DNA of 64,000 bases from Leptonema illini DSM 21528 (GTDB lineage: Bacteria > Spirochaetota > Leptospiria > Leptospirales > Leptonemataceae), in NCBI RefSeq assembly GCF_000243335.1, contig NZ_JH597773.1:3928115-3992114 (forward strand), given 5' to 3'. This document shows positions 1 to 64,000 of the stretch, in pieces (the first letter of the stretch is position 1; every line of letters begins with the position of its first letter). The notes under the pieces were generated by a model. That model searched no databases. It was not told where the DNA came from and saw only the letters and a program-made list of their open reading frames with translations. Position numbers and translations under genes: made by a program.

Positions 1-97
1 GTTTGGAACGATTTGGAACGGGTTCGCTTGCGTCTGACGTAGCGAATTTCCGAGGTCGACAGAATGGATGCGACATAATCAGGGGAAAACGAGCAAA

Positions 98-1453
98 ATG
101 GGTATCTGGAACGATATAAAGAGCCTGTTCACCCGCCCGGATGGGCCTCCGATTGCTCTCACGGAGAGGGATAAACCGCTCCGCGAGCATACGGCTGAGG
201 TGCGTCGTTTCCTTGATGGCGTCGATCCGTCGTTCCCGATCGAATTCTACGAGTTGATACCGAAGCTGGTGCTCGTTACGCCTGACCTGCGTCAGGCCAC
301 ATCGAGGACTATCAATCTTGCGAATACAGGTCTGACCTTCCGCCTGGTCGGTGCATCGAAGCGCATGCAGGAGCGAGCCGATATCGAGATCCGCAATCTG
401 CTGAATAACCATCCGGGATTGATTAACCGTCTGCTGCGACAGGTAGCCACGTCAGGCGCTCTGTCGATGGAAGCCATCCCGTCGGTATCCCTCTCAGGTA
501 TTGAAGAGCTGCGTATCGTGCCGGTTCGGAAGATACGCTTCCGCCGTGAGGTTGTGGATGGTCGGGATCGCTTTGCTCCGTATGAGGTGCGCGCCGATGG
601 GAACTGGTATGAGCTAAATCTCGCGCAGTATTCGTACGAGGCTCTTGAGCAGGAAGAAGAGAGCCCGTACGGCATTCCGCCGTATATCTCTGCTCTCCGT
701 TCGGTGAATATCCAGCGAGCCGGCGTTTCGAACATCGAAAAGATCATGCGCAAGTTCGGGCTCTTCGGATTCCTCTCTCTTCTCAAGAAACGCCCGAAGC
801 CCAGGCCGGGTGAAGATGATCAGACTTATGCCGCCCGCTTGAAGCGAGACCTTGAGCAGTTGCGCGACACGACGAACGACAGAATCAGATCGGGCATCAT
901 CTATTCTTACGATGACATCGATGTGAAGCACTCAACGGTCTCATCTGACACACGTGGCTTCGAGCAGATCTGGCAGACGAACGAGGAGCAGATCGCGTCC
1001 GGAGCCGACATTGATCCGGCGCTGCTCGGTCGGTCTTATTCCACCACCGAGACGTATGCGACCGTCGTCTTCGCCGCTTTCATTTCGAAGCTTGCCAATA
1101 TCCGGTATCCGGTTGAGCGAGCACTGAAGCGAGCCGTCGATATGCATCTGCGGATGCTCGGCTATCGGTTCGATCGCATCTCTGCCGAATGGGGCGAAGA
1201 TCCGAGCATGAACCGGGAGCAGGATGCTAACGCAGATAAGGCAGCTGCGGAAACTCAGGAGATAAGGCAGCGGACCATCCTGGCTCTTGTAGCCGCCGGC
1301 ATCATAGATCTCGATCAGGCGGCAAGGGAGCTGGGTTATGAGAAGGCCGCGCTACGGAAACCGCCGGCATCCTTGCGAGTCGCCGACAGGAAGGTCATCG
1401 ATCTGTATGACGTAAAAAAAAACGGCTTGAGGAGACGTGCGATTGCGGGGTGA
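98..1453 (+). CDS. Phage portal protein
   Basis: About 451 residues. The portal forms the dodecameric ring at the capsid vertex through which DNA passes and to which the neck attaches. The assignment rests on length, on its place directly before the Mu F-like head protein, and on the C-terminal half (an LGRSYST segment followed by a long basic helix region), which resembles the Mu gp29 (DUF935) type portals. The frame opens upstream at 68, but I prefer ATG 98 (MGIWND) because AGGGGA lies about 12 nt before it. The stop overlaps the GTG start of the next gene. Family assignment is by eye, so a more distant portal family is possible. Confidence 0.7.
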   Translation: MGIWNDIKSLFTRPDGPPIALTERDKPLREHTAEVRRFLDGVDPSFPIEFYELIPKLVLVTPDLRQATSRTINLANTGLTFRLVGASKRMQERADIEIRNLLNNHPGLINRLLRQVATSGALSMEAIPSVSLSGIEELRIVPVRKIRFRREVVDGRDRFAPYEVRADGNWYELNLAQYSYEALEQEEESPYGIPPYISALRSVNIQRAGVSNIEKIMRKFGLFGFLSLLKKRPKPRPGEDDQTYAARLKRDLEQLRDTTNDRIRSGIIYSYDDIDVKHSTVSSDTRGFEQIWQTNEEQIASGADIDPALLGRSYSTTETYATVVFAAFISKLANIRYPVERALKRAVDMHLRMLGYRFDRISAEWGEDPSMNREQDANADKAAAETQEIRQRTILALVAAGIIDLDQAARELGYEKAALRKPPASLRVADRKVIDLYDVKKNGLRRRAIAG

Positions 1454-2373
1454 ACCACGCCGCACTTGAGGAGCGGAATGCAAGACTGACGGATGAGGAT
1501 CTCGAAACAGAAGAGACTCTCAACCGGTTGCAGGAAGAGTTCCTCTCCCTGTTTTTCAGGAAGATGAACCTCGCGATCAGGCGACTGGTTCGCGAGGTGA
1601 AGAAGGTCGGCGATGCAGAGGATGCAGTCGATCGCATTGTTGAGGCGTATCGCAGCGAGATGGGCAATCGGTTCCCCGATGCCGTTTACAAAGATCTCGC
1701 AGATGCGATGAAGAAAGGCTGGCAGGCCGGGCATTACCCAGCCTCGACCGATTGGTCGCAGCGGCCAGCACCGAAGCAGGCGATCGAATGGTTCGCAAAA
1801 GCGAATCACTTCGACATCGGTAAGACCTTTGCGGGATACGCTGACGAGATACGCGAGGCTGCGATCGAGTCGCTCAAGACGGGCGATCGCAAGCAGGCTC
1901 TCAAGGATCTGGAGAAGCGCATTCCGGGAGTGCTCCATGATGAGCGAAAGCGCCGCCAGCTGGGCGACATCTTTCGCAATCTGCATAACCGAGCGTACAC
2001 GTTCGGTCGTGTGAAGAGCATGGAGTCGGCGGGCATCACTCGCGTCGAGATCGTCGCTGTGATGGACCGTCGAACATCGCCCATCTGTCGGGTGATGAAT
2101 GGCAAGTCGTTCTCTATTAAGACGGCGAGCCGATTCATCGACGATTGGCTGGGCACGGAATACGACGAGGGGTTCTGGGGTCGCTTCAGGCAACCGAACT
2201 GGGAACCCACGGCAGAAGAGATTCGGGAGGCTGGTAGCCGTAACGATGCTCTTGAGAAGAAGATTGCCCCGCTGCGAAAGCTGTCGGGTGACGATCTGGT
2301 GAAGATGCTCGGGATTCCTATCCCGCCGTATCATTTCAGATGTAGGACAACAGCCGTAATGGCACAGGAGTAG
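1450..2373 (+). CDS. Phage head morphogenesis protein (Mu gpF / SPP1 gp7-like)
   Basis: 307 residues, GTG start overlapping the portal stop. These minor head proteins associate with the portal and are needed for capsid assembly and DNA ejection. The C-terminal third carries the family signature: a conserved MDRRTSPICRVMNGK segment, then a PPYHFRCRT motif close to the end, both typical of phage Mu F-like domains (PF04233). The N-terminal two-thirds is helical and charged. Position immediately after the portal gene fits the Mu arrangement. Confidence 0.85.
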   Translation: MNHAALEERNARLTDEDLETEETLNRLQEEFLSLFFRKMNLAIRRLVREVKKVGDAEDAVDRIVEAYRSEMGNRFPDAVYKDLADAMKKGWQAGHYPASTDWSQRPAPKQAIEWFAKANHFDIGKTFAGYADEIREAAIESLKTGDRKQALKDLEKRIPGVLHDERKRRQLGDIFRNLHNRAYTFGRVKSMESAGITRVEIVAVMDRRTSPICRVMNGKSFSIKTASRFIDDWLGTEYDEGFWGRFRQPNWEPTAEEIREAGSRNDALEKKIAPLRKLSGDDLVKMLGIPIPPYHFRCRTTAVMAQE

Positions 2374-2376
2374 AGT

Positions 2377-2751
2377 ATGTCTTTCGAAGATACCTTTAAT
2401 ACCGATCTGCATGGATCGATCCCCCCGGATAACGTTACGCTCTCTCATCCCGATTTCACCGAAGCAGATGAAGGCATCCCTGTGAAGATGACAGGCAATG
2501 CGACCATCGGGAAGTGCGCCGATGGAGATCCGTTTCACGGCGTCACTGTGAAGGTGGAGGAAAAGCGCAAGGTCGCATCGGTCTCGGTGCGCGGAATGGT
2601 AACCCTGTCTTACAGCGGTACGGATCCTTCGACAGGTTTGCAGCAGATCGTCGGTGATGGGACCGGCAAGGTGAAGATCGGCGCATCTGGACCATCGCGT
2701 CTCGTGCTGGCTGTCGATGCGACGGCGAAAACCCTCTCGATGCTGATCTGA
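2377..2751 (+). CDS. Probable capsid decoration/cement-type phage protein
   Basis: 124 residues with no motif I can name securely. It is rich in short beta-type stretches (repeating Val/Lys/Gly segments) and ends in a strand-like tail. It sits between the head morphogenesis gene and the major capsid gene, where many siphoviruses and myoviruses encode small trimeric decoration proteins (DUF2190-like). The role is inferred from position and size only. It starts at ATG 2377, with GGAG about 9 nt upstream overlapping the previous stop. Confidence 0.5.
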   Translation: MSFEDTFNTDLHGSIPPDNVTLSHPDFTEADEGIPVKMTGNATIGKCADGDPFHGVTVKVEEKRKVASVSVRGMVTLSYSGTDPSTGLQQIVGDGTGKVKIGASGPSRLVLAVDATAKTLSMLI

Positions 2752-2799
2752 TACATACATAAAGAATGCGTGAGAACTGCTCTACCCCAGGAGAACGAT

Positions 2800-3864
2800 A
2801 TGCCACTAATGAAAAAAGACCTTCCGGATATTCAGCTTGACGCCGGTATGTATTCACAAGCTCGCCAGCTCGGCATGAGCATGACCGATTACCTGGCACA
2901 CCTGGAATCGGACAAGGGTTATGAACCGAAAGGGGAAGCCGCAGAGCTCGATGCATTCGAGCGCCAACTGGCGAAGCATGATATATCTCCGCAAGGAGCG
3001 TCGCTTGTTCAGGATTTCTTTAAGACGTCCACGAGCTCTGTGCTGTTCCCGGAATACGTGCAACGGCAGGTGTCGCTTGGCATGCTCTGGGGAAAACGAG
3101 AAGTCAGCATTGAAGATCTGATCGCCGCCACGGATACGCTGGTCGGCACAGATGTGACCCGCATTCCCGGATTGGATTTCAGTGCTGAAAAGGCGAAAGC
3201 ATCCAAGGTCTCCGAGGGCTCTCGCTTTCCGGTCGCCACGATCAAGTTCAAGGATAAGACCGTGCAGCTCGGCAAGGTCGGCGTGGCATTCGAGTCGTCC
3301 TATGAGGCTATTCGTCGCGTCAAGCTTCCGATCATCAACATCATGCTCCAGCGCATCGGGTACAATATCAAGAACCAGATCACGGAACTGGCGCTCAAAG
3401 TTATGAAAGATGGCGATGGGTCCGCCGGCAGTGCCGCCACGACAAGCACGACTACCACGACAACGTGGACCTATGCAGACTATGTCGATGCGATCATGAG
3501 TGCGGCTGATGGCCATGAGTATTCGCATATCTGTCTCGCAAAGGCGTTCATGCAGAAGCTGCTTACGGATTCTACGAACTTCCCGCAGTTCCAGTCGCGG
3601 TCCATCCTTGAGGCCTTCCTGAAAACAGGCGACCTTACGGATTTCCTCGGAGTCAAGTGGCGCACTCACGCAAAGGCCGATGACAATACCATCCTGTCAT
3701 GGGAGCAGTCGAGCAGCTTGATCAGCTACGAGGAGGCCGGAGCCAACCTCGTCGAGACGGACAAGCTCATCAACAAGCAGATGCATGAATCCGTGATTTC
3801 GAAGATGATCGGATTCGGAAAGCCCTTCGAGGCCTGCGCCGGTTACAAAACCAAGAAGACCTGA
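2800..3864 (+). CDS. Major capsid protein
   Basis: 354 residues. Start ATG 2800 is chosen because AGGAG lies 6 to 8 nt upstream; the frame opens earlier at a GTG at 2770 that lacks a binding site. An N-terminal helical region of about 65 residues could act as scaffold (delta-domain-like). A capsid-type core follows with alternating strand and long helix segments. A run of Thr and Ser around residues 213-225 is an unusual flexible loop. No separate protease or scaffold gene is seen nearby, unlike Mu, where gpI precedes the coat gene. The role is assigned by position, size and fold pattern; no exact family is claimed. Confidence 0.7.
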   Translation: MPLMKKDLPDIQLDAGMYSQARQLGMSMTDYLAHLESDKGYEPKGEAAELDAFERQLAKHDISPQGASLVQDFFKTSTSSVLFPEYVQRQVSLGMLWGKREVSIEDLIAATDTLVGTDVTRIPGLDFSAEKAKASKVSEGSRFPVATIKFKDKTVQLGKVGVAFESSYEAIRRVKLPIINIMLQRIGYNIKNQITELALKVMKDGDGSAGSAATTSTTTTTTWTYADYVDAIMSAADGHEYSHICLAKAFMQKLLTDSTNFPQFQSRSILEAFLKTGDLTDFLGVKWRTHAKADDNTILSWEQSSSLISYEEAGANLVETDKLINKQMHESVISKMIGFGKPFEACAGYKTKKT

Positions 3865-3865
3865 T

Positions 3866-4324
3866 ATGTTGCAGACGCTCGAACAGATCAAGCAGCTCAT
3901 CGGCCTTGAGCCGGAATCGATCGGACTCACCGGTCGGCTCCGACCTGACCATGATGAGGCTTCCGGTGCGATGTCAGATTGGGATCTTTATCTCTCTGAC
4001 GCAGCGGCTGGCACGACATCCCTTCTGTCTCTCTGGACAGAAAAGGATCTCAGCCAGTCGGGCGTACTCGAGAAGATCCCATCCGATCAGATGTCGCGTT
4101 TACGCCGGGCCGAAATCCTGCTACTGCGCGCCGAGATTGTGCTTGATCATGGGGCATCTGAGGCCGTCGAGCCCGGCGATATTCAGGCCGGCGGAAGCGA
4201 GGGAATAAAGGTGACGCTCAAACGTCTGCCCCTCGATGAGCGCGGCGCTGTAGCTTCTGAGCTGCGCAGCCGTGCCCGTCTTCTTGTTAAAGGCGACGAA
4301 GACACGTTTGCAGGTGTGCTATGA
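3866..4324 (+). CDS. Phage head-tail connector/head completion protein
   Basis: 152 residues, mostly helical, beginning one base after the capsid stop and overlapping the next gene by ATGA. Its place between the coat gene and the tail-completion genes is where Mu encodes gp36 and other phages encode gp6-type adaptors that plug the portal ring. No diagnostic motif was recognised, so the name reflects position only. Confidence 0.5.
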   Translation: MLQTLEQIKQLIGLEPESIGLTGRLRPDHDEASGAMSDWDLYLSDAAAGTTSLLSLWTEKDLSQSGVLEKIPSDQMSRLRRAEILLLRAEIVLDHGASEAVEPGDIQAGGSEGIKVTLKRLPLDERGAVASELRSRARLLVKGDEDTFAGVL

Positions 4325-4722
4325 ATCGATCGGCATTCTATCTCGGGCTCAAGCGTTCGCTCCAGCATGAGATGTCGCTGCTCAAGCCTGTAAGCCGTAC
4401 GGGGCGCATTCAGGCCACAGCGATTGTGGGTTATGAATGCGTTGCCGTGCTCCCCTGTCTGTGGACCCGCAAGCGTCGCTTCTTTGCATCTGCGAGCGGT
4501 GGCTCCGTTCAGCGTTACATCGATCTTGTGCTGGCTGATCCGAGGGATCTGGCTAACGTAGAGGGATTCGATGAGAGCTGGAAGCTCGTGAGAGGTCGAT
4601 GCAAGAAGGGCGAAAGGATCGAGGACACCGTGCAGAAGTGGGACATCCTGCTCGTGCCTCCGATCAATCTTGCTCAGCCATCCGTTGCTGTGCTTGAAGT
4701 AGAGCAAGGAGGTATGTCGTGA
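4321..4722 (+). CDS. Phage head-tail joining (stopper-like) protein
   Basis: 133 residues, overlapping the preceding gene by ATGA and the next by a few bases. The basic N-terminal half leads into a beta-rich C-terminal half ending with a WDILLVPP strand, as in small beta-barrel neck stoppers. Position between the adaptor-like gene and the gp10/gpG-like tail completion gene supports a neck role. No family motif was identified. Confidence 0.45.
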   Translation: MNRSAFYLGLKRSLQHEMSLLKPVSRTGRIQATAIVGYECVAVLPCLWTRKRRFFASASGGSVQRYIDLVLADPRDLANVEGFDESWKLVRGRCKKGERIEDTVQKWDILLVPPINLAQPSVAVLEVEQGGMS

Positions 4723-5216
4723 GGATGATACTCTCTGCTAATACGTTCGGGCCGGCCATTCAGCGCGTATCGACGAGCCTTGCCACGGAGCTCGATGCTG
4801 CCACACGCAAGAATGCGCACGTGCTACAGGCGACTGCTGTCAAAGGCATCGCATCGAATAGCCTTGCAGACAACCCGATAAATCCGTGGCCGGCGTTGAC
4901 TCCGGAATATGCTGCTCGCAAGCGTGCGGCCGGTGCCGGCGATAAGATGCTGATCGGGCCTGACAGGGATGCCACTCCCTCATCGCCATCTCATGACGGC
5001 GGTGAGATGATGCGATCCATCGAGGTAGCCGACGTGGGTGCGGGCGTCTACGACGTCGGTACGAATATCGCTTATGCACGAGCTCAAGAGCGCGGATATG
5101 CTCCGCGCAATCTGCCGGCCAGACCCTTCCTCGGCCCGGCGCTCATCGTCGCCCGACCGATCATGATTGAGAACTGGAAGAAGGTCATGGACCGATTGAT
5201 CGGGGGTGGCGCATGA
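4719..5216 (+). CDS. Phage virion morphogenesis/tail completion protein (HK97 gp10 or Mu gpG-like)
   Basis: 165 residues. The C-terminal part has the pattern of this family: an IAYARAQERG segment followed by PARPFLG, where the protein says 'within reach of the edge, cleaved or positioned at the neck'. The central PWPALTPEYAARK stretch is typical of the gpG-like group (phage virion morphogenesis, PF05069). These proteins join finished tails to heads. It starts at GTG 4719 or ATG 4725, overlapping the upstream stop. Confidence 0.65.
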   Translation: MRMILSANTFGPAIQRVSTSLATELDAATRKNAHVLQATAVKGIASNSLADNPINPWPALTPEYAARKRAAGAGDKMLIGPDRDATPSSPSHDGGEMMRSIEVADVGAGVYDVGTNIAYARAQERGYAPRNLPARPFLGPALIVARPIMIENWKKVMDRLIGGGA

Positions 5217-5869
5217 GGACTCTACACATGCACTATCTGCGGCTCCTGGCTGCTTCGGTTGCTCTGGGTGGAGATCACCCTTTCCAGACAACGGCACCGG
5301 TCGATCTAACGCGCGCCGGCTTCCTCGAAATAGAGCCGAAACATGATCGGTTCATTAACGGTCGTTATCCGTTTGTAGTGGTGTATCATCTACCGACACA
5401 GCATCAGCGAGACGGGCATCGCCGCCGTCGCATCGCAAACGGTAAAGAGCCCGACGGCCCCCGTCAAGGGGCGGCCACTCAGCGGCATTTGCGGCGGCAA
5501 TTCAAGTCGCGCTACGCCTATCGCATGGACTTCTGGATTCAAAACCCGGAAGACGACATACTGAGCGATCCACGACCGATGGAAAGCCATGAACTTTCCT
5601 CGCCCGTAGAACTGGATCGTCGGCCGGGTATCGTCGATCAATGCTTGCAATTCATTGCAGAGCATCCGTGGTTCACGGACGGTGAGAATCCCATTCGCGT
5701 GCTGCCCGGCGCAAGCGGCATCGTGACCGATCCGATGCGAGAGTTATCCGCATATAAGATCTTTCTGGAAGTATCATTTGAAGATGGCTTATGGATGCTC
5801 GAAACCAGATCAACTCTGGATGGTGCGATCCTGAAAATCAACCCCGAGGTAAAACATGAAAGTGCATGA
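5213..5869 (+). CDS. Phage tail terminator-like protein (unassigned)
   Basis: 218 residues, ATGA overlap with the tail-completion gene. It has a strand-rich N-terminal part (YPFVVVYHL), an unusually basic stretch of Arg, His and Gln around residues 62-100, then RMDFWIQ and a C-terminal alpha/beta part ending in a strand pair. Tail terminators (gpU or Mu gp37 type) occupy this slot between neck and sheath genes. The basic stretch is odd, but the reading frame stays sensible on both sides, so I keep it as one gene. Confidence 0.5.
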   Translation: MRTLHMHYLRLLAASVALGGDHPFQTTAPVDLTRAGFLEIEPKHDRFINGRYPFVVVYHLPTQHQRDGHRRRRIANGKEPDGPRQGAATQRHLRRQFKSRYAYRMDFWIQNPEDDILSDPRPMESHELSSPVELDRRPGIVDQCLQFIAEHPWFTDGENPIRVLPGASGIVTDPMRELSAYKIFLEVSFEDGLWMLETRSTLDGAILKINPEVKHESA

Positions 5870-6119
5870 GTTTGCGAAAAAGCATGGAGTGAGCCCGGTC
5901 TTCACAGCCGGCCTGGTCGACCATCTGCGTGCAACGATAGATGACGATCTGGACGAGGCAGTGCTGCTCAAAGGATATCAAGATGCGTTTGGTCGTTCCC
6001 TCTCGCCGGCGCCTGCTAAGGCGGCGGAGCCCGAGCCAGATGAATCTCAAGAGATGAATTCCTCGGGCCGACGCAGGCGGGCCATCGTGCCCGAGAGCGT
6101 GCCCGAATCTGTCGACTGA
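5856..6119 (+). CDS. Small phage protein upstream of the tail sheath (Mu gp38 position)
   Basis: 87 residues, starting 14 nt before the upstream stop. The first 45 residues look like a small helical domain (KVHEFAKKHGVS). The rest is acidic and Pro/Glu rich, ending in a short basic cluster. Several Mu-like phages carry a small gene of unknown role here. The coding call rests on overlap, codon use like its neighbours and a translational coupling position. Confidence 0.55.
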   Translation: MKVHEFAKKHGVSPVFTAGLVDHLRATIDDDLDEAVLLKGYQDAFGRSLSPAPAKAAEPEPDESQEMNSSGRRRRAIVPESVPESVD

Positions 6120-6166
6120 ACAAATAAAGAAGCCCTCCTGCAACTTCCTGAACGATGGGAGGCATT

Positions 6167-7669
6167 ATGCCGACAGGCAATGTTACAACGACCCACATCG
6201 ACGGTGGCCTCGGCCTATCAGCCGCTATCGCCGATCGGGTGCATGCCAAGATCCTCGTCGCTGAAACCGGCGATGCAAATCGGGCGTATCTGATTTTGAA
6301 TAAGGCACACGCGAAGAATATCTTCGGACGTGGCCCGCTCGTCGATGCGCTTGTGCAGCATTTCGAGGAGTTCAACGAAGACCTCGGTCAGGTGCCGCAA
6401 CCTGTTCTCTGCGTCCGTCCGGATAACGATCAAGCGGGATCGTCGGCCGTCAACGCAGACGCTGCGAATACCGGCCTCGCTGCTGCCCCCACACTTACGG
6501 GCACTCCGACTGGATCTGCCGTCGTCGTCCTCCTGATAACCAAATCTGGAGCGCACGCCACAGCAGAATACCGTCGCAGCACCGATGGCGGTGTGACGTT
6601 CGAGGCACCGCTTGTTACGCCGGCAACGGGGACTCCGATTGCTCTTTCCGCAGGTGTGACAGCAACGTTCGCCGATGACGGCACGACGCCGGCCGACACG
6701 TTCAAGGCAGGCGATCGTTTCGTATTCACGATCAAAGGCCCGACGGCATCGTATGCCTCGCATCTTGATGCGTTGATGACGCTGAAACAGGAGTATCGCC
6801 CTCGATGGCTTCACATCGGCATCGGCGCTACTCGTGCGTTTGCCACCTCGGTAAATCAAGCGCTCATCGAGTTCGAGACGAAGTATAACCTGCCGACGTT
6901 TGCCATTCTACAGGCGAAGTCGTTCGCAGAACAGATGCCGCCCGCCACACAGGAAACGCCCGAGAATATCAGCGACTATTTTCAGGCCATCGATGAGGAG
7001 TTCGATCCGTTCTTCTCTCCGCGTGTTGCGATCGTGTCAGCACGAGCACGGTATATCGCCGGCGGCATCGCTGCGTATGGCGGCATTGAATCGGTCAAAG
7101 ATGCGGGTGGTACGATCGGAGAATTCCGGAACGCTGCGACTCTGCTCTGTGCGAAGCTTGCGGCCGGACCTGTTAACGAGTCGGCCGGCTTCGTCCAGAA
7201 TCACCGATCCCTGACGATGTCTGAGATCGAATACTGGCAGCAGGGTTATCAGGACTGGATGGACGTGCTTCACGACAAAGGCCATGTCGTGCTCAAGGAG
7301 TATAACAACTTCGAGGGCATCTTCATCGCTCGTGATCGCCTGAAGGCTCATCCGGAATCGGACTTTCAGCAGATCCCGGAAAAGCGTCGGGCAGACAAGG
7401 CGCATCGCATCGTTTATCAGAACAGCGTGCCGAAGATCAATGCCGATACGCAAGCTCTGTCCTTCGACTTCATGGAAGCCGATGCGTCGGCCGCAGTGAA
7501 GAAGGCGATGGTGCAACCGGGGCGCGCAGAGATCAGCGGATTTGAAATCACCTTCGATCCGGAAAAGACGTTCAGTAAGACAGGGATCATCGAAGCCCTG
7601 CTCACAATGTATATCAGAGGCCGTGCGCAAGCGATCAGTTGGAAGACGTCTTTTGCACAGGCCGAGTAA
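6167..7669 (+). CDS. Tail sheath protein (Mu gpL-like)
   Basis: About 500 residues. The sheath polymerises around the tube and contracts to drive it through the host envelope. Evidence is the length, the alpha/beta core with a beta-sandwich insertion near residues 100-195, and the C-terminal part (TFSKTGIIEALLTMYIRG) resembling the sheath C-terminal strand-exchange region. It is followed directly by a tube-size gene. Start ATG 6167 has GGGAGG 6 to 8 nt upstream; the earlier in-frame ATG at 6155 would place that site inside the gene. The presence of a sheath defines a myovirus-type particle. Confidence 0.85.
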   Translation: MPTGNVTTTHIDGGLGLSAAIADRVHAKILVAETGDANRAYLILNKAHAKNIFGRGPLVDALVQHFEEFNEDLGQVPQPVLCVRPDNDQAGSSAVNADAANTGLAAAPTLTGTPTGSAVVVLLITKSGAHATAEYRRSTDGGVTFEAPLVTPATGTPIALSAGVTATFADDGTTPADTFKAGDRFVFTIKGPTASYASHLDALMTLKQEYRPRWLHIGIGATRAFATSVNQALIEFETKYNLPTFAILQAKSFAEQMPPATQETPENISDYFQAIDEEFDPFFSPRVAIVSARARYIAGGIAAYGGIESVKDAGGTIGEFRNAATLLCAKLAAGPVNESAGFVQNHRSLTMSEIEYWQQGYQDWMDVLHDKGHVVLKEYNNFEGIFIARDRLKAHPESDFQQIPEKRRADKAHRIVYQNSVPKINADTQALSFDFMEADASAAVKKAMVQPGRAEISGFEITFDPEKTFSKTGIIEALLTMYIRGRAQAISWKTSFAQAE

Positions 7670-7681
7670 GGGAGGCTATCG

Positions 7682-8122
7682 ATGTCTGTAATTCAACCCG
7701 GGGATTTAATCCCCGAAGCCGGAGCATGGGAAGGATTCCAGCTCAATCTGTTTGGCACTGATCTCGTCGACTTTACTGAGTTCGGTTTAAGCTACGAGGC
7801 CGAGTTCGAAACGAACTATGGTAAGGGCGGCGAAGCGGTGAGCTGGTCGATCAAACGCTACAAGCGGAGTAGCAAGGCTCAGCTGAGTTTCGACCAGATG
7901 GGTTATCTGTTCAATCAGGCTATCATTTATGGTGGTGACCTGCTCAAGTTGCCGCCTCAGCCAATCACAGCGACATCTCAGGTGGGTGACAAAGTGTTCA
8001 AGCTGATCATCCCCGCAGCCAAGATCATCAAGTTTGACATGAACTGGAAAGAGGGTAACTCTAAAATGGATGTTCCCATCGATTTCGGTCTAACGAGTTA
8101 TCCCATTATCATGCTCGTTTGA
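7682..8122 (+). CDS. Tail tube protein (Mu gpM-like)
   Basis: 146 residues, right after the sheath gene and preceded by GGAGG (7671-7675). It forms the inner tube of the contractile tail. It has the usual size, an early strand pair, the recurrent NYGKGG-type loop and a C-terminal beta region. Order sheath, tube, chaperone, tape measure is the invariant order of contractile tails, which makes the call firm even without a similarity search. Confidence 0.8.
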   Translation: MSVIQPGDLIPEAGAWEGFQLNLFGTDLVDFTEFGLSYEAEFETNYGKGGEAVSWSIKRYKRSSKAQLSFDQMGYLFNQAIIYGGDLLKLPPQPITATSQVGDKVFKLIIPAAKIIKFDMNWKEGNSKMDVPIDFGLTSYPIIMLV

Positions 8123-8169
8123 GCCAACCATGAATGCCTGAAGGTTCAGGCAAAAACAGGAGAATTAGA

Positions 8170-8598
8170 ATGGATGCAACGAATGCATACAAGCAGGTTG
8201 GCGGCATTGAGGCCGCCATTAATCAACTTTCACCGATTGAGTCGACGATCGACGATGTCTGGATCGAGCAGAATCAAGAAGCCCTCGATGAGCTGAAAGC
8301 AGTCTACGAAGACAAGGGCGGCATTCACGTGATTGAAGTCGGCGACTCGCATTGCATCTGCCGCGTGCCGGCTCGTGAGATCATGTCGCGTATTGCGAAG
8401 AAGGCTCAGATCAGCAAAGCTGCCGATCCGCTGGCTCAGGATCTGGAACTCTTTCGGCTGTGTCTGCTCTTCCCGCGCTTCGAATCTGAAACAGTGCAGC
8501 GATGGTTGCGTGACGCTCCCGGCCTGCCAACGGCGGTCAGTGTCGAGCTGATGAAGATCGCGAAGGTGACCGTTGAGGCCACCTCAAAAAAGCTGTAA
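8170..8598 (+). CDS. Tail assembly chaperone, short form (Mu gp41 / lambda gpG-like)
   Basis: 142 residues. Chaperones of this kind coat the tape measure protein during tail assembly. The start is ATG 8170, with AGGAG at 8157-8161; the frame opens earlier at 8134 but without support. It lies between tube and tape measure genes and ends in the sequence ACCTCAAAAAAGCTGTAA, which contains a correctly phased slippery heptamer just before the stop. It is therefore the unshifted product of a G/GT-type pair. Confidence 0.8.
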   Translation: MDATNAYKQVGGIEAAINQLSPIESTIDDVWIEQNQEALDELKAVYEDKGGIHVIEVGDSHCICRVPAREIMSRIAKKAQISKAADPLAQDLELFRLCLLFPRFESETVQRWLRDAPGLPTAVSVELMKIAKVTVEATSKKL

Positions 8599-8789
8599 GC
8601 CGGCGCCGTGCAGAGTTAGAGAATGGAAGCGGCCTCGTCGAACTCCTGTCGGCACACTGGTTTCCGGGGCTGCCTGTACCGGAGGACGACGACGGCTATA
8701 TGCAGCGGCTGGCTGAGATAGAATGGATGGAGCGACATCATGTCGAGCTGATGGCTCAGGCGATAGCGAAGGCGCTGGGAGGGAAATAG
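8170..8789 (+). CDS. Tail assembly chaperone, -1 frameshifted long form (lambda gpGT / Mu gp41-42-like)
   Basis: Predicted 206-residue fusion: 141 codons of the short form up to Lys AAG at 8590-8592, then a -1 shift to codon 8592-8594 and 65 further codons to TAG 8787-8789. The -1 frame is open through the whole 8592-8789 stretch, encodes an acidic, Trp-containing domain (HWFPGLPVPEDDDG) and ends just before the next genes. Without the shift the region 8599-8789 would be an unexplained gap. In lambda and Mu the rare fusion protein bridges the chaperone to the tape measure and tube; that role is carried over by analogy. Confidence 0.8.
8586..8592 (+). promoter_or_regulatory. Programmed -1 ribosomal frameshift site (A AAA AAG)
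   Basis: Heptamer A AAA AAG in the zero-frame phase (TCA AAA AAG), two codons before the chaperone stop. This is one of the most efficient slippery sequences in bacteria. The -1 frame downstream stays open for 65 codons. The same design is established for tail chaperone genes of lambda, Mu and many other phages. Confidence 0.85.
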
Positions 8790-8836
8790 AGTGAAAAACA
8801 ACTTGAAATGTCATCCCATCGAGGTATACTGCATTC

Positions 8837-8962
8837 ATGGCAGTAGATCCCTGGAAGCGCAAGGTTCGCAACGAAGGCCTGTTGATACTGCTGGCCTGCG
8901 CCTTGATCGGCATCATTGTCGTTCCGCCGTTACTCGTCCTGATTGCCAGCCTGATATTCTGA
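8837..8962 (+). CDS. Small single-pass membrane protein between chaperone and tape measure
   Basis: 41 residues. A short basic head (VDPWKRKVRNEG) leads into a hydrophobic segment of about 25 residues, ending at TGA 8960-8962. The start is ATG 8837, with GAGG about 12 nt upstream. It fits the gap between the frameshifted chaperone and the tape measure gene better than the overlapping 63-residue frame from 8791, which has no sensible composition. Function unknown; small hydrophobic tail-region proteins, or a holin-like role, are possible. Confidence 0.5.
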   Translation: MAVDPWKRKVRNEGLLILLACALIGIIVVPPLLVLIASLIF

Positions 8963-8978
8963 TTTCCGGAGGGTCGCT

Positions 8979-11363
8979 ATGAGCGATTCCTCCGCCACAT
9001 ACGAACTCAACGCACGCGTCACTGCATGGGACGCTGCAACATCCGTGTTTTCTAAGATAGGAAACCACTGGGATGCCCTGATCAATAAGTTTGAGATGGC
9101 TCCGGATGATAGTGCATGGGTTGCATCACTTCAAAAGAGAGCGAAATACGCCCTTAGCTTCTCTGCTATCTCTGCTGCTGCATTCGTCGGATTGACGACG
9201 AGCATGGTGCATTCTCGCCTTGCAGTCGAAGAGCTCACCGGCGATATACGCACCCTCGGCGCTACGAGCGCTGAGATCCAGCGCATCGAGTCTGCGACGA
9301 CGGCAATGTCGGCAGAGCTCGGTATCGCTCAGACGACTCTTCTCACCGGCATTTATGACATCAAGTCGGCCGTGTCGACGCTTGATCTATCGGCTCTGCC
9401 TGAATTTACGGATGCGATCGCCAGAACGGCCGTCGCCACGAAGGGCAACTTCGAGGATCTCTCGAAAACGTTTGGCATGGTGTATAACCAGTTTGCCCAC
9501 CGATATCAGCATCTTTCTGAGGTAGACTTTGCCCGCAACCTCGGGAATAACATCACGTGGGCGGCTAACAAGTTCCGAGCGGACGGCGAGAGCATCAATC
9601 AGGCATTCACGACGCTCGGCAGTTCTGCGGCCACTGCCGGGTTCACGCTTGAAGAACAATCGGCAATTATCGGACGCCTGCTCAACACGATGGTGCCGTC
9701 GACGGCAGGTAACTCCTTCCGCGTGTTCGTTGATAAGATGGACACAGGCCTCGCGAAACTCGGCATCAGCAAGATCGACCCGGTCACGAAGAAGATGAAG
9801 GCTCTGCCTGATATTCTTGATGAGATCGCAAAGAAGTCGCCGTCGAACAAGCTATTGAATGAAGCCTTTTCTGAAGAAGGCACAAAGATGCTGCGCGAGT
9901 TGCTGCCGCATACGAAGGCTCTGCGCGAAGATATGATCGAGATCGCGACAGCTTCTATGAATCAGAACTGGCAGTTCCTTGACGATGCCTCGGCGATCAA
10001 GATGCAAACGTTCCCGGTATCACTGCGGAGAATACGAGAAGGCCTGACGGCGATCTGGGGGCAGATCTCCTCTGGCGTCGGCCCTCTGACGACTCTGGTG
10101 TCGTGGTTGGCTGATGGCGTGGAATGGCTTGCTCGCTTCACGGCCGAGCATCCGAAGGTGGCACAGTATATCGGCACCTTTGCTCTCCTTGCGACAGGCA
10201 TCGGCGCGGTCGGCGGCATGATCGTCGCCGCAAGTTCGGTTCTCAAAATGTGGACTATCCTCAACTTATACAGTGCCCTCGCATCGGGCGCGGCCACGAG
10301 TGCCAGCGGAGCGTACGCTCTCGGGCTCAAAGCGGTCGGTGTGTCGATGCTGGCAGCGACAAAAGCGGCATGGGGTTTTGCCGTCGCACTGATGGCGAAC
10401 CCGCTCACATGGATCGTTCTCGGCGTCGTCGCTCTGATCGCCGGCATTGCTCTTTTGATTATCCACTGGGATAAGGTGAAGGCTGCCGGCGGGGCCGCAT
10501 GGACATGGATACGAGAACGCTGGTCATCTGCGCCGGGATGGCTGCGCGGGTTGCTGGCTGTGCTCTTTGTCGTGCTCACCGGCGGCCTCGGCATCATCGT
10601 GATTCTCGCGGCGAAGCACTGGGACAAGATCGTTGCATACGGTACGGCTGCATGGCGCTGGATAGCGAACGTATGGGATGCCGGCACCACAGCCTTTGTC
10701 GCTCTATGGGAACGCCTGTCATCGGGCGCCACAGTCGCCTTCGAGACGGTTACCGGTTTATGGAATCGTCTTCCTGGCTGGGCTCAGGGCCTCATCGTAT
10801 TGCTGTCGCCGCTCATCGGTCTGCCTCTCTTGATCGCTTCGAATTGGGCTCAGTTCAAAGGCATCGTCACGGATCTGCTTGCGGGTAACTTCGACGCCGC
10901 ATGGGTCAGAATCAAGTCCCTGGCTCAAAAGGCCGGGCTCGGTTTTGTAACTGCTTTCCTTGAGGGTATGTTCACAGGTGCAGGTCAACTACTCGGCGGC
11001 GTCAAATATCTGTTCGAACAGGTGGATAAGTTCCTGCCTCATTCTGACGCGAAGATGGGGCCGCTGTCGCGGCTCACTCACGCAGGCCGTGCGCTGACGG
11101 GCACTCTCGCTCTCGGTATGGTCGCTGCGACACCGACTCTCGTTCGTGCGACTGATGACATGGCTCGATCTATCGCCGTGCCCGAGATCGTGAGAGAGGT
11201 TGTTTCACCGGCCCGCCGCTCTGATCCTGTAAACATTAAGGGTGGGAATCAAACCACTGTGAATGTTGACCTCCAGCATGATAACCGCGGCCGCAGGGAA
11301 ACGATCGAAGACTGGGGCCGGCATCTGGCTGAGGCGATCTACGACGAACTGGAGCGTGTCTGA
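8979..11363 (+). CDS. Tail tape measure protein
   Basis: 794 residues, ATG preceded by GGAGGG. It sets tail length and passes into the host membrane at infection. The N-terminal 350 residues match the TP901-type tape measure core, with phrases such as TLGSSAATAGFTLEEQSA and ALPDILDEIAKKSP. Several hydrophobic segments follow between about residues 395 and 640, interspersed with Trp-rich short repeats (HWDKVKAAGGAAWTWI and HWDKIVAYGTAAWRWI). The C-terminus is polar. Length and position after the chaperone are decisive. Confidence 0.9.
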   Translation: MSDSSATYELNARVTAWDAATSVFSKIGNHWDALINKFEMAPDDSAWVASLQKRAKYALSFSAISAAAFVGLTTSMVHSRLAVEELTGDIRTLGATSAEIQRIESATTAMSAELGIAQTTLLTGIYDIKSAVSTLDLSALPEFTDAIARTAVATKGNFEDLSKTFGMVYNQFAHRYQHLSEVDFARNLGNNITWAANKFRADGESINQAFTTLGSSAATAGFTLEEQSAIIGRLLNTMVPSTAGNSFRVFVDKMDTGLAKLGISKIDPVTKKMKALPDILDEIAKKSPSNKLLNEAFSEEGTKMLRELLPHTKALREDMIEIATASMNQNWQFLDDASAIKMQTFPVSLRRIREGLTAIWGQISSGVGPLTTLVSWLADGVEWLARFTAEHPKVAQYIGTFALLATGIGAVGGMIVAASSVLKMWTILNLYSALASGAATSASGAYALGLKAVGVSMLAATKAAWGFAVALMANPLTWIVLGVVALIAGIALLIIHWDKVKAAGGAAWTWIRERWSSAPGWLRGLLAVLFVVLTGGLGIIVILAAKHWDKIVAYGTAAWRWIANVWDAGTTAFVALWERLSSGATVAFETVTGLWNRLPGWAQGLIVLLSPLIGLPLLIASNWAQFKGIVTDLLAGNFDAAWVRIKSLAQKAGLGFVTAFLEGMFTGAGQLLGGVKYLFEQVDKFLPHSDAKMGPLSRLTHAGRALTGTLALGMVAATPTLVRATDDMARSIAVPEIVREVVSPARRSDPVNIKGGNQTTVNVDLQHDNRGRRETIEDWGRHLAEAIYDELERV

Positions 11364-11938
11364 TGATAAACGCTAATCCCATCAAGTCACTCGATGGCGG
11401 CCGCATCATTGATGCGTTTGAAACCCTCTGGGGAGATCCGCTCATCCTCAAAGGGGAAGGCACGGACGCATGGAGGTCGTTTCGCTTTCCGCCCGGCACG
11501 CGCATTCGACTGGCCACGCAACGGATCATGAGCCGCACGCGGGTGCCAGACCGAAACGGATCGATCAAAGAGATGAGCGGATATGATGACTTCTCGGTCG
11601 ACATCGATTTAGATCTGGTTCTGCCCGCGTACAGCGATCTGCTACCGAACCCTGAAGGCCCCGGACTGGCCGAGACGGCCGACTCTGTCGCCGACTACCT
11701 CGGCATACAGTCCATCGTCGATGCGCTTATCAAGCTCAAGAACATCTGGCAAATCGAATCGAGGCTGGTCGTCGATAACGAACGCATGAATGCCCTCGGC
11801 ATTGAGTACCTCGTTCTGGAGAGGTTTACGATTCCGGATAACCCGACATACTCTCATCAGCCGGTGCAGATCACTGCTTACAGCGATACGGACTATGAGC
11901 TACTCCTGACAGAATCTAAAACAGGGGGCACCCCATGA
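11363..11938 (+). CDS. Phage baseplate-region protein (DUF6046-like), unassigned
   Basis: 191 residues, start overlapping the tape measure stop (TGATG) and ATGA overlap with the LysM gene. It appears beta-rich, with a DDFSVDIDLDLVLP strand pair and a C-terminal segment (QPVQITAYSDTDYELLL) that recalls DUF6046-type proteins, which sit next to LysM tail proteins in other contractile systems. Mu encodes gpN (DNA circularisation) in this slot, but the protein is too short for that. A tail-initiator or hub-associated role is inferred from position. Confidence 0.45.
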   Translation: MINANPIKSLDGGRIIDAFETLWGDPLILKGEGTDAWRSFRFPPGTRIRLATQRIMSRTRVPDRNGSIKEMSGYDDFSVDIDLDLVLPAYSDLLPNPEGPGLAETADSVADYLGIQSIVDALIKLKNIWQIESRLVVDNERMNALGIEYLVLERFTIPDNPTYSHQPVQITAYSDTDYELLLTESKTGGTP

Positions 11939-12297
11939 CGCATACGTGGCGCAGCGGTGATACCTTGCAGCGCATAGCGGCTCGCTGGTATGGAGACTGG
12001 ACGCTGTGGCCGGCCGTGCGTGATGCAAACGGTCTGGTTTCTGTCCTGCCGTCATCCGGCCAGAGGCTTGAGATCCCGGATCTGCCTGACCGCGAGCGAT
12101 TGCATACGGTCGTCAGTGGCGACTCTTATGAATCCGTTTCGCTGCTCTATTATGGCACCGAGCATTTCGCCGAACGTCTGCGCAATGCCAACCCGACAGA
12201 ACATATCTATGATCTCGTCGGCCGCCAGATCGTGATTCCTGCTCTGGTTAACGGAGCCACTGTGCGGAGGCTGCGCAATGCTGCGAATGCAGTTTGA
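11935..12297 (+). CDS. LysM-domain tail protein (P2 gpX-like)
   Basis: 120 residues with a LysM-type repeat at the start (WRSGDTLQRIAARWYGD) and a second, weaker one (HTVVSGDSYESVSLLYYG). Small LysM proteins in contractile tails hold the hub, spike and tube together. ATGA overlap upstream; the next gene begins inside its last 20 bases. P2 gpX and the LysM linkers of contractile injection systems occupy the same place before the hub gene. Confidence 0.8.
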   Translation: MTHTWRSGDTLQRIAARWYGDWTLWPAVRDANGLVSVLPSSGQRLEIPDLPDRERLHTVVSGDSYESVSLLYYGTEHFAERLRNANPTEHIYDLVGRQIVIPALVNGATVRRLRNAANAV

Positions 12298-13645
12298 ACT
12301 TACGATCGGCAAGTTTACCGTGCCATATATCGTTCGGGCTGAGTGGGATCAGTCGCGCTCCACGATGGTTCAGGAGTTCAAGGTGATCCTGCCGTACTAC
12401 AAGAACATCTCAGAGATTCAGCCAGAGGATACGGTCGTTTTCCGGTGCGGCTATAAAGAGGTCGATTACGGAGACCCCGATGGCCATAAGCTTCCCATTG
12501 AATTCGTCGGCCAGATCTATGAGATAGGCGCTCCCGATCGCAAGGACACGAACGATAGCGAGAACTACTTTCGCAAGAGCGGGGGCGCTCGCGAGGGCCG
12601 CCTCATTGAGATTAAAGCCCGAGATCCACTTTACAAACTCCGCTTTATGAAAGTAGATCAGAGCTGGGTTGGCACAAATTATCTGAGAATGCAAACCGAA
12701 CTCTTCCTAACGAAACTGGAATCATACACCGCAGCACAGGGAACCCCTTTGAAAGTAAAGCGTTTATATGATGCAGAGACAGTCAATCCTTCGGGTGGAC
12801 TGTACTTCCCATTGAACCAGCTTCAAAGTGTGCTTCATGCGCTATCCATCATGCGGGAAGTGAAGAACGATGGGCTCGGCATCGACATCTACTATCGTGA
12901 TGGTGCTCTAATTCTGAAAGATCCTGGAGATCCTGACTACGTCGAAACCCGTGTCGGAGCCTTTGTATTCGGGCAAAACATCATTGATGACGATCTTTAC
13001 GCACGGCCGGGGAAGGCCGTTAAGGTGACAGTTCGAGGCTATGATCCTGATCTGGGTCAATCCTATAGCGGGACTTATCCCGGAGTAGATGCTCAAGATT
13101 TGAGGGCTGTTCGGTTGTTCAACCGACATGAAGCGGCAAAGGGCGATTTTTCAGATTCGTCACTGAAGCAATCTATCGGGAATTATGCCGAGTTGAACTT
13201 TGATGTTTCTGGAATCAAAAGCGACCAAGCCGCCAAAGAGAAGGCGATGCGGATCTGGGAAGAGATTGCCGGAGATGGATTTCAGGGAAACTTCACTACG
13301 TTCGGCTGGCCTCGTGTGCTGAGCTCGAATCCTATCCTAATCCACGACAAGCGCAATCCAGCGCGAACGGGGTTGGCGATCGTTAACAGAGTGAAGAAGG
13401 TCTTTGACTATTCCAATGCCTCATACCGGCAGCAAGTGGAGCCCGGATACTTCCCTTCGAAGATCGAGAACGGTCTGACGGTACGGTCGACGCCGACGGG
13501 CACGCCAGCTGCATCGCAGCAAACCGAAAACGCCCAGCAGCGCCTGAGCACCATCACAGCTCCAAGAGCCACACAGTTCGGTGGCCAGATGAGCCTGACG
13601 CAGGCGATCGAGTTCGCGAAGCAGGCGAAGGACGGTAAGCAATGA
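12278..13645 (+). CDS. Baseplate hub protein (P2 gpD / Mu gpP-like)
   Basis: 455 residues. The hub caps the tube and carries the spike. The N-terminal part has the beta-barrel hub pattern (FTVPYIVRAEWDQSRST, EDTVVFRCGY), a central region ending GKAVKVTVRGYDP, and a C-terminal Pro/Ala/Gln-rich tail. Starts at ATG 12278 or 12287 are both possible; the overlap with the LysM gene is 20 or 11 bases. The next gene overlaps by ATGA. Codon use and AT content are locally higher (about 12,660-13,240), hinting at exchange of the middle part. Confidence 0.75.
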   Translation: MLRMQFELTIGKFTVPYIVRAEWDQSRSTMVQEFKVILPYYKNISEIQPEDTVVFRCGYKEVDYGDPDGHKLPIEFVGQIYEIGAPDRKDTNDSENYFRKSGGAREGRLIEIKARDPLYKLRFMKVDQSWVGTNYLRMQTELFLTKLESYTAAQGTPLKVKRLYDAETVNPSGGLYFPLNQLQSVLHALSIMREVKNDGLGIDIYYRDGALILKDPGDPDYVETRVGAFVFGQNIIDDDLYARPGKAVKVTVRGYDPDLGQSYSGTYPGVDAQDLRAVRLFNRHEAAKGDFSDSSLKQSIGNYAELNFDVSGIKSDQAAKEKAMRIWEEIAGDGFQGNFTTFGWPRVLSSNPILIHDKRNPARTGLAIVNRVKKVFDYSNASYRQQVEPGYFPSKIENGLTVRSTPTGTPAASQQTENAQQRLSTITAPRATQFGGQMSLTQAIEFAKQAKDGKQ

Positions 13646-14244
13646 AAGGCGGTCTTGTCGATGCGATTGTTGCGGCATGGCAGAAAGGCCATCCCATGTA
13701 TTATGCCCTCAGCGGCACCGTTACGAAGGCCAGTGCTTCGCCAAAGCGCTGCGACGTGAAAGTCGGCGACGCTACCGTGCCCGATATCGAGTACACGGCA
13801 GAAGGTGTGCCGGCCATTGACGCTGAATGCCTTGTCGTTTTCAGGGGCAACAATCCGGATCAGGGCCTCGCCGTCGGTTTCTCGCGCTTCGCATCGATTG
13901 AGATGGAAGTGGGCTCTGCGCCGGCCGGCTCACCGACGAACGCAACGATCAAGACCAGCGCTGAGAAGATCGAGCTCAAGCTGCTACAGACCGAGATCAA
14001 GCTGGAGCCGACGGCTCTGACAGCAAAGGTCGGCACGAATGAGCTTCTCGGTGCGGCCGCATCTGGCTGGGTGTTCAAAGGCCCGGTCGAGTTTCAGGCA
14101 GACGTGCACATGAAAGAAGAGCTGACCGTCGACAAGAAGGCTACGGTCAACGGCATCGACTTCGAGAATCACGGCCACCCGTACACGGATGAGCCGGGAT
14201 CGATTGCGAAAGTAACTTCGAAGGCGCAGCCTCTGGGAGCATAA
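13642..14244 (+). CDS. Baseplate spike protein (gpV / Mu gp45-like)
   Basis: 200 residues. An N-terminal OB-fold-like barrel (about residues 20-90) is followed by a repeating beta-helix-like stalk (NATIKTSAEKIELKLLQTEIKLE) and a C-terminal VNGIDFENHGHPYTDEPG motif. The HGHPY type motif binds metal in P2 gpV family spike tips. It pierces the outer membrane when the tail contracts. Position after the hub and before the gpW-like gene matches P2 and Mu. Confidence 0.85.
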   Translation: MKGGLVDAIVAAWQKGHPMYYALSGTVTKASASPKRCDVKVGDATVPDIEYTAEGVPAIDAECLVVFRGNNPDQGLAVGFSRFASIEMEVGSAPAGSPTNATIKTSAEKIELKLLQTEIKLEPTALTAKVGTNELLGAAASGWVFKGPVEFQADVHMKEELTVDKKATVNGIDFENHGHPYTDEPGSIAKVTSKAQPLGA

Positions 14245-14246
14245 CG

Positions 14247-14630
14247 ATGGCAGATATTGCAGGCTACAGCGGTCCGTTCGGCGGTGCCAACCCTCAGAAG
14301 GGCGATCTCTATCTTGAGTCGGCGACCTTCGATCTGGCAGAGGATGAGATCGTCGGGCAGAACATTCTCGATGAACTGGAAGAACTGTTTGAGATGACGC
14401 CGGCCGACGATCTGGATTTTCCAGAACTCTACTCGATGCAGCAGAGCGCCTATCTCGGTGAAGAGGGCTCCCGCAGCGACGGCCTGCGCCGGATCAGGGA
14501 CACGCGTCGGATGCTCGCTCTTATTCCCGGCATTGATGTGGAGAATTCCCGAGTCCAGCTTGACGCGCAGAACAGCATTGTTTTAGACTTACGACTGAGC
14601 GACGGCCGCAAGCTGTCGCGGACGATTTGA
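14247..14630 (+). CDS. Baseplate wedge protein (gpW / Mu gp46-like, gp25 family)
   Basis: 127 residues. The gp25-like wedge subunit links the hub to the wedges and initiates sheath assembly. The central helix ends in an EEGSRSDGLRRI segment, and the C-terminal strands (VQLDAQNSIVLDLRLSDG) are consistent with the family. It follows the spike gene by two bases and precedes the J-like gene. Confidence 0.7.
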   Translation: MADIAGYSGPFGGANPQKGDLYLESATFDLAEDEIVGQNILDELEELFEMTPADDLDFPELYSMQQSAYLGEEGSRSDGLRRIRDTRRMLALIPGIDVENSRVQLDAQNSIVLDLRLSDGRKLSRTI

Positions 14631-14684
14631 GATACATATAGAGCTCGAAAAGAGCGAAGAACTGCACTTCCGCCAGAGGCGGAA

Positions 14685-15830
14685 ATGATTCCTTTCCCAT
14701 CGAAGGATGAGGTATACAACGAGATCGTTACGATCCTGAAAGCCGCTCAGGACGTAAACGGCAAGCTGCTCTTTCGCAGCCACCGATTCAGCCCGCTTTC
14801 GCGGACAGGGACGATCATCCGTGCCCTGTCGATGGGCGTCTATCTGTTCATCGATACCATCCTGTATAAGCTCCTCAAAGCAATCCACCCGCACACATCT
14901 GAAGAAGAGGAACTGCACGAGCATCTCGCCGCACGCGGAATGGAGTGGAAGAAGGCACAGGCTGCGAGACATACGGTCCGCATCGGTAGCTCGGAACCTA
15001 TTACAGCCGACATACCCATCGGACAGGGACAGATCGTTGCAACGGCCGGCGAAGGCGCTGTCCGTTTCCGATCGCTCGAATCGATCACGGTGCCGGCCGA
15101 TACGGCTGCAGACTCTCGCGGCTACTATACCGTTGAGACGATCGTCGAATGCCTCGAAAGCGGTATCATCGGCAATGTGGCCGCTGATGCCATATCGGTG
15201 ATCGAGTCCGGTCCGTCTGGCATCGACGTTGTGTATAATCCCGATGTCGATCCTGTCACATCCGGGGCTCCACGCGAGACGATCAATCAGGCACGGGAGC
15301 GCATCCGCACCTATGATGCGGCCGCAGGAACGATGTGGCTACCTGACTGGTATCGGACAAAGGCCGAATCGCATCCGAACGTCGCCCGAGCGATCTTCAA
15401 GAGCAGCCGTGATATCGGCATTCCCGGAGCCGTGAAGCTCTGGCTGCTTGCGCTGTCCGGAACTGTCACGCCTTCCGAACAAGCTGAGATCCTTGCCATG
15501 TTCGAGAGTGATGAAAACGATCCCGGTGCCGTTGCTCGTGTGCTCCTTGAGAACTTCACGCCCGTCGCCGTCGATCGCATCATTCAGGTGCAGTTTCAGG
15601 ATGCGGCCAGCATTCCGGCGCAGGAAATCCTCGATGAGATCTTCGATCGCTATTTCTCAGGTTTAACCGAGGGCGAAAACTACATCGAGGCCGATATCAA
15701 GGCCCTTTATCTTGCACTGCCGCGCACGGTTCGCGTGCTCTGCAACCCACCGGGTGATGTGGTCGTCGCGGCCGGTCAGGTTGCCGTGGCCGGCGATTAT
15801 GAGGTCAGAGGGGAGGTCTACGTCGCATGA
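14685..15830 (+). CDS. Baseplate J-like protein (gpJ / Mu gp47-like)
   Basis: 381 residues, the largest wedge subunit of contractile tails. Typical family features are the N-terminal helical region with LHEHLAARGMEWKKAQ, a central beta domain with IPIGQGQIVAT, and the conserved turn RETINQARERIR before the C-terminal part. It starts at ATG 14685 and overlaps the next gene by ATGA. Confidence 0.85.
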   Translation: MIPFPSKDEVYNEIVTILKAAQDVNGKLLFRSHRFSPLSRTGTIIRALSMGVYLFIDTILYKLLKAIHPHTSEEEELHEHLAARGMEWKKAQAARHTVRIGSSEPITADIPIGQGQIVATAGEGAVRFRSLESITVPADTAADSRGYYTVETIVECLESGIIGNVAADAISVIESGPSGIDVVYNPDVDPVTSGAPRETINQARERIRTYDAAAGTMWLPDWYRTKAESHPNVARAIFKSSRDIGIPGAVKLWLLALSGTVTPSEQAEILAMFESDENDPGAVARVLLENFTPVAVDRIIQVQFQDAASIPAQEILDEIFDRYFSGLTEGENYIEADIKALYLALPRTVRVLCNPPGDVVVAAGQVAVAGDYEVRGEVYVA

Positions 15831-16477
15831 TCTTCTCGTTCGACTTCGATTCGCTCATCTGGGCGAACATGCGTCGACGCATCCGTGCGCTCGGGCCGGA
15901 CTCGTTCTGGTATCGATTCCTCGCCGCTCTGTTGCTGGTCCTCTCCGAGCGTGTCACGCGGGCGAACTGGCTCTTGCGCCAGATCTGGTTTGAGACCTCG
16001 GACGGTAGCGGTCTCATCCTGTGGGGCCAGCGCTGGGGCATTCCTCCGCTTTACGGCGAGGATCTCGAAGCCTACCGAAACCGAATCATCGAAGAGCGGG
16101 CTCACTTGCGCAACCCGACCAATGCCACGCGAAAGGCCATCGTATCACAGATACTGCTTACGCCTGTTGCAGACGTCGAGATCGTGCGTGTATACGACCA
16201 CGTCTGGACAGTCGGCGGTCCTGTCGGTGCCCCCATTGCCTCGCGTGATTATGCGATGACGGCCTATCATATCTACGCTCCGACCCCGATCGTCGGTGAC
16301 CTTGCCGAGCGTGGAGCTCGCATCCGTCGCCTGATCGATCGCATCACGGTCGGTGCAGGCTGGCCTGAGATCTATCTCGATGCGGGGGTAGGCTCCGTTC
16401 CGTCATCCGGCCAGACCGTCGGCCGGCGCATCGATGCGGCCCCGGACAGCCCACTCCACGTATTCCATCCATTCTGA
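15827..16477 (+). CDS. Baseplate wedge tail protein I-like (Mu gp48-like)
   Basis: 216 residues, ATGA overlap with the J-like gene. The second small wedge protein completes the wedge with gpJ and anchors the fibres. Recognisable features are the region around WGQRWGIPPLYGEDLEAYRNRI (seen in DUF2313 and gpI-like proteins) and the C-terminal beta part. The order J, I, fibre is conserved in P2 and Mu. Confidence 0.75.
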   Translation: MIFSFDFDSLIWANMRRRIRALGPDSFWYRFLAALLLVLSERVTRANWLLRQIWFETSDGSGLILWGQRWGIPPLYGEDLEAYRNRIIEERAHLRNPTNATRKAIVSQILLTPVADVEIVRVYDHVWTVGGPVGAPIASRDYAMTAYHIYAPTPIVGDLAERGARIRRLIDRITVGAGWPEIYLDAGVGSVPSSGQTVGRRIDAAPDSPLHVFHPF

Positions 16478-16484
16478 GGTAAGC

Positions 16485-17837
16485 ATGAACACAACACCAG
16501 GCATAGTATGGCCCCAGAGGGGCAAAGCAGTCTATCAAGAGGATCTCGATTTCGAGCAGGTATCCAAGGACGATGCGATCGTTAATAGGACAGCGGATCA
16601 TTACTCTCATGGCGTCCAGTTCGGCGGCGAGGTAACGATCGCCGGTGCCGGATTGATCAGTGTAGGGCCGACGTTGGCCTATGATATTGATGGCAAGCGA
16701 ATTCACCATCCATCATCGCAGAGCGTCATTGTGCCCGACGGATCATGGATCGTCGCCTTGCGTCACGAATGGTCCATGAGCGACGGCGTCGACCCGGATC
16801 TATCAGGCACGTCTGTTCAGTACCGCAACGACAGTTACGTAATCGTGCTCCGTGCGGCCGCACAGCCGGGTGATATCCCGCTGTGGTCGGTGACGTTTGC
16901 TGCCGGGGTCGGCACGCTCGGGGCAGATCTGCGCAGCTTGCGTTCAATGACGATTGCGGGCGGACTGGATGTGGGCGGCAAGATCCGTGCCTACGGCGGC
17001 ATCGAGGTGTTCGGCTCGATGACGTCGATCGAGACGGTTAACCAACAGATCAAAGATGCCGTCATCGATCTCAATCATGGCGAGACAGGCGCCGGGGTAT
17101 CGCTGGGCTACGCCGGTCTGCGTGTTATGCGAGGCAGTCTTCCGGCCCAGAGACTCGTATTCGACGAAGCCGTCGATCGGTTCCGTGCCGGCGTCGAAGG
17201 ATCAGAAGAGTTGATAGCGCTCCTTTCCGAAGTGTTTACACAGGCACAAATAAACGCTTTCTTTTCCGGCGAAGCCGGTGGAAAGAAATTAGTCGATTGG
17301 GCCAATGTCATCAATAAGCCAGCGAGCACGACGATTGGCCGGCTCGGCATCTACATCGAGCCGACATCGCCCGCAGGCGTGCTGTATTTCGGCGGCACCT
17401 ATCCATCGCGAGCCGCTTATGCAGGCCTGTGGGATTGGGTCAGCGCCCGCCCATCGCTGATTGATGACGCGAATAAGGCCAAATTTGGCACGGGGGATGG
17501 AGCGACGACGTTTCGGTTACCTGACTGGAGAGGGTTAGGCGTCCGCGGCGCGGGCGCAAGTGGAGCTTTCCTGAAGGCGAACGGCAGCTATTATGACGGT
17601 GGCCTTCTGATGGGTGTCATTCTCGATCAGCTGCTGAGCCACAGACATCAAATCTTCAGCGCCAATGGGCCGAGCGGCGGCTCGACAACCGCAGCGACGT
17701 TCGCGATCTCGTCGCCTGGCGGCACGTGGGCGGACTGGTCGATCAGCGGGCCGACCGCCCTGTCGTCCGGCATTCGCACGGGTGATGAGACACGCGGTGC
17801 GACAGTGGGCATACACTGGGGTATATCATATGAGTGA
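16485..17837 (+). CDS. Tail fibre protein with C-terminal tail-collar domain
   Basis: 450 residues. Start ATG 16485 has GAGGT about 8 nt upstream; an earlier in-frame start at 16434 lies inside the previous gene. The N-terminal half is a beta-rich shaft that would attach to the baseplate. The C-terminal quarter has the phage tail-collar signature (DGATTFRLPDWRGLGVRG), followed by an LSHRHQ segment and a Gly/Thr-rich tip. It is the receptor-binding protein for adsorption, and the next gene is its assembly helper. Confidence 0.85.
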   Translation: MNTTPGIVWPQRGKAVYQEDLDFEQVSKDDAIVNRTADHYSHGVQFGGEVTIAGAGLISVGPTLAYDIDGKRIHHPSSQSVIVPDGSWIVALRHEWSMSDGVDPDLSGTSVQYRNDSYVIVLRAAAQPGDIPLWSVTFAAGVGTLGADLRSLRSMTIAGGLDVGGKIRAYGGIEVFGSMTSIETVNQQIKDAVIDLNHGETGAGVSLGYAGLRVMRGSLPAQRLVFDEAVDRFRAGVEGSEELIALLSEVFTQAQINAFFSGEAGGKKLVDWANVINKPASTTIGRLGIYIEPTSPAGVLYFGGTYPSRAAYAGLWDWVSARPSLIDDANKAKFGTGDGATTFRLPDWRGLGVRGAGASGAFLKANGSYYDGGLLMGVILDQLLSHRHQIFSANGPSGGSTTAATFAISSPGGTWADWSISGPTALSSGIRTGDETRGATVGIHWGISYE

Positions 17838-17847
17838 GGTAATCGAG

Positions 17848-18540
17848 ATGGCTAACGACACATATTACTGCTGGGACGCAGATGGCGCCTATACGCACTC
17901 GGAGCCAGCACAGCCAGATCACATCGCGGGCGGCTATCTGGCTCCGCCGGATAACGCAACGTTTGATTCCATACCTGCCAAGCCGTGGCCCGAGCACACA
18001 TGGCCTCGGCGTGTGGGCACTGCGTGGGTGCTCGTACCAGACAACCGTGATGTCCTGCTGTGGCTCAAGGCGGATGGATCGCCAGTAAGGCTTGATCTCG
18101 GCGATGAGCCTGATGAGACGATGACGACATTGGAGCCGAAGCCCGGTCAGGTATGGCAGGATGATCAATGGCGATACACGCGATCGGATCTTGAGGGGTG
18201 GTATCTCGCCCGGATCAACGGGCAGGCAGAGGCCGCTCTCGCAGCGCTGAAGGCAACGTATCCCGACGCAGAGGTCCGCACGTGGGATCGACAGGAGGCC
18301 GAGGCGCGCGCCTATCAGTCCGACAGTAACGCGTCGACGCCGATGATCGACGCTCTTGCAGCGTCGCGTGGGGTATCTAAGGCCGATCTTGTCAGCCGGA
18401 TCATCGCTAAGGCCGATGCATGGGTCGTGATCGTCGGTCAGGTTATCGGTCAGCGGCAGGCGCTGGAAGACGCTATGCCAACTATGACAGATGCGGAGAT
18501 CGAAGCCGCCGTGTTTCCGTCTACTGAACCGCAGCAGTAA
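17848..18540 (+). CDS. Tail fibre assembly (Tfa-like) protein
   Basis: 230 residues. Start ATG 17848 (MANDTYYCW) has GAGGT 9 nt upstream; the frame is open further upstream inside the fibre gene. The N-terminal half is a small beta domain, and the C-terminal half matches DUF4376-type sequences (IDALAASRGVSKADLVSRI, GQVIGQRQALEDA), which are common in genes just after tail fibres. Such proteins assist fibre folding or form its tip. Confidence 0.75.
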   Translation: MANDTYYCWDADGAYTHSEPAQPDHIAGGYLAPPDNATFDSIPAKPWPEHTWPRRVGTAWVLVPDNRDVLLWLKADGSPVRLDLGDEPDETMTTLEPKPGQVWQDDQWRYTRSDLEGWYLARINGQAEAALAALKATYPDAEVRTWDRQEAEARAYQSDSNASTPMIDALAASRGVSKADLVSRIIAKADAWVVIVGQVIGQRQALEDAMPTMTDAEIEAAVFPSTEPQQ

Positions 18541-18598
18541 GTAGGTCGGAAAAACAAGCTGGACAATCACCGTGAGATGTGCTAAACATACGTGCAGG

Positions 18599-19354
18599 AT
18601 GAAAACCGCAACCTTTTCTCCTGCCTTCGATTCGGGCGGGATTACGCTATTTCACGGCGATGTTAAAGAGATACTGCCGACCCTCGCAGACCAGACGATT
18701 GACGCCTGCATTACAGATCCGCCTTACGGTGTAACGGCTGCCAGATTCGACCAACCGCTCCCGCTCGACTGGCTCTGGCCTCAGCTAAATCGGCTTCTCC
18801 GTGATGACGCGCCGATCGTCCTTTTCTCGCAGCAACCTTTCACGAGCGATCTCGTGTCGAGCAACCGCAAGCAGTTCCGGTGCGAGTGGATCTGGAACAA
18901 GCACCTCGTCACCGGCAACCTGAATGCCAATGTACGGCCGATGCGGAAGCATGAGAATGTCGTCGTCTTTTCCCGCCGAAAGGCGAAGTACCATCCGCAG
19001 ATGAGCACCGGAAAACCGTACCGATCGAAAGCCCGGCAGAAGACGTCTGAGAATTACCGGACATGGGAGACTCAAGACGTCGAGAATCCCGGAACCAGAT
19101 TCCCGACCTCGATTATTGACGGAATCCCTCGGAAAGTCATCCCTGGAGGGCATCCCCAGCAGAAGCCCTTGGAGATCATGATTTACCTGATCAAAACCTA
19201 TTCCGACCCCGGCGATGTGATCCTCGATTTCACCTGCGGGAGCGGCACGACGCTGGAAGCGGCCGCCAGAATGGGCCGCCGGGCAATCGGGATTGAGCGG
19301 GAAGAGCGATTCGTCGAGATGGCGATCGGGCGGCTTTGTGGGGTTTTTAACTGA
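18599..19354 (+). CDS. Phage DNA methyltransferase (amino-MTase, DPPY type)
   Basis: About 251 residues from ATG 18599; a GTG at 18572 is an alternative start. It methylates an exocyclic amino group using S-adenosylmethionine. The catalytic motif IV is TDPPYGV near residue 40. The SAM-binding motif I lies near the C-terminus (DFTCGSGTTLEAAARMGRR), giving beta-class order. It sits at the prophage right end, the position of the DNA-modification gene mom in Mu, so protection of phage DNA from host restriction is the likely role. No restriction partner is adjacent. Confidence 0.85.
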   Translation: MKTATFSPAFDSGGITLFHGDVKEILPTLADQTIDACITDPPYGVTAARFDQPLPLDWLWPQLNRLLRDDAPIVLFSQQPFTSDLVSSNRKQFRCEWIWNKHLVTGNLNANVRPMRKHENVVVFSRRKAKYHPQMSTGKPYRSKARQKTSENYRTWETQDVENPGTRFPTSIIDGIPRKVIPGGHPQQKPLEIMIYLIKTYSDPGDVILDFTCGSGTTLEAAARMGRRAIGIEREERFVEMAIGRLCGVFN

Positions 19355-19554
19355 CAGGGTGCAATGAATCATTTTTTTCTAAAACCGAACATCTGTTAGC
19401 ACCGAGTATTTGAGATTCAGTCTCTTTTTTCGAACGATTGACCCACCTGCTTTGGGGATAGCTCAAGCAAATTATTGACAAAGCTTCCGGCCTTGTTTGC
19501 TTGGATGTTAGATATGTTATCGAGCGTCCCGCAATAGGAGTATAACGAGAGCAT

Positions 19555-20082
19555 ATGGAAAAATCGCCAACCACCTCAATAATTTACAAAACTCCGAAGG
19601 AATGCAATTGGTCTAAAGCTACGGTGGAGCGCTATGCTCAAATGCTGGCAGAAAAGTTGGGATTTAAGGTTGCCGGAGATTTACCTGGCGTGGTCAAAAG
19701 CTTGAACGGGGAAATCATATATTTGCCACCGAGTGCCTTTGACCGTACTGAAGATGGATCAATCGAAATTGAAGAGGACGGATCATTTCAAATCTTTCTG
19801 TCATCCTTCACCCATCCGCTTCGCGACCGATTTACGGTAGCTCACGAACTCGGCCACTACTTCCTCCATGCGGAATGTAAAGGCCCATTTAAGGCCGAGC
19901 GATACGGCACCGGTCGAACAGAATGGGAGGCAAACTGGTTCGCGAGTGCTTTCTTGATGCCTGCCGAAAGAGTAGCAGAAGAGTTTGAGAAAAACACCAG
20001 CATTTCTGATCTTGCCGATATTTTCTGTGTGTCTCCAAGCGCTATGGAGGTTAGACTGAAAAGGCTTGGGCTGCGTGGCTAA
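19555..20082 (+). CDS. ImmA/IrrE-family zinc metallopeptidase
   Basis: 175 residues. Zinc motif HELGH at residues 97-101 and the downstream EANWFASAFLMP segment define the ImmA/IrrE (COG2856, M78) family. ImmA cleaves the ICEBs1 repressor ImmR, and IrrE/PprI cleaves DdrO. An N-terminal helix region precedes the catalytic domain. The usual XRE repressor partner is not next to it. Instead the stop overlaps the GTG of a nucleotidyl cyclase gene by 8 bases. AGGAG lies about 15 nt before ATG 19555. The pair is AT-richer than the virion genes, as expected of a cargo acquired separately. Confidence 0.9.
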   Translation: MEKSPTTSIIYKTPKECNWSKATVERYAQMLAEKLGFKVAGDLPGVVKSLNGEIIYLPPSAFDRTEDGSIEIEEDGSFQIFLSSFTHPLRDRFTVAHELGHYFLHAECKGPFKAERYGTGRTEWEANWFASAFLMPAERVAEEFEKNTSISDLADIFCVSPSAMEVRLKRLGLRG

Positions 20083-21001
20083 ATCACAACTGATTGCTTT
20101 TTGCAGTATTGATGTTATTGGTTCGACTGCTTTCAAAACTCAGAAAGATAGGAGCGAAGCCAGTGAGCAAGCATGGTTCCAGTTCTTTCAGGAATTCCAC
20201 GAGGATATGCGAGTGCGCATTGAAAGCGCTGGTGGTTGGGAATTCTGGAAGAGTGCTGGTGACGAACTTCTTTTTACATCCGAGGTGCTGCAAAAGGAAG
20301 ATATGGTTCACCTCGTGAATGTATTGAAAGCCGCCATTGATCGTCACAACGAAGGATTTCAAAAACAAGAAAAGGAAAAGCATCTGGCTGTTAAGGGAGC
20401 AATCTGGATTGCTGGGTTTCCCGTTGTCAACGCTGTAATCAAGAGCAAGAATCCTGATATAAAACCAGATTATCTTGGGCCATCTATAGATGCTGGATTT
20501 CGCATTTGTAAGTTTGCCAGCGCCACCAGGATTGCCATTTCAGTAGAGGCGGCATATCTCCTTAGCTCTGCCGTTGTTTCAGACCAATGGAATGAGATGC
20601 AGGGTATTAGATACGGCGGTGAAACTGAGCTTAAAGGCGTTTTCGGAGGTAACCCTTATCCAATGTTGTGGATACCTCTCAAGGATCCATTTGAAGAGGC
20701 AGCATTCAAACTGACAGGGAAACCTGAGCGATTGGATCGTGACGATTTCATCGTCTACTGCAAAGCTGCAATTAAGAAAGTAAACAATGAACTCGCTTGT
20801 CATTTGCCATATATCGTAGGAGAATCAGGCCAACCCACGTTCGGCAATATACCAGATTTACATTCAGTGAGAAAGCAAAGCATTGATAAAAAGGAGGCTA
20901 TGCAAGAAGCTGCAAGTATTGGTGAATCTGGTAATAATACTGATGGCCAAGATATTCCTAATGACGACCTCCAAACCAAAATCACGAAATCAATGCCTTG
21001 A
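20075..21001 (+). CDS. Class III nucleotidyl cyclase-like protein
   Basis: 308 residues from GTG 20075. The cyclase homology domain spans about residues 5-200. The first metal Asp is D13 in FCSIDVIGST and the second is D63 in SAGDELL. A GPSIDAGFR segment places Asp139 where the transition-state Asn usually stands, with Arg143 retained. A later LKGVFGGNPYPM strand closes the fold. The C-terminal 105 residues match nothing I know and end in a polar tail. No membrane segment is visible. The overlap with the metallopeptidase gene (GTGGCTAA) indicates coupled translation. Substrate is unknown; relatives make cAMP, cGMP or, in Pycsar immunity, cCMP and cUMP. Confidence 0.8.
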   Translation: MAKSQLIAFCSIDVIGSTAFKTQKDRSEASEQAWFQFFQEFHEDMRVRIESAGGWEFWKSAGDELLFTSEVLQKEDMVHLVNVLKAAIDRHNEGFQKQEKEKHLAVKGAIWIAGFPVVNAVIKSKNPDIKPDYLGPSIDAGFRICKFASATRIAISVEAAYLLSSAVVSDQWNEMQGIRYGGETELKGVFGGNPYPMLWIPLKDPFEEAAFKLTGKPERLDRDDFIVYCKAAIKKVNNELACHLPYIVGESGQPTFGNIPDLHSVRKQSIDKKEAMQEAASIGESGNNTDGQDIPNDDLQTKITKSMP

Positions 21002-21002
21002 T

Positions 21003-21076
21003 CGATACGTAATCAATCAGTTTTCCCGACTTAACCGCACATTCTGCAAATTTGTTTTGCCCGCAAATACGCCGCA
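21003..21076. other. Probable prophage right attachment/transposition end
   Basis: Between the cyclase stop and the start of kdpD-like coding lies an AT-rich stretch with two similar words, TGCAAAT and CGCAAAT, around TTTGTTTTGCC. It finishes ...CGCCGCA before TTGATCAGC, from which KdpD homology is continuous. Transposable phages end in CA, so the inferred junction is 21076/21077, giving a predicted 5 bp duplication of TTGAT at the left end. The exact base is an inference. Confidence 0.45.
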
Positions 21077-22411
21077 TTGATCAGCGCCCTGTCGTGGAAC
21101 TTTCTTTTTATTCCGCCTCGCTTTACGTTTCATATCTATCGACTTGAGGATGCTCTCATGTTCGGTTTTTATTTCGTGATCGCCGCCGTCACAGGCGTGC
21201 TGACCTCGCGAGTCCGCACTCGCGAGAATCTTGTTCGGCGTCGGGAGGCGATGACGACGGCGCTTTACAGGGTGACGAAAGAGCTGGCGGCAATGGATCG
21301 CCCGGTGTCTATGATCGCCGTCTGTATAACCCAGCTCGAAACTCTGCTTCCGGTGAAGGTCTCTATTCTTGCTTCGAGCGAAGGCTCTCTGGATTTTCCC
21401 GATGAAAGAGCGATGTCGGATCGCGAGCGAGCCGTGGCGCTCTGGTGCCATGACAATCGTCGTCCCGCGGGCAGGTTTACCGATACGCTACCGGTTTCAC
21501 CGCATCAGTATCTGCCTCTATTGAGTTCAGGGCAGATTGCCGGAGTCATGCAGCTTGAGTTTGCAGATGACGTTGACCGCAAAGGGGCTGATCCTCTATC
21601 ATCTGAGGCCCGCATGCTTGTCGAGTCCGTCGCCGCTCAGCTTGCATCGGCTCTTCTTCGCGTCGAAGGGACGAGAAAGAGCGACGCCCTGCGCCTGCAT
21701 GCCGAATCCGACAGGCTGTACCGCAACATCCTGTCGTCCGTTTCGCATGAGCTGCGAACGCCGATCACGACGATTAAAGGAGCGGCCTCCGCTCTTGAGC
21801 CTCACATGCAGACCTCCGCCTCGAAGGAGCTGTTAACCGATATTGTCGATGCCTCCGATCGATTGAATGCTCTGATTGAGAACCTGCTTGATATGCAGCG
21901 CATCGAATCGGCACATGTGGTTCCGCGGTTGATCTGGTCTGATCCCGGCGATATTATGGCCGGCGTCGCCTCTGATGCGAAGGACATACTTAACGGGACG
22001 ACCATCCGTCTGGTCAGGCCGGCGATTGTTCCGCTTGTATTCGTCGATCCCGTTTTGATAGCGCAGGCGTTGAGCAATCTCGTACGAAACGCTATGCGTT
22101 ATTCAGGAGGCGGGGAAGTTCGGCTCGGTTTCAACGTGGTATCGGGTCGGCCCGTCTTTTCCGTTGAGGATGATGGTCCGGGCATTTCACCGGGCGAGAG
22201 AGAAAGGGTGTTCGAGAAATTCTATCGTTCGAGCATGACGCGATCGCAGATGCCCGGAGCGGGCCTTGGCCTGTCGATAGCGAAAGGCTTTGTCGAGGCT
22301 CATAGAGAAGCGGAGCTTCGGTTAAAGACGGGCAGGAACGGTGGATTGAACAGGTTTGAGATCCTGCTCGGAGAGGATGCTGTATATGAAGCAAGCAGTG
22401 CTGATCATTGA
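21077..22411 (+). pseudogene. kdpD: kdpD remnant: sensor kinase lacking the N-terminal half
   Basis: 444 codons of a KdpD-type histidine kinase. The remnant begins in the membrane region (NFLFIPPRFTF, a KdpD hallmark loop), then one more membrane segment, a GAF-like region, the H-box SHELRTPITTIKG, the N-box NLVRNAMRYS, and G-boxes DDGPGIS and GAGLGLSIAKG. Missing are the KdpD/Usp sensor domains and the first membrane helices, about half of the usual 900 residues. The break coincides with the prophage end. kdpD normally senses K+ limitation and phosphorylates KdpE. Its 3' end overlaps kdpE by 26 bases, as in intact operons. Confidence 0.85.
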
Positions 22412-22532
22412 TGATGAACTGCCCATCCGGCGCTTTCTGCGAGTCGGTCTTGAAGATGCGGGTTACCGCGTTGCGGAGGCCGACGAGGGCGAGAAAGGCG
22501 TCGTGCTTGCGGCGAAAGAGCGACCCGATATA

Positions 22533-22549
22533 GAAGCCATCTCAAATAT
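22533..22549 (+). repeat. IS left inverted repeat
   Basis: 17 bp terminal repeat, GAAGCCATCTCAAATAT, pairing with the right end with two mismatches (first base and position 15). Confidence 0.9.
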
Positions 22550-22623
22550 AAACTACTGACAAGTACTTTTTGCTTGTACTGCCGAGGGGTTCGTACAACG
22601 ATAGCTCCTATAGGAGCTCTATC

Positions 22624-23393
22624 ATGGATATCACAGATGCCCAATGGAAGATCATAAAGCCTCTTATCAAAGAACCAAAGCCACGAGAAGACGGGAGGGG
22701 GCGGGAGAGAATTGATCCGCGAAGTATTCTAAATGGAATCTTGTGGATTTTGAAAACTGGAGCCCGCTGGCAGGATCTACCGGATAGGTATCCTTCCTAT
22801 CAGAGTTGTCATCGTCGCTTTCAGGAGTGGACTCGTAACGGCACAATTGAAAAGATTCTCCTGGCTCTGGCGAGAGACCTTGAAGAACGTGGTGGAATTG
22901 ACATTGAAGAAAGCTTTATAGACGGAACTTTCGTTTCGGCTAAAAAAGGGGGCTCAAAATCGGGAAAACAAAGCGTGGTAAAGGGACCAAGATCATGGCA
23001 ATGGCAGACGCTTCCGGTCTTCCTATCGCCTGCTGGGTTGAAAGCGCTTCGCCACATGAAGTCACTCTCGTAGAGAAGACTATTGATCATAAGTTCACAA
23101 GAAAAGCTCCTCGAAGGATTATCGGTGATCGAGCTTATGATTCCGATAAATTGGATAAACAACTTCGAAAGAGAAGAATCAAGATGATAGCCCCACATAG
23201 ACGGGGCCGGAAAAAGGAGAGTACACAGGATGGACGGGAATTGCGTCGATACAAACGCAGATGGAAGGTCGAAAGACTCTTTGCCTGGCTCCAGAACTTT
23301 CGTAGAATACTCAATCGATTCGAAAGATATTGGGAAAATTATCTTTCATTTGTCAGGTTAGGCTGTATCGTTATCCTACTCAGACATTTTTGA
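22624..23393 (+). CDS. IS5-family transposase, expressed by -1 frameshift
   Basis: The first frame starts at ATG 22624 ([11 protein letters not shown]) and carries the DUF4096 N-terminal domain and the first catalytic Asp (SFIDGTFV); unshifted it would end at 23073. The second frame, used from about 22968, encodes the rest of the DDE core ([15 protein letters not shown], and [12 protein letters not shown] with the Glu) to 23393. Joined at the slippery site they read [13 protein letters not shown], the usual IS427-group sequence, for a protein of about 256 residues. It acts on the inverted repeats of its own element. Confidence 0.88.
22962..22968 (+). promoter_or_regulatory. Programmed -1 frameshift site (G GGA AAA) in the transposase
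   Basis: G GGA AAA in zero-frame phase (TCG GGA AAA CAA). A -1 shift here moves to codon ACA at 22968 and continues in the second frame, giving a protein that matches the family without gap. Frameshift control of transposase level is well established in IS elements. Confidence 0.75.
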
Positions 23394-23402
23394 GATGGCT
23401 TG
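23386..23402 (-). repeat. IS right inverted repeat
   Basis: Reads CAAGCCATCTCAAAAAT on the minus strand. The transposase TGA stop (23391-23393) lies inside this repeat. Confidence 0.9.
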
Positions 23403-24083
23403 TAATCATTCTGGATCTGATGCTACCCGATCTATATGGCATCGAGGTATTGCAGCGATTACGCGAGTGGTTCAGCGGCCCGATTCTCGTTCTGTCCGTG
23501 CAGGGGAGCGAAGATGATAAGATCGCAGCCCTTGATGCCGGTGCCGACGATTATCTGACGAAGCCTTTCAGTACAGGTGAGTTGCTTGCGCGGATGCGTA
23601 CCTTGCTGCGACGCGTTGTTCGAGAAACTCCGCAGCCAGTCTATCGCTTCGGAGACCTTGTTGTCGACCTTGGCCGACATGTTGTGCAGAGAGGCGATCA
23701 GAACATCCATCTATCGTCGACGGAGTATGCCCTTCTTTCAATATTTTTGCGGCATGTTGGTCGTGTGCTGACGCATAACCAGTTGCTGCGTGAACTGGGG
23801 CGTCCTGCCGGTGAGACTCCGGATGATGTGCGTTCCGCCATGCAGTATCTGCGTGTGTACGTGAATCAGCTGCGCGAGAAGATAGAAGAGGATCCGCATC
23901 GACCGGCCATCATCGTGACCGAGACCGGCGTGGGATATCGCTGCACGGAGCCCTGAGCTATGGGCTAACAGGGCGCCCGGCACGGTTTTGATGACAATTA
24001 TGTGAATTTAAACCTCTCAGATCGACAGGCCCGCCTTTATTACTTGCGGTCGCATCTGTTCATGCGATCCGGTCTCTCACGAT

Positions 24084-25358
24084 ATGCAAACCCTTCGCCG
24101 CGAACTTCATTTACCTGGAGCCCTGCTTCTCGGCCTCGGCTCCATTCTTGGAACGGGCGTTTTTGTGAGTATTGGTCTGGCCGCAGGGTTAGCCGGACCG
24201 GGTATTCTTCCGGCCATGGCTCTTGCCGGTCTCGTTGCTCTTCTGAACGGGCTTTCCAGTGCTCAGCTGGCGGCAGCGCATCCGGTCAGTGGCGGCACCT
24301 ACGAGTACGGATATCGCTATCTTAACCCGCGGATGGGTTTCGCCGCCGGATGGCTCTTTGTCTGTGCGAAATCGGCGTCGGCAGCGACGGCCGTTCTCGG
24401 GTTAGCCGGATACCTGCTTGCCCTTCTTGATGCCGATCAGAGCTGGCGTATGCCCGTTGCGGCCGTGCTTCTTTTGCTGATGACGGCCGTCGTGCTCGGC
24501 GGTATTCGACGGTCCAATCAGGCGAATACTGTGATCGTTCTGTTCACTTTGCTCGGTCTGGTCGTCTTTACGGTAACGGCCGTATTCCTATCTGTCGGTG
24601 ACCCGGCTACGGCCGGCATGGGTCACACATGGCCGCCGCTTGCGCCCGATATGTCCTCTTTCTTTGAGGCGACGGCTCTGATCTTTGTAGCGTATACGGG
24701 CTACGGGCGCATTGCCACGCTTGGCGAGGAGGTGCATGATCCGAAGCGGACGATTCCGCGGGCGATCCTCATCACGCTCGGCCTGACCTTTCTTCTCTAT
24801 GCCGCCGTGAGCTATGCCGCTCTGGCTTCAGTGGGTGCGGCCACGCTGGCCAGGTTAACGTCCGAGACGGCCGCTCCTCTATCAGCCATCCTGCATCTGT
24901 TGAACAGGCCGGAGGCGAGCTTCATCGTGAGTATCGCCGCACTGACGGCGATGGCAGGCGTAACGTTGAATCTGCTTCTTGGCGTTTCGCGTGTCGTGTA
25001 TTCGATGGGACGCCGTGCAGATCTGCCGGCGGTGTTCGGACGGCTCGATGCACAGGATTCGCCGAAGGCGGCCGTAATTCTCACGATGGCTGTGATGCTT
25101 GTGCTTGTTCTATTCGGAAGCATCAAGCTCGCGTGGAGTTTCAGTGCCTTCACGGTGCTCGTTTATTATTCGATCACGAATGCCGCGGCGCTGAGGCTAC
25201 CGCCGGCAGACAGGCGGTTTCCGCGAGTATTTGCGGTGGCGGGATTGCTGGGAACGCTCATGCTTGCCTTCATGGTGGAATGGCCGATCTGGGCCGGTGG
25301 TCTGGCGCTGCTTCTTGTCGGATGGAGCTGGCAGTCGATTTACCATCGCATAAAGTAG
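24084..25358 (+). CDS. APC-family amino acid permease
   Basis: 424 residues with about 12 hydrophobic segments. The N-terminal helix-1 signature GLGSILGTGVFVSIG, followed by AGLAGPG, is characteristic of the amino acid-polyamine-cation superfamily, where it lines the substrate site. A TGYGRI segment in helix 6 and EEVHDPKRTIPRAI after it are also typical. Located in the inner membrane, it imports or exchanges an amino acid; the substrate cannot be told from sequence. It follows the broken kdpE after 127 bases and is probably transcribed independently. Confidence 0.88.
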   Translation: MQTLRRELHLPGALLLGLGSILGTGVFVSIGLAAGLAGPGILPAMALAGLVALLNGLSSAQLAAAHPVSGGTYEYGYRYLNPRMGFAAGWLFVCAKSASAATAVLGLAGYLLALLDADQSWRMPVAAVLLLLMTAVVLGGIRRSNQANTVIVLFTLLGLVVFTVTAVFLSVGDPATAGMGHTWPPLAPDMSSFFEATALIFVAYTGYGRIATLGEEVHDPKRTIPRAILITLGLTFLLYAAVSYAALASVGAATLARLTSETAAPLSAILHLLNRPEASFIVSIAALTAMAGVTLNLLLGVSRVVYSMGRRADLPAVFGRLDAQDSPKAAVILTMAVMLVLVLFGSIKLAWSFSAFTVLVYYSITNAAALRLPPADRRFPRVFAVAGLLGTLMLAFMVEWPIWAGGLALLLVGWSWQSIYHRIK

Positions 25359-25376
25359 TTGTGAATCCCCGGCTCT

Positions 25377-26387
25377 GTGAGAATCAGAGCCGTGGACGAA
25401 AAAGAGAGCGAGCAGAGGAGAGAGAAGACGCAAACGCGATCGTTTGGGGCGGGTAATCGCATCAGCCACGATGCATCCGGTTACTATGAGTCGAAGCTTT
25501 ATTCTGAACTTCCGCGCGAAACGCCCTTTGAAGAGGATCAAGCGTTACCCGATGATCTGCGAAACGCATTGATCCTCGCAGACGCACGCTCCATGAAGCA
25601 GATCCCCGACCGCTCCGTTCATCTGATGGTCACCTCGCCGCCTTATAACGTCTCGAAGGCCTACGACGAGGATCTTTCTTTACGCGAGTATCTCGAACTG
25701 CTTGAAGACGTCTTTCGCGAAACGCACCGCGTCCTTGTTCATGGCGGACGTGCCTGCATCAACGTCGCCAACGTCGGTCGCAAGCCGTATATACCGTTAT
25801 CCGACCATATCTCGCATATCATGACGTCGATCGGATTCTTGATGCGCGGAGAGGTGATCTGGAATAAAGGGGCGGGCGCCGGCGTATCAATGGCATGGGG
25901 CAGCTATAAATCGGCCTCCAATCCTGTGCTGCGTGACGTGCACGAGTACATCCTCATTTTCTCGAAAGGCGGATTCGGACGCGATGCGAAGGGACGCGAA
26001 AACACGATCACAAAAGAAGACTTCATGGAGTGGACGAAGTCGGTATGGACGATGCCGACGGAAAGCGCGAAGAAGGTCGGGCATCCCGCTCCGTTTCCTG
26101 TCGAGCTTCCGCGCCGCCTGATAGAGCTTTATACGTTCAAAGATGACGTTATTCTGGATCCGTTTATGGGGAGCGGGTCGACGGCGCTGGCCGCGCTGAC
26201 CACGAATCGCCAGTACGTGGGATTCGAGATCGCTCCGGAGTTTGCTGAGCGTGCCCGGCAGCGAATCGATCGCTACCTGCAAACGGGCGATACGGGCGGC
26301 AAGGCGCCACCGAAAGTCGAGTCGGGTCAGACGCCGATTGATCCAACATCGCAGGATCAGGCGACAGCGGATTCCGATAGTCTTTAA
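25377..26387 (+). CDS. Orphan site-specific DNA methyltransferase (beta class)
   Basis: 336 residues from GTG 25377; GTG 25392 is an alternative. Motif IV is TSPPYN (about residue 85), a form common in N4-cytosine and some N6-adenine enzymes. SAM motif I, LDPFMGSGSTALAA, lies near residue 260, after motif IV, giving beta-class order. No restriction endonuclease is adjacent, so it is either a solitary regulatory methylase or an anti-restriction gene. Its composition matches the host neighbourhood. Confidence 0.85.
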   Translation: MRIRAVDEKESEQRREKTQTRSFGAGNRISHDASGYYESKLYSELPRETPFEEDQALPDDLRNALILADARSMKQIPDRSVHLMVTSPPYNVSKAYDEDLSLREYLELLEDVFRETHRVLVHGGRACINVANVGRKPYIPLSDHISHIMTSIGFLMRGEVIWNKGAGAGVSMAWGSYKSASNPVLRDVHEYILIFSKGGFGRDAKGRENTITKEDFMEWTKSVWTMPTESAKKVGHPAPFPVELPRRLIELYTFKDDVILDPFMGSGSTALAALTTNRQYVGFEIAPEFAERARQRIDRYLQTGDTGGKAPPKVESGQTPIDPTSQDQATADSDSL

Positions 26388-26429
26388 AAAACGAATTGAT
26401 CGGTTGAGGCCGATGCAACCTCTGTTCCC

Positions 26430-27101
26430 ATGTCGATCTGGCGATTCTCATTCGTTATCTTCCTTGTGCCTTTAACGTATTTTGCGGGCGGCTGTTCGTC
26501 GGGTATAGCGACGCACCGTGCCTTCAGCGATTCAAAGTGGGAGTCTGCGGCCTCCTGTGATCCCGTCGACATATCAGATACGATCATCAGCAAGAGAAAA
26601 GATCCGGTCTTCGATTTTGGACGTGTGCAGTATCGCCGATCGGGTGCGGCGGGCGGTCCGATCTATGAGTTCAGCGAAGGCGCCTCTCTTGAATATGAAG
26701 GGAAGCGATACAGCGTTCGTCTATTGCGCATGATCGCGCCGTCCGAGCATCGCGTGCTGGGCATGCCCTTTCTCATGGAGCTACAAATTTTTGCCGTTTC
26801 GGATGATTCAGCCGCGCTCGCTCTTTCGATATTTGTGCGTAAGGGTAAGGGCCGTCCGGCTCTGCGATCGATGATCGAGAATGGAAGCGGTGAGTTAACC
26901 CTGTCGGACCTCAAGCCGTCATACGGAGGACATTACTACTATACAGGAGCGTTACCCGTTCCTCCATGCTACAGCGTCCCTTATATCGTTATGAAGTCGG
27001 CGATTGAGGCATCACCCGAAGACATTGACGAGTATCTGAGTCGCTGGCCGTATGCCGAACGCAGTACGGGTAAGTCCGATCGCATCGAAGAGACGGAGTA
27101 A
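26430..27101 (+). CDS. Hypothetical lipoprotein
   Basis: 223 residues. A signal peptide with lipobox FAGGC places the lipidated Cys near residue 22. The mature part has a strand-rich centre and a C-terminal segment EDIDEYLSRWPYAE. No domain was recognised. It is convergent with the HipA-like gene, whose end lies 37 bases away. Confidence 0.65.
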   Translation: MSIWRFSFVIFLVPLTYFAGGCSSGIATHRAFSDSKWESAASCDPVDISDTIISKRKDPVFDFGRVQYRRSGAAGGPIYEFSEGASLEYEGKRYSVRLLRMIAPSEHRVLGMPFLMELQIFAVSDDSAALALSIFVRKGKGRPALRSMIENGSGELTLSDLKPSYGGHYYYTGALPVPPCYSVPYIVMKSAIEASPEDIDEYLSRWPYAERSTGKSDRIEETE

Positions 27102-27138
27102 TAGCGACTACGAGGGTTTCAACGGAGTAATCCCCGCG

Positions 27139-27852
27139 TTAACGCTGCTCAAGGAATTCTATTCTGCCGGTGATGATTTCGTGAACTCGCTCTACTGAAA
27201 TTCCGCTTTCGATGAATACTCCGGGCGGGATGCTCTTGAGAATTTCTCGAAATAGCTTCCTGTTCAGTATTTGCCTCTGTAGATAGGATGTCTTTTGTCC
27301 AAAGAGAAAATGATTCTCGAAAAGCTGATCTGAGAGAGCGGCGCGTTCAGAGCTGAACAGCAGAAGGCTTCCATGATCGACGATCCAGATTTTTCCCACA
27401 GCATCTCGAAGCAGGTTGCGTGAACTCTGCGCTCGATCGATATTCATAAAGAAGAGGTCGAGCGTATAAATCTGCGACAGCAGATCTTCGGGTAGCGTTG
27501 CATATTCATCCGCCGCAAGCAGCGTCGCTCCGTCGATCAGATCAATCGCAAGGTTAGTACCGGCGCTCCGCGTGAGAATGTCGTCGAACTCATCGGTTCC
27601 GAACTGCCAGGGATGATCGTCCCGAATGTGGATAAAGCCTGCGTTGGGAACTGGCCATCCGAGAAGGTGGGCGACACGGTTGGCGATAAACTCATTCAGA
27701 AGGCTGATCATACCGTTTCCGCAGCCTTTCATCTTCAAGATGACTTTCTTGCCTGTAGATGTTGTGATGAGCGTGGGGAAGGAGCTGCCGGTAAATAGCT
27801 CGTGAAACTGATGGAGTTCCAGCATCGATGATGTATTGTCCGGGCTCTGCAT
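27139..27852 (-). CDS. Stand-alone HipA-like kinase domain protein
   Basis: 237 residues. The segment NEFIANRVAHLLGWPVPNAG matches the HipA-type helix that shapes the ATP site. LDLFFMNIDRAQSSRNLL fits the catalytic loop (Asp then Asn), and IWIVDHGSLL fits the metal-binding DxG-like motif. These are the marks of the HipA_2 (PF20613) group of short HipA-fold kinases. Unlike hipBA modules there is no HipB-type repressor beside it. Protein targets are unknown; classic HipA phosphorylates glutamyl-tRNA synthetase. Confidence 0.7.
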   Translation of the reverse strand: MQSPDNTSSMLELHQFHELFTGSSFPTLITTSTGKKVILKMKGCGNGMISLLNEFIANRVAHLLGWPVPNAGFIHIRDDHPWQFGTDEFDDILTRSAGTNLAIDLIDGATLLAADEYATLPEDLLSQIYTLDLFFMNIDRAQSSRNLLRDAVGKIWIVDHGSLLLFSSERAALSDQLFENHFLFGQKTSYLQRQILNRKLFREILKSIPPGVFIESGISVERVHEIITGRIEFLEQR

Positions 27853-27952
27853 GCCGTCAGCAAGATTTCATGGTGCGTGGACGCGTCAGACCCTTGAGGA
27901 AGATGACTTTTCGGAGGTGTGCCGTCGGATGGTTGGAGCGGGCGGGGGATTA

Positions 27953-28435
27953 CTATGTTTGCAGGATTCTCGTGAGTGTCCTGGTGGCGGCATCGACAGA
28001 AATCGAGCAAAATACTACCGGATTCCAGTGCCCCTTCACCCAGGATCGCTGAGTTCCACCATCCTGCAGAGATATCACTCCCATTGCGATCAGCAAGAGG
28101 TATACGAAGATATAGCAGCGAGAGTAACCAGTCGCATTCGCAATCGCAGACAACCTCCCCCAGTCCCGATCATCCGGGTAGAAATTCACGCGCACCAGGT
28201 TCTGCCCCTCCTCCTGATATTGCTTCTTCCACCTGCCGGTCCTCTCCAGGAATCCAAGTTTGTATTCAAGCAGTGGATCATCCATAAGGCCGGCAAAATA
28301 GGAAGCAAGAGCCCAGTGGCCTATTTTTATGTAAGGGCTTCGCCAGAAGTATCGTTTAAAGTAAGACTCCGGAATCAGCAAAGTGGAGCGGGTGCGGTAA
28401 TACGGTTCTCCATCAACTCGCGTCTGTTCGTTCAT
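27953..28435 (-). CDS. DUF1564 family protein, copy 1
   Basis: 160 residues. The family, abundant in Leptospira, is recognised by the pattern STLLIPESYF, then RVNFYPDDRDWGRLSAIANATGYSRCYIFVYLL. The last part resembles a ribbon-helix-helix or small helical DNA-binding fold, but function is unknown. A second copy of about 80 percent identity by eye lies at 56786-57268. No Shine-Dalgarno is visible before ATG 28435, yet about 35 bases upstream are conserved with the other copy, so the leader matters. An opposing open frame covers the same bases and is a shadow. Confidence 0.8.
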   Translation of the reverse strand: MNEQTRVDGEPYYRTRSTLLIPESYFKRYFWRSPYIKIGHWALASYFAGLMDDPLLEYKLGFLERTGRWKKQYQEEGQNLVRVNFYPDDRDWGRLSAIANATGYSRCYIFVYLLLIAMGVISLQDGGTQRSWVKGHWNPVVFCSISVDAATRTLTRILQT

Positions 28436-28470
28436 GTAAGTGGAAGGTCGAGAACGAGGCGAACTGAACG
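27953..28470 (-). repeat. Duplicated DUF1564 gene with conserved leader, copy 1
   Basis: Similarity to copy 2 (56751-57268) begins about 35 bases before the start codon (shared CAGTTCG..CTC..TT) and ends exactly at the TAG stop. The flanks beyond are unrelated. Confidence 0.7.
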
Positions 28471-28487
28471 CAAAAAATCTCCCCTAA

Positions 28488-28520
28488 GGCCTATTCTTGC
28501 CCGGAAAAAAGCAAGAGGCC
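28488..28520 (-). terminator. Hairpin between blaOXA-like and DUF1564 genes
   Basis: GGCCT-ATT-CTTGC pairs with GCAAG-AGGCC around a 10-base loop holding six A (T on the minus strand). It lies about 100 bases after the beta-lactamase stop. There is no clear T-run after the stem, so termination is tentative. Confidence 0.35.
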
Positions 28521-28620
28521 GCCTGCCTGCATATCAATGCTCGATTCGTGACGTCGATGACGACGATGGCCACCACAACTACAGGAGTAACGATCATGCC
28601 GGCTGCCGGATGTTTCCGTC

Positions 28621-29424
28621 TTACCTGCATTCTCCATCGATCACACCGGCCCCGAGCAACACACTTCGCACGATATCTTTGCGTGCTTTAATCATGGGAA
28701 ATGCCGGATCGCTGCTCTCAACGTTCATCGCATAATAGTAAACGGCGCCGTCTCTTTCAATATAACCGACAAGCCAGCCGATCTGAATGCCCTGTTGATC
28801 GCCCCAGCCCGTTTTGCCACGCATCGTATAACGATCGCATTGTTCGATTAGCATGAGGTCTTCGACGGTTTGCATCGTTTTCTCAGAGAATCCGAGTTTG
28901 CGATGCTTCAACCTTTTCAGAAGATCGATTTGCTGCAATGCGCTGATACGCAGACTGCCGGTCAGCCAGAATCGATCGATGCCACCGGCAATATTCTCGT
29001 TTCCGTAGTGCTCACGGCTAACGGCCTGCTGCATGCGCGCCTGTCCTATGCGTCGGGCCAATAGCTGATAGAACCAGACCGTCGAGCGTTGAAAGGCCTC
29101 GCGCATACGCTGATCCTGATTCCATGCGGGGAATGCTCGCTTCACACCATCCCACGGAATCGTATCGTCGACGCCGATCACACCCGTTTCGAGAGCGACA
29201 AGCGAATTGAGGATTTTGAATGTGGAGGCCGGTATAAAACCCCGGGCCGCCCGTTCTTCGTTGTAGATGAAGGCCGGCTCGTCCTCCTTTTGTAGAACAA
29301 ACGTTCCCGTTGCATTATACTTTGAAAAGAACGAGGCGACATCATCGTGTCGGACTTCTTGCACGGAGGGGGCGGAGCAGGAAGCAAGGAGAAATCCGAG
29401 CAGGCTTGTATAGATCAACTTCAT
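28621..29424 (-). CDS. Class D (OXA-type) beta-lactamase, predicted lipoprotein
   Basis: 267 residues, the usual length of OXA enzymes. It hydrolyses beta-lactams by an acyl-serine mechanism. All motifs are present at canonical numbering: S67-T-F-K70 (nucleophile and carboxylatable Lys), S114-T-V, Y140-G-N and K204-T-G. A PAWNQDQ segment precedes the active-site wall. The signal peptide ends in LLASC, a lipobox that would anchor the enzyme to a membrane. The sequence looks host-like and no integron or IS flanks it, so it is probably a resident chromosomal gene; relation to acquired OXA groups cannot be judged here. Confidence 0.93.
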   Translation of the reverse strand: MKLIYTSLLGFLLASCSAPSVQEVRHDDVASFFSKYNATGTFVLQKEDEPAFIYNEERAARGFIPASTFKILNSLVALETGVIGVDDTIPWDGVKRAFPAWNQDQRMREAFQRSTVWFYQLLARRIGQARMQQAVSREHYGNENIAGGIDRFWLTGSLRISALQQIDLLKRLKHRKLGFSEKTMQTVEDLMLIEQCDRYTMRGKTGWGDQQGIQIGWLVGYIERDGAVYYYAMNVESSDPAFPMIKARKDIVRSVLLGAGVIDGECR

Positions 29425-29519
29425 AGATTTAGGGTCTCAGTTTAATATGGTGCGAGAACTTTTTTCGTGGCGTTGATGCACTTCATTTGTTGAGTGCACC
29501 TTGATAGTTCAGCCGGAGC

Positions 29520-29906
29520 TCATTTTGCCTGAAAATTCACTCCGGCCTCTTTCATGGCCGCTTTCAGCGTATTCAGTGCCTTCGGGCCCATACCATGAAG
29601 AGTAAGCAGTTCCTTCTCGGTGTGGCGCTTTAGATCCGACAGCTTGTCTACGCCGATCGAGTTAAGGGCGCGCAGGGCCGGTGCCGCGATATGAGGGAGG
29701 ATATTTGTCCCGGTCTTCTCCTTGATTACTGAAGATTTTTTCGACGCCGGCATACCATACTTCTTCATGAGTTCCAGGACTCCGGCTGGAATTTCGCGAC
29801 AGGAGCAATGGGCGGCATGAGCCAGATGCCAGTCGATCCGCTGTTTCTCGGTCGGATTCTTCGGCATTTTATTGGCCAGATGCCATTCTGCGTTGATCTT
29901 ACTCAT
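29520..29906 (-). CDS. Helix-hairpin-helix DNA-binding-like protein
   Basis: 128 residues from ATG 29906 (MSKINAEWHLANKMP). The open frame extends to 30032, but that would run into the neighbouring gene. The C-terminal 45 residues (IGVDKLSDLKRHTEKELLTLHGMGPKALN in outline) contain a helix-hairpin-helix like that of the RNA polymerase alpha C-terminal domain, ending in a final helix. The N-terminal half includes KNPTEKQRIDWHLAHAAHCSCR, a His/Cys-containing segment. It may bind DNA or RNA non-specifically; role unknown. Confidence 0.65.
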   Translation of the reverse strand: MSKINAEWHLANKMPKNPTEKQRIDWHLAHAAHCSCREIPAGVLELMKKYGMPASKKSSVIKEKTGTNILPHIAAPALRALNSIGVDKLSDLKRHTEKELLTLHGMGPKALNTLKAAMKEAGVNFQAK

Positions 29907-29934
29907 ATACCGGTTCTCACCCGCAACCGCATCT

Positions 29935-30363
29935 TCACTTTCCCGGAATGATGACGGTCTGGCCGTGACCGCTTGCCGCCTGGATATGTCGATCTTTACC
30001 GATAAGACTAACCCTGATCGGCGCATCGCCATCTTTACCGAGAAGCATGACGGATGACTTCTTTTCGTAGTCGATATCCATATAGTATTCGATCATATCG
30101 ATCTCAAAATCGGTTTGCTCGTCGAGAATTACGCGATAGAGGCCGTTGTCGACGAATGCGATACGGAAGGAATCCCCCGATGCCTTATCGGTAACGATGT
30201 AGTAGTGAGGATCATGCTCGTCCGGACCTGATGTGCGCGAGATTGTCATGACAGAGGCGGGCCTCTCGGCTGTCACTTTGAGTCGGATGTCATAGCTGCC
30301 ATCTTTCGCCGGTAGAAAGGCAATGGCCGTCAGAATTAATTTAAAGAGAAAGGTATCGATCAT
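29935..30363 (-). CDS. Hypothetical exported protein
   Basis: 142 residues. A short hydrophobic N-terminus (FLFKLILTAIAFLP) is consistent with a signal peptide. The rest is beta-rich, with DKASGDSFRIAFVDNGLYRVIL in outline, and has no recognised domain. It lies just upstream of the HhH gene on the same strand, 28 bases apart, and could be co-transcribed. Confidence 0.6.
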   Translation of the reverse strand: MIDTFLFKLILTAIAFLPAKDGSYDIRLKVTAERPASVMTISRTSGPDEHDPHYYIVTDKASGDSFRIAFVDNGLYRVILDEQTDFEIDMIEYYMDIDYEKKSSVMLLGKDGDAPIRVSLIGKDRHIQAASGHGQTVIIPGK

Positions 30364-30435
30364 GCCTTCTTTTCCTCTGTTAGCCGTTTCCGTCGAATAA
30401 AAATTGATGGGCGACAGGTTGTAATCGACACTGTT

Positions 30436-31014
30436 TCAAATGAAACCCGTTCGATCCAGCGCATAACGCAGGCCCATCACGCCGTTTTCGTAGCTCCGAC
30501 TTGCGAGAAACTGCAGGCGGGCGCCATCCTCCACGTCAAACAGCCGTTGCCCGTTGCCTGCAATGGCCGGATGCACAAGCATCCACAGTTCGTCATACAG
30601 TCGGTTCTGGAGAAAGAGCTGCCAGAGCTTCACGCCTGCCTCGACCGAGATCGGTCCGCCTTTGCTGCTGCGCAGCTTCTGCACGGCGGCAAAGAGTGCG
30701 TCTTCATCGGCGACCTGTATACATCGCGAGTTCTTCCATGCAGTCTTCACGGGCGATCGTGAGATGACGATTTTATCGATCTCGTTGATCTTCTTTGCAA
30801 ACGCCCGTTCGAGCTCCGACGTCGAAGTCTGCTCGGCTCCGGTCCAGTACTGTGCCATCGACGGGTACGAGCGTCCGCCGAAAACGACGGTCCCGATGTT
30901 ATCGTACATCTGTAGAGCATCTTCGAGAATCTCGTCGCTGATGTTCGCCCACCGATCCGGATCTGAAACGATACCGTCGACGGAGGATTGCATATACAGT
31001 GTGATCTTTCGCAT
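30436..31014 (-). CDS. Dihydrofolate reductase / RibD C-terminal family oxidoreductase
   Basis: 192 residues from ATG 31014, with GGAG about 8 nt upstream; the frame opens earlier at 31065 inside the neighbouring gene. Typical features of the YyaP/YwjB group: ITLYMQSSVDGIVSDPDRW at the N-terminus, VFGGRSYPSMAQYW in the NADPH-binding region, GGPISVEAGVKLWQ, and DELWMLVHPAIAGNGQRLF near the end. These NADPH-dependent reductases have mostly unknown substrates. It is not folA. Confidence 0.85.
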   Translation of the reverse strand: MRKITLYMQSSVDGIVSDPDRWANISDEILEDALQMYDNIGTVVFGGRSYPSMAQYWTGAEQTSTSELERAFAKKINEIDKIVISRSPVKTAWKNSRCIQVADEDALFAAVQKLRSSKGGPISVEAGVKLWQLFLQNRLYDELWMLVHPAIAGNGQRLFDVEDGARLQFLASRSYENGVMGLRYALDRTGFI

Positions 31015-31057
31015 GGCTGACTCCGGGGTTTTTCCAGAGCATGCAGCTGCGATGAAA

Positions 31058-31492
31058 TCAGGCAAGCGGATTTTTTGGTCCGTGCATCCACCGGTTCGCC
31101 TCCCTTCGCATCAAAGCAAAAGCGGCCAGCGCCTGAAAGATGATCTGCATCGTACTGAGAAGCGTCGGGATGGGAAAGGCGCCAAAAAACATCGGGAAGG
31201 CGAGGAAGTGAAGAAGCGCAAGCGGGAGAGTGATCGTAACAAGAACGTTACGGGCCCATACTCTCTGTCGTCGTATCATTATATACAGGACAATTAGTAA
31301 AGCGAGAAGAAGGATAGCGTACGGAATCAGAATAATGTGTGGAAGAAAATGGGATTGAAAAGCTACGGCTATGGGCAACAGGAGGATCGAGATGAGCAGC
31401 CATCGCAGTCCCCGGCGTGCGTGCAGCGGTATCACGTCAGCGGGCGTGACCTCTCGGTCCGGAGGCGCGTAGGGGTTCTGCGTATCGGCCAT
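31058..31492 (-). CDS. Small integral membrane protein
   Basis: 144 residues with four hydrophobic segments between about residues 30 and 125, an N-terminal NPYAPPDRE motif of the type seen in many predicted inner-membrane proteins, and a basic C-terminus. It precedes the reductase gene on the same strand. Function not known. Confidence 0.6.
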   Translation of the reverse strand: MADTQNPYAPPDREVTPADVIPLHARRGLRWLLISILLLPIAVAFQSHFLPHIILIPYAILLLALLIVLYIMIRRQRVWARNVLVTITLPLALLHFLAFPMFFGAFPIPTLLSTMQIIFQALAAFALMRREANRWMHGPKNPLA

Positions 31493-31525
31493 AGTAATTC
31501 TTAATAGAACGTTCCGAAGACCAAA

Positions 31526-31549
31526 CGGCCTCCGAAAAAACAGAGGCCG
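31526..31549 (-). terminator. Hairpin downstream of the 31586-32218 gene
   Basis: CGGCCTC and GAGGCCG form a 7 bp stem with a 10-base loop. On the minus strand it is followed by TTTGGTCTT. It lies about 37 bases after the stop of the exported protein gene. Confidence 0.45.
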
Positions 31550-31585
31550 CGATTCTTCAGTGGTGTTCGAGTTAGAATCGGTTGT

Positions 31586-32218
31586 TTACAGGTCGTCGGC
31601 CGGATCAGTCGTTGCCGGAGCGGCGACGCCTACAAGCAGGGAGCTGAATTCGGCGGCCTTCCAAATGCCTTTGCTATTGCGCTTCATCGTAATGGGACGC
31701 GGTGTGGCCGCTCCCGAAGAGGGCAGGAAGAGCTTGATCTGTCCCGACTCTACGGTGCCCGAGAATCTGTTCGAGGTAAGCGTGAACGTATAAGGCAGTC
31801 CGGCCGGAGTGTATCCGTTTTCGGGCGTGGCGCCAGGCAGATACGAGTTCAGCATAAACGGATACTTCTCGATCTGCCCCAGCAGATACTTCGTGCTGCC
31901 ATCAAGGGCAAATCCTTTATAAGAGCCCGCTCCCGTGCTCTGACTGAGGCGGCTGCTATCGACGGCGACGATCAGCGCCTTTGTGCCTTCGGTCGGATTC
32001 TGCTGATACAGCCGCAGTGCGAAGAGCATGACGATGGCGCCACCTTCTGGAGTGGTCGCAAGCGAGTCGCGAAAGGCTTCAAAAGAAGCGATGTCGGAGG
32101 GGACGGTGTTTACGTTCACCGTATAGGTGGGATTCTGAGCGAACAGAGAGCCTGTGGTAAACAGGGCCAGAATCGAGAGAAGCGAGAGAAGCTTGATGCG
32201 TGTCATGATTCGGTTCAT
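31586..32218 (-). CDS. Exported protein (Leptospirales DUF6935-like)
   Basis: 210 residues from ATG 32218; ATG 32206 is also possible. A clear signal peptide (LLSLLSILALFTTGSLFAQ) is followed by a mature part with a SFEAFRDSLATTPEGGAIVMLFALRLY helix region and strand-rich C-terminus. This layout resembles DUF6935-type proteins of leptospires, but the name is tentative. Probably periplasmic or surface-associated; function unknown. Confidence 0.6.
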   Translation of the reverse strand: MNRIMTRIKLLSLLSILALFTTGSLFAQNPTYTVNVNTVPSDIASFEAFRDSLATTPEGGAIVMLFALRLYQQNPTEGTKALIVAVDSSRLSQSTGAGSYKGFALDGSTKYLLGQIEKYPFMLNSYLPGATPENGYTPAGLPYTFTLTSNRFSGTVESGQIKLFLPSSGAATPRPITMKRNSKGIWKAAEFSSLLVGVAAPATTDPADDL

Positions 32219-32401
32219 GCAGGGAGGCTGAGCGCAAGACGCAAACGGCGCAAGTAAAAATTGCATCTTTGCATGCCGGGTTTTTGTGGCCGCAAGTTTT
32301 TGAGTTCAGCTCTCCACTTTCCCGCTTTTCCTGTAGGAATGCAGATATGATCGTAAAATCGGATTGCATTCTCGCGGCGTTTCCCGTCTCTATATAGAAA
32401 C

Positions 32402-33319
32402 GTGGCCTTTCGCGATACGAACAGCAAGGTTCCGGTAACCGTTGCCGAGACGATGATCAAAACGATCCGGTTGCTTGCCGCCTCCGGACGACGGTCTTTC
32501 CAGACCTATCTCTATGATCCGCTTTTCTATGCCGGATGGAAGCGCGACTACAGCGCCGAAACGGCCGCCCGCATGATGACTCGCATCGAGAAGCTCGAAG
32601 GCGCGCAGGTGCGAACGATCTCCGCTCATTGCAAGCGCATGATCGCCCAGGCGCTCACCGAGAATCTGTCGGCTCTCGGGAACGGAGCGATCTTCTTTTT
32701 CGAGATGATGATGCGCCATAACGCAGTCGCCACCTCGCCCGAGGCGCTGGAGTTCATGTCCATCCTCGAAGATCCGCTTCGCAAATTCGAGGCCGAACAG
32801 GAAGGATCGATCAGCGATCGCTTTACGGAACGGCTCACGGCGTCGAGCAAAGAGGCGTTATCCGAAGCGCTTGCGCCCGTAGAGCTCGGGCGTCGCGAGA
32901 ACACGGTTAAACTGAAAGAAGAGGCTCGCATCCTCTTTGAAAAGATCAAGCGAGCCAGCCAGAAGGGCGACCTCGCCACATGCCGCAAGCTCATCTCGGC
33001 GTACCTGATCCGCTTTGCCGAGGCCGAGGATAATAACAGAGACGAGATCGAAGCGCTAATAGAAGCATTCGAAAAACGCGAGAGCGGCTTTCGAAACGAG
33101 CTACACAGCTTCATGGCCATTAACCTGTATTATCAGATTTCGAAGGGCATCTCCAGCGGGGATTTACGGACGACCATTCGCAGCATTCGCAAGTATGCCT
33201 TCATTTTTCAGGGCGATCCTCTTGTGCCCTATCATCGAGAGATTGACCGGCTGGAGCGCAAGCTCTATGACATCATTCGAGAAAAGGATCTGATGAAGGA
33301 GCTCATCCGTAACAGCTGA
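32402..33319 (+). CDS. Conserved hypothetical helical protein
   Basis: 305 residues from GTG 32402; ATG 32453 (MIKTIRLL) is a reasonable alternative. Almost entirely helical and charged, with EDPLRKFEAEQEG, KLKEEARILFEKIKRAS and HREIDRLERKLYDIIREKDLM pointing to helical bundle and coiled-coil structure. No known domain. It stands just before the partner-switching module but is separated from it by its own 57-base gap, so a link is only possible. Confidence 0.6.
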   Translation: MAFRDTNSKVPVTVAETMIKTIRLLAASGRRSFQTYLYDPLFYAGWKRDYSAETAARMMTRIEKLEGAQVRTISAHCKRMIAQALTENLSALGNGAIFFFEMMMRHNAVATSPEALEFMSILEDPLRKFEAEQEGSISDRFTERLTASSKEALSEALAPVELGRRENTVKLKEEARILFEKIKRASQKGDLATCRKLISAYLIRFAEAEDNNRDEIEALIEAFEKRESGFRNELHSFMAINLYYQISKGISSGDLRTTIRSIRKYAFIFQGDPLVPYHREIDRLERKLYDIIREKDLMKELIRNS

Positions 33320-33376
33320 TCCTGTTTCATAACCGTTCCAGAACGAGTTTCAGATTTGAGTATTTTCGGAGGTTTT

Positions 33377-33721
33377 ATGTCGAGTACACTCAGTATGAAG
33401 GCTTCGGCTCAGGGTGATGTCGTCATCGTACATCTGAGCGGAGCGCTTGATGCGACGACATCGCCGGCCCTTGATGCGGCGATTAAGAAACTGATCGGCG
33501 AAGGGCGAAAGAAGATCGTCGTTGAGATGAGCGCTCTTACCTTCATCGCCTCGGCAGGCCTCGGACTTCTGGCCGCTCTGCGCAAGCAGCTGAAGACGGC
33601 AGGTGGAGATCTTCGCATTGCCGCTCCGACGGCGGCCGTGCTTGACGTCTTCAAGCTTCTTTCGTTTGATAAGGTGTTCTCGATCTCCGCCCGTGTGGAA
33701 GATGCCGTCGCAGGTTTCTGA
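33377..33721 (+). CDS. STAS-domain anti-sigma factor antagonist (RsbV/SpoIIAA-like)
   Basis: 114 residues from ATG 33377, with GGAGG 8 nt upstream. It has the compact STAS fold; the phospho-acceptor region reads FIASAGLG in place of the common MDSSGLG, keeping the Ser. In partner switching the unphosphorylated form binds the RsbW-like kinase and frees the target. The next two genes, kinase and phosphatase, complete the module and are spaced 2 bases and ATGA apart. Confidence 0.9.
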   Translation: MSSTLSMKASAQGDVVIVHLSGALDATTSPALDAAIKKLIGEGRKKIVVEMSALTFIASAGLGLLAALRKQLKTAGGDLRIAAPTAAVLDVFKLLSFDKVFSISARVEDAVAGF

Positions 33722-33723
33722 CC

Positions 33724-34146
33724 ATGTCTGAAGCCGATCGCCTGTCATTCACCCTTTCGCATGACGGCGCTCCGCTATCGACGGCGCGCACTTGCCTGTC
33801 TGATTTTCTCGCTCCCCGCATGGGCGATCTTGAACGCAATCGTATCCTTCTCGCCGTCGAAGAGGCCCTTGTGAACACGTTTGAGCACGGCTATGCGGGC
33901 GGACCGGGAAGCATCGACGTAAACGTCGGATGGACGAACGACGGACTCAAGATTGAGTTATCCGACAGAGCGAAGGAGTATGATCCAACGTCCGTTCCGT
34001 TGCCGTCGCCCGAACAGTTAAGTGAAGACGGAGCGACAGGCGGATACGGATTGTTCCTGCTACGCACGCTGATGAAAGTGCAGTATCAGAAGCGTGACGG
34101 AGGCGGCAACACGCTTGTGCTCACGCAAAGAGGAGGACATGCATGA
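33724..34146 (+). CDS. RsbW-like serine kinase / anti-sigma factor
   Basis: 140 residues of the HATPase_c_2 type. N-box LLAVEEALVNTFEHGY, a D-G-like middle region (IELSDRAKEYDP) and G2-box GGYGLFLLRTLMK are all visible. It would phosphorylate the STAS protein and sequester a sigma factor or another partner. No sigma factor gene is adjacent, so the output is unknown. Stop overlaps the phosphatase gene (ATGA). Confidence 0.9.
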   Translation: MSEADRLSFTLSHDGAPLSTARTCLSDFLAPRMGDLERNRILLAVEEALVNTFEHGYAGGPGSIDVNVGWTNDGLKIELSDRAKEYDPTSVPLPSPEQLSEDGATGGYGLFLLRTLMKVQYQKRDGGGNTLVLTQRGGHA

Positions 34147-36935
34147 AGCCGGTTCGTTTCGGGCTTGTTCCGCGGGTTCTATTGCTTTCGGCGTTGATGC
34201 TCTCTGTTCTTGTCGGCGTCGTTTTATTCCTCGCTCTCAGGCAGCAGCGAGATCTGATCGTCAATGCCTCGATGAAGGAGGTGCAATCCCGCCTTGATCC
34301 CGTCGAGCGTCGCACCGAGTGGATTCGTTATACAGTCGGCAATCTGATAGAGCTACAACGACTCAAGTCTTATTATGGTGAAGAAACGACCGGCCCCGAA
34401 GGTCGTCTTTTCAATGAAAAGCGCTATGAGCAGCTGACCGACGGCATGCGTTCCCATCTCGATGCCGTCGGCTCTACCTCGCTCGACGACGCCACATTCC
34501 GGCAGATGCAGTATTATGCGACGCAGCTCCGAATTATGGAGGATCGCATCATCGCCGCCGAGAAACCAGAAGACGTAAAGCAACATCTGGCCGCTAACAT
34601 GCTGGCCGGCCGGTATCTCGATGCGCTCTTGATTCAGCGCAGCGGATATCTGGATGCTCTTCGATCGGCCTTCTCGGGTCTCGATCAGAGCCGCTACCGT
34701 ATTCAGACCGTCAGCTTTTTCTTTCAGGCCCACTTCGATACGTCTCTTGTCGAGCCCTCAGCCGATCTGGAGCTTGAGATCCAGCGCATCATGACGGAGT
34801 TAAGCAGACCCGACCTTGAGCCATCGCGCAGACAGGCGCTCTGGGCTTCGCTGCGTCCTCTTGCAGAGAGACGCTACAGACTCTATCGACTGAGCAGTCG
34901 CGATATCAATCTGCTTCGAGTCGGTACCGATCCCGAGCTCATCGCTTCGCTGGATGCCGTTCGGGATTCCTATTATGCTCGCAGTCCGGCGCCGGCGTCG
35001 ATTGAAAGGGAGTATGCCTTTCAGGATAAACAGTATCTGATCTCGGCCCGAACGCTTTTCATGAAGCCGGCCGTCTCAGAGAGGGCTCGCAGAATTCTTG
35101 AGTCGATGAAGGGTTCGGTGATGTGGCGACGCTACGTCGAATCGGATCGCGATATCGCCGATCGTATGAAGCCTATCATCGCCGAACTGGCAAAGCTTCG
35201 CGATGCTCAGGCCGAAGGCGATCTTACTGTCGATGAGGTCGCTCGCCTTGCAGATCTCTATAAAGAGTACGAGGCGCTGCGAGCCGAGCGCGAAAAGGCC
35301 CTCGATAAGGCGATTACCTGGGCATCCGCCTACGACGAGACGAGCCTGGCCGATCTCGAGGCCGATCTGAAAGCGACCGAGGCCGCCATCCTTGAAGCCG
35401 AGAAAAAGCTGAGCTCGACGACCGTAGAATCCGAGAAGGATCTATCGCCCGAAGAGCAGGCAAGGTTAGCCGAAGAGCGATCGCTGCTGGCCGAGATGAA
35501 AAGGCAGCTTCCGTTGAAAAAGCAGCTTATCGCCGAGTATTATCCCGAGTCCGCCGTTCTTGCCGACGCCTTTCGAGCGCTCCGGGACGCCATGCTGCTT
35601 GATAAGGCCGTGATGCGCTTCGACTACGACACGACCTCTTACATGAGTTATACGGGATCGGCGACCAATCGCAAGCTGGAGCAGAATCGCTGGACGGCTC
35701 TGCGCGGATGGATTCGCACAAACTGTTCGGAGCTTTATTCCTGCGGCGGCGTTTCGCTGCCGTTTATCAGCGGAACGGGAGAGTTTGTGAAGCCGCGCTG
35801 GGCGCTGGAACGCATCATGTGGGATCTCGACTCTCAGCCCGTCGACGACCTGGCCCGTCGGGCGCTGTTCGAGAACACGGCCGCCTTTACGCGCATCTTC
35901 TCGGATCGGTCGGCCATCGATGCTGAATTGAGTAAAGAGCGCCATCGCCTGCTCGATATGGCGCTTTCCATCGGGCTGCGGTTGATGCTCATCGCCCTAC
36001 TTGCGTCGCTCTTTTTTGTTCGATCGATCAAGCGTATCATTACGGGAGCGGAGCGTATCGGCGCCGGCGATCTCGACGTCACGTTTGAATACCGGGGGCG
36101 CGACGAACTCGGATCTCTCGTATCGGCCCTGAATCGCATGACGGTCGGACTGCGTCACAGAGAGAGAATGTTAGCCGAACTATCGGCCGCCGAGCAGATC
36201 CAGCGGCAGCTTCTGCCCGAGAAGACGCCTCCTTCTATGGAAGAGTGGTTGAACATCGGGCAGCTCTACAGACCTTCGTCAGGGGTCGGCGGCGATTACT
36301 ACGACTTTATAGAAATGGATGCCGAGCGCATGGCCTTCTGCATCGCCGATGTAACGGGCCACGGTCCGGGCCCTGCGATGATTATGGCGATGATGCGGGC
36401 CCATCTGCATTCTCTTGTGAGAAGCGAGTCGTCCGTTCGGCACATTATGGAGAAGTTGAACGAGCGCGTGTATCGCGAGACTCCGGCCGACGTTTTCATC
36501 ACCGTATATCTCGGAGTCTATGATCGTCGTACGGGAGACGTCGAATACGCCTCTGCCGGCCACAACAGGGCCTTGCTGTTTCGCTATCAATCCGAGACGG
36601 TTGAAGAGTTACCTGGCGGAGGCCTGCCTCTTGGCCTTGAAGAGACCGAACTTTTCGGGCAAATTCTCAAAACCGGAACGATTCATCTTGAACGTGGAGA
36701 TCTCTTCTTTCAGTTTACCGATGGCGTGAACGAGGCGGCTAACGCAGCTTACGAGCTTTTCGGAACGGAGCGCCTGAAAGAGTGCGTGCAGCTGGCCGGT
36801 AAGAAGCGGCCGGAGCGCATACTCGAATACGTAGCTCAGCAGGTGGAGAGGTTCTCGGGTCGCCGCGTCTTTGCCAGCGGCCCGACGGAGCTGGACGACG
36901 ATATCGCCATGATCGCCTTCCGGCGTATTCTGTAA
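34143..36935 (+). CDS. RsbU/SpoIIE-type PP2C phosphatase with large extracytoplasmic sensor
   Basis: 930 residues. A membrane helix near residues 12-32, then about 570 residues outside the cytoplasm, a second helix near residues 607-627, a HAMP domain (about 628-680) and a C-terminal PP2C phosphatase (about 690-930) with ADVTGHGPGPAMIM and YASAGHN motifs. It should dephosphorylate the STAS antagonist when a signal is sensed. The extracytoplasmic part is much longer than usual and includes a long charged coiled-coil around residues 380-470. Overlap with the kinase gene shows a dedicated operon. Confidence 0.9.
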   Translation: MKPVRFGLVPRVLLLSALMLSVLVGVVLFLALRQQRDLIVNASMKEVQSRLDPVERRTEWIRYTVGNLIELQRLKSYYGEETTGPEGRLFNEKRYEQLTDGMRSHLDAVGSTSLDDATFRQMQYYATQLRIMEDRIIAAEKPEDVKQHLAANMLAGRYLDALLIQRSGYLDALRSAFSGLDQSRYRIQTVSFFFQAHFDTSLVEPSADLELEIQRIMTELSRPDLEPSRRQALWASLRPLAERRYRLYRLSSRDINLLRVGTDPELIASLDAVRDSYYARSPAPASIEREYAFQDKQYLISARTLFMKPAVSERARRILESMKGSVMWRRYVESDRDIADRMKPIIAELAKLRDAQAEGDLTVDEVARLADLYKEYEALRAEREKALDKAITWASAYDETSLADLEADLKATEAAILEAEKKLSSTTVESEKDLSPEEQARLAEERSLLAEMKRQLPLKKQLIAEYYPESAVLADAFRALRDAMLLDKAVMRFDYDTTSYMSYTGSATNRKLEQNRWTALRGWIRTNCSELYSCGGVSLPFISGTGEFVKPRWALERIMWDLDSQPVDDLARRALFENTAAFTRIFSDRSAIDAELSKERHRLLDMALSIGLRLMLIALLASLFFVRSIKRIITGAERIGAGDLDVTFEYRGRDELGSLVSALNRMTVGLRHRERMLAELSAAEQIQRQLLPEKTPPSMEEWLNIGQLYRPSSGVGGDYYDFIEMDAERMAFCIADVTGHGPGPAMIMAMMRAHLHSLVRSESSVRHIMEKLNERVYRETPADVFITVYLGVYDRRTGDVEYASAGHNRALLFRYQSETVEELPGGGLPLGLEETELFGQILKTGTIHLERGDLFFQFTDGVNEAANAAYELFGTERLKECVQLAGKKRPERILEYVAQQVERFSGRRVFASGPTELDDDIAMIAFRRIL

Positions 36936-36978
36936 AAGCCATCTGGACAATGGCGTACTTTGTTGTGAGGTTATCAAT

Positions 36979-37281
36979 ATGAAGATAGATTTTCGAGCCT
37001 TTATTCTCGCATGGACGATTCCGCTTGTCGTCGCCCTGCTGATTATCTCGATCTGGGCGCGCCTTTCGGGTCAGTTCGGCATCGCTTTCTTGCAAACGTA
37101 TAACTCCATTCATCCGCATCCGTTTACGGCGGCGCATCCGGCTTTGCTATGGTGGGAGCACGCCGTCGGAGTTCTGCTTGATCTTTTCTACGCCGTCGTT
37201 GATGCCGTCATCTTTTCGGGCATCGCCGCCCTTCTGTATAACCGCCTGAGTAGCGATCCCAAACCTCCTTCTGAGGCTTAG
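36979..37281 (+). CDS. Small membrane protein
   Basis: 100 residues with an N-terminal helix (FILAWTIPLVVALLIISIW) and one or two later hydrophobic segments. It follows the phosphatase gene by 43 bases and may belong to its transcript. No family recognised. Confidence 0.55.
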   Translation: MKIDFRAFILAWTIPLVVALLIISIWARLSGQFGIAFLQTYNSIHPHPFTAAHPALLWWEHAVGVLLDLFYAVVDAVIFSGIAALLYNRLSSDPKPPSEA

Positions 37282-37308
37282 GATCGAGCGGGTCTACACG
37301 CTTACCGA

Positions 37309-40269
37309 TCAGAACTGAAAGTAGATAAAAGGCTGCACGTCGGGCAGGGCGAGCTGAAAGGCGAGCACGGTAACGGCCGCTCCGATCAGGCTCTGTAACG
37401 GCCATGCGAGATCGCGAAAGGCTCTGCCGGCGTTTTCGCGCCACTCGATCGGCGTCAGATGAAAAGCATATCCGAAGGCGACGACGGCGACGCCGCGCCA
37501 TTCGAGGTTCTTGAGCACCCAGCTATCCGAGAAGATGCGCTCGACGACGGCCTTCATCATCGCCGGATCATTCAACCGGAAGATGATGAAGGCGAAGAGA
37601 ATAAAATGCAGCGTCACAAAGACGCGACCGACGCGACCGAGCAGCGTCTTCGGATCGTTCTTGCCCCATCCGATCCAGCGTTCAAAGACAAGGGCCAGGC
37701 CGTGCAGCGTTCCCCAGACGACGTAGTTCAGGCCGGCTCCATGCCACAGACCGGCGAGGAACATGGTGATGAGCAGATTGCGCGCCACGCCGGTGCGGTT
37801 GCCGCCGAGGGCGATATAGATGTAATCGCGAATCCATGTGCCGAGCGAGATATGCCACCGGCGCCAGTACTCGGTAACCGAAGCGGCCTGATACGGTCGG
37901 CGGAAGTTTTCGGTAAGATGGAAGCCGAGAAGGTTAGCCGAGCCGATGGCGATATCGGTATAGCCCGAGAAATCTCCGTAGATCTGAAGCCCGTAGGCGT
38001 ACAGCGCCGCCAGATTTTCTGCCGACGTAAACATGGACGGCGACGCATAGACGCGATCGACGATAGTAACGCCGATCCAATCGGCCGTCATCTTCTTGAT
38101 GAGTCCGCAGAAAATCAGAAACAGGCCGGTGCTGAACATCTGATGCGTGACGACGAAATGGCGCACCTTGCGTCCGATATCGGGAAGGAACTCGGCCGCA
38201 CGCACGATCGGGCCTGCGACTAACTGTGGAAAAAACGAAACATAGAGGGCGAAACGCAGTATGTTGCGTTCGACGGCCAGCGTTCCGCGCCAGACGTCGA
38301 TCGTATAAGAAAGCGTCTGAAAAGTATAGAATGAGATGCCGACAGGAAGAAGCAGATCAAAGACGGGAATCGGCCTTGATCCCGAGAATGCCTCGATGAC
38401 GCGGTTGATCACATCTCCCGAAAAATTCAGATACTTGAAGAAGAAAAGAAGGCCGAGGTTGCCGACAAGCGAGGCGATCAGGTAGCGCGTGCCACGATCG
38501 GGCTTCGCTTCGGTCGACAGATTCCGCGCCTTCTCGATCCCAAGGGCGCAAACGTAATCAAGTATGGTCGAGGCGACGATCAAGAGAACGGGCCAGAACT
38601 TCCAGCTTGCATAAAAATAGAACGAAACGAGAACGAGAAAACCGAGCCGCAGATTCGGCCAGCGCACAAGTATCGAAGAGACGATCAGGACGACAAAAAG
38701 AAAAAGAGCATAGGTTCTCGAATTGAACGAGATGGCGCCAGGATCTTCGCCTTCGAATACGTCGGGCGCTGTATGAGCTTCGGGAATGACCGCCTGTGAG
38801 CCTGTATAACTCGCATACCCTTTGAGTAATTCGGCCGACACTCCGTCGGCGATCATATCACCGCCCGCGCTCGACAGATGCATGTAGTCGTTCAGGGCGA
38901 GGCCTTTGCGTACCATCTGAATAATGTGGCCGCGTCCTCCCATGTACTCGTAGGTGTCGAAAAAGGCGATGTCGAATTCGTCGGCAAGCTTACGCTGGAT
39001 GCGCCGCACATCGTCCTGTGCCGGAACGGGCTGCAAAGCCCCGCCCTGCGATTTGACGCGATCAAGCGGTCCGACCATGAGGATGGGCGTATCGGGCAGC
39101 ACTTTGCGCAGACGTTTATAATAGTCTCGCAGCTGACTCTCGTACTTCTCGGGCGTATAACCATGAAAACGAGTTTCGATCGAGGCAGACTCGTTTACTC
39201 CGAACTCGAAAACTACCAGATCAGGCGCAAACCAGCGGTATCCGCACTCGAGAGCGGCATCAGACACCGACGCCATCCACGCCTGATGGATGCCCATACG
39301 CACGACGGTGCTGTAGCTCAGGCCCGATGACGTCTCAAGAAGCAGCGCATCGATATAAGGCGGCTTGCCTTTATAGTCGACGGTCATCTGAAGGCGGCGA
39401 GTCGCCGCAAGATCAACCTCAAAACCCTGACATTGGCCGGGTTGTAGATCATAGTCAAACGATGCCTGCGCCTTCTCTGCCGTTTCGAAGAGCGACGATC
39501 CTGTCGTCGCGGCATCACCCGCACGCAGAAGAACATGCGCCTTTGTCCAGGGAGCAGCCTCGGGTGGAGCCTCTTGAGTCGTCATCGCCCCCGGCTTCTG
39601 AGGGCGCACGGACTTAGCTGTGAAGCCAAGCTCGGCTACGAGTGGGCGATCAAAGGAGTTATGCTCGATTTGAAAGAGATCGAATCCTCCGTTTGTGAGA
39701 TTCTTATGTCCTTTGAGCACGGACTCTTTCGAGTCGATGATGGTGACGAGTCCTCGGCCGCCGTCGCCGAACTCTTTCTGTAGATTGCTCTTGAGTTTAT
39801 ACGCAACGTTGTCGGCCCAGATGATCGAATCTCCGTATTGAATGACTCGAACATGACTGCGCTTCTTTTCTTTCAGATCATGAAGAGCGGCATAGAACTT
39901 CGCAAGACGGGCATGGTTCTCGCCGTCATGAAGCACAGGCTTTGCTTTGTCGTCGGGGTGTTCCGGTGCGGCAGACTCCGGTGCCGGATCTTTCTGTGGA
40001 AGAGTCTCCGTTTCGGGAGCAGGATCCTTTTCAGGGGCCGCATCTTTCTCAAGAGACGGATCTTTAACGGGAGCCGTCTCATCCGCATCTGATAGAATCG
40101 AAAGTAAGGTCAGTTGCGTCTTGAGAGTCTTATACCCCGGAATCAGGTCGGCAAAGGTCGGGAAGATGCGGGCCGGTTCGGGTAACGATGGCTGTGCGCC
40201 GGCGGCAATGAGCAGGAGCCCTGCCCAGGCCATGAGCAGGTAGATGTTACGGAAGGATCGAGTCTGCAT
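37309..40269 (-). CDS. SGNH hydrolase-MBOAT O-acyltransferase fusion
   Basis: 986 residues. A signal-anchor-like N-terminus and an acidic Pro/Glu-rich spacer (about residues 60-110) lead into an SGNH esterase-fold domain (about 140-490) with block I YGDSI, FEFGVNES and DYMHLSSAGGD. An MBOAT part with about 11 membrane helices follows (about 515-986), including RRWHISLGTWIRDYIY and the catalytic-His region GLWHGAG. MBOAT proteins such as AlgI, PatA and DltB move acyl groups across the membrane, and SGNH partners complete transfer to a glycan. Having both in one chain suggests envelope polysaccharide O-acetylation by a single protein. The adjacent SGNH lipoprotein lies one base upstream. Confidence 0.85.
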   Translation of the reverse strand: MQTRSFRNIYLLMAWAGLLLIAAGAQPSLPEPARIFPTFADLIPGYKTLKTQLTLLSILSDADETAPVKDPSLEKDAAPEKDPAPETETLPQKDPAPESAAPEHPDDKAKPVLHDGENHARLAKFYAALHDLKEKKRSHVRVIQYGDSIIWADNVAYKLKSNLQKEFGDGGRGLVTIIDSKESVLKGHKNLTNGGFDLFQIEHNSFDRPLVAELGFTAKSVRPQKPGAMTTQEAPPEAAPWTKAHVLLRAGDAATTGSSLFETAEKAQASFDYDLQPGQCQGFEVDLAATRRLQMTVDYKGKPPYIDALLLETSSGLSYSTVVRMGIHQAWMASVSDAALECGYRWFAPDLVVFEFGVNESASIETRFHGYTPEKYESQLRDYYKRLRKVLPDTPILMVGPLDRVKSQGGALQPVPAQDDVRRIQRKLADEFDIAFFDTYEYMGGRGHIIQMVRKGLALNDYMHLSSAGGDMIADGVSAELLKGYASYTGSQAVIPEAHTAPDVFEGEDPGAISFNSRTYALFLFVVLIVSSILVRWPNLRLGFLVLVSFYFYASWKFWPVLLIVASTILDYVCALGIEKARNLSTEAKPDRGTRYLIASLVGNLGLLFFFKYLNFSGDVINRVIEAFSGSRPIPVFDLLLPVGISFYTFQTLSYTIDVWRGTLAVERNILRFALYVSFFPQLVAGPIVRAAEFLPDIGRKVRHFVVTHQMFSTGLFLIFCGLIKKMTADWIGVTIVDRVYASPSMFTSAENLAALYAYGLQIYGDFSGYTDIAIGSANLLGFHLTENFRRPYQAASVTEYWRRWHISLGTWIRDYIYIALGGNRTGVARNLLITMFLAGLWHGAGLNYVVWGTLHGLALVFERWIGWGKNDPKTLLGRVGRVFVTLHFILFAFIIFRLNDPAMMKAVVERIFSDSWVLKNLEWRGVAVVAFGYAFHLTPIEWRENAGRAFRDLAWPLQSLIGAAVTVLAFQLALPDVQPFIYFQF

Positions 40270-40270
40270 C

Positions 40271-41092
40271 TCAGTTGGCCTTTTCTACTGACGGCTTCGC
40301 CTCCGTCTGCGCGACATCGAGAGGGGCGTCTTTCAGATCGAGCTCGCTGAGAAAGTAGGGCAGCAGGGCATCTTTCATGATGATGCCTCCGGCCGGTGTC
40401 GGATGCACGGCGTCTTCATACTTCACTTTTTGAAGCTTTCCGTTGCGGTCGGGCATACGCAGGGCGTAGATGCCGTTGATCGTCGTATGCTCCCACGAAG
40501 GAACATAAAAGGCATTCGGATAACGACTGCAAACCTCACGAAAGATGTCGTTCGTCACCGGATAACGCACCGAGAACGTGCGATGATCGGTGGCCGGCTG
40601 TCCGATGAGATAGAGACGCTTGACTCGCGGAGCGAAGCGCTTCACATATTCGTTGACATGACGCGCATAACGCGTTCGGAATTCCGGGTTGTGGAACATG
40701 TAGTTTTTGCCGTCTTTTTCTTTGACGGCCAGCGTATCGTTTGCGCCATAAAAGGCGATGAGCACGTCGGGATTATGTCGCCGCAGCAGCTCTTCGGTGC
40801 GGGCCGACCAGTCGTACGGATGCAGCCCCGACAGACCGGTGGAGATCTTGTAGTCCCTCTCGACGAATACGTCGGGGCGGCTGGCAAATTCCTCGGCCAG
40901 CGCCTTGCCGAAAAATCCGCCCATCATAGAGTCGCCGACCATGACGATGCGAATCGGCCCTTCAACCTTCGTCCGGGCCGGATTCTTGAGATCGCCAGAG
41001 GCACACTGCGTAAGCGAGGCAAGCAGCACAAGGATCATGCCGGTCACTATGCTTTTCGCAGGCAGAATTCGAGTAAGAGAGCGACGTTTCAT
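40271..41092 (-). CDS. SGNH/GDSL hydrolase-like lipoprotein (DUF459-like)
   Basis: 273 residues from ATG 41092; the open frame runs 80 codons further upstream without family-like sequence. Signal peptide with LASLTQC, a loose spirochaetal lipobox. Block I is VMVGDSMMGG, block III GANDT, and the catalytic Asp/His pair lies in DAVHPTPAGG. It probably works with the downstream MBOAT fusion as an acetyl carrier, transferase or editing esterase on a surface glycan. The two genes are one base apart, so co-expressed. Confidence 0.8.
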   Translation of the reverse strand: MKRRSLTRILPAKSIVTGMILVLLASLTQCASGDLKNPARTKVEGPIRIVMVGDSMMGGFFGKALAEEFASRPDVFVERDYKISTGLSGLHPYDWSARTEELLRRHNPDVLIAFYGANDTLAVKEKDGKNYMFHNPEFRTRYARHVNEYVKRFAPRVKRLYLIGQPATDHRTFSVRYPVTNDIFREVCSRYPNAFYVPSWEHTTINGIYALRMPDRNGKLQKVKYEDAVHPTPAGGIIMKDALLPYFLSELDLKDAPLDVAQTEAKPSVEKAN

Positions 41093-41197
41093 ACGATGAA
41101 CCTCTGATGCTCTCTTCGCTTGCTCTGTCAAGTACTCGATGGCCGGTGCATATCCTTTTTGGTTTGACGACCCTTCAATCCGGGCAGAGCATGAAGC

Positions 41198-41596
41198 ATG
41201 CTTGATCTCGAAGATGCGATCCGAGAAACCGTGCAAATACTGGACACGGCTCCCGTTGAATTCGCCTATCTTTTCGGCAGTATGGCGTCGGGGGAACAGA
41301 ACAGGTTTTCTGATGTCGATCTGGCCGTGCATCGGGAAGAAGGAGCCGACGTCATCCAGCAGACCATGGATCTGTATGATCGTATCGGTAAAGTATTTGA
41401 ACCGGTGAAGCTCGACCTTATCATTCTGAACTCCGCTCCGATCAGCTTGAGCGGACGCATTCTGACGAAATCACGCCTTATTTATGATCGAGCACCTTTT
41501 CGCCGTCACATTTACGAATCCCTGACATTGCGTATGTTCTGGGACTTCCGTATCAAAGAAGATGCCTTCTTCAAAGCAAGGTTTGCTCATGGTTGA
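41198..41596 (+). CDS. MntA-type nucleotidyltransferase antitoxin
   Basis: 132 residues. The minimal nucleotidyltransferase signature LFGSMASGEQNRFSDVDLAV holds the GSxxxG and the catalytic DxD. The C-terminal DLIILNSAPISLSGRIL and RMFWDFRIKEDAFFKARF segments match MntA antitoxins, which AMPylate HepT toxins. The stop overlaps the ATG of a hepT remnant by 8 bases (ATGGTTGA), the normal mntA-hepT arrangement. The partner is destroyed, leaving an orphan antitoxin. Confidence 0.85.
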   Translation: MLDLEDAIRETVQILDTAPVEFAYLFGSMASGEQNRFSDVDLAVHREEGADVIQQTMDLYDRIGKVFEPVKLDLIILNSAPISLSGRILTKSRLIYDRAPFRRHIYESLTLRMFWDFRIKEDAFFKARFAHG

Positions 41597-42132
41597 TCGA
41601 GCGCTGATCTACCGAAAGCTCGCGGCGCTGGAGGAATACCTTCTTTCGGTTTTGGTATCTTCTCGGCCTCGCGCCACTTCCGCCCATGATAAAAAATTAG
41701 TTTAATATAGTCTGCCGCTGGAAGGTAAGAAATTACCGCACCTACAGTGTATCTAAATTTTTTCCCATCCACTAACCGCATTACTTTTTCTCGGTCTCTC
41801 GTTCTTGGGTAATACTTCTTTGCTTCAATAACGATCAGATTCCCTTGATTTCCGCTTACCCGCTTGTGAACAAGGATGTCGGGGCGAATGCGATCATTCC
41901 TGGAAAGCTCCTTTTCATCCTCAAGGTATTTGTCATATTCAATGTCTACGCTGCCGAATTGGATATCCCTGCTGTTTAGTTCTTTTTCAATATGCTGGGC
42001 AAGCTTATGATTGATGCATTCTTCTTTCAACGAGTTTTTAATTAGTAGAGCATCTTCCTTGATCAATTGTTTCAAGGCATCAACAATGCATTGCTTTAAT
42101 GTTTCTGGTGTAATGGCTCTAAGATCGGTCAT
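41587..42132 (-). CDS. PD-(D/E)XK nuclease-like protein, second of pair
   Basis: 181 residues. An N-terminal helical part (about 60 residues) is followed by a probable catalytic core: RPDILVHKR (D85) then NLIVIEAKK (E103, K105), fitting the D...ExK pattern of restriction-like nucleases. The last 20 residues are encoded by the strand opposite the hepT remnant, so the natural C-terminus was probably lost and replaced at the junction. It starts inside the stop of the upstream gene (ATGA) and forms the end of a three-gene operon. Confidence 0.6.
   Translation of the reverse strand: MTDLRAITPETLKQCIVDALKQLIKEDALLIKNSLKEECINHKLAQHIEKELNSRDIQFGSVDIEYDKYLEDEKELSRNDRIRPDILVHKRVSGNQGNLIVIEAKKYYPRTRDREKVMRLVDGKKFRYTVGAVISYLPAADYIKLIFYHGRKWREAEKIPKPKEGIPPAPRAFGRSALDQP
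41589..41705 (+). pseudogene. hepT toxin remnant (about 18 family codons)
   Basis: It begins like a HEPN-domain HepT protein (MVDRALIYRKLAALEEYL) and then departs from the family near 41643-41650, running to TAA 41703-41705. An intact HepT is about 130 to 140 residues. The join is where the AT-rich three-gene island begins, so an insertion or recombination event removed the toxin body. Confidence 0.7.
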
Positions 42133-42665
42133 TGCAAGATCAAGTCACGAAAAATTAAGAGCATATGTCCCGTTAGAACATTGTAGTCGGTTTTCAATTG
42201 GGAAAGCCCTTTGGAATAGAAGGACTGTTGCTCAATCGTCATGTCTTGGAAGTTGTTCGCCAGAAAAAACAGTAAGAAGGCTTTACTCCTGTGCTCGCTT
42301 AAAATCTCCATGTCTTTGATTACTTTGGTGTCTTTAAAGTGGCTTTCCGTAAAGCCCCAGCCGATCTTAATTTCGATAATAGCCTCCACATCTTCATACG
42401 AAGTTGCCGTCGACTCCGATTTTAGGATCATTATATCATGGCGCTTCCCATTGAATCCCCATTCCATCCGTAAGCGATTGCTTCTAAGGTTTACGAACGG
42501 TGGAATTGCATCGTTTCGATCGATCACAATATACCCATCGACGTGTTGCATTAGCGCATTGAAGACTCTAACTTGTGCCTCTATCTCGGCAGAGGTGTAA
42601 TCGTAAGGATTGACCTCGAAATCCCGGCGAAGGTCTTCCGATATTTTATGGATTAGTTCTTTCAT
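42129..42665 (-). CDS. PD-(D/E)XK nuclease-like protein, first of pair
   Basis: 178 residues. A restriction-like core is suggested by KRHDIMILK (D77) followed after a loop by VEAIIEIKIGWG (E98, K100). The N-terminal 60 residues are helical, and the C-terminal part holds SKAFLLFFLANNFQ. It is not clearly similar to its downstream neighbour beyond the motif. ATGA overlaps on both sides mean tight coupling with the lipoprotein gene and the second nuclease-like gene. AT-rich compared with flanking host genes. Confidence 0.55.
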   Translation of the reverse strand: MKELIHKISEDLRRDFEVNPYDYTSAEIEAQVRVFNALMQHVDGYIVIDRNDAIPPFVNLRSNRLRMEWGFNGKRHDIMILKSESTATSYEDVEAIIEIKIGWGFTESHFKDTKVIKDMEILSEHRSKAFLLFFLANNFQDMTIEQQSFYSKGLSQLKTDYNVLTGHMLLIFRDLILQ

Positions 42666-43786
42666 CTTGATTGAGGTGCCCCTTCTGCGGATAGTACGAT
42701 TTCTATAACTTTGTATTCCGGTATTGGGTCATACTCGATCTCGCCGATTGCTCCCTCTATAGTATAGAAATCCACTTTATTGTATTTGAGAGCCTCTTCT
42801 TTTGATGTTGTCATCTCTATCCAGTAGTTTGAGAATCTATCACAACCCGGACCGCTACAGTTGTTGAATACTTTGTTGGATACATGGAACCGGAGAACTT
42901 GATTTTCCGTGATTTTCCAACATCTTTCGCAATTTGAAAGCTCAGCGTCAAGTCTTGCGCCAAGATGAAATGCCTGGTCCCAGTTGAGAGGATTCTTGCG
43001 CAGAAAGTCTCGCATTGTTGCATCGTTCCGGGTTTTTAGCTTTTGCCCCTCCGGTGTAATTTTCTTCTCATTCTTTATGCTGTATAGCTGGGCATAGTGT
43101 ATTCGAATGCGCTGACCAGTTAACCTTCGCTGCAAATCTGCGAGATAGCGTTTTGCGTTCCCCTTTTTCTCCTGGCACTGTAATGTTGAGTCCCTAGGCG
43201 CGCAGTGGTACTGGCTAAGGTCCGGAGTCAAATGAAGCAATGAAGTTTTGAATTCTTCATATTCTTTCAGTTTGCTCGATGCCTCATTTTGGATTGTTTC
43301 ATTGCCGGCGAAGGCGAAGGCGTATTCCCATCTTTTATTCTTGAAAATTGCGGTGCAGCGAAGACTTGTCCTGTACGAGGATAGTACCTCTTGCAGGAAG
43401 GCGGGACAGTCATCCCAAGTCCCGATTCGAAAAAAGTAGCCATTGATGGTTACAAAAGAGCCTTTCGAGTCTTCTACAACAGTCCACTTGCATTCTTTGC
43501 AAAGCTCAGGTACTGCCCCTTGTACGGAGCCTTCTTTATCCTTGATGAGGGTGAATGAACTGCCGCCGATAATATGGAAGGTGTCGAAGTAGGGCGCTAG
43601 CGACGGATAGTCATCGATTACTGCAGCGCCTCTGTAGTGAATAGGACTGGAACTGCATCCGGTAACAAATACTGTCATGAGGGCGATCAATACGACGGCA
43701 CAAAACTTTAGCACAACCGCATCGACCGCACTTGAACTGAGGATGATCTTTCCGAGTGCGTTTTTTAAGGTGGAAATTGTACGCAT
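42662..43786 (-). CDS. Lipoprotein at the head of the AT-rich island operon
   Basis: 374 residues. A long N-terminus precedes a hydrophobic segment ending in the lipobox VTGC, giving lipidated Cys near residue 44. The mature part has eight or more Cys in close pairs (CKECKW, CERCW, CSGPGC), suggesting disulphides, and no recognised domain. First gene of a three-gene set with ATGA junctions. Function unknown. Confidence 0.6.
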   Translation of the reverse strand: MRTISTLKNALGKIILSSSAVDAVVLKFCAVVLIALMTVFVTGCSSSPIHYRGAAVIDDYPSLAPYFDTFHIIGGSSFTLIKDKEGSVQGAVPELCKECKWTVVEDSKGSFVTINGYFFRIGTWDDCPAFLQEVLSSYRTSLRCTAIFKNKRWEYAFAFAGNETIQNEASSKLKEYEEFKTSLLHLTPDLSQYHCAPRDSTLQCQEKKGNAKRYLADLQRRLTGQRIRIHYAQLYSIKNEKKITPEGQKLKTRNDATMRDFLRKNPLNWDQAFHLGARLDAELSNCERCWKITENQVLRFHVSNKVFNNCSGPGCDRFSNYWIEMTTSKEEALKYNKVDFYTIEGAIGEIEYDPIPEYKVIEIVLSAEGAPQSR

Positions 43787-43815
43787 TATGGATGCTCTTT
43801 AAGTTATGACGTTCT

Positions 43816-43843
43816 GGTATAGTGTTGGTACTGCGAAATTCAA
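43816..43843 (-). promoter_or_regulatory. Possible promoter for the AT-rich island operon
   Basis: On the minus strand TTGAAT and TATACC stand 16 bases apart, each matching four of six consensus bases, about 30 bases before ATG 43786. A perfect inverted repeat ATGATG-CAC-CATCAT at 43914-43928 lies about 70 bases further upstream and could be an operator. Confidence 0.35.
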
Positions 43844-43981
43844 AGCAACTATTTTTTCCACAGTTATTTGGCTTTGCTACCTTTGGAAGTGAACCATTCC
43901 CTGGATTAATACAATGATGCACCATCATGAGATGTCTGGCGTTTTAAACCGTACCGTAGAACTCTTTCTTAAAGCCACCCT

Positions 43982-46057
43982 CTACGGCTCCTCTCTTCTC
44001 CCTTCATTGATATTGACGATGGCGATGCGCGCCTGTTCGGCCACGTAAGATTCTTTATCCGTCGTAGCGATTTGCTGTAGAACGAAAAGGGCCGGTCGAC
44101 CGTCTGAGCCGAGGCGGCCGAGAACAGTTATAAGCGGCAGGCGAAAGCGCGTATCTCGAACGGTGCGACTGCGACTCAGGTATTCGACCATATACGGAAC
44201 GGCCTTCGAGCCGAGACGGTGCAGGGCGGTCTTTGCCGCATCTTTGACGGGATTCGAGAAATCCCCGGCTGCTTCAATCAACGCTCGAATCGAGGCGGCA
44301 TCGGTCGTTCCGATGTTGCCGAGGATGGTGGCGCAATGGGCGCGTATCTCATCCGATCGACTCATGCCTTTAATCTGCAGATACTTGAGGGCGGTCTGTT
44401 CGGCCTTCTTTGCATGCGGCCCCATCTGACTCAGATATGCAGATGCCGTTACTTTATCATCCCAGTCGCCGTCATGCATCTTCGCGATCAGCGAATCGAC
44501 GTCGGGCAGCCAGGCGCACGGAACGGCATGACGCAGAAGAAAAGAGGTCATCTCTTTTCGTGTATAACCATTTTCAGGATCGGGCAGCGGAGCGCGACAG
44601 AGCGGAATCACGACGGCCTCTCTTGACTCGGCGGCAGCGGCAATAAGCGCATTGCGTTTGCTTGCGTCTTTTTCTTCGTTTATAAGATTCTCGTAACGAA
44701 CGGCAAGCTCATGATAGGCCCGGCGATCCGTGTCGCGATCCTCGGGCTGATGAGCATAGAAAAGCGTAAGAGCTCTTAATATAGAGCGTCGATCGGCGTC
44801 GGTGGCAACCATGCTTTCGTTCATGAGCATGACGATCGTGGAGCGGTAGAATCCGGCTCGCTGCGGCGTTTTTGCGTATGTCTCGGCATGGTCGTCAAGG
44901 AAGCGCGCCGTCGGACCTGCTTTCTCGGCTCGGTCGAACTTCATCGCATCAAGAACGGCCTTGAAGACGACGGCAGGAGCAAAGGCAATCGGTCGGCCGA
45001 TCTCCTGGCGTTCGGCCATTGCAAGGATGGTTCGCGCACGGGTAAGAGCAGGCGCCGTTTCGCGCTTGATGTTGATGAGGCTTTGAATGTAACTCTGAGC
45101 CGATCCTTCTTTTGCACGCCTCAGGACGTCGAGGCCGGTTTTCCATTCGTGCGGTTCAATGGCATCGTTTGATTCGGCGAAATACGAAAGAATATAAGAC
45201 GTGCGTGAATCGGCCGAAGGATGCTCTATGCCGTTAACCGTCGATATAAGAAATTCCGTGTATCTTTCCGGAAAGATCTTATACCTCTGAAATGTGCGCA
45301 TGATATCGTAGTGAATGCGTCCGCATTCTTCGTTGAACGGAACGCGCACGGCTGCGGCGACGGCGGCATCGAGGTTCTGCTGGCCGTTCAGATTCTCGAA
45401 ACGCTCCCGGACCGGACGATGCACGCTGTCACATTTGCGAGCCGTCACGTCTCCGGGATTCGTTACGACAAGCGTGTCGATGTGGATGTTTGTATTGTTG
45501 CTATTCGTGATCGTCGTGTTATGGCTGTTGATCGAATTAAAAGAATTCACCGTGTTGTTCTTGCCGGGTTCCGTGCTGAGGGAGGCGTCACAGCTGAAGG
45601 CCGAGAGAACCTCTCCGGTGACGACGTCAAAGAATCGTCCTCGCAAAACCCCGCTTTCTTCGCGGCCGGTCAGAAGCAGATCGACGGGCATGAGCGATCC
45701 GATCTTCAAGGCCTGTTCGCCGTCGGTGAGGCCGCTGGATGAAAGCTGCTGCTCGGCAAGGATGCGCTGCAGCTGCGTGCGTTCTACCAGTCGAAACCGG
45801 GGATTGCCCGCAAGGGCGCTGATCATGCGATCCGACGTTGCATCGTCACCTGTAACGGCGAGGCGCAATACCTTCGGACTTGCCGGAAAACTGCGTATCA
45901 TGCAGCTCTGCAAATCGGCCGGCGATGCCGACGTATCGACGCCGGTCGGTGACGTGCTCTTGCATCCGCCTTGCAGCAGAGATGCGAGCAAGAGGACGGG
46001 AATCGAGAGGCGCAGAAGAATCGGATAGCCTGAAATCGTAAGAAGGCGCATAGTCAT
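43982..46057 (-). CDS. HEAT-repeat lipoprotein with CsgG-like N-terminal part
   Basis: 691 residues. Signal peptide with lipobox LQGGC (Cys near 32). A segment RFRLVERTQLQRILAEQQL follows, as in CsgG/FlgO-type outer-membrane-associated proteins. Next is an unusual Asn/Thr/Ser-rich run (about residues 168-196), a long helical middle, and C-terminal HEAT-like repeats (about 530-690, e.g. AHCATILGNIG, PLITVLGRLG). It probably sits in the outer membrane facing the periplasm as a scaffold. Start ATG 46057 has AGGGTGA 8 nt upstream. Confidence 0.7.
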   Translation of the reverse strand: MTMRLLTISGYPILLRLSIPVLLLASLLQGGCKSTSPTGVDTSASPADLQSCMIRSFPASPKVLRLAVTGDDATSDRMISALAGNPRFRLVERTQLQRILAEQQLSSSGLTDGEQALKIGSLMPVDLLLTGREESGVLRGRFFDVVTGEVLSAFSCDASLSTEPGKNNTVNSFNSINSHNTTITNSNNTNIHIDTLVVTNPGDVTARKCDSVHRPVRERFENLNGQQNLDAAVAAAVRVPFNEECGRIHYDIMRTFQRYKIFPERYTEFLISTVNGIEHPSADSRTSYILSYFAESNDAIEPHEWKTGLDVLRRAKEGSAQSYIQSLINIKRETAPALTRARTILAMAERQEIGRPIAFAPAVVFKAVLDAMKFDRAEKAGPTARFLDDHAETYAKTPQRAGFYRSTIVMLMNESMVATDADRRSILRALTLFYAHQPEDRDTDRRAYHELAVRYENLINEEKDASKRNALIAAAAESREAVVIPLCRAPLPDPENGYTRKEMTSFLLRHAVPCAWLPDVDSLIAKMHDGDWDDKVTASAYLSQMGPHAKKAEQTALKYLQIKGMSRSDEIRAHCATILGNIGTTDAASIRALIEAAGDFSNPVKDAAKTALHRLGSKAVPYMVEYLSRSRTVRDTRFRLPLITVLGRLGSDGRPALFVLQQIATTDKESYVAEQARIAIVNINEGRREEP

Positions 46058-46165
46058 AGAACAGATTCACCCTGGTATTTTTCCTGTATCGTGCGCCTCT
46101 TCATCTGTCAATCCGCACGTCGTTTCGCATTTGACCGCCTGCCCTGATCGAGAAAACCGGAGGGC

Positions 46166-46819
46166 ATGGCCGTTCTGACCGATACGCTGCGCCTGACAGA
46201 GACCTTTCTGTCCCTTCAGGGAGAGGGAGAGCATGCCGGTCTGCTCTGTTATTTCATCAGAACGGCCGGATGCGATCTTCGCTGCCGTTGGTGCGATACG
46301 GACTATTCATGGACGGGCGGCGTGAAGCATTCGCTCGACGATATCGTCGCCGGCATCCCCGAAGGCGTGACGCTTGTGCAGATCACGGGCGGTGAGCCGC
46401 TCTTGCAGAAAGAGGCCGTGATCGAGCTGATCAAACGCCTGTCCGCAGAGTATGCTGTGCTGCTTGAGACGGGAGGACATCGCTCGATTGAAGGCCTGCC
46501 GCCGGCAACGCATATCGTGCTTGATATCAAACTGCCCGGATCAAACGAAGCGCATCATAACTTTGCCGATAACCTGCCCTTCTTGAAAAGCAGCGACGAG
46601 ATTAAGTTCGTCATCGCTGATCGACGGGATTATGAAGCGGCCCGCAGCTGGATCAACGAACACCGGTTGCATCAACTCTGCAAGCTGCTTGTCTCGCCCG
46701 TATTCGGCGAGATTGCTCCGTCTGATCTTGCGCAGTGGGTCATTGAAGATCGTCTGCCCGTGCGCATGCAGCTTCAGCAGCACAAGCTGATCTGGGATCC
46801 GAACCGTCGCGGCGTATAA
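46166..46819 (+). CDS. queE: 7-carboxy-7-deazaguanine synthase QueE
   Basis: 217 residues, ATG with GGAGG 4 to 5 nt upstream. This radical-SAM enzyme makes 7-carboxy-7-deazaguanine from 6-carboxy-tetrahydropterin. It shows the TFLSLQGEGEHAG N-terminus, the cluster motif GCDLRCRWCDT (CxxxCxxC), and TGGEPLLQ for SAM binding. Second step before preQ0 and queuosine; queD follows directly and queC lies 9 kb downstream. Confidence 0.95.
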   Translation: MAVLTDTLRLTETFLSLQGEGEHAGLLCYFIRTAGCDLRCRWCDTDYSWTGGVKHSLDDIVAGIPEGVTLVQITGGEPLLQKEAVIELIKRLSAEYAVLLETGGHRSIEGLPPATHIVLDIKLPGSNEAHHNFADNLPFLKSSDEIKFVIADRRDYEAARSWINEHRLHQLCKLLVSPVFGEIAPSDLAQWVIEDRLPVRMQLQQHKLIWDPNRRGV

Positions 46820-46881
46820 CCCTGAAGTGAGATAATAGCAGAACCAATACGGAATAAATACTGGATTAATATAGAATCAAC

Positions 46882-47235
46882 ATGGAAATCATCAAAAGCT
46901 TTCGATTTGAAGCGGCACATTATCTGCCGAAACTGCCCGAGACGCATAAATGCCGTCGCATGCACGGGCATTCGTTCAAGTTCGACGTGCACGTCGAAGG
47001 GCCGCTTGATCCCGAGCTCGGATGGGTGATGGATTTCGGCGACATCAGCCGTCTTGTGAAGCCGCTTGTCGAAGAGCTCGATCATTATCTTCTGAATGAG
47101 ATCTCCGGGCTTGAGAATCCGACGTCAGAGGTCATCGCCGTCTGGATCTGGAATCGACTGAAGCCAGGACTGCCCGGGCTATCACGCATCGTCGTATATG
47201 AAACGTGCACGGCCCGGTGTGAGTACAGGGGTTAG
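46882..47235 (+). CDS. queD: 6-carboxy-tetrahydropterin synthase QueD
   Basis: 117 residues of the 6-pyruvoyl-tetrahydropterin synthase fold. Zinc ligands are in EAAHYL and MHGHSF, the catalytic Cys in HKCRRMHG, and the C-terminal VYETCTARCEYRG carries the substrate Glu. It converts 7,8-dihydroneopterin triphosphate to 6-carboxy-tetrahydropterin. Follows queE after 62 bases on the same strand. Confidence 0.95.
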   Translation: MEIIKSFRFEAAHYLPKLPETHKCRRMHGHSFKFDVHVEGPLDPELGWVMDFGDISRLVKPLVEELDHYLLNEISGLENPTSEVIAVWIWNRLKPGLPGLSRIVVYETCTARCEYRG

Positions 47236-48467
47236 TACCCGGGAATCGGCAGGTCTGCGATACTGACCGAGAGCAGCCCGCGCGACTTTTTATCGAAAGA
47301 AGGCAGATAAACCCGTCCGGCATGAGGTACGGCGACCGATATGTCGCGTATCTTGCTTCCGTCGTGCATGAGATAGTACAGAGGGCGTTCCGCTTTTTCA
47401 TCGAGAACGAGTATGCCTGTGTCAGCGGAAACGGGCAGGATAGATTGGGGAATCGCGAGCAGCACCGGCTTCAGACCGGGATGGCGATGTACGAAATTGA
47501 TCAGAGCGGATCTTCTCTTGAGGATGCCCACCCAGATACGTCCCTGTTCATCGCGATCAAGCCCGTCTGCAAGCCCCGGAAGATCGGCAAAAAGCACCTG
47601 CGATGTGCCGGCCTCCTGCCCGTCGATAAAAGCCCGGATCAATCTGAACTTTGTCGTTTCACTGAAGATAACGGATTCTTCAGGCCCATTCATGGCCTGC
47701 TCAACAAGGATTCCGTCAACGAAGGTGAAGCCCGTAAGTATAAGCGAGATGGTCTCTTTTTTTCGATCGAGCATCCACAACCGACCGTGAGGAAAGAGCC
47801 CGATCGCTTCGGGAACGGCGCCTGATCCCATCGCAGCATCGGGACGTTCAAAGGGCTCAGTGATGTACACCCGCAGCCCGTCAGCAGACACGGCCATATC
47901 GTTACACAGCGCAAAGGGGCGAGAGTTCGTTTGATTGAGGGCATCAAGAGCCATCTGCGGGCGTTCGGTCGGGCTGTAGACGTGCTCCAGAGGTTCGCTA
48001 CTCACAATCGGTAATCGTGTAACCAGCGGGCGGATGCTACCATCCTCTGTCTGCACCTCGTAAAGACCCACTGGCTGATCCTCTGTATAACTCTCTCCGC
48101 CCAGGCGGGATGCACAGACCAGGATGGAGTCTTTCTGCGCGCTGGCAAAACGCATACCCGCAGGATTAACCGGTGGTCGGACCCACTGCTCAGCGGTGCC
48201 TGCATTCAGGTCTATCTTCCAGATCCATCCGTCCATAGCGGAGGCATAGGCATTCTGCGCATCGTCGAAGATGACGTCATCATGCCCGGGAAGATCCGTC
48301 GCTACGGCCGTCAGGCCCTTATAGAAAGGATCTGCGGTGGCCTTTACGGTTTCGATGGAGTCGGGCGTTTCGCCCAGCTCAAAGGCGGGGCCGATCTTGA
48401 TTTTGTCGGAGTTGCAATTCAACGCGAACGTCAACACGATGATAGGCGTGATTCTGGTGTACTTCAT
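47232..48467 (-). CDS. Beta-propeller (SMP-30/strictosidine synthase-like) lipoprotein
   Basis: 411 residues. Signal peptide ending TFALNC, a loose lipobox. The mature part has the six-bladed propeller pattern of the strictosidine synthase-like/SMP-30 group: DDVIFDDAQNAYASAMDGWIWKID, NDMAVSADGLRVYITEP, and ADGLDRDEQGRIWVGI. These proteins bind Ca2+ and act as lactonases or are catalytically silent. The 3' end overlaps the queD stop on the opposite strand by 4 bases. Substrate unknown. Confidence 0.75.
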   Translation of the reverse strand: MKYTRITPIIVLTFALNCNSDKIKIGPAFELGETPDSIETVKATADPFYKGLTAVATDLPGHDDVIFDDAQNAYASAMDGWIWKIDLNAGTAEQWVRPPVNPAGMRFASAQKDSILVCASRLGGESYTEDQPVGLYEVQTEDGSIRPLVTRLPIVSSEPLEHVYSPTERPQMALDALNQTNSRPFALCNDMAVSADGLRVYITEPFERPDAAMGSGAVPEAIGLFPHGRLWMLDRKKETISLILTGFTFVDGILVEQAMNGPEESVIFSETTKFRLIRAFIDGQEAGTSQVLFADLPGLADGLDRDEQGRIWVGILKRRSALINFVHRHPGLKPVLLAIPQSILPVSADTGILVLDEKAERPLYYLMHDGSKIRDISVAVPHAGRVYLPSFDKKSRGLLSVSIADLPIPGY

Positions 48468-48516
48468 GCTTGCTCTTCTTCGTTAAAGATACAGTCCTTT
48501 CTTTGAATAATCTGAA

Positions 48517-49503
48517 CTACCTTTGCACAAGTTGAATTATGTTTCGATCCCGATCCGTCACGACGGCCATACCGTTTTCCGGTCGCCGGATGATCTGCCC
48601 GCCAGCAGTTTCAATCGCCGTCACTGTCTGCATCAGGTCATGAACAAGAAATCCGGTAGCAATGATTCCGCGATCTGCCAGGCCGGGAGGGCCTTGATTT
48701 GCCGGTTTGTTATAAGTGAAAAGCTCAAACGTGGGCCCTCCATTGCGGTAGCCTGGAAGCGCTATGTGCCGACCTTTTACCGTAACGCCTTTTATGCCGA
48801 CCATCTGTTCAATGAACAGGCCTTTATAGTCTCTTTTCATGCCTGTTGGCCTTGCATGAATCGTCTTCCGATAGAACTCTGCCGTTTCTTTCCAGTCCTC
48901 TGAAATGATATTCACATGAATGAAGCGCACTTTCGATCTTTGCGGATCTGACCGGCGACGTTTAATCTGCCACACCGATTTCAGGGCTCTGTAAAACGTG
49001 TAAGGATTAAAGGGAGCCGGTAATGGAATATGAACCTCGATTGTATTTCCTTCGGGATCTTTTGTATAAACGCTCAGAGATTTTTCTATGCGATCGAAGG
49101 TACTGCTGATCGTTCCGCCTGCTTCAACGGCCTTTTGAACAAGGCCGGGAACATCATTCGTCTCAAAGCACAGATGAGCATAGCCCCGGTCGTTCACTTC
49201 AAGCGGCCCGCAGAGTGGAGATGTGGAGCAGGGAATGATACGCAGGGTCGGACCCTGTCTGTACCCGGGTAAACGCAATACGATAGCGCTTGATTCACCG
49301 GGCAATTCAAATCCACCGTCAGCCGGGATAATTTCGCACCCCAGAGCTTCTATATAAAAGCTCGCAAGCGCAGCCGGGTGAACGGCTGCAATCGTAACAT
49401 TCTGAAAAATATGCTGATCGTCCGTTCGCGCATAATATTCCCTGCGAGCAGAAACGACCCCCCATACGATGAAGAGAGCCAGCAGGCCGATGACTGTAAT
49501 CAT
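48517..49503 (-). CDS. Membrane-anchored double VOC (glyoxalase-like) domain protein
   Basis: 328 residues from ATG 49503, with GAGGTG 4 to 6 nt upstream; the frame opens at 49584 without a start signal. An N-terminal membrane helix (ITVIGLLALFIVWGVV) precedes two vicinal-oxygen-chelate domains: HPAALASFYIEALGCE ... YTKDPEGNTIEVHIP, and SEDWKETAEFYRK ... VVTDRDRNIIQLVQ. VOC folds bind a metal through His and Glu and include lyases, dioxygenases and resistance proteins. It follows the AraC regulator on the same strand. Confidence 0.75.
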   Translation of the reverse strand: MITVIGLLALFIVWGVVSARREYYARTDDQHIFQNVTIAAVHPAALASFYIEALGCEIIPADGGFELPGESSAIVLRLPGYRQGPTLRIIPCSTSPLCGPLEVNDRGYAHLCFETNDVPGLVQKAVEAGGTISSTFDRIEKSLSVYTKDPEGNTIEVHIPLPAPFNPYTFYRALKSVWQIKRRRSDPQRSKVRFIHVNIISEDWKETAEFYRKTIHARPTGMKRDYKGLFIEQMVGIKGVTVKGRHIALPGYRNGGPTFELFTYNKPANQGPPGLADRGIIATGFLVHDLMQTVTAIETAGGQIIRRPENGMAVVTDRDRNIIQLVQR

Positions 49504-49580
49504 AACACCTCGATCACATGAAGAGTATGACTTTTTAGAGCCGAAGGCTTGAACGATTCCGGTATACCGAAGAGATTCGA

Positions 49581-50366
49581 TCAATTTTCTGTTTCACAGA
49601 AGCGAACATCGACGCCGCTATTCTGCCCGAAGAAGAAGGAGGGAACAAAGCCGAAGTTCTCTTTGAAGGTGCGTGTAAAATGAGCGGAGTCTGCAAATCC
49701 CGCGGAATGAGCTGCATCGGTGAGGTTCCAGCCTTCTTTCAGATGTCGACTGGCTTCAAGCAAGCGCACCCAGAGAAGATAGCGGCGTAACGGAATGCCG
49801 AGGTTCTGTTTGAAAAGTCGGATGAGTCTGTCTTCAGAAATAGAAAAGTCCTTTCCGATCTCTTTCATGCGAATACTGTCGGGAAGTTCCTTGCGTATGC
49901 GTTCCGCTATTCTTCGAATGCGTTCATCGATGACCGTGGATCGTTCTCTGAACGGATGTGCCGCCTGGAGCATATCGATGTGAAGCGTCCACGCATCCTG
50001 TTCATCAAGCGCACCTTCGGAGAGAAGTTCCAGTTGATCAAGAAGCGGTAGAAAAGCGTCTTCGGGCAGTCGCCGAATCTTTCCATACTCACCGGTACGG
50101 GCGATGGAGGCGTATTCATAGGTCTCGGGATCGATGACGAGAGCGACCATTCGCGATCCAGGGTTGATCGTACGATGAAACGTATTGGGACCAAGAAGCG
50201 CTACTCTGTATTCTTCAAGACCTGCTGCTGTTTCGATAGGGATCGGACCATCAAGACCGATGGCAAGCGTCGCTGCATAGTGTTCGTGAAGTTCGGTGAC
50301 CATCGCATCTGTAGCGAAGAGAGCCCGACTTGTCCAGACATAAAGAATACCACCTGGCGTCTGCAT
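49581..50366 (-). CDS. AraC-family transcriptional regulator
   Basis: 261 residues. The N-terminal cupin-like ligand-binding part (about 1-150) is followed by two helix-turn-helix units: MKEIGKDFSISEDRLIRLFKQNLGIPLRRYLLWVR and the LTDAAHSAGFADSAHFTRTFKENFGFVPS type second unit. The C-terminal domain binds DNA. It lies upstream of the VOC gene and may control it; otherwise the target is unknown. Confidence 0.9.
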   Translation of the reverse strand: MQTPGGILYVWTSRALFATDAMVTELHEHYAATLAIGLDGPIPIETAAGLEEYRVALLGPNTFHRTINPGSRMVALVIDPETYEYASIARTGEYGKIRRLPEDAFLPLLDQLELLSEGALDEQDAWTLHIDMLQAAHPFRERSTVIDERIRRIAERIRKELPDSIRMKEIGKDFSISEDRLIRLFKQNLGIPLRRYLLWVRLLEASRHLKEGWNLTDAAHSAGFADSAHFTRTFKENFGFVPSFFFGQNSGVDVRFCETEN

Positions 50367-50485
50367 ACGATAAATGGACGATCCTTTTTCTCTGGCAGCA
50401 GATCAATCTAAAATCATCAGAGCGAAAGGGTTGCTTGAATTTGGAAATCGCTTGACCTGATCTACCCGTAACGAACACTTTTGCG

Positions 50486-51151
50486 ATGATGTCGCGTAGC
50501 TTAGCTTTCTTGATTCTCTTTCTCACTTCTGTCTTCTTTATTCAATGCTCCGATAAGCCAGCCGAACCGGCCGTTCCTGTGCTGGAATACGAACGGGGAC
50601 TTTATAAGTCGGGCGCACCTCTTACGATTGAAGATTACTTTCGCCTGCTTCCTTACAAGGCGATCGCTTCGGCCGATAGCGTGAAGGAGCGCGAGGCCAT
50701 CCTGAGCAGCCAGAAGGTACAGCGCAAGGCCACAGGCCCCTGCGCGAACGAGCTCGAGCAGGTTGATACGACGATCGCCTATCTGCGATATACCTGTCGC
50801 GGCGATAAGAAGACCGATCTTGTCGAGATTGCCGCCTGGAAGCGCGGTTCAGCACCCGATCTGATCGGTGTGAACGAATCGATCATAGGGACGGGCATGT
50901 CGTCTACGGTGAAGTTCTACGAATTCCGTGACGGCAACTGGACTGAGATCACGGCATCCGTTTTTCCTGCGTTAAGCGCCGCGGATTTCGGAGGCGAAGG
51001 CACGACATCGATTCCGCTGTATGTACAGTTCTCGCAGTTTGATCGTAACATCGTTGTAAAGCCGACGATGCCTCTGCCCGCAGGCAGTGAGAAGATTATG
51101 GGCGCCCGTCGCACGCTGAAGTGGAGCGACGGACGCTTTGTGAAAGAGTGA
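50486..51151 (+). CDS. Hypothetical lipoprotein
   Basis: 221 residues with a signal peptide and lipobox FFIQC, Cys near residue 22. The mature part has several beta stretches (EITASVFPALS, IPLYVQFSQFDRNIVV). No domain known. It stands alone between two minus-strand genes. Confidence 0.65.
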   Translation: MMSRSLAFLILFLTSVFFIQCSDKPAEPAVPVLEYERGLYKSGAPLTIEDYFRLLPYKAIASADSVKEREAILSSQKVQRKATGPCANELEQVDTTIAYLRYTCRGDKKTDLVEIAAWKRGSAPDLIGVNESIIGTGMSSTVKFYEFRDGNWTEITASVFPALSAADFGGEGTTSIPLYVQFSQFDRNIVVKPTMPLPAGSEKIMGARRTLKWSDGRFVKE

Positions 51152-51171
51152 GCCGGTTCTGGCAGCGGCTC

Positions 51172-51897
51172 TTAACCACGAATGCGACGCACGTTGTCGT
51201 TCATGCGATGTCGAATATAGTGGCTGAAAAGCCACTTCTTGAGCGTCGATAGAGCCTGGCTGTGCTCGGCATAGAAAGAATCGGGATCGTTATACAGGCC
51301 GAAGTCGCGTGCGATGCCGTCGGCCTGTATGTAGGTATGGTTGCCGTCAAAGTCCACGATCGGATTCATGATGTCGCCTGTGCAAGCTCCAAAGCCACAG
51401 TAGGAACCGGAGCCTGCGTTTTGTCTGCTTCTCGCCTGAAGCGCTTTCAGATACGGACGGTCGAGGATCACGCCTTCAAGAAAGAACCATTCATCCTCAA
51501 GTTGCACCTCCACCCAGCTATGCACGATCTCTTTCGGAGCCATCCTGTACCAGATTCCAGTAATCGCTCCTTTCTGAAGCTCTTTGTGAATCGTGAATCC
51601 GTGAAAGCGACAGCGTAACCCGACGGCGCGAAAGAGAGCCATAAGCAGAGTCGCCTTTGTGTTGCACTGACCGATGCCATCCGACAGTACCTCTGATGCG
51701 GGGATCTCGTCGGCGCGATTATAACCGAAGAGGATCTCGTCGCGAACAAACTCGTAAACAGAACGGATGCGCTCGCGTTCGGGAAGAGACTGCCAGCGTC
51801 GCTCTTTGACCAATCGCTGAATGGTCGGAGCGTCGTAATCAAGCAGTGTCGTCTTTTGAAGAAGGCCGTCGGCCTTTGATGCAGAGATTGTTTTCAT
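51172..51897 (-). CDS. Transglutaminase-like cysteine protease-fold protein
   Basis: 241 residues. The papain-like triad is visible: Cys in GIGQCNTKATLLMALFRAVG, His in EIVHSWVEVQLEDEW and Asp in FFLEGVILDRPY. Such proteins hydrolyse or remodel peptide or isopeptide bonds. No signal peptide, so probably cytoplasmic. On the same strand as the second AraC gene but with a 45-base gap. Substrate unknown. Confidence 0.85.
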   Translation of the reverse strand: MKTISASKADGLLQKTTLLDYDAPTIQRLVKERRWQSLPERERIRSVYEFVRDEILFGYNRADEIPASEVLSDGIGQCNTKATLLMALFRAVGLRCRFHGFTIHKELQKGAITGIWYRMAPKEIVHSWVEVQLEDEWFFLEGVILDRPYLKALQARSRQNAGSGSYCGFGACTGDIMNPIVDFDGNHTYIQADGIARDFGLYNDPDSFYAEHSQALSTLKKWLFSHYIRHRMNDNVRRIRG

Positions 51898-51942
51898 GCT
51901 TCACAGAAGCATCTCGCAGATGAGCGGACTTGAATGAACTGG

Positions 51943-52641
51943 CTATATGCCTCTTAAAGCGGCTGCTATCTCACGGGCCGTCAGTCCGAAGGCCTGCCGG
52001 ACGCTGCGGCTCAGATGGGCGCTGTCGGCGAATCCGGCATCGAGAGCGGCCGTTGTGATGTCGGCTCCCGTTTTTATATGTGCGAAGAAGATCATCAGCC
52101 TGTTCCAGAGCAGCATGCGGCGGTAAGGCATCCCGGTTTCTTCTTTAAATAGATGCAAGAAGCGGCCAGTGGATAGCCCGACGGCGCCGGCTGCATCGTC
52201 TGCCGACAGAACGGGCTGCCCGTGCAGGCGATGCAGTGTCTGTTCTATGCGCCCGTCGATCGTAGCATGTGGGATTGCACACGTGAGGTCCTGTAATTCT
52301 TCCATTAACAGGGGTATATTGCCTGCCTCCGCTGCCTCCCTGATGGCCCTGATAGCATCCTCGCGTTGCGACGTGATGGGTTCGTTCTGCAGGCAGCGTC
52401 CGAGCTCTGAAAGCGGATGAACAAGAAGCGTCAGTGCCCGGCTGCATTGCAGATCGTGCTCGACGCCGGGCAGGATGACGGCGCTTTTCGCAGTCGTCGT
52501 CCCGGCCTGCGTGCGCAGGCTCAGCGTCTCATCGCCATGCAAAGCCAGGGACCACTGTACGGCAAAGTGACGGTGCGGCGTATTCTGTGCCAGAGGGCCG
52601 ATGTAGATCGCACGGTCTTTCTCGATATGAAGCCGGGCCAT
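51943..52641 (-). CDS. AraC-family transcriptional regulator (second)
   Basis: 232 residues. The C-terminal region has the AraC domain: SADDAAGAVGLSTGRFLHLFKEETGMPYRRMLLW and ITTAALDAGFADSAHLSRSVRQAFGLT in outline. The N-terminal part is a short beta-rich sensor. Divergent from the small-subunit gene at 52726, with about 85 bases between, which is a natural place for its operator. Confidence 0.88.
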   Translation of the reverse strand: MARLHIEKDRAIYIGPLAQNTPHRHFAVQWSLALHGDETLSLRTQAGTTTAKSAVILPGVEHDLQCSRALTLLVHPLSELGRCLQNEPITSQREDAIRAIREAAEAGNIPLLMEELQDLTCAIPHATIDGRIEQTLHRLHGQPVLSADDAAGAVGLSTGRFLHLFKEETGMPYRRMLLWNRLMIFFAHIKTGADITTAALDAGFADSAHLSRSVRQAFGLTAREIAAALRGI

Positions 52642-52725
52642 GTCGTCCTTTTCGGCGAAGCGTTCGGACCGTCAAGGCTTGACAGCGGCGCTTCGTGTCG
52701 CTATCATCGATGCAAAGAGGTGTTT

Positions 52726-53214
52726 ATGCAGCAGGTGGAATCACCGGTCATGCAGGGAATCGAGGCCAGATCATTCGATCTGCGTGCGATGGCCGAAGCA
52801 ATCGTTCCGATAGCGGAGGGTGACGCATCCTTGCAGAACGAGATCGTCGCAAACTTCAAGCAGATATACGCGGATCTCGATGCCGTATCTCAGAAGAAGA
52901 TCCTGCTCTTTTTCAAGGCTCTGCGAGTTCTGTCATTCTTGCGCAGCTTTCGTGATTGGCGTGGTATGAACGCCGGTGAGCGCCATCGCTTCTTCGCGTC
53001 GATCGAATCCTTCCCGGTCGGATTAATCCGCGCCGGTTTTTTCGGACTGCGCTCGCTGATTCTGCTTTCGTATTATTCGACACAAACGGCATGGCAGCGT
53101 ATCGGCTATGAAGGGCCGCTCGTGAATCGTTCCATCTATTCCGGTCATGCCGATCACACACGTCAAGCAGATCGCACCGACCACACAGGTCATGCAAAAG
53201 CGGGGGGACTATGA
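52726..53214 (+). CDS. Small subunit for the GMC oxidoreductase (gluconate 2-dehydrogenase subunit 3-like)
   Basis: 162 residues from ATG 52726, with GAGG 7 nt upstream. Mostly helical with FFKALRVLSFLRSFRDWRGM in outline, ending in a His/Asp/Thr-rich tail (HADHTRQADRTDHTGH). Its ATGA overlap with the GMC gene mirrors flavoprotein-small subunit pairs in which the small helical protein is needed for stability or export. No Tat signal is obvious. The His-rich tail could bind metal. Confidence 0.6.
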   Translation: MQQVESPVMQGIEARSFDLRAMAEAIVPIAEGDASLQNEIVANFKQIYADLDAVSQKKILLFFKALRVLSFLRSFRDWRGMNAGERHRFFASIESFPVGLIRAGFFGLRSLILLSYYSTQTAWQRIGYEGPLVNRSIYSGHADHTRQADRTDHTGHAKAGGL

Positions 53215-54725
53215 CTGCTCGCTACGACGTCGTCATCATCGGATCAGGTGCAGGCGGAGGCACCGTGCTCGAATATCTCAGCCGCTTTAACGACCGCGGG
53301 CTCAAGGTTCTTCTTCTTGAAAGAGGTCCGTACTGGCCGAAAGAAAGCTTCACGCAGCGCGAGATTGAGATGTCAAAGATCTATTTTAATCGCGGCGCCG
53401 TTCTCTCAGCAAATCGCTCGATCGGCCTTACCGCTGCCCGCGCCATCGGTGGCAGCACGGCCGTCTATACGGGCGTGTCGTTTCGTCCGCCGGCCGATGT
53501 GCTCGCTACGTGGCGCAACGCGTTCGGCCTGAGCTTTTTGACCGACGACTATGCGGCCGGTGTGCTCGACGAGATAGAAGAGCAGATCGGAGTGCACGAG
53601 CTGCCTCTGTCGATGGATAACGATAACAACCGTCTTTTCAAAGAGGGCTGTGATCGACTGGGGATTCCAACGAAGCGATTGCGTATCAACACGCGTCATT
53701 GCGGCGAACAGGGCTTCTGCAATCTTGGCTGCACCCGCGGAGCCAAGCAGGGCACGCTTGAGCTGCAGATACCTCTTGCGATGCAGCGCGGCGCCGAGGT
53801 CGTCTGGAATGCCTTTGTACAGGAAATCGTACCCGGAGATATGGCCACGATCAAGTTGCGCATTGATCCGGCGGCATCGTATACAAGGCCGAACGTCTGG
53901 AGCGAAGGCGAGCATTCCATTGAGGCAAAGACCGTCGTCGTCGCAGGCGGAACTCTGCATACGCCGGCCTTGCTTGCACGCTCGAAGCAGTTGAAGTTGA
54001 ATCGTTCGCTGCTCGGTCGCTATGTGACGCTGCATCCGGCATGCAATATCAACGGCATCTATAAGGAGCCGATGAAGAATTACAGAGGCTTCCCGAAGAC
54101 CTACTATGTCGACGCCTATTCAGACTCCGACCATTACTTCCTCGAAACGTCGTTCTATTATCCCGGCGTAACGGCGAAGAATAACCCAGGCTTCGGTTCG
54201 GACCATCTTGCGCTGATGGACGACTATCGTAAGATGATGTCCATCCTCATTCTCGCCCATGACGAGGCCGAAGCGCATAACCGTATCGCGCTTAACGAGA
54301 AGACGGGCGAACCGATACTGGATTATACGGTTTCAGAGGCGGTGAAGACGGCGTTGATTCAGGCGTTGCGACGCTCCGCCGAGATCTTCTTCGCCGCCGG
54401 CTGCGAGAAGGTCGCCCTTCCCGGTAGCAGCAGGCCGGTGCTGACGGCATCCGACATAAAGGATCTTTCGACGCTCGTCGATCTGCCCTATCTCGATTTG
54501 CAGAGAGCGCCACTTTCAAGCGCTCATCCCCAGGGTGGAGCGAGGATGACTGCCGAGGGTGCCACAGGCATCACCAGTTCAGCCGGCCATCTTTTCGAAC
54601 ATCGAAATATCTTCATCGCCGACGCCTCGCTTTTTCCCACTTCGGTGAAGGTGAACCCCTATGAAACGGTGATGCTTCTTGCGCGATACGTGGCGGAGCG
54701 CGTCGTCGCGCATCAGGGCATATGA
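53211..54725 (+). CDS. GMC-family FAD oxidoreductase
   Basis: 504 residues. The N-terminal Rossmann motif VVIIGSGAGGGTVLEYL binds FAD. ARAIGGSTAVYTG is the second FAD signature, and SAHPQGGARM with NPYETVM near the C-terminus carries the catalytic His region of GMC dehydrogenases. A Cys-containing loop (HCGEQGFCNLGCTRG) is typical of the long-chain alcohol or sterol oxidase subgroup. It oxidises an alcohol and passes electrons to an unknown acceptor. Confidence 0.88.
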   Translation: MTARYDVVIIGSGAGGGTVLEYLSRFNDRGLKVLLLERGPYWPKESFTQREIEMSKIYFNRGAVLSANRSIGLTAARAIGGSTAVYTGVSFRPPADVLATWRNAFGLSFLTDDYAAGVLDEIEEQIGVHELPLSMDNDNNRLFKEGCDRLGIPTKRLRINTRHCGEQGFCNLGCTRGAKQGTLELQIPLAMQRGAEVVWNAFVQEIVPGDMATIKLRIDPAASYTRPNVWSEGEHSIEAKTVVVAGGTLHTPALLARSKQLKLNRSLLGRYVTLHPACNINGIYKEPMKNYRGFPKTYYVDAYSDSDHYFLETSFYYPGVTAKNNPGFGSDHLALMDDYRKMMSILILAHDEAEAHNRIALNEKTGEPILDYTVSEAVKTALIQALRRSAEIFFAAGCEKVALPGSSRPVLTASDIKDLSTLVDLPYLDLQRAPLSSAHPQGGARMTAEGATGITSSAGHLFEHRNIFIADASLFPTSVKVNPYETVMLLARYVAERVVAHQGI

Positions 54726-54728
54726 GGC

Positions 54729-55772
54729 TTACCGGACATGTGTAGCCGGACTCTGAGCGACAAGGCGGGTGAAAAAGGCCTGTCGCTCATCGGTGCTTCT
54801 GAAACTGAGAATGGTATCGCCGTTCTTGCCCTTTATTTTGATTGAAGGAACGGAAGCCCCAGCGATGAACAGCACGCCCGCTTCGAGCATTTTCAGTTCG
54901 TCTTGAGGAATAACGAGCGTCCAATGGCCTTTTTTCTCCTCGATCATTTTTCCAAGTCGTGTTACTTCAGATGCGTCAATGTTGGCTTCGAATATGAGTC
55001 GCCCGGCGTCATCGATACTCCAGAACGAACGGACTCCGAGAAACCGCTGCGTAAATGATTGCTGGGAAAAAGTAAAGGTTCCTGTGACTGTAACGCCTTC
55101 GGCGGTTGCGTCTGACGTCAGCCCGCGCGCTAATAGGTGTCGATCCGGGACGTGGACAAAGATAGTATTGCCCTTAACTGCCAGAGTCGAGATAACGATG
55201 CCATATATGGCTGTGAGTAAAGTGATCGTGAAGCCGATGAGACCGGCCATATAAACGGAAGGATGCCTGTCTTTTTCGATCATTAGCTGTGTTGAAAGAT
55301 CAACTTCTGTGATTGGTGTTCTTTTGGAGTGCTCCCTTTTTACTTCATATGGTAGGCTTTCTATGACACCCGATATCTGGGCCCTGGCGGGTAGAGAGTC
55401 GAGTTCTTTCGCTTCTACGCTTACATAAACGGCCTTTCCGCTGTCTGGATTCACAAGCGGAACATACGTCCCGTCAATTCGGAACATCTTTCCAGTTGAG
55501 ATGTCTTTGACGCCTATCTGAAGAGTCAGATCTTTTCGGAATTCGCCACTTAATGTTATCCACTCAGGAGCCTTTCTGTCCAGGACTGCATCGATGGTCA
55601 CTGTTTGAGGGGACATTGGTGCCTTGAGCGTATCGATGAAGAAAGGAAAGCCAATCAAAGAGAGTATGGTACCAATCATCAGCAAGAGCCAGTTTACCGG
55701 CACAGAGGCGACAAGATGGTGGTTTGCCTCTTCGTTCCAGGCGGCAATATGGCTGAGTATCTTGTAAAACAT
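54729..55772 (-). CDS. Membrane protein of unknown function
   Basis: 347 residues. Two membrane helices, one near residues 27-48 (VNWLLLMIGTILSLIGFPF) and one near 174-200, bracket a beta-rich extracytoplasmic part of about 120 residues. The C-terminal 150 residues are cytoplasmic-like. No family recognised. Confidence 0.6.
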   Translation of the reverse strand: MFYKILSHIAAWNEEANHHLVASVPVNWLLLMIGTILSLIGFPFFIDTLKAPMSPQTVTIDAVLDRKAPEWITLSGEFRKDLTLQIGVKDISTGKMFRIDGTYVPLVNPDSGKAVYVSVEAKELDSLPARAQISGVIESLPYEVKREHSKRTPITEVDLSTQLMIEKDRHPSVYMAGLIGFTITLLTAIYGIVISTLAVKGNTIFVHVPDRHLLARGLTSDATAEGVTVTGTFTFSQQSFTQRFLGVRSFWSIDDAGRLIFEANIDASEVTRLGKMIEEKKGHWTLVIPQDELKMLEAGVLFIAGASVPSIKIKGKNGDTILSFRSTDERQAFFTRLVAQSPATHVR

Positions 55773-55971
55773 TGAATCAATGATGAAAGCTCGCTGTTGG
55801 CGTCAAAACAATATTGAAAGGTAAATGTTCTCCGTCGTCTCAGGATCAGTATTCCGTCATCGGGCGAGACAGAGATGTCTGGCCGGTATCGTCTACTGAG
55901 AGTCAGACCAGACCGGGCTTAGCAGGCGGAATTCTTCTTCCCCGATGTACGACGGAAGCTTTTCTGTCCGC

Positions 55972-56688
55972 ATGGCTGCCGTAGTTCTGCTGTCCGGAGG
56001 GCTTGACTCCGTAACGACGCTCTTTGTGGCGAAGGCCGAGGGGCACGAAATCTACTGCATTTCGTTCGACTACGGGCAGCGGCATCGCTTTGAGCTTCAA
56101 TGTGCGACCGAGCAGGCCCGCCGAGCCGGCGCCCTCGAACATCATACGGTGAAGATTGATCCGGTACTCTTTCAGGATCGTTCCTCGCATTCGGCGACGG
56201 CGTTAATCGCCGGCGGTGCGGCCGTTCCCGAGAACCGCTCTGAGCTGCTAACGGGCGCCGCCGAAAAGCAGATTCCCGTTACTTACGTGCCGGCCCGTAA
56301 TCTGCTCTTTCTGGCGTATGCGCTTTCGTTCGCTGAGTCACGCTCCGCAGGCTATCTGTATATCGGCGCCAACGCCCTCGATTATTCGGGTTATCCGGAT
56401 TGCCGCCCGGCCTTTCTTCAATCCTTTGAGACGACGGCAAACCTCGGTACGAAGGCCGGTATTGAAGGGCAGGGCTTCAGTCTGAAGGCTCCACTTGTGG
56501 ATGATACGAAGGCTGACATCATCCGAAGGGGCCTGAAGCTCGGAGTGGACTATTCCATGACGTCGAGTTGCTATCAGCCGTCCGATAAGGGGCGGCCCTG
56601 CGGTCGATGCGATAGTTGTCTGCTGCGAGAGAAGGGCTTCGCAGAAGTTGGTGTTGAAGATCCGCTTCTCTTGAAAGACCTCGCCTGA
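55972..56688 (+). CDS. queC: 7-cyano-7-deazaguanine (preQ0) synthase QueC
   Basis: 238 residues from ATG 55972 (MAAVVLLSGGLDSV); the frame is open back to 55945. It converts 7-carboxy-7-deazaguanine to preQ0 with ATP and ammonia. It carries the PP-loop SGGLDS, ARNLLFL, and the zinc-binding Cys set in SCYQPSDKGRPCGRCDSC. Together with QueD and QueE (46-47 kb) it completes the pathway to preQ0; queF and tgt are not in the window. Confidence 0.95.
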   Translation: MAAVVLLSGGLDSVTTLFVAKAEGHEIYCISFDYGQRHRFELQCATEQARRAGALEHHTVKIDPVLFQDRSSHSATALIAGGAAVPENRSELLTGAAEKQIPVTYVPARNLLFLAYALSFAESRSAGYLYIGANALDYSGYPDCRPAFLQSFETTANLGTKAGIEGQGFSLKAPLVDDTKADIIRRGLKLGVDYSMTSSCYQPSDKGRPCGRCDSCLLREKGFAEVGVEDPLLLKDLA

Positions 56689-56750
56689 TGATCCGTGCTT
56701 TTTCGATACGGGATTGTCTGTCTCGATAATGCGAATTCGAGAAAATTTTT

Positions 56751-57268
56751 CTATCAGTTCGACTCTTTTGCTACCCTCCGTTTGTATGCACGAACAGACT
56801 CGAATTGATCGGGAGCCATACTACCGCACGCGTTCCACGTTGCTCATTCCGGAATCTTACTTCAGGCGATACTTCTGGCGAAGTCCTTACATTAAGGTAG
56901 GTCATCTGGCGCTTGGGGCTTACCTGTCCGTGCTTATGAATGATCCACGCCTGGAATACAAGCTCAGTTTTCTTGAGAGGACAGGAAGATGGAAGAAGCA
57001 GTATCAGGACGAAGGGCAGGAGCTGTGTCGGGTGAACTTTTACCCGGATGATCGGGACTGGGGGCGGTTGTCGGCGATTGCGAACGCTACCGGTTATTCT
57101 CGTTGCTATATATTTGTCTATCTGATGCTCATCGCAATGGGGGTGATCTCTCTGGAAGATGGAGGAACTCCACCACCCTGGCTAAAGGGCCACTGGAATC
57201 CCGAAGTTTTTTGCTCGATTATTGTCGATGCAGTTACCAGAAAACTCACAAGAATCCTGCAAACATAG
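56751..57268 (+). repeat. Duplicated DUF1564 gene with conserved leader, copy 2
   Basis: Counterpart of the unit at 27953-28470, in opposite orientation relative to the window and about 28 kb away. Leader similarity starts about 35 bases before the start codon. Confidence 0.7.
56786..57268 (+). CDS. DUF1564 family protein, copy 2
   Basis: 160 residues from ATG 56786, the position matching copy 1; the frame is open from 56714. It shows the same pattern of STLLIPESYFRRYF, YPDDRDWGRLSAIANATGYSRCY and a hydrophobic VYLMLIAMG segment. Differences from copy 1 are mostly conservative, and both remain open, which argues that they are under selection. No Shine-Dalgarno is visible. Confidence 0.8.
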   Translation: MHEQTRIDREPYYRTRSTLLIPESYFRRYFWRSPYIKVGHLALGAYLSVLMNDPRLEYKLSFLERTGRWKKQYQDEGQELCRVNFYPDDRDWGRLSAIANATGYSRCYIFVYLMLIAMGVISLEDGGTPPPWLKGHWNPEVFCSIIVDAVTRKLTRILQT

Positions 57269-57298
57269 CTTTCGACCGCCCCGGCACAACCTCGAACC

Positions 57299-57721
57299 TC
57301 AAATTAGCTTCTGCAGATGATGCTGACGGTGAAGGCCGCGGCGAAACCAGCGATCCCGCCCCGAGGACTTCAATGCCTCGATCTCATCGGTCGTAAGCCC
57401 GGCGACATATTCGTCGATAGCATCGGTGATGGACCGAACCAGGTTAACCCCTTCCGCGAGCGGAATGGAAGCGGCCAGCAAGCGGACCGAACTATTCACG
57501 GCGTCGATATTCTCAGCATCGGGTACCGGAGCAAAGGAACCGGTCTTTCTGTATGCTTTCAGACGCTCCAGCGTCATCTGATCCCAGAAGGCAAGATGGC
57601 AGAGCATCGTTCCCACGGTCCAGCCGCCGTTGAGAGATCGGTTCCACTCCTCTTCGGTGATGCGGTCAAGCAGCGCCTTCATCAGCGTATTCTGTTCTCG
57701 GTTTTCTTCGCGATAGTCCAC
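57299..57721 (-). CDS. DinB-superfamily (maleylpyruvate isomerase N-terminal-like) protein
   Basis: About 140 residues from GTG 57721; the frame extends to 57883 but the first 55 codons do not look like the family. A four-helix bundle of the DinB/MDMPI type is indicated by LLDRITEEEWNRSLNGGWTVG and MLCHLAFWDQMTLERLKAY, with the metal-binding His in CHLAFWD and a C-terminal HRQHHL. Substrate unknown; relatives use bacillithiol or mycothiol. Confidence 0.65.
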   Translation of the reverse strand: MDYREENREQNTLMKALLDRITEEEWNRSLNGGWTVGTMLCHLAFWDQMTLERLKAYRKTGSFAPVPDAENIDAVNSSVRLLAASIPLAEGVNLVRSITDAIDEYVAGLTTDEIEALKSSGRDRWFRRGLHRQHHLQKLI

Positions 57722-57875
57722 AAAAAGAAGAACGACCCGGTCAGAGCGGACGTCAATAGAGAAACGGTGCGCGGAGGCACGCCTCTCAGAATTATGTATT
57801 TCTCTTGACGCGTGAGTGGCAAAAGAGGAAGGACGGAAGAACCCGGATGACCGGGAACCATACACAGGAATGTCC

Positions 57876-59051
57876 ATGATCAAGCGTTTTTCCCTGCTGC
57901 TTCTGCTTACAGCGACGCTCTTTTCGAGCTGTCAGCAATCCGCTCCCCGCGACACGGCCGATGTGGCGCGCACCGATGTCGCTCCCGTCCCTAAGACCGT
58001 CGCCACCGGCGGCATTCATGACCGTGCCCTCTTACTTGCCGGTATGCCCGTCTCCGATGCCTTTGCGGCACAGCCCGAGATAAAGGCGCTTCTGAACCGG
58101 CCTTACTATATGCAGCATCGCATGAAGATGGATGCCTTCTGGAAATCCGTCGAAACGCAGCGCATCAGTCGTATCGTCCCCTGGCGCGAGCAGTACATCG
58201 GTTCGAAAGTGAAGAACAGAACCGCCCTCTATCCATTGAGCGGAGGCGATATCCTGAACTTCAGCCTGATCTATCCGCAGGCCGAGCGGTATGTGATGAT
58301 CGCTATGGAAAAGCCCGGCGACGTTCCTGATCCGCTGGCGCTGACCGACGCTCAGTTTAAAGGCGGTCTGCTTTCCGTGCAGCAGATGCTCGGTAATATC
58401 GCGCAAACAGGATACTTCTTCTCGCGTCTCATGAACCAGTACATGAATCCTGAGCAGTATGGGATTCATGGCACCATGCCCACCGTTTCGATCTTCCTCG
58501 TTAGACTCGGTCATACCCTTGAATCGGTCGAGAAGACATGCGTTGATGATGCCGGAAAGCTGACGACGAAGACCGACGGAGCGTGCCGCCTGCCCGGATA
58601 CCGTCTGCGCTTTCGCGACGGGAAAACCGGCATCCATAAAGAACTGATCTATATCTCAGCCCGCATCGAAGACTCTCTTTTCTCACCCGACATCCCCGAA
58701 GGGAAGTTCTTTCGCAGCCTTGGCAAGTCGTCGGTTATGATGAAGGCAGCCGTTTATCTGCTTCATTCGCCGAAATACAAACAGGCGGCGCAGTATGTTC
58801 TCGATCACGCCGATGTCGTTATCCAGGACGACTCGGGTTTGCCGTATCGCTATTTCGAAGAGAGCGCCTGGAATACAGAGCTCTACGGAGCCTTTGTTGG
58901 ACCGCCGCATATGTCGGGCATTGAGTTTTATCCGCAGCCTGACCTGGTGAAGGCCTTTCGCGAAAAGGCCGGTCCTCTTCCTTTTGAATTTGGCTACGGG
59001 CAGGTCTCTGCCAGTAAAAAATCCGGGATGATCGTGGCGTACAAGAAATGA
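57876..59051 (+). CDS. Lipoprotein, first gene of a five-gene operon
   Basis: 391 residues from ATG 57876, with AGGAA 5 nt upstream. Signal peptide with lipobox LFSSC. The mature part contains YMQHRMKMDAFWKSVETQRIS and a long alpha/beta region; no domain recognised. It shares an ATGA overlap with the DUF4349 gene, and every following junction down to gmhB also overlaps, so all five are one transcript. Confidence 0.65.
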   Translation: MIKRFSLLLLLTATLFSSCQQSAPRDTADVARTDVAPVPKTVATGGIHDRALLLAGMPVSDAFAAQPEIKALLNRPYYMQHRMKMDAFWKSVETQRISRIVPWREQYIGSKVKNRTALYPLSGGDILNFSLIYPQAERYVMIAMEKPGDVPDPLALTDAQFKGGLLSVQQMLGNIAQTGYFFSRLMNQYMNPEQYGIHGTMPTVSIFLVRLGHTLESVEKTCVDDAGKLTTKTDGACRLPGYRLRFRDGKTGIHKELIYISARIEDSLFSPDIPEGKFFRSLGKSSVMMKAAVYLLHSPKYKQAAQYVLDHADVVIQDDSGLPYRYFEESAWNTELYGAFVGPPHMSGIEFYPQPDLVKAFREKAGPLPFEFGYGQVSASKKSGMIVAYKK

Positions 59052-60247
59052 AAAACAGGCTCTTCCTCTCTCTCTTTACTTTGCTTGCCTCGTGCTTGCT
59101 GCTTTTCAGTTGTAGCGTTGCCGATCGACGCGATGCGACGACTGTGGGCGAGGAGCAGTATTCGCCTGCATACGAGAAGTCACGTCCGAAAGGCGATAAT
59201 CTGAGTCGCGTGAGCGATGGCGATACCCGTGCAGAAGATGAAGAATCCGATGAAGGCACGGAGGACAACGCAGAAGAGAGTACAGAAGAGCCTGCCGCCC
59301 GAATGGTCATCTATCGCGGCCACATGCAGATCCAGGTCGTGCATCCAGGAGACACATTACAGAGGTTAACCTCTCTCGCAAAAAGCCAGGGCGGATTTAT
59401 CGAGCGCACGAACTATGAAGATCAGGGTCGTCGAGTCGTCGTCATTCTTCGCGTACCCGTTGCGAAGTTCTTCGACGTGATGGATGCGCTGCCCGAGCTC
59501 GGGATGGTGCTTTCGCGAGCCATTCAGGCGAATGACGTGACGGCCGAATTTGCCGACGTTGAGAACCGCCTGAAATCGGCGCGCATCTTAAAAGAGCGTC
59601 TTGAACGACTGCTGAATACCGTTAAGAACGTTGAAGAGAAGGTGAAGATCCTGCGTGAGATCAATCGTCTTGCCACAGAGATCGAAACGCTTTCGGCTCG
59701 CAGTAAAGAACTGTCGGATCGCGCCTCCATGTCGACGATCGTCGTGCAGCTTTCCGCTGAGCCGCGCTCCACAAGCAGCCCCGAGCTGCGAAGCCCCTTT
59801 CCCGTTGTGCGCAATCTGAATCCGGCACAGCGCAGCATTGAGGATCGTTCGTCGATCAAGGCGCAGAAGCCCGACGGATTCTTCGATAACACCGACGACT
59901 TCAAAGACGGAGCGGCGCATCAGTTCTATTCTCCCGACGGTACGGTGCTGCGTTCGGGCGAAGTCGAAAACCGTCCTCTGGGGGATGCCGCATTCTGGAA
60001 GAAGGCGATGCAGATCGAATTCCAGAGACGCTCCTATAAAGAGATGCAGAGCGTCGCCCTGACGAACGGCCATCTGTTCGTCTATCGCATCCATGACGGC
60101 CTGAATATCTACTACTACGGTGTCGCCTTCCGTATCACCGATAAAAAGATCCAGATCTTCGAGGCCTTCTCGCCGCGAGAAGACGCCTATAAAAAAGACG
60201 GCGCTAAGATGACCGAATTCCTCAAAAGCATCGGAGGCCAACCGTGA
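59048..60247 (+). CDS. DUF4349 lipoprotein with extra C-terminal domain
   Basis: 399 residues. Lipobox LLLFSC (Cys near 23), an acidic spacer rich in Glu and Asp (about residues 55-80), a DUF4349 domain (about 85-240: QIQVVHPGDTLQRLTSLAKSQGG and the IRARKE-like coiled coil) and a C-terminal domain of about 130 residues. That last domain resembles the lipoprotein encoded at 60858 (shared DG..., GDAAFWKKAM versus GDAALWKQTL). Probably an envelope protein; DUF4349 proteins are of unknown function. Confidence 0.75.
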   Translation: MKNRLFLSLFTLLASCLLLFSCSVADRRDATTVGEEQYSPAYEKSRPKGDNLSRVSDGDTRAEDEESDEGTEDNAEESTEEPAARMVIYRGHMQIQVVHPGDTLQRLTSLAKSQGGFIERTNYEDQGRRVVVILRVPVAKFFDVMDALPELGMVLSRAIQANDVTAEFADVENRLKSARILKERLERLLNTVKNVEEKVKILREINRLATEIETLSARSKELSDRASMSTIVVQLSAEPRSTSSPELRSPFPVVRNLNPAQRSIEDRSSIKAQKPDGFFDNTDDFKDGAAHQFYSPDGTVLRSGEVENRPLGDAAFWKKAMQIEFQRRSYKEMQSVALTNGHLFVYRIHDGLNIYYYGVAFRITDKKIQIFEAFSPREDAYKKDGAKMTEFLKSIGGQP

Positions 60248-60861
60248 AATCGAAACTGCTGCCGGGCATGCTGGCCATGCTGCTCATCCTTCCTGCCGCT
60301 CTGTCATCCGTTCCGCGAGAGCAGATAACGCTCGGCTTTGCTATCCAGGCCCCCAATCGCGAGACGGCGCTTCGCGAGCTGAAGCGCTGGGCCGAATCCG
60401 AAAAGGGATTCCTGTTTGCGTTATCCGATTCCCATATTGCGCTTCGCATTCCGGCAAAAGCTGCGGATCGCGCCGGGGATCATCTCGAAGAGATCGAGAA
60501 AAAGGTTCTGTCGCTCGGCATCTTGATGAATCGTTCCGTGCAACGTACCGATCATTCGGGCCGTATCGCCGAGCTTGATGTCGCCATCCGCGTGAAAGAA
60601 AAGCATCTCGACGATCTTCAGAAGTTAGCCGGGGATGCCGGACTCAGCCAGACGCTTGCCCTTGAACAGGAGCTGAACAGAGTGCAAACCGAGCTTGAAA
60701 AACTGAAAGGCGAACGGCGGCTGCTGATCGAATCGACGCGCCTGATCGATGTGCAGGTTTCTTTTTCTTACACGCCTCCGATGAATCCGGCGGGCGAACC
60801 CGGATTCGGCTGGGTGAACGGAGCCGGAGTTTTTGAACTGATGCGAGGGTTTGGAGAATGA
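60244..60861 (+). CDS. DUF4349-like exported protein
   Basis: 205 residues. Signal peptide (LAMLLILPAALSS) followed by one DUF4349-like domain with the same layout as the first part of the preceding gene product: a strand region, the IAELDVAIRVKEKHLDDLQKLA coiled coil and a beta C-terminus (VQVSFSYTPP). It lacks the second domain. ATGA junctions on both sides. Confidence 0.65.
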   Translation: MKSKLLPGMLAMLLILPAALSSVPREQITLGFAIQAPNRETALRELKRWAESEKGFLFALSDSHIALRIPAKAADRAGDHLEEIEKKVLSLGILMNRSVQRTDHSGRIAELDVAIRVKEKHLDDLQKLAGDAGLSQTLALEQELNRVQTELEKLKGERRLLIESTRLIDVQVSFSYTPPMNPAGEPGFGWVNGAGVFELMRGFGE

Positions 60862-61340
60862 AAGCGATCACAATGCTTCCGATCTGGAAGGCCTCTTTTA
60901 TCTCCGTTGCTCTTCTGCTTGCCGTTCAGTGTCGCAGCTTCGAGACGACGGCGCCGCAGGGCTTTGCTGTCTATGAAGGCCAGGGCCTTTTCTCGAATGA
61001 ATATAAGGCCATTACCGCCGACGGCGTCCGTTATCGCGTGCGTACGGTGAAGAACGAACCGGAAGGCGACGCCGCTCTCTGGAAGCAGACGCTTGTAAAA
61101 GGCCTTGAAAAGAAGGGATTTCGTATCCTGAACTCCAGCTCACTGCAAACGGAACAGGGACGCAGCATGCAGGTCGTGAACAGTCAGCTGTCTGCCGGTG
61201 GAGAGGATTATCTGTATCTCACGGCCTTTATCATCGACGGCAAACGGATCATCCTCGTGGAGGCGGGCGGTCCGAAAGAGCTGATGTCGGTGCACGAAAA
61301 AGGCCTGCAGAACTCACTTCGAGCGCTCAAGATCCAATGA
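60858..61340 (+). CDS. Lipoprotein resembling the second domain of the upstream DUF4349 protein
   Basis: 160 residues. Signal peptide with loose lipobox LLAVQC (Cys near 24). The mature part aligns by eye with the C-terminal domain at about residues 270-399 of the 59048 gene product: ADGVRYRV, GDAALWKQTL, a TAFIIDGKRIILVEA strand and a final helix. Function unknown. Confidence 0.65.
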   Translation: MKAITMLPIWKASFISVALLLAVQCRSFETTAPQGFAVYEGQGLFSNEYKAITADGVRYRVRTVKNEPEGDAALWKQTLVKGLEKKGFRILNSSSLQTEQGRSMQVVNSQLSAGGEDYLYLTAFIIDGKRIILVEAGGPKELMSVHEKGLQNSLRALKIQ

Positions 61341-61930
61341 ACGTTATCTTTCTTGATCGAGATGATACGCTGAACGAAGATCCCGGGTATCTGAACGATC
61401 CGGTGAAGGTGAAACTGTTACCCGGCGTTGTCGAGGGGCTGCTGCAACTGCATAAAGCGGGTTATCATTTTATCGTGCTGACGAATCAGTCCGGCGTCGG
61501 CAGAGGCCTGATCACGCTCGAACAGCTGGAAGCCGTGCATCGCCGGTTGCTGACGAAGCTGGAGGCGCAGGGCGTTCCCATCCTTGATCTGTTTTTCTGT
61601 CCGCATATTCCCGACGATCACTGCAACTGTCGCAAGCCTCTGCCCGGCCTGCTGTGGAAGGCGCTACAGGGTTATCCGCATATTGATCTGGAGAAGAGCT
61701 GGATCGTCGGGGATCGCTATCGCGACTTGATGCCCGGCCTGCGTCCGCATGCAGACGACTCCGGGCCGGTCGTGAAAGGTATACTCGTCGGTGGTAAAGA
61801 GGCGGATGGCAAAGAGGGGGGCGACAGGGAAGCCGGCGGGAAAGACCAGGCCCCGCCACCTGCAAATCTGCGCTATACGGTTGCCGATTTGCAGGAAGCA
61901 GCCGACCGCATTCTCGGGTCGAATTCTTAA
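61337..61930 (+). CDS. gmhB: HAD phosphatase, GmhB-like (D,D-heptose 1,7-bisphosphate phosphatase)
   Basis: 197 residues. HAD motif I FLDRDDTLNEDPGY, motif II VLTNQSGVGRG, zinc site in CPHIPDDHCNCRKP, and SWIVGDRYRDLMPG as motif III/IV. GmhB removes the C7 phosphate of heptose-1,7-bisphosphate for ADP-heptose and LPS core; relatives include HisB-type phosphatases. A low-complexity insert GGKEADGKEGGDREAGGKDQ sits in the C-terminal region (about residues 152-175), not seen in usual members. Confidence 0.85.
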   Translation: MNVIFLDRDDTLNEDPGYLNDPVKVKLLPGVVEGLLQLHKAGYHFIVLTNQSGVGRGLITLEQLEAVHRRLLTKLEAQGVPILDLFFCPHIPDDHCNCRKPLPGLLWKALQGYPHIDLEKSWIVGDRYRDLMPGLRPHADDSGPVVKGILVGGKEADGKEGGDREAGGKDQAPPPANLRYTVADLQEAADRILGSNS

Positions 61931-62280
61931 CGGAGTTCGAGGATGATCTCTTCTACGCGAAAGACGCCCGGGCTGCCCACATCGGGTTCGGATTCGATCC
62001 GGCCTGAAAGGCGAAGCGTCTGTCCTTTATAGAAATCACGGATCATTCGGTCGAGTTTGCCGACGATCGTGTAGACCTTACCATCGGCTGTCGTCAGCCG
62101 GGGGATCTTCTTTCCGTCGATGACGACGACCGAGATGTCGCCGCTCAGCTCCGTGCTCTGTAAGTTGGCCGCCTCCAGTTTCTGTTCGGAGGTCGAGCAA
62201 CTGAGCAGAGGAAGGGCGCCGATAAAAAGCAGTGCGGAGAGAGTTGCACCGGGCAGGCTTATCAGTTTTTTGCGGCTCAT
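61927..62280 (-). CDS. Small lipoprotein with OB-fold-like domain
   Basis: 117 residues. Signal peptide with lipobox PLLSC (Cys near 28). The mature part has five strand-like stretches (VYTIVGKLDRMIRDFYKGQTLRLSGRIES in outline), a nucleic-acid or ligand-binding OB-like pattern. The 3' end overlaps the gmhB stop by 4 bases on the opposite strand. Function unknown. Confidence 0.6.
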   Translation of the reverse strand: MSRKKLISLPGATLSALLFIGALPLLSCSTSEQKLEAANLQSTELSGDISVVVIDGKKIPRLTTADGKVYTIVGKLDRMIRDFYKGQTLRLSGRIESEPDVGSPGVFRVEEIILELR

Positions 62281-62324
62281 CTTCTTCCTTTGACGCTGAT
62301 TACGCGAAAAGTTCGTGCAAAAAA

Positions 62325-63293
62325 TTACGACTTCTTCTTCGAATGAGTCTCTCTGCGGATCGCAGAGCGACGATCGTAGAATTGCAAAAGGTCGTGGGCC
62401 ATCTGCAGATGGGGTACCTCTATCTTCCTCTTGCGTGCCATGCGGATGGGTTCGCCAAGAATAATGTCGATCTCCATCGGTCGGCCGGCCTCGTAGTCAA
62501 GCAGCATCGACGTTTTATAAGGGCGCATGCGCTTCGTTCTGTCAAGCATATCGCGCAGCGTGGCGTTTGACAGCTTGATGTTCTCGGCCGCGGCAACCGC
62601 CTGGATCTCGCGCATGATGCGCAGCGAAAGGTCGGCTGTCTGCGCATTCGAAACGATGGGATCGGTATCGGCCTGAAGCAGCACCGATAGCGTATTATAG
62701 GCCGCATTCCAGAGTAACTTCTCATAGCGGGCCCGACGCAGCTTCGGCACAAACTCGCTCTGAATCCCCGCACTCTGAAACAGCTCTGTAACCTGTAGCG
62801 CCAGCGGATTCTGCTCCGCATGCAGAGCGCCTATCTTCACCATGCCGTAGTCGATATGATCGATGCGCTTTGCGCTGATGCGATTGATGCAGGTGAAGGC
62901 CAGCCCTCCAAGTATTACGGGTCGCAGAGCGGATCGACGGAAGTGGGCAGCGTAACGCTCTTCCTGATTGATACCGTTCTGTAAAAGAAGAAGAATGCCG
63001 TTTTTTTTGAGAACCGGTCTCACAAGGGCAAAGGGATCAAGATCGGGCAGCGCCTTGATCGAAACGATGACGATGTCGGCCGGCTCCATCTGCTGCGAAC
63101 TGGCGAAGCATTGCACGGGAAGCGTGTAGTTAGCCCAGGGACTGCGCACCTCGAGATACTTCGTCTTCGCCATCGTCGCCGACATATAGGCGACCGGCAG
63201 CCCGTAGCGTTGCAGCATCGAACCGTAAAAGGCGCCAACGGCTCCGGCGCCGATGACGGCCACGGACGGAGAATCAGGCAGAAGAGAGCGCAT
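62325..63293 (-). CDS. panE: 2-dehydropantoate 2-reductase (ketopantoate reductase)
   Basis: 322 residues from ATG 63293; the frame runs 60 codons further upstream without family-like sequence. NADPH motif VAVIGAGAVGAFYG at the N-terminus, IVIVSIKALPDLD, NGINQEE, the catalytic Lys in RARYEKLLWNAAYN and MEIDIILGEPIRMARK near the C-terminus. It makes pantoate for pantothenate and coenzyme A. The basic tail ends HSKKKS. Confidence 0.88.
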   Translation of the reverse strand: MRSLLPDSPSVAVIGAGAVGAFYGSMLQRYGLPVAYMSATMAKTKYLEVRSPWANYTLPVQCFASSQQMEPADIVIVSIKALPDLDPFALVRPVLKKNGILLLLQNGINQEERYAAHFRRSALRPVILGGLAFTCINRISAKRIDHIDYGMVKIGALHAEQNPLALQVTELFQSAGIQSEFVPKLRRARYEKLLWNAAYNTLSVLLQADTDPIVSNAQTADLSLRIMREIQAVAAAENIKLSNATLRDMLDRTKRMRPYKTSMLLDYEAGRPMEIDIILGEPIRMARKRKIEVPHLQMAHDLLQFYDRRSAIRRETHSKKKS

Positions 63294-63301
63294 AAGGCAT
63301 C

Positions 63302-64000
63302 TTAAAGCGGCTCTTCGTTTCCTGTGAAGAAGAATTCGATGCTGCGATCGGCTGCATTCCATTCCTCTGAAAGAGGGCCGACGATCTCGGGTGGAACGGA
63401 GCTCCAGCCGTCGGGCCAGGTGTGCCCTCCGCCATGAATCGTGACGACGTGCAGACGACGACGTGACTGACATCGGTCATAACGTTCTGTCGTTATACTT
63501 GTGCGGTCGTCGCGAAGACGGTTCGTATGAATGACCGTATCGGGCGAATCCGCGCAGCCCAGCCCCATTCTGAGACGTCTCGTCGTTTCCTGAAACGGCA
63601 GTGCATAGCCGAGGCTTTCGCGAACGACGCGCATCTCGCCTCCGTCATAGGGCACGATCGGATCGGCCGTACCATGAGCGATCAAGACCGAAACAGGCTG
63701 CGTGAAGGTGCAGATCTGATCCCTGCGCAGGCCGCCCGAGATAACGGCGGCCGATCTGATGCGGTCCGGCGCTTCGCAGACGAGCTGAAGCGTGAAGAAG
63801 GCACCCTCGTCAAAGCCCGTAGCGTAAATCTGTTTCGGATCAATCGGGTAATTTCGGATCAATTCATCGAGCAGAAGCCTGACGAAGAGCACATCCGCAC
63901 TGCGCCAGCGTCCGTTCAAGGCGACGGGAAAGGCGATAAAGAAACGACGGGCCTCGGCTAACTCCTGAAAGCGGTTGCGACTCAGCCTTACGATCGACTG
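63302..64000 (-). CDS. PHB-depolymerase/feruloyl-esterase-like alpha/beta hydrolase, 5' end missing
   Basis: At least 232 residues; the frame continues past the window end. The alpha/beta hydrolase core is clear: the acid residue in HGTADPIVPYDGG and the His in HGGGHTWPD. The nucleophile elbow reads YATGFDEGAFF where this family normally has GxSxGG, so Asp takes the place of Ser. Polyester depolymerases, LpqC-like and feruloyl esterases share the scaffold. With Asp the protein could use a haloalkane dehalogenase-like mechanism or be inactive. Start and signal peptide not visible. Confidence 0.75.
   Translation of the reverse strand, partial: QSIVRLSRNRFQELAEARRFFIAFPVALNGRWRSADVLFVRLLLDELIRNYPIDPKQIYATGFDEGAFFTLQLVCEAPDRIRSAAVISGGLRRDQICTFTQPVSVLIAHGTADPIVPYDGGEMRVVRESLGYALPFQETTRRLRMGLGCADSPDTVIHTNRLRDDRTSITTERYDRCQSRRRLHVVTIHGGGHTWPDGWSSVPPEIVGPLSEEWNAADRSIEFFFTGNEEPL

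Follow-up and report, generated by a model that had tools for sequence, protein, structure and literature searches.

A recurrent gene pair of an M78 metalloprotease and a derived class III nucleotidyl cyclase, found at a prophage end in Leptonema illini and in phages, plasmids and chromosomes of other bacteria

Known nucleotide-signalling defences combine a synthase with an effector. One of them, Pycsar, joins a cyclase of the class III fold (PycC) to the effector PycTM or PycTIR and occurs in mobile and defence contexts. Proteases of the M78 family are known from CapP/CapH, which is associated with CBASS, and from IrrE (PprI)/DdrO, where the operon partner of the protease is an HTH repressor. 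Single-stranded DNA switches on PprI, and CapP as cited in the same work (PMC10904395), and in ICEBs1 the repressor ImmR is cleaved by ImmA (cited in PMC2701414). Phages LE1 of Leptospira and phiC2 of Clostridioides difficile were named by Makarova et al. (2009) for M78-XRE operons, without a cyclase (PMC2701414). Here, we describe a locus of the Leptonema illini type strain 3055T in which the partner of an M78 protease is a cyclase.

The stretch of DNA that was analysed, called the window below, is 64,000 nucleotides long. The pair and the features on which the argument depends are the following:

19555..20082, + strand: gene of an M78 (ImmA/IrrE-type) zinc protease of 175 aa, a short form without a separate sensor domain (PF06114, E 2.5e-18)
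19843..19857, + strand: codons of the zinc-binding motif HELGH, residues 97-101, read from the sequence
20075..21001, + strand: gene of a derived class III nucleotidyl cyclase, 308 aa from GTG (AlphaFold model, structure matches, PHROG_18024)
20075..20082, + strand: 8-base overlap of both reading frames (protease stop TAA at 20080-20082, cyclase GTG at 20075)
20111..20113, + strand: codon of the first metal-binding Asp of the cyclase, invariant (78/78)
20261..20263, + strand: codon of the second metal-binding Asp of the cyclase, in a GDE motif, invariant (78/78)
20489..20491, + strand: Asp codon of the cyclase replacing the canonical transition-state Asn (Asp in 78/78)
20501..20503, + strand: codon of the catalytic Arg of the cyclase, invariant (78/78)
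21070..21075, no strand: target repeat CGCCGC, right copy, the prophage ending at 21069 (same repeat at 1451-1456 of L145)

A first-pass annotation of this DNA had described an M78 reading frame with HELGH at residues 97-101, an 8-base overlap with the gene that follows, the metal residues D13 and D63 and an Asp at residue 139, and all of these are found at the positions above. The cyclase residues are so numbered from the GTG at 20075; counted from 20072, as we do below, they are D14, D64 and D140. The overlap of the two frames is predicted to couple their translation. Scans of the locus with Rfam and for tandem repeats, promoters and terminators gave nothing above chance.

The protease is most closely related, among solved structures, to CapP and IrrE. 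Both were retrieved by a profile of 60 partner proteases (2e-16 and 2e-8, respectively), which covers only their peptidase part, and the present protease lacks the extra C-terminal domain that they carry. The M78 active-site motif is complete, with H97, E98, H101 and E123 invariant in the alignment of the 60 relatives. As had been noted in the first pass, no XRE gene adjoins the window pair. Since its partner is a cyclase and not an HTH repressor, the pair is not of the ImmA/ImmR or CapP/CapH type.

The second gene was matched by none of the Pfam, NCBIfam, PADLOC and single-sequence PDB searches and only by two PHROG families of function unknown (PHROG_18024, E 3.6e-45). Its reading as a cyclase depended on the fold, which an AlphaFold model built with 78 relatives bears out (pLDDT 90.8, pTM 0.87): the first ~205 residues form a class III nucleotidyl cyclase fold, with CyaB of P. 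aeruginosa as the best structure match (Z 17.9, rmsd 2.8 over 184 residues). The class IIIc adenylyl cyclase Rv1900c of M. tuberculosis shares this fold (Z 17.3, rmsd 2.1), ranks first, weakly (E 0.046), among solved sequences searched with the family profile and shows an LKGV-type C-terminal motif in the profile match. Unlike the present cyclase, however, Rv1900c is not paired with a protease, and the two are only ~19% identical. The metal-binding Asp 14 and Asp 64 and the catalytic Arg 144 are present in all 78 aligned relatives, Lys 60 in 77/78 and Asp 133 in 75/78; by the usual roles of these residues in the class III fold, we take the last two to bind the base and the others to bind the metals and to act in catalysis.

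In class III cyclases, a canonical Asn normally precedes the catalytic Arg. Asp stands at this transition-state position in 78/78 relatives. The position varies within class III, Rv1900c, for example, aligning a His. One of our search patterns favoured Asp at 140, the second pattern being an alternative to it, and Asp 140 is also found in family members that were detected by BLAST or HMM and not by the search motif. The first-pass annotation had suggested that the Asn-to-Asp substitution may change substrate or activity. We considered whether the substitution is special to this copy and reject this view: because Asp is present in all aligned relatives, it is a family signature and not a local mutation. 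Fixed as it is, it could weaken cyclisation or eliminate it. Two positions ahead of the first metal Asp, another residue is likewise fixed, being Ser in 78/78, where two known pyrimidine cyclases have Phe (F100/D102 in EaPycC and F60/D62 in AnPycC; PMC11224242). The last ~20 residues of the cyclase are modelled with low confidence and vary among relatives. Finally, a few cyclases (L003, L007, L112 and L166) carry a C-terminal NUDIX-like domain (NUDIX_4 at 4.6e-7 for one, the others recognised by inspection); its catalytic box looks degenerate by eye, and it is perhaps a nucleotide-binding sensor.

A search of 84,980 species genomes for two short patterns yielded at least 286 relatives, of which 80 were kept. 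A scan of viral contigs returned nothing when started from a single sequence and 50 relatives when started from an alignment, which was thus needed. After removal of near copies, 97 relatives were left. These belong to Pseudomonadota, Verrucomicrobiota, Planctomycetota, Spirochaetota, Campylobacterota, Acidobacteriota, Actinomycetota and Cloacimonadota, to which the Clostridioides phages add Bacillota, at least nine phyla in all, and the carriers include phages, plasmids and chromosomes. Within Spirochaetota, the cyclase family was detected by HMM in 12 of 393 genomes and is therefore sporadic. In 83 of the 97 non-redundant relatives, the gene immediately upstream, in the same orientation, encodes an M78 protease; the two genes are separated by at most 30 bp in 80 of these 83 pairs, and their frames overlap in 41. 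The tree distances of protease and cyclase are correlated (r 0.64, against 0.32 for the best of 2000 permutations). Recurrence of the two-gene order in other genomes and phages, which the first-pass annotation had set out as a check, is thus observed across phyla, phages and plasmids. Its remark that the pairing is unusual does not hold, as members of this cyclase family normally have a protease partner. Other genes on the same strand and less than 51 bp from the pair are rare on both sides (downstream in 5/78, upstream in 6/74), which indicates that the unit consists of two genes. A conserved third gene was considered and rejected, the neighbours being variable.

No M78 gene lies directly upstream of the cyclase in 14 of the 97 relatives, 12 of which form one clade without a protease partner, mostly of Caulobacteraceae (L020, L034, L037, L040, L054, L055, L058, L065, L066, L075, L086 and L088), that may represent a domesticated regulator. 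Four spirochaete copies of the cyclase also lack a protease. These copies bear on the idea that the pair resembles a toxin-antitoxin system, in which the cyclase would be harmful through nucleotide depletion or a signal, the protease would restrain it and the pair would stabilise mobile elements. Two small, overlapping and co-inherited genes on plasmids and phages would fit such a system, but protease-free cyclases persist in Caulobacteraceae and in some spirochaetes, which speaks against a simple toxin, and we consider this explanation very improbable. Several members of the protease-free clade share a chromosomal locus that appears, from the sequence, to hold a (p)ppGpp gene of the RSH type together with vitamin B6 or pyrimidine genes and genes resembling pyrE, pdxJ or acpS.

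Direct homologues of the pair are ORF1/ORF2 of Leptospira phage LE1 and gp41/gp42 of C. difficile phage phiC2, which are annotated only as hypothetical or DUF955; the phiC2 record itself remarks on the likeness of the two. In contrast to the listing of these phages under M78-XRE operons, the direct partner of M78 in both is the present cyclase. We found no description of the pair in the open-access literature (preprints and subscription papers were outside the scope of the search), and the cyclase family has no name in Pfam, NCBIfam or PADLOC; the protease-cyclase module is apparently undescribed. A repressor or integrase gene is found close to the pair in several prophages, including LE1, phiC2 and prophages of Treponema. 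This could indicate a control of lysogeny, in which the protease would cleave a phage repressor encoded elsewhere in the prophage, with the cleavage of ImmR by ImmA as precedent, and the cyclase would couple this cleavage to the nucleotide state of the host. Many pairs, however, reside in chromosomes, plasmids or a restriction operon with no repressor alongside, and the window pair sits at the far end of its prophage, again without a repressor gene next to it. A viral contig (L112) is also at odds with such a role: its cassette of a PycTM gene, the protease and the cyclase is flanked on one side by a probable phage repressor and on the other by an M78 gene and an integrase that belong to the phage itself. 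Because this phage has a separate M78 gene, the protease of the cassette is not the lysogeny protease. We thus regard lysogeny control as quite unlikely. Upstream of the L112 cassette lies an HTH gene, which was considered as a part of the module and set aside, as it is more likely the phage repressor, given the M78 gene and integrase that follow.

A link to a known defence comes from PycTM, which was found among the genes within two of the pair. A two-transmembrane protein of the PycTM type adjoins the pair in 5 of the 97 related loci, four of them independent and three with the gene in the same operon:

phage phiC2, gp40 (gp40-gp42 at 4330-6995 of L007), convergent with the pair: PADLOC PycTM, 2.9e-31, annotated hypothetical
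Sphingomonas (L052), convergent with the pair: resolved individually
Methylococcaceae (L021 and L059, the latter Methylomonas), upstream in the same operon: resolved individually
viral contig (L112), upstream in the same operon: resolved individually

PycTM is rare (8 of 296 Spirochaetota genomes and 2 of 14 control genomes), and we therefore estimate that ~0.01 such neighbours would be expected among the ~300 neighbour genes. The arrangement of gp40-gp42 is also seen in many C. difficile prophage contigs. In a spirochaete (L166, 3003-13634), a type I restriction operon contains, between hsdS and hsdR, first the pair and then an XRE-M78 gene and a PIN gene. Other defence genes seemed enriched around pairs as well, but we claim enrichment for PycTM alone. 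No common effector emerged among the remaining neighbours: the small proteins of L031, L012, L083, L076, L101 and L100 have no Pfam match, and NifU (L027), a nucleotidyltransferase (L078), a PIN protein (L061) and a thymidylate kinase (L018) were rejected as well.

The present family shares with Pycsar the class III fold, the mobile and defence context and, in these five loci, an adjacent effector, which in phiC2 is gp40. It differs from Pycsar in its constant protease partner, in the lack of an effector at most loci, the window included, and in its active site, where Ser replaces the base-contacting Phe and Asp replaces Asn. None of 78 family members was matched by the PADLOC cyclase models, a set that may not cover all PycC clades, and 2 of the 78 matched the candidate-defence model PDC-S07 (up to 8e-12). 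No PycC chain is among the best 50 structure matches listed, which says nothing on kinship. We do not file the pair as Pycsar because the window copy has no PycTM, no PADLOC cyclase model is matched and the active-site residues differ; the module may nevertheless work in a similar way, since some of its copies adjoin an effector of the PycTM family. The link to Pycsar-type defence raised in the first pass is borne out in a part of the family, by the PycTM neighbours and the L166 restriction operon; the window copy may protect against phages. The accompanying statement that no known Pycsar effector adjoins the window pair extends further: PycTM was detected neither in the window nor anywhere in the Leptonema genome.

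These neighbours also bear on whether the protease could itself be the effector. The cyclase would then sense infection and make, or only bind, a nucleotide by which the protease is activated. Cleavage of a target in the host or the phage would follow, growth would stop and PycTM, where present, would act as a second effector. Protease and cyclase do form the constant core, most loci have no other candidate effector and the protease has no sensor domain of its own. However, the persistence of protease-free cyclases and the retention of the protease beside PycTM fit a regulatory protease better, and we judge a protease effector unlikely. Since loci with PycTM still carry the protease, we favour a regulatory protease that acts on the cyclase.

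The pair is a copy, carried by a prophage, of a mobile, self-contained module, and the role that we consider the most likely, at roughly even chances of being correct, is nucleotide-signalling antiphage defence (superinfection exclusion). This reading is supported by the retained cyclase fold and catalytic residues, by the upstream protease in 83/97 relatives with agreeing tree distances, by the sporadic distribution over at least nine phyla including phages and plasmids, by the excess of PycTM neighbours and the pair between hsdS and hsdR, and by the separation of the L112 cassette protease from the phage's own M78 gene. Against it, ~95% of loci have no adjoining PycTM and the Leptonema genome has none, the Asn-to-Asp substitution could impair cyclisation, and the pairs near repressor or integrase genes also fit a lysogeny role. 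As to how the module would operate, we infer the following order of events. An infection or DNA-damage cue would switch the protease on, single-stranded DNA being plausible during phage replication by comparison with PprI and CapP. The protease would then act on its partner cyclase, perhaps by trimming the variable C-terminal tail, whose last ~20 residues are a possible cleavage site. The cyclase would subsequently make a mononucleotide-type signal to be read by an effector, which in some copies would be the adjacent PycTM, damaging the membrane, and in other copies would be unlinked or of another kind.

A broader proposal is that the metalloprotease and the cyclase-fold enzyme act together as a single signalling unit of a widespread immune system. 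The altered active site of the enzyme (Ser and Asp for Phe and Asn) would make a nucleotide signal different from the cyclic pyrimidines known so far, and the effectors, PycTM among them, would be exchangeable. We put this forward tentatively and regard it as somewhat unlikely; no protease-coupled nucleotide signal of this kind was found described in the open-access literature. The constant partner in this family is a protease of the repressor-cleaving kind. If confirmed, the module would link two branches of signalling in bacterial stress and immunity, one based on M78 proteolysis and the other on class III cyclases. It would also explain genes that have long been annotated as hypothetical in phage LE1, in Leptospira plasmids and in C. 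difficile phages, and would offer, in a cyclase active site with fixed substitutions, a candidate source of a new signal.

The assembly of L. illini 3055T comprises 4,522,760 bp in three scaffolds, the first of 4,325,094 bp (PMC3746420). The transposable prophage in the left part of the window is ILNN158, the sole member of its group (PMC8705779); we read the code NN in its name as "ends not defined". We placed these ends, which give an element of 41,328 bp inserted in kdpD. The gene is split, with its N-terminal part 41 kb upstream, and a kdpD of 900 codons is regained when the prophage flanks are joined, CGCCGC being present at both junctions. The protease-cyclase pair thus lies inside a transposable (Mu-like) element bounded by a target repeat and stops 68 bp before its right end. 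Its GC content is 0.451, against at least 0.518 in every 1447-bp stretch of window 1-19354. The position at the right prophage end and the AT-richness relative to the virion genes had both been noted in the first reading and are confirmed by these data; owing to its place near the end and its low GC, the pair has the location and the look of accessory cargo.

ILNN158 spans L145 1457 to window 21069 and does not have TG...CA ends, as it starts with TGTCCGG, ends with GCAAATA and is flanked by a 6-bp target repeat. In window 22356-23956, kdpE is split by an IS5-like element with a transposase in two frames and inverted repeats at 22531-22549 and 23386-23404; with the prophage in kdpD, both potassium two-component genes are therefore interrupted. 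Three genes of the prophage resemble DNA methyltransferases, one next to the pair (window 18572-19354, PF01555) and two recognised by inspection at the left end (L145 1578-2609 and 3164-4261), which perhaps serve against restriction.
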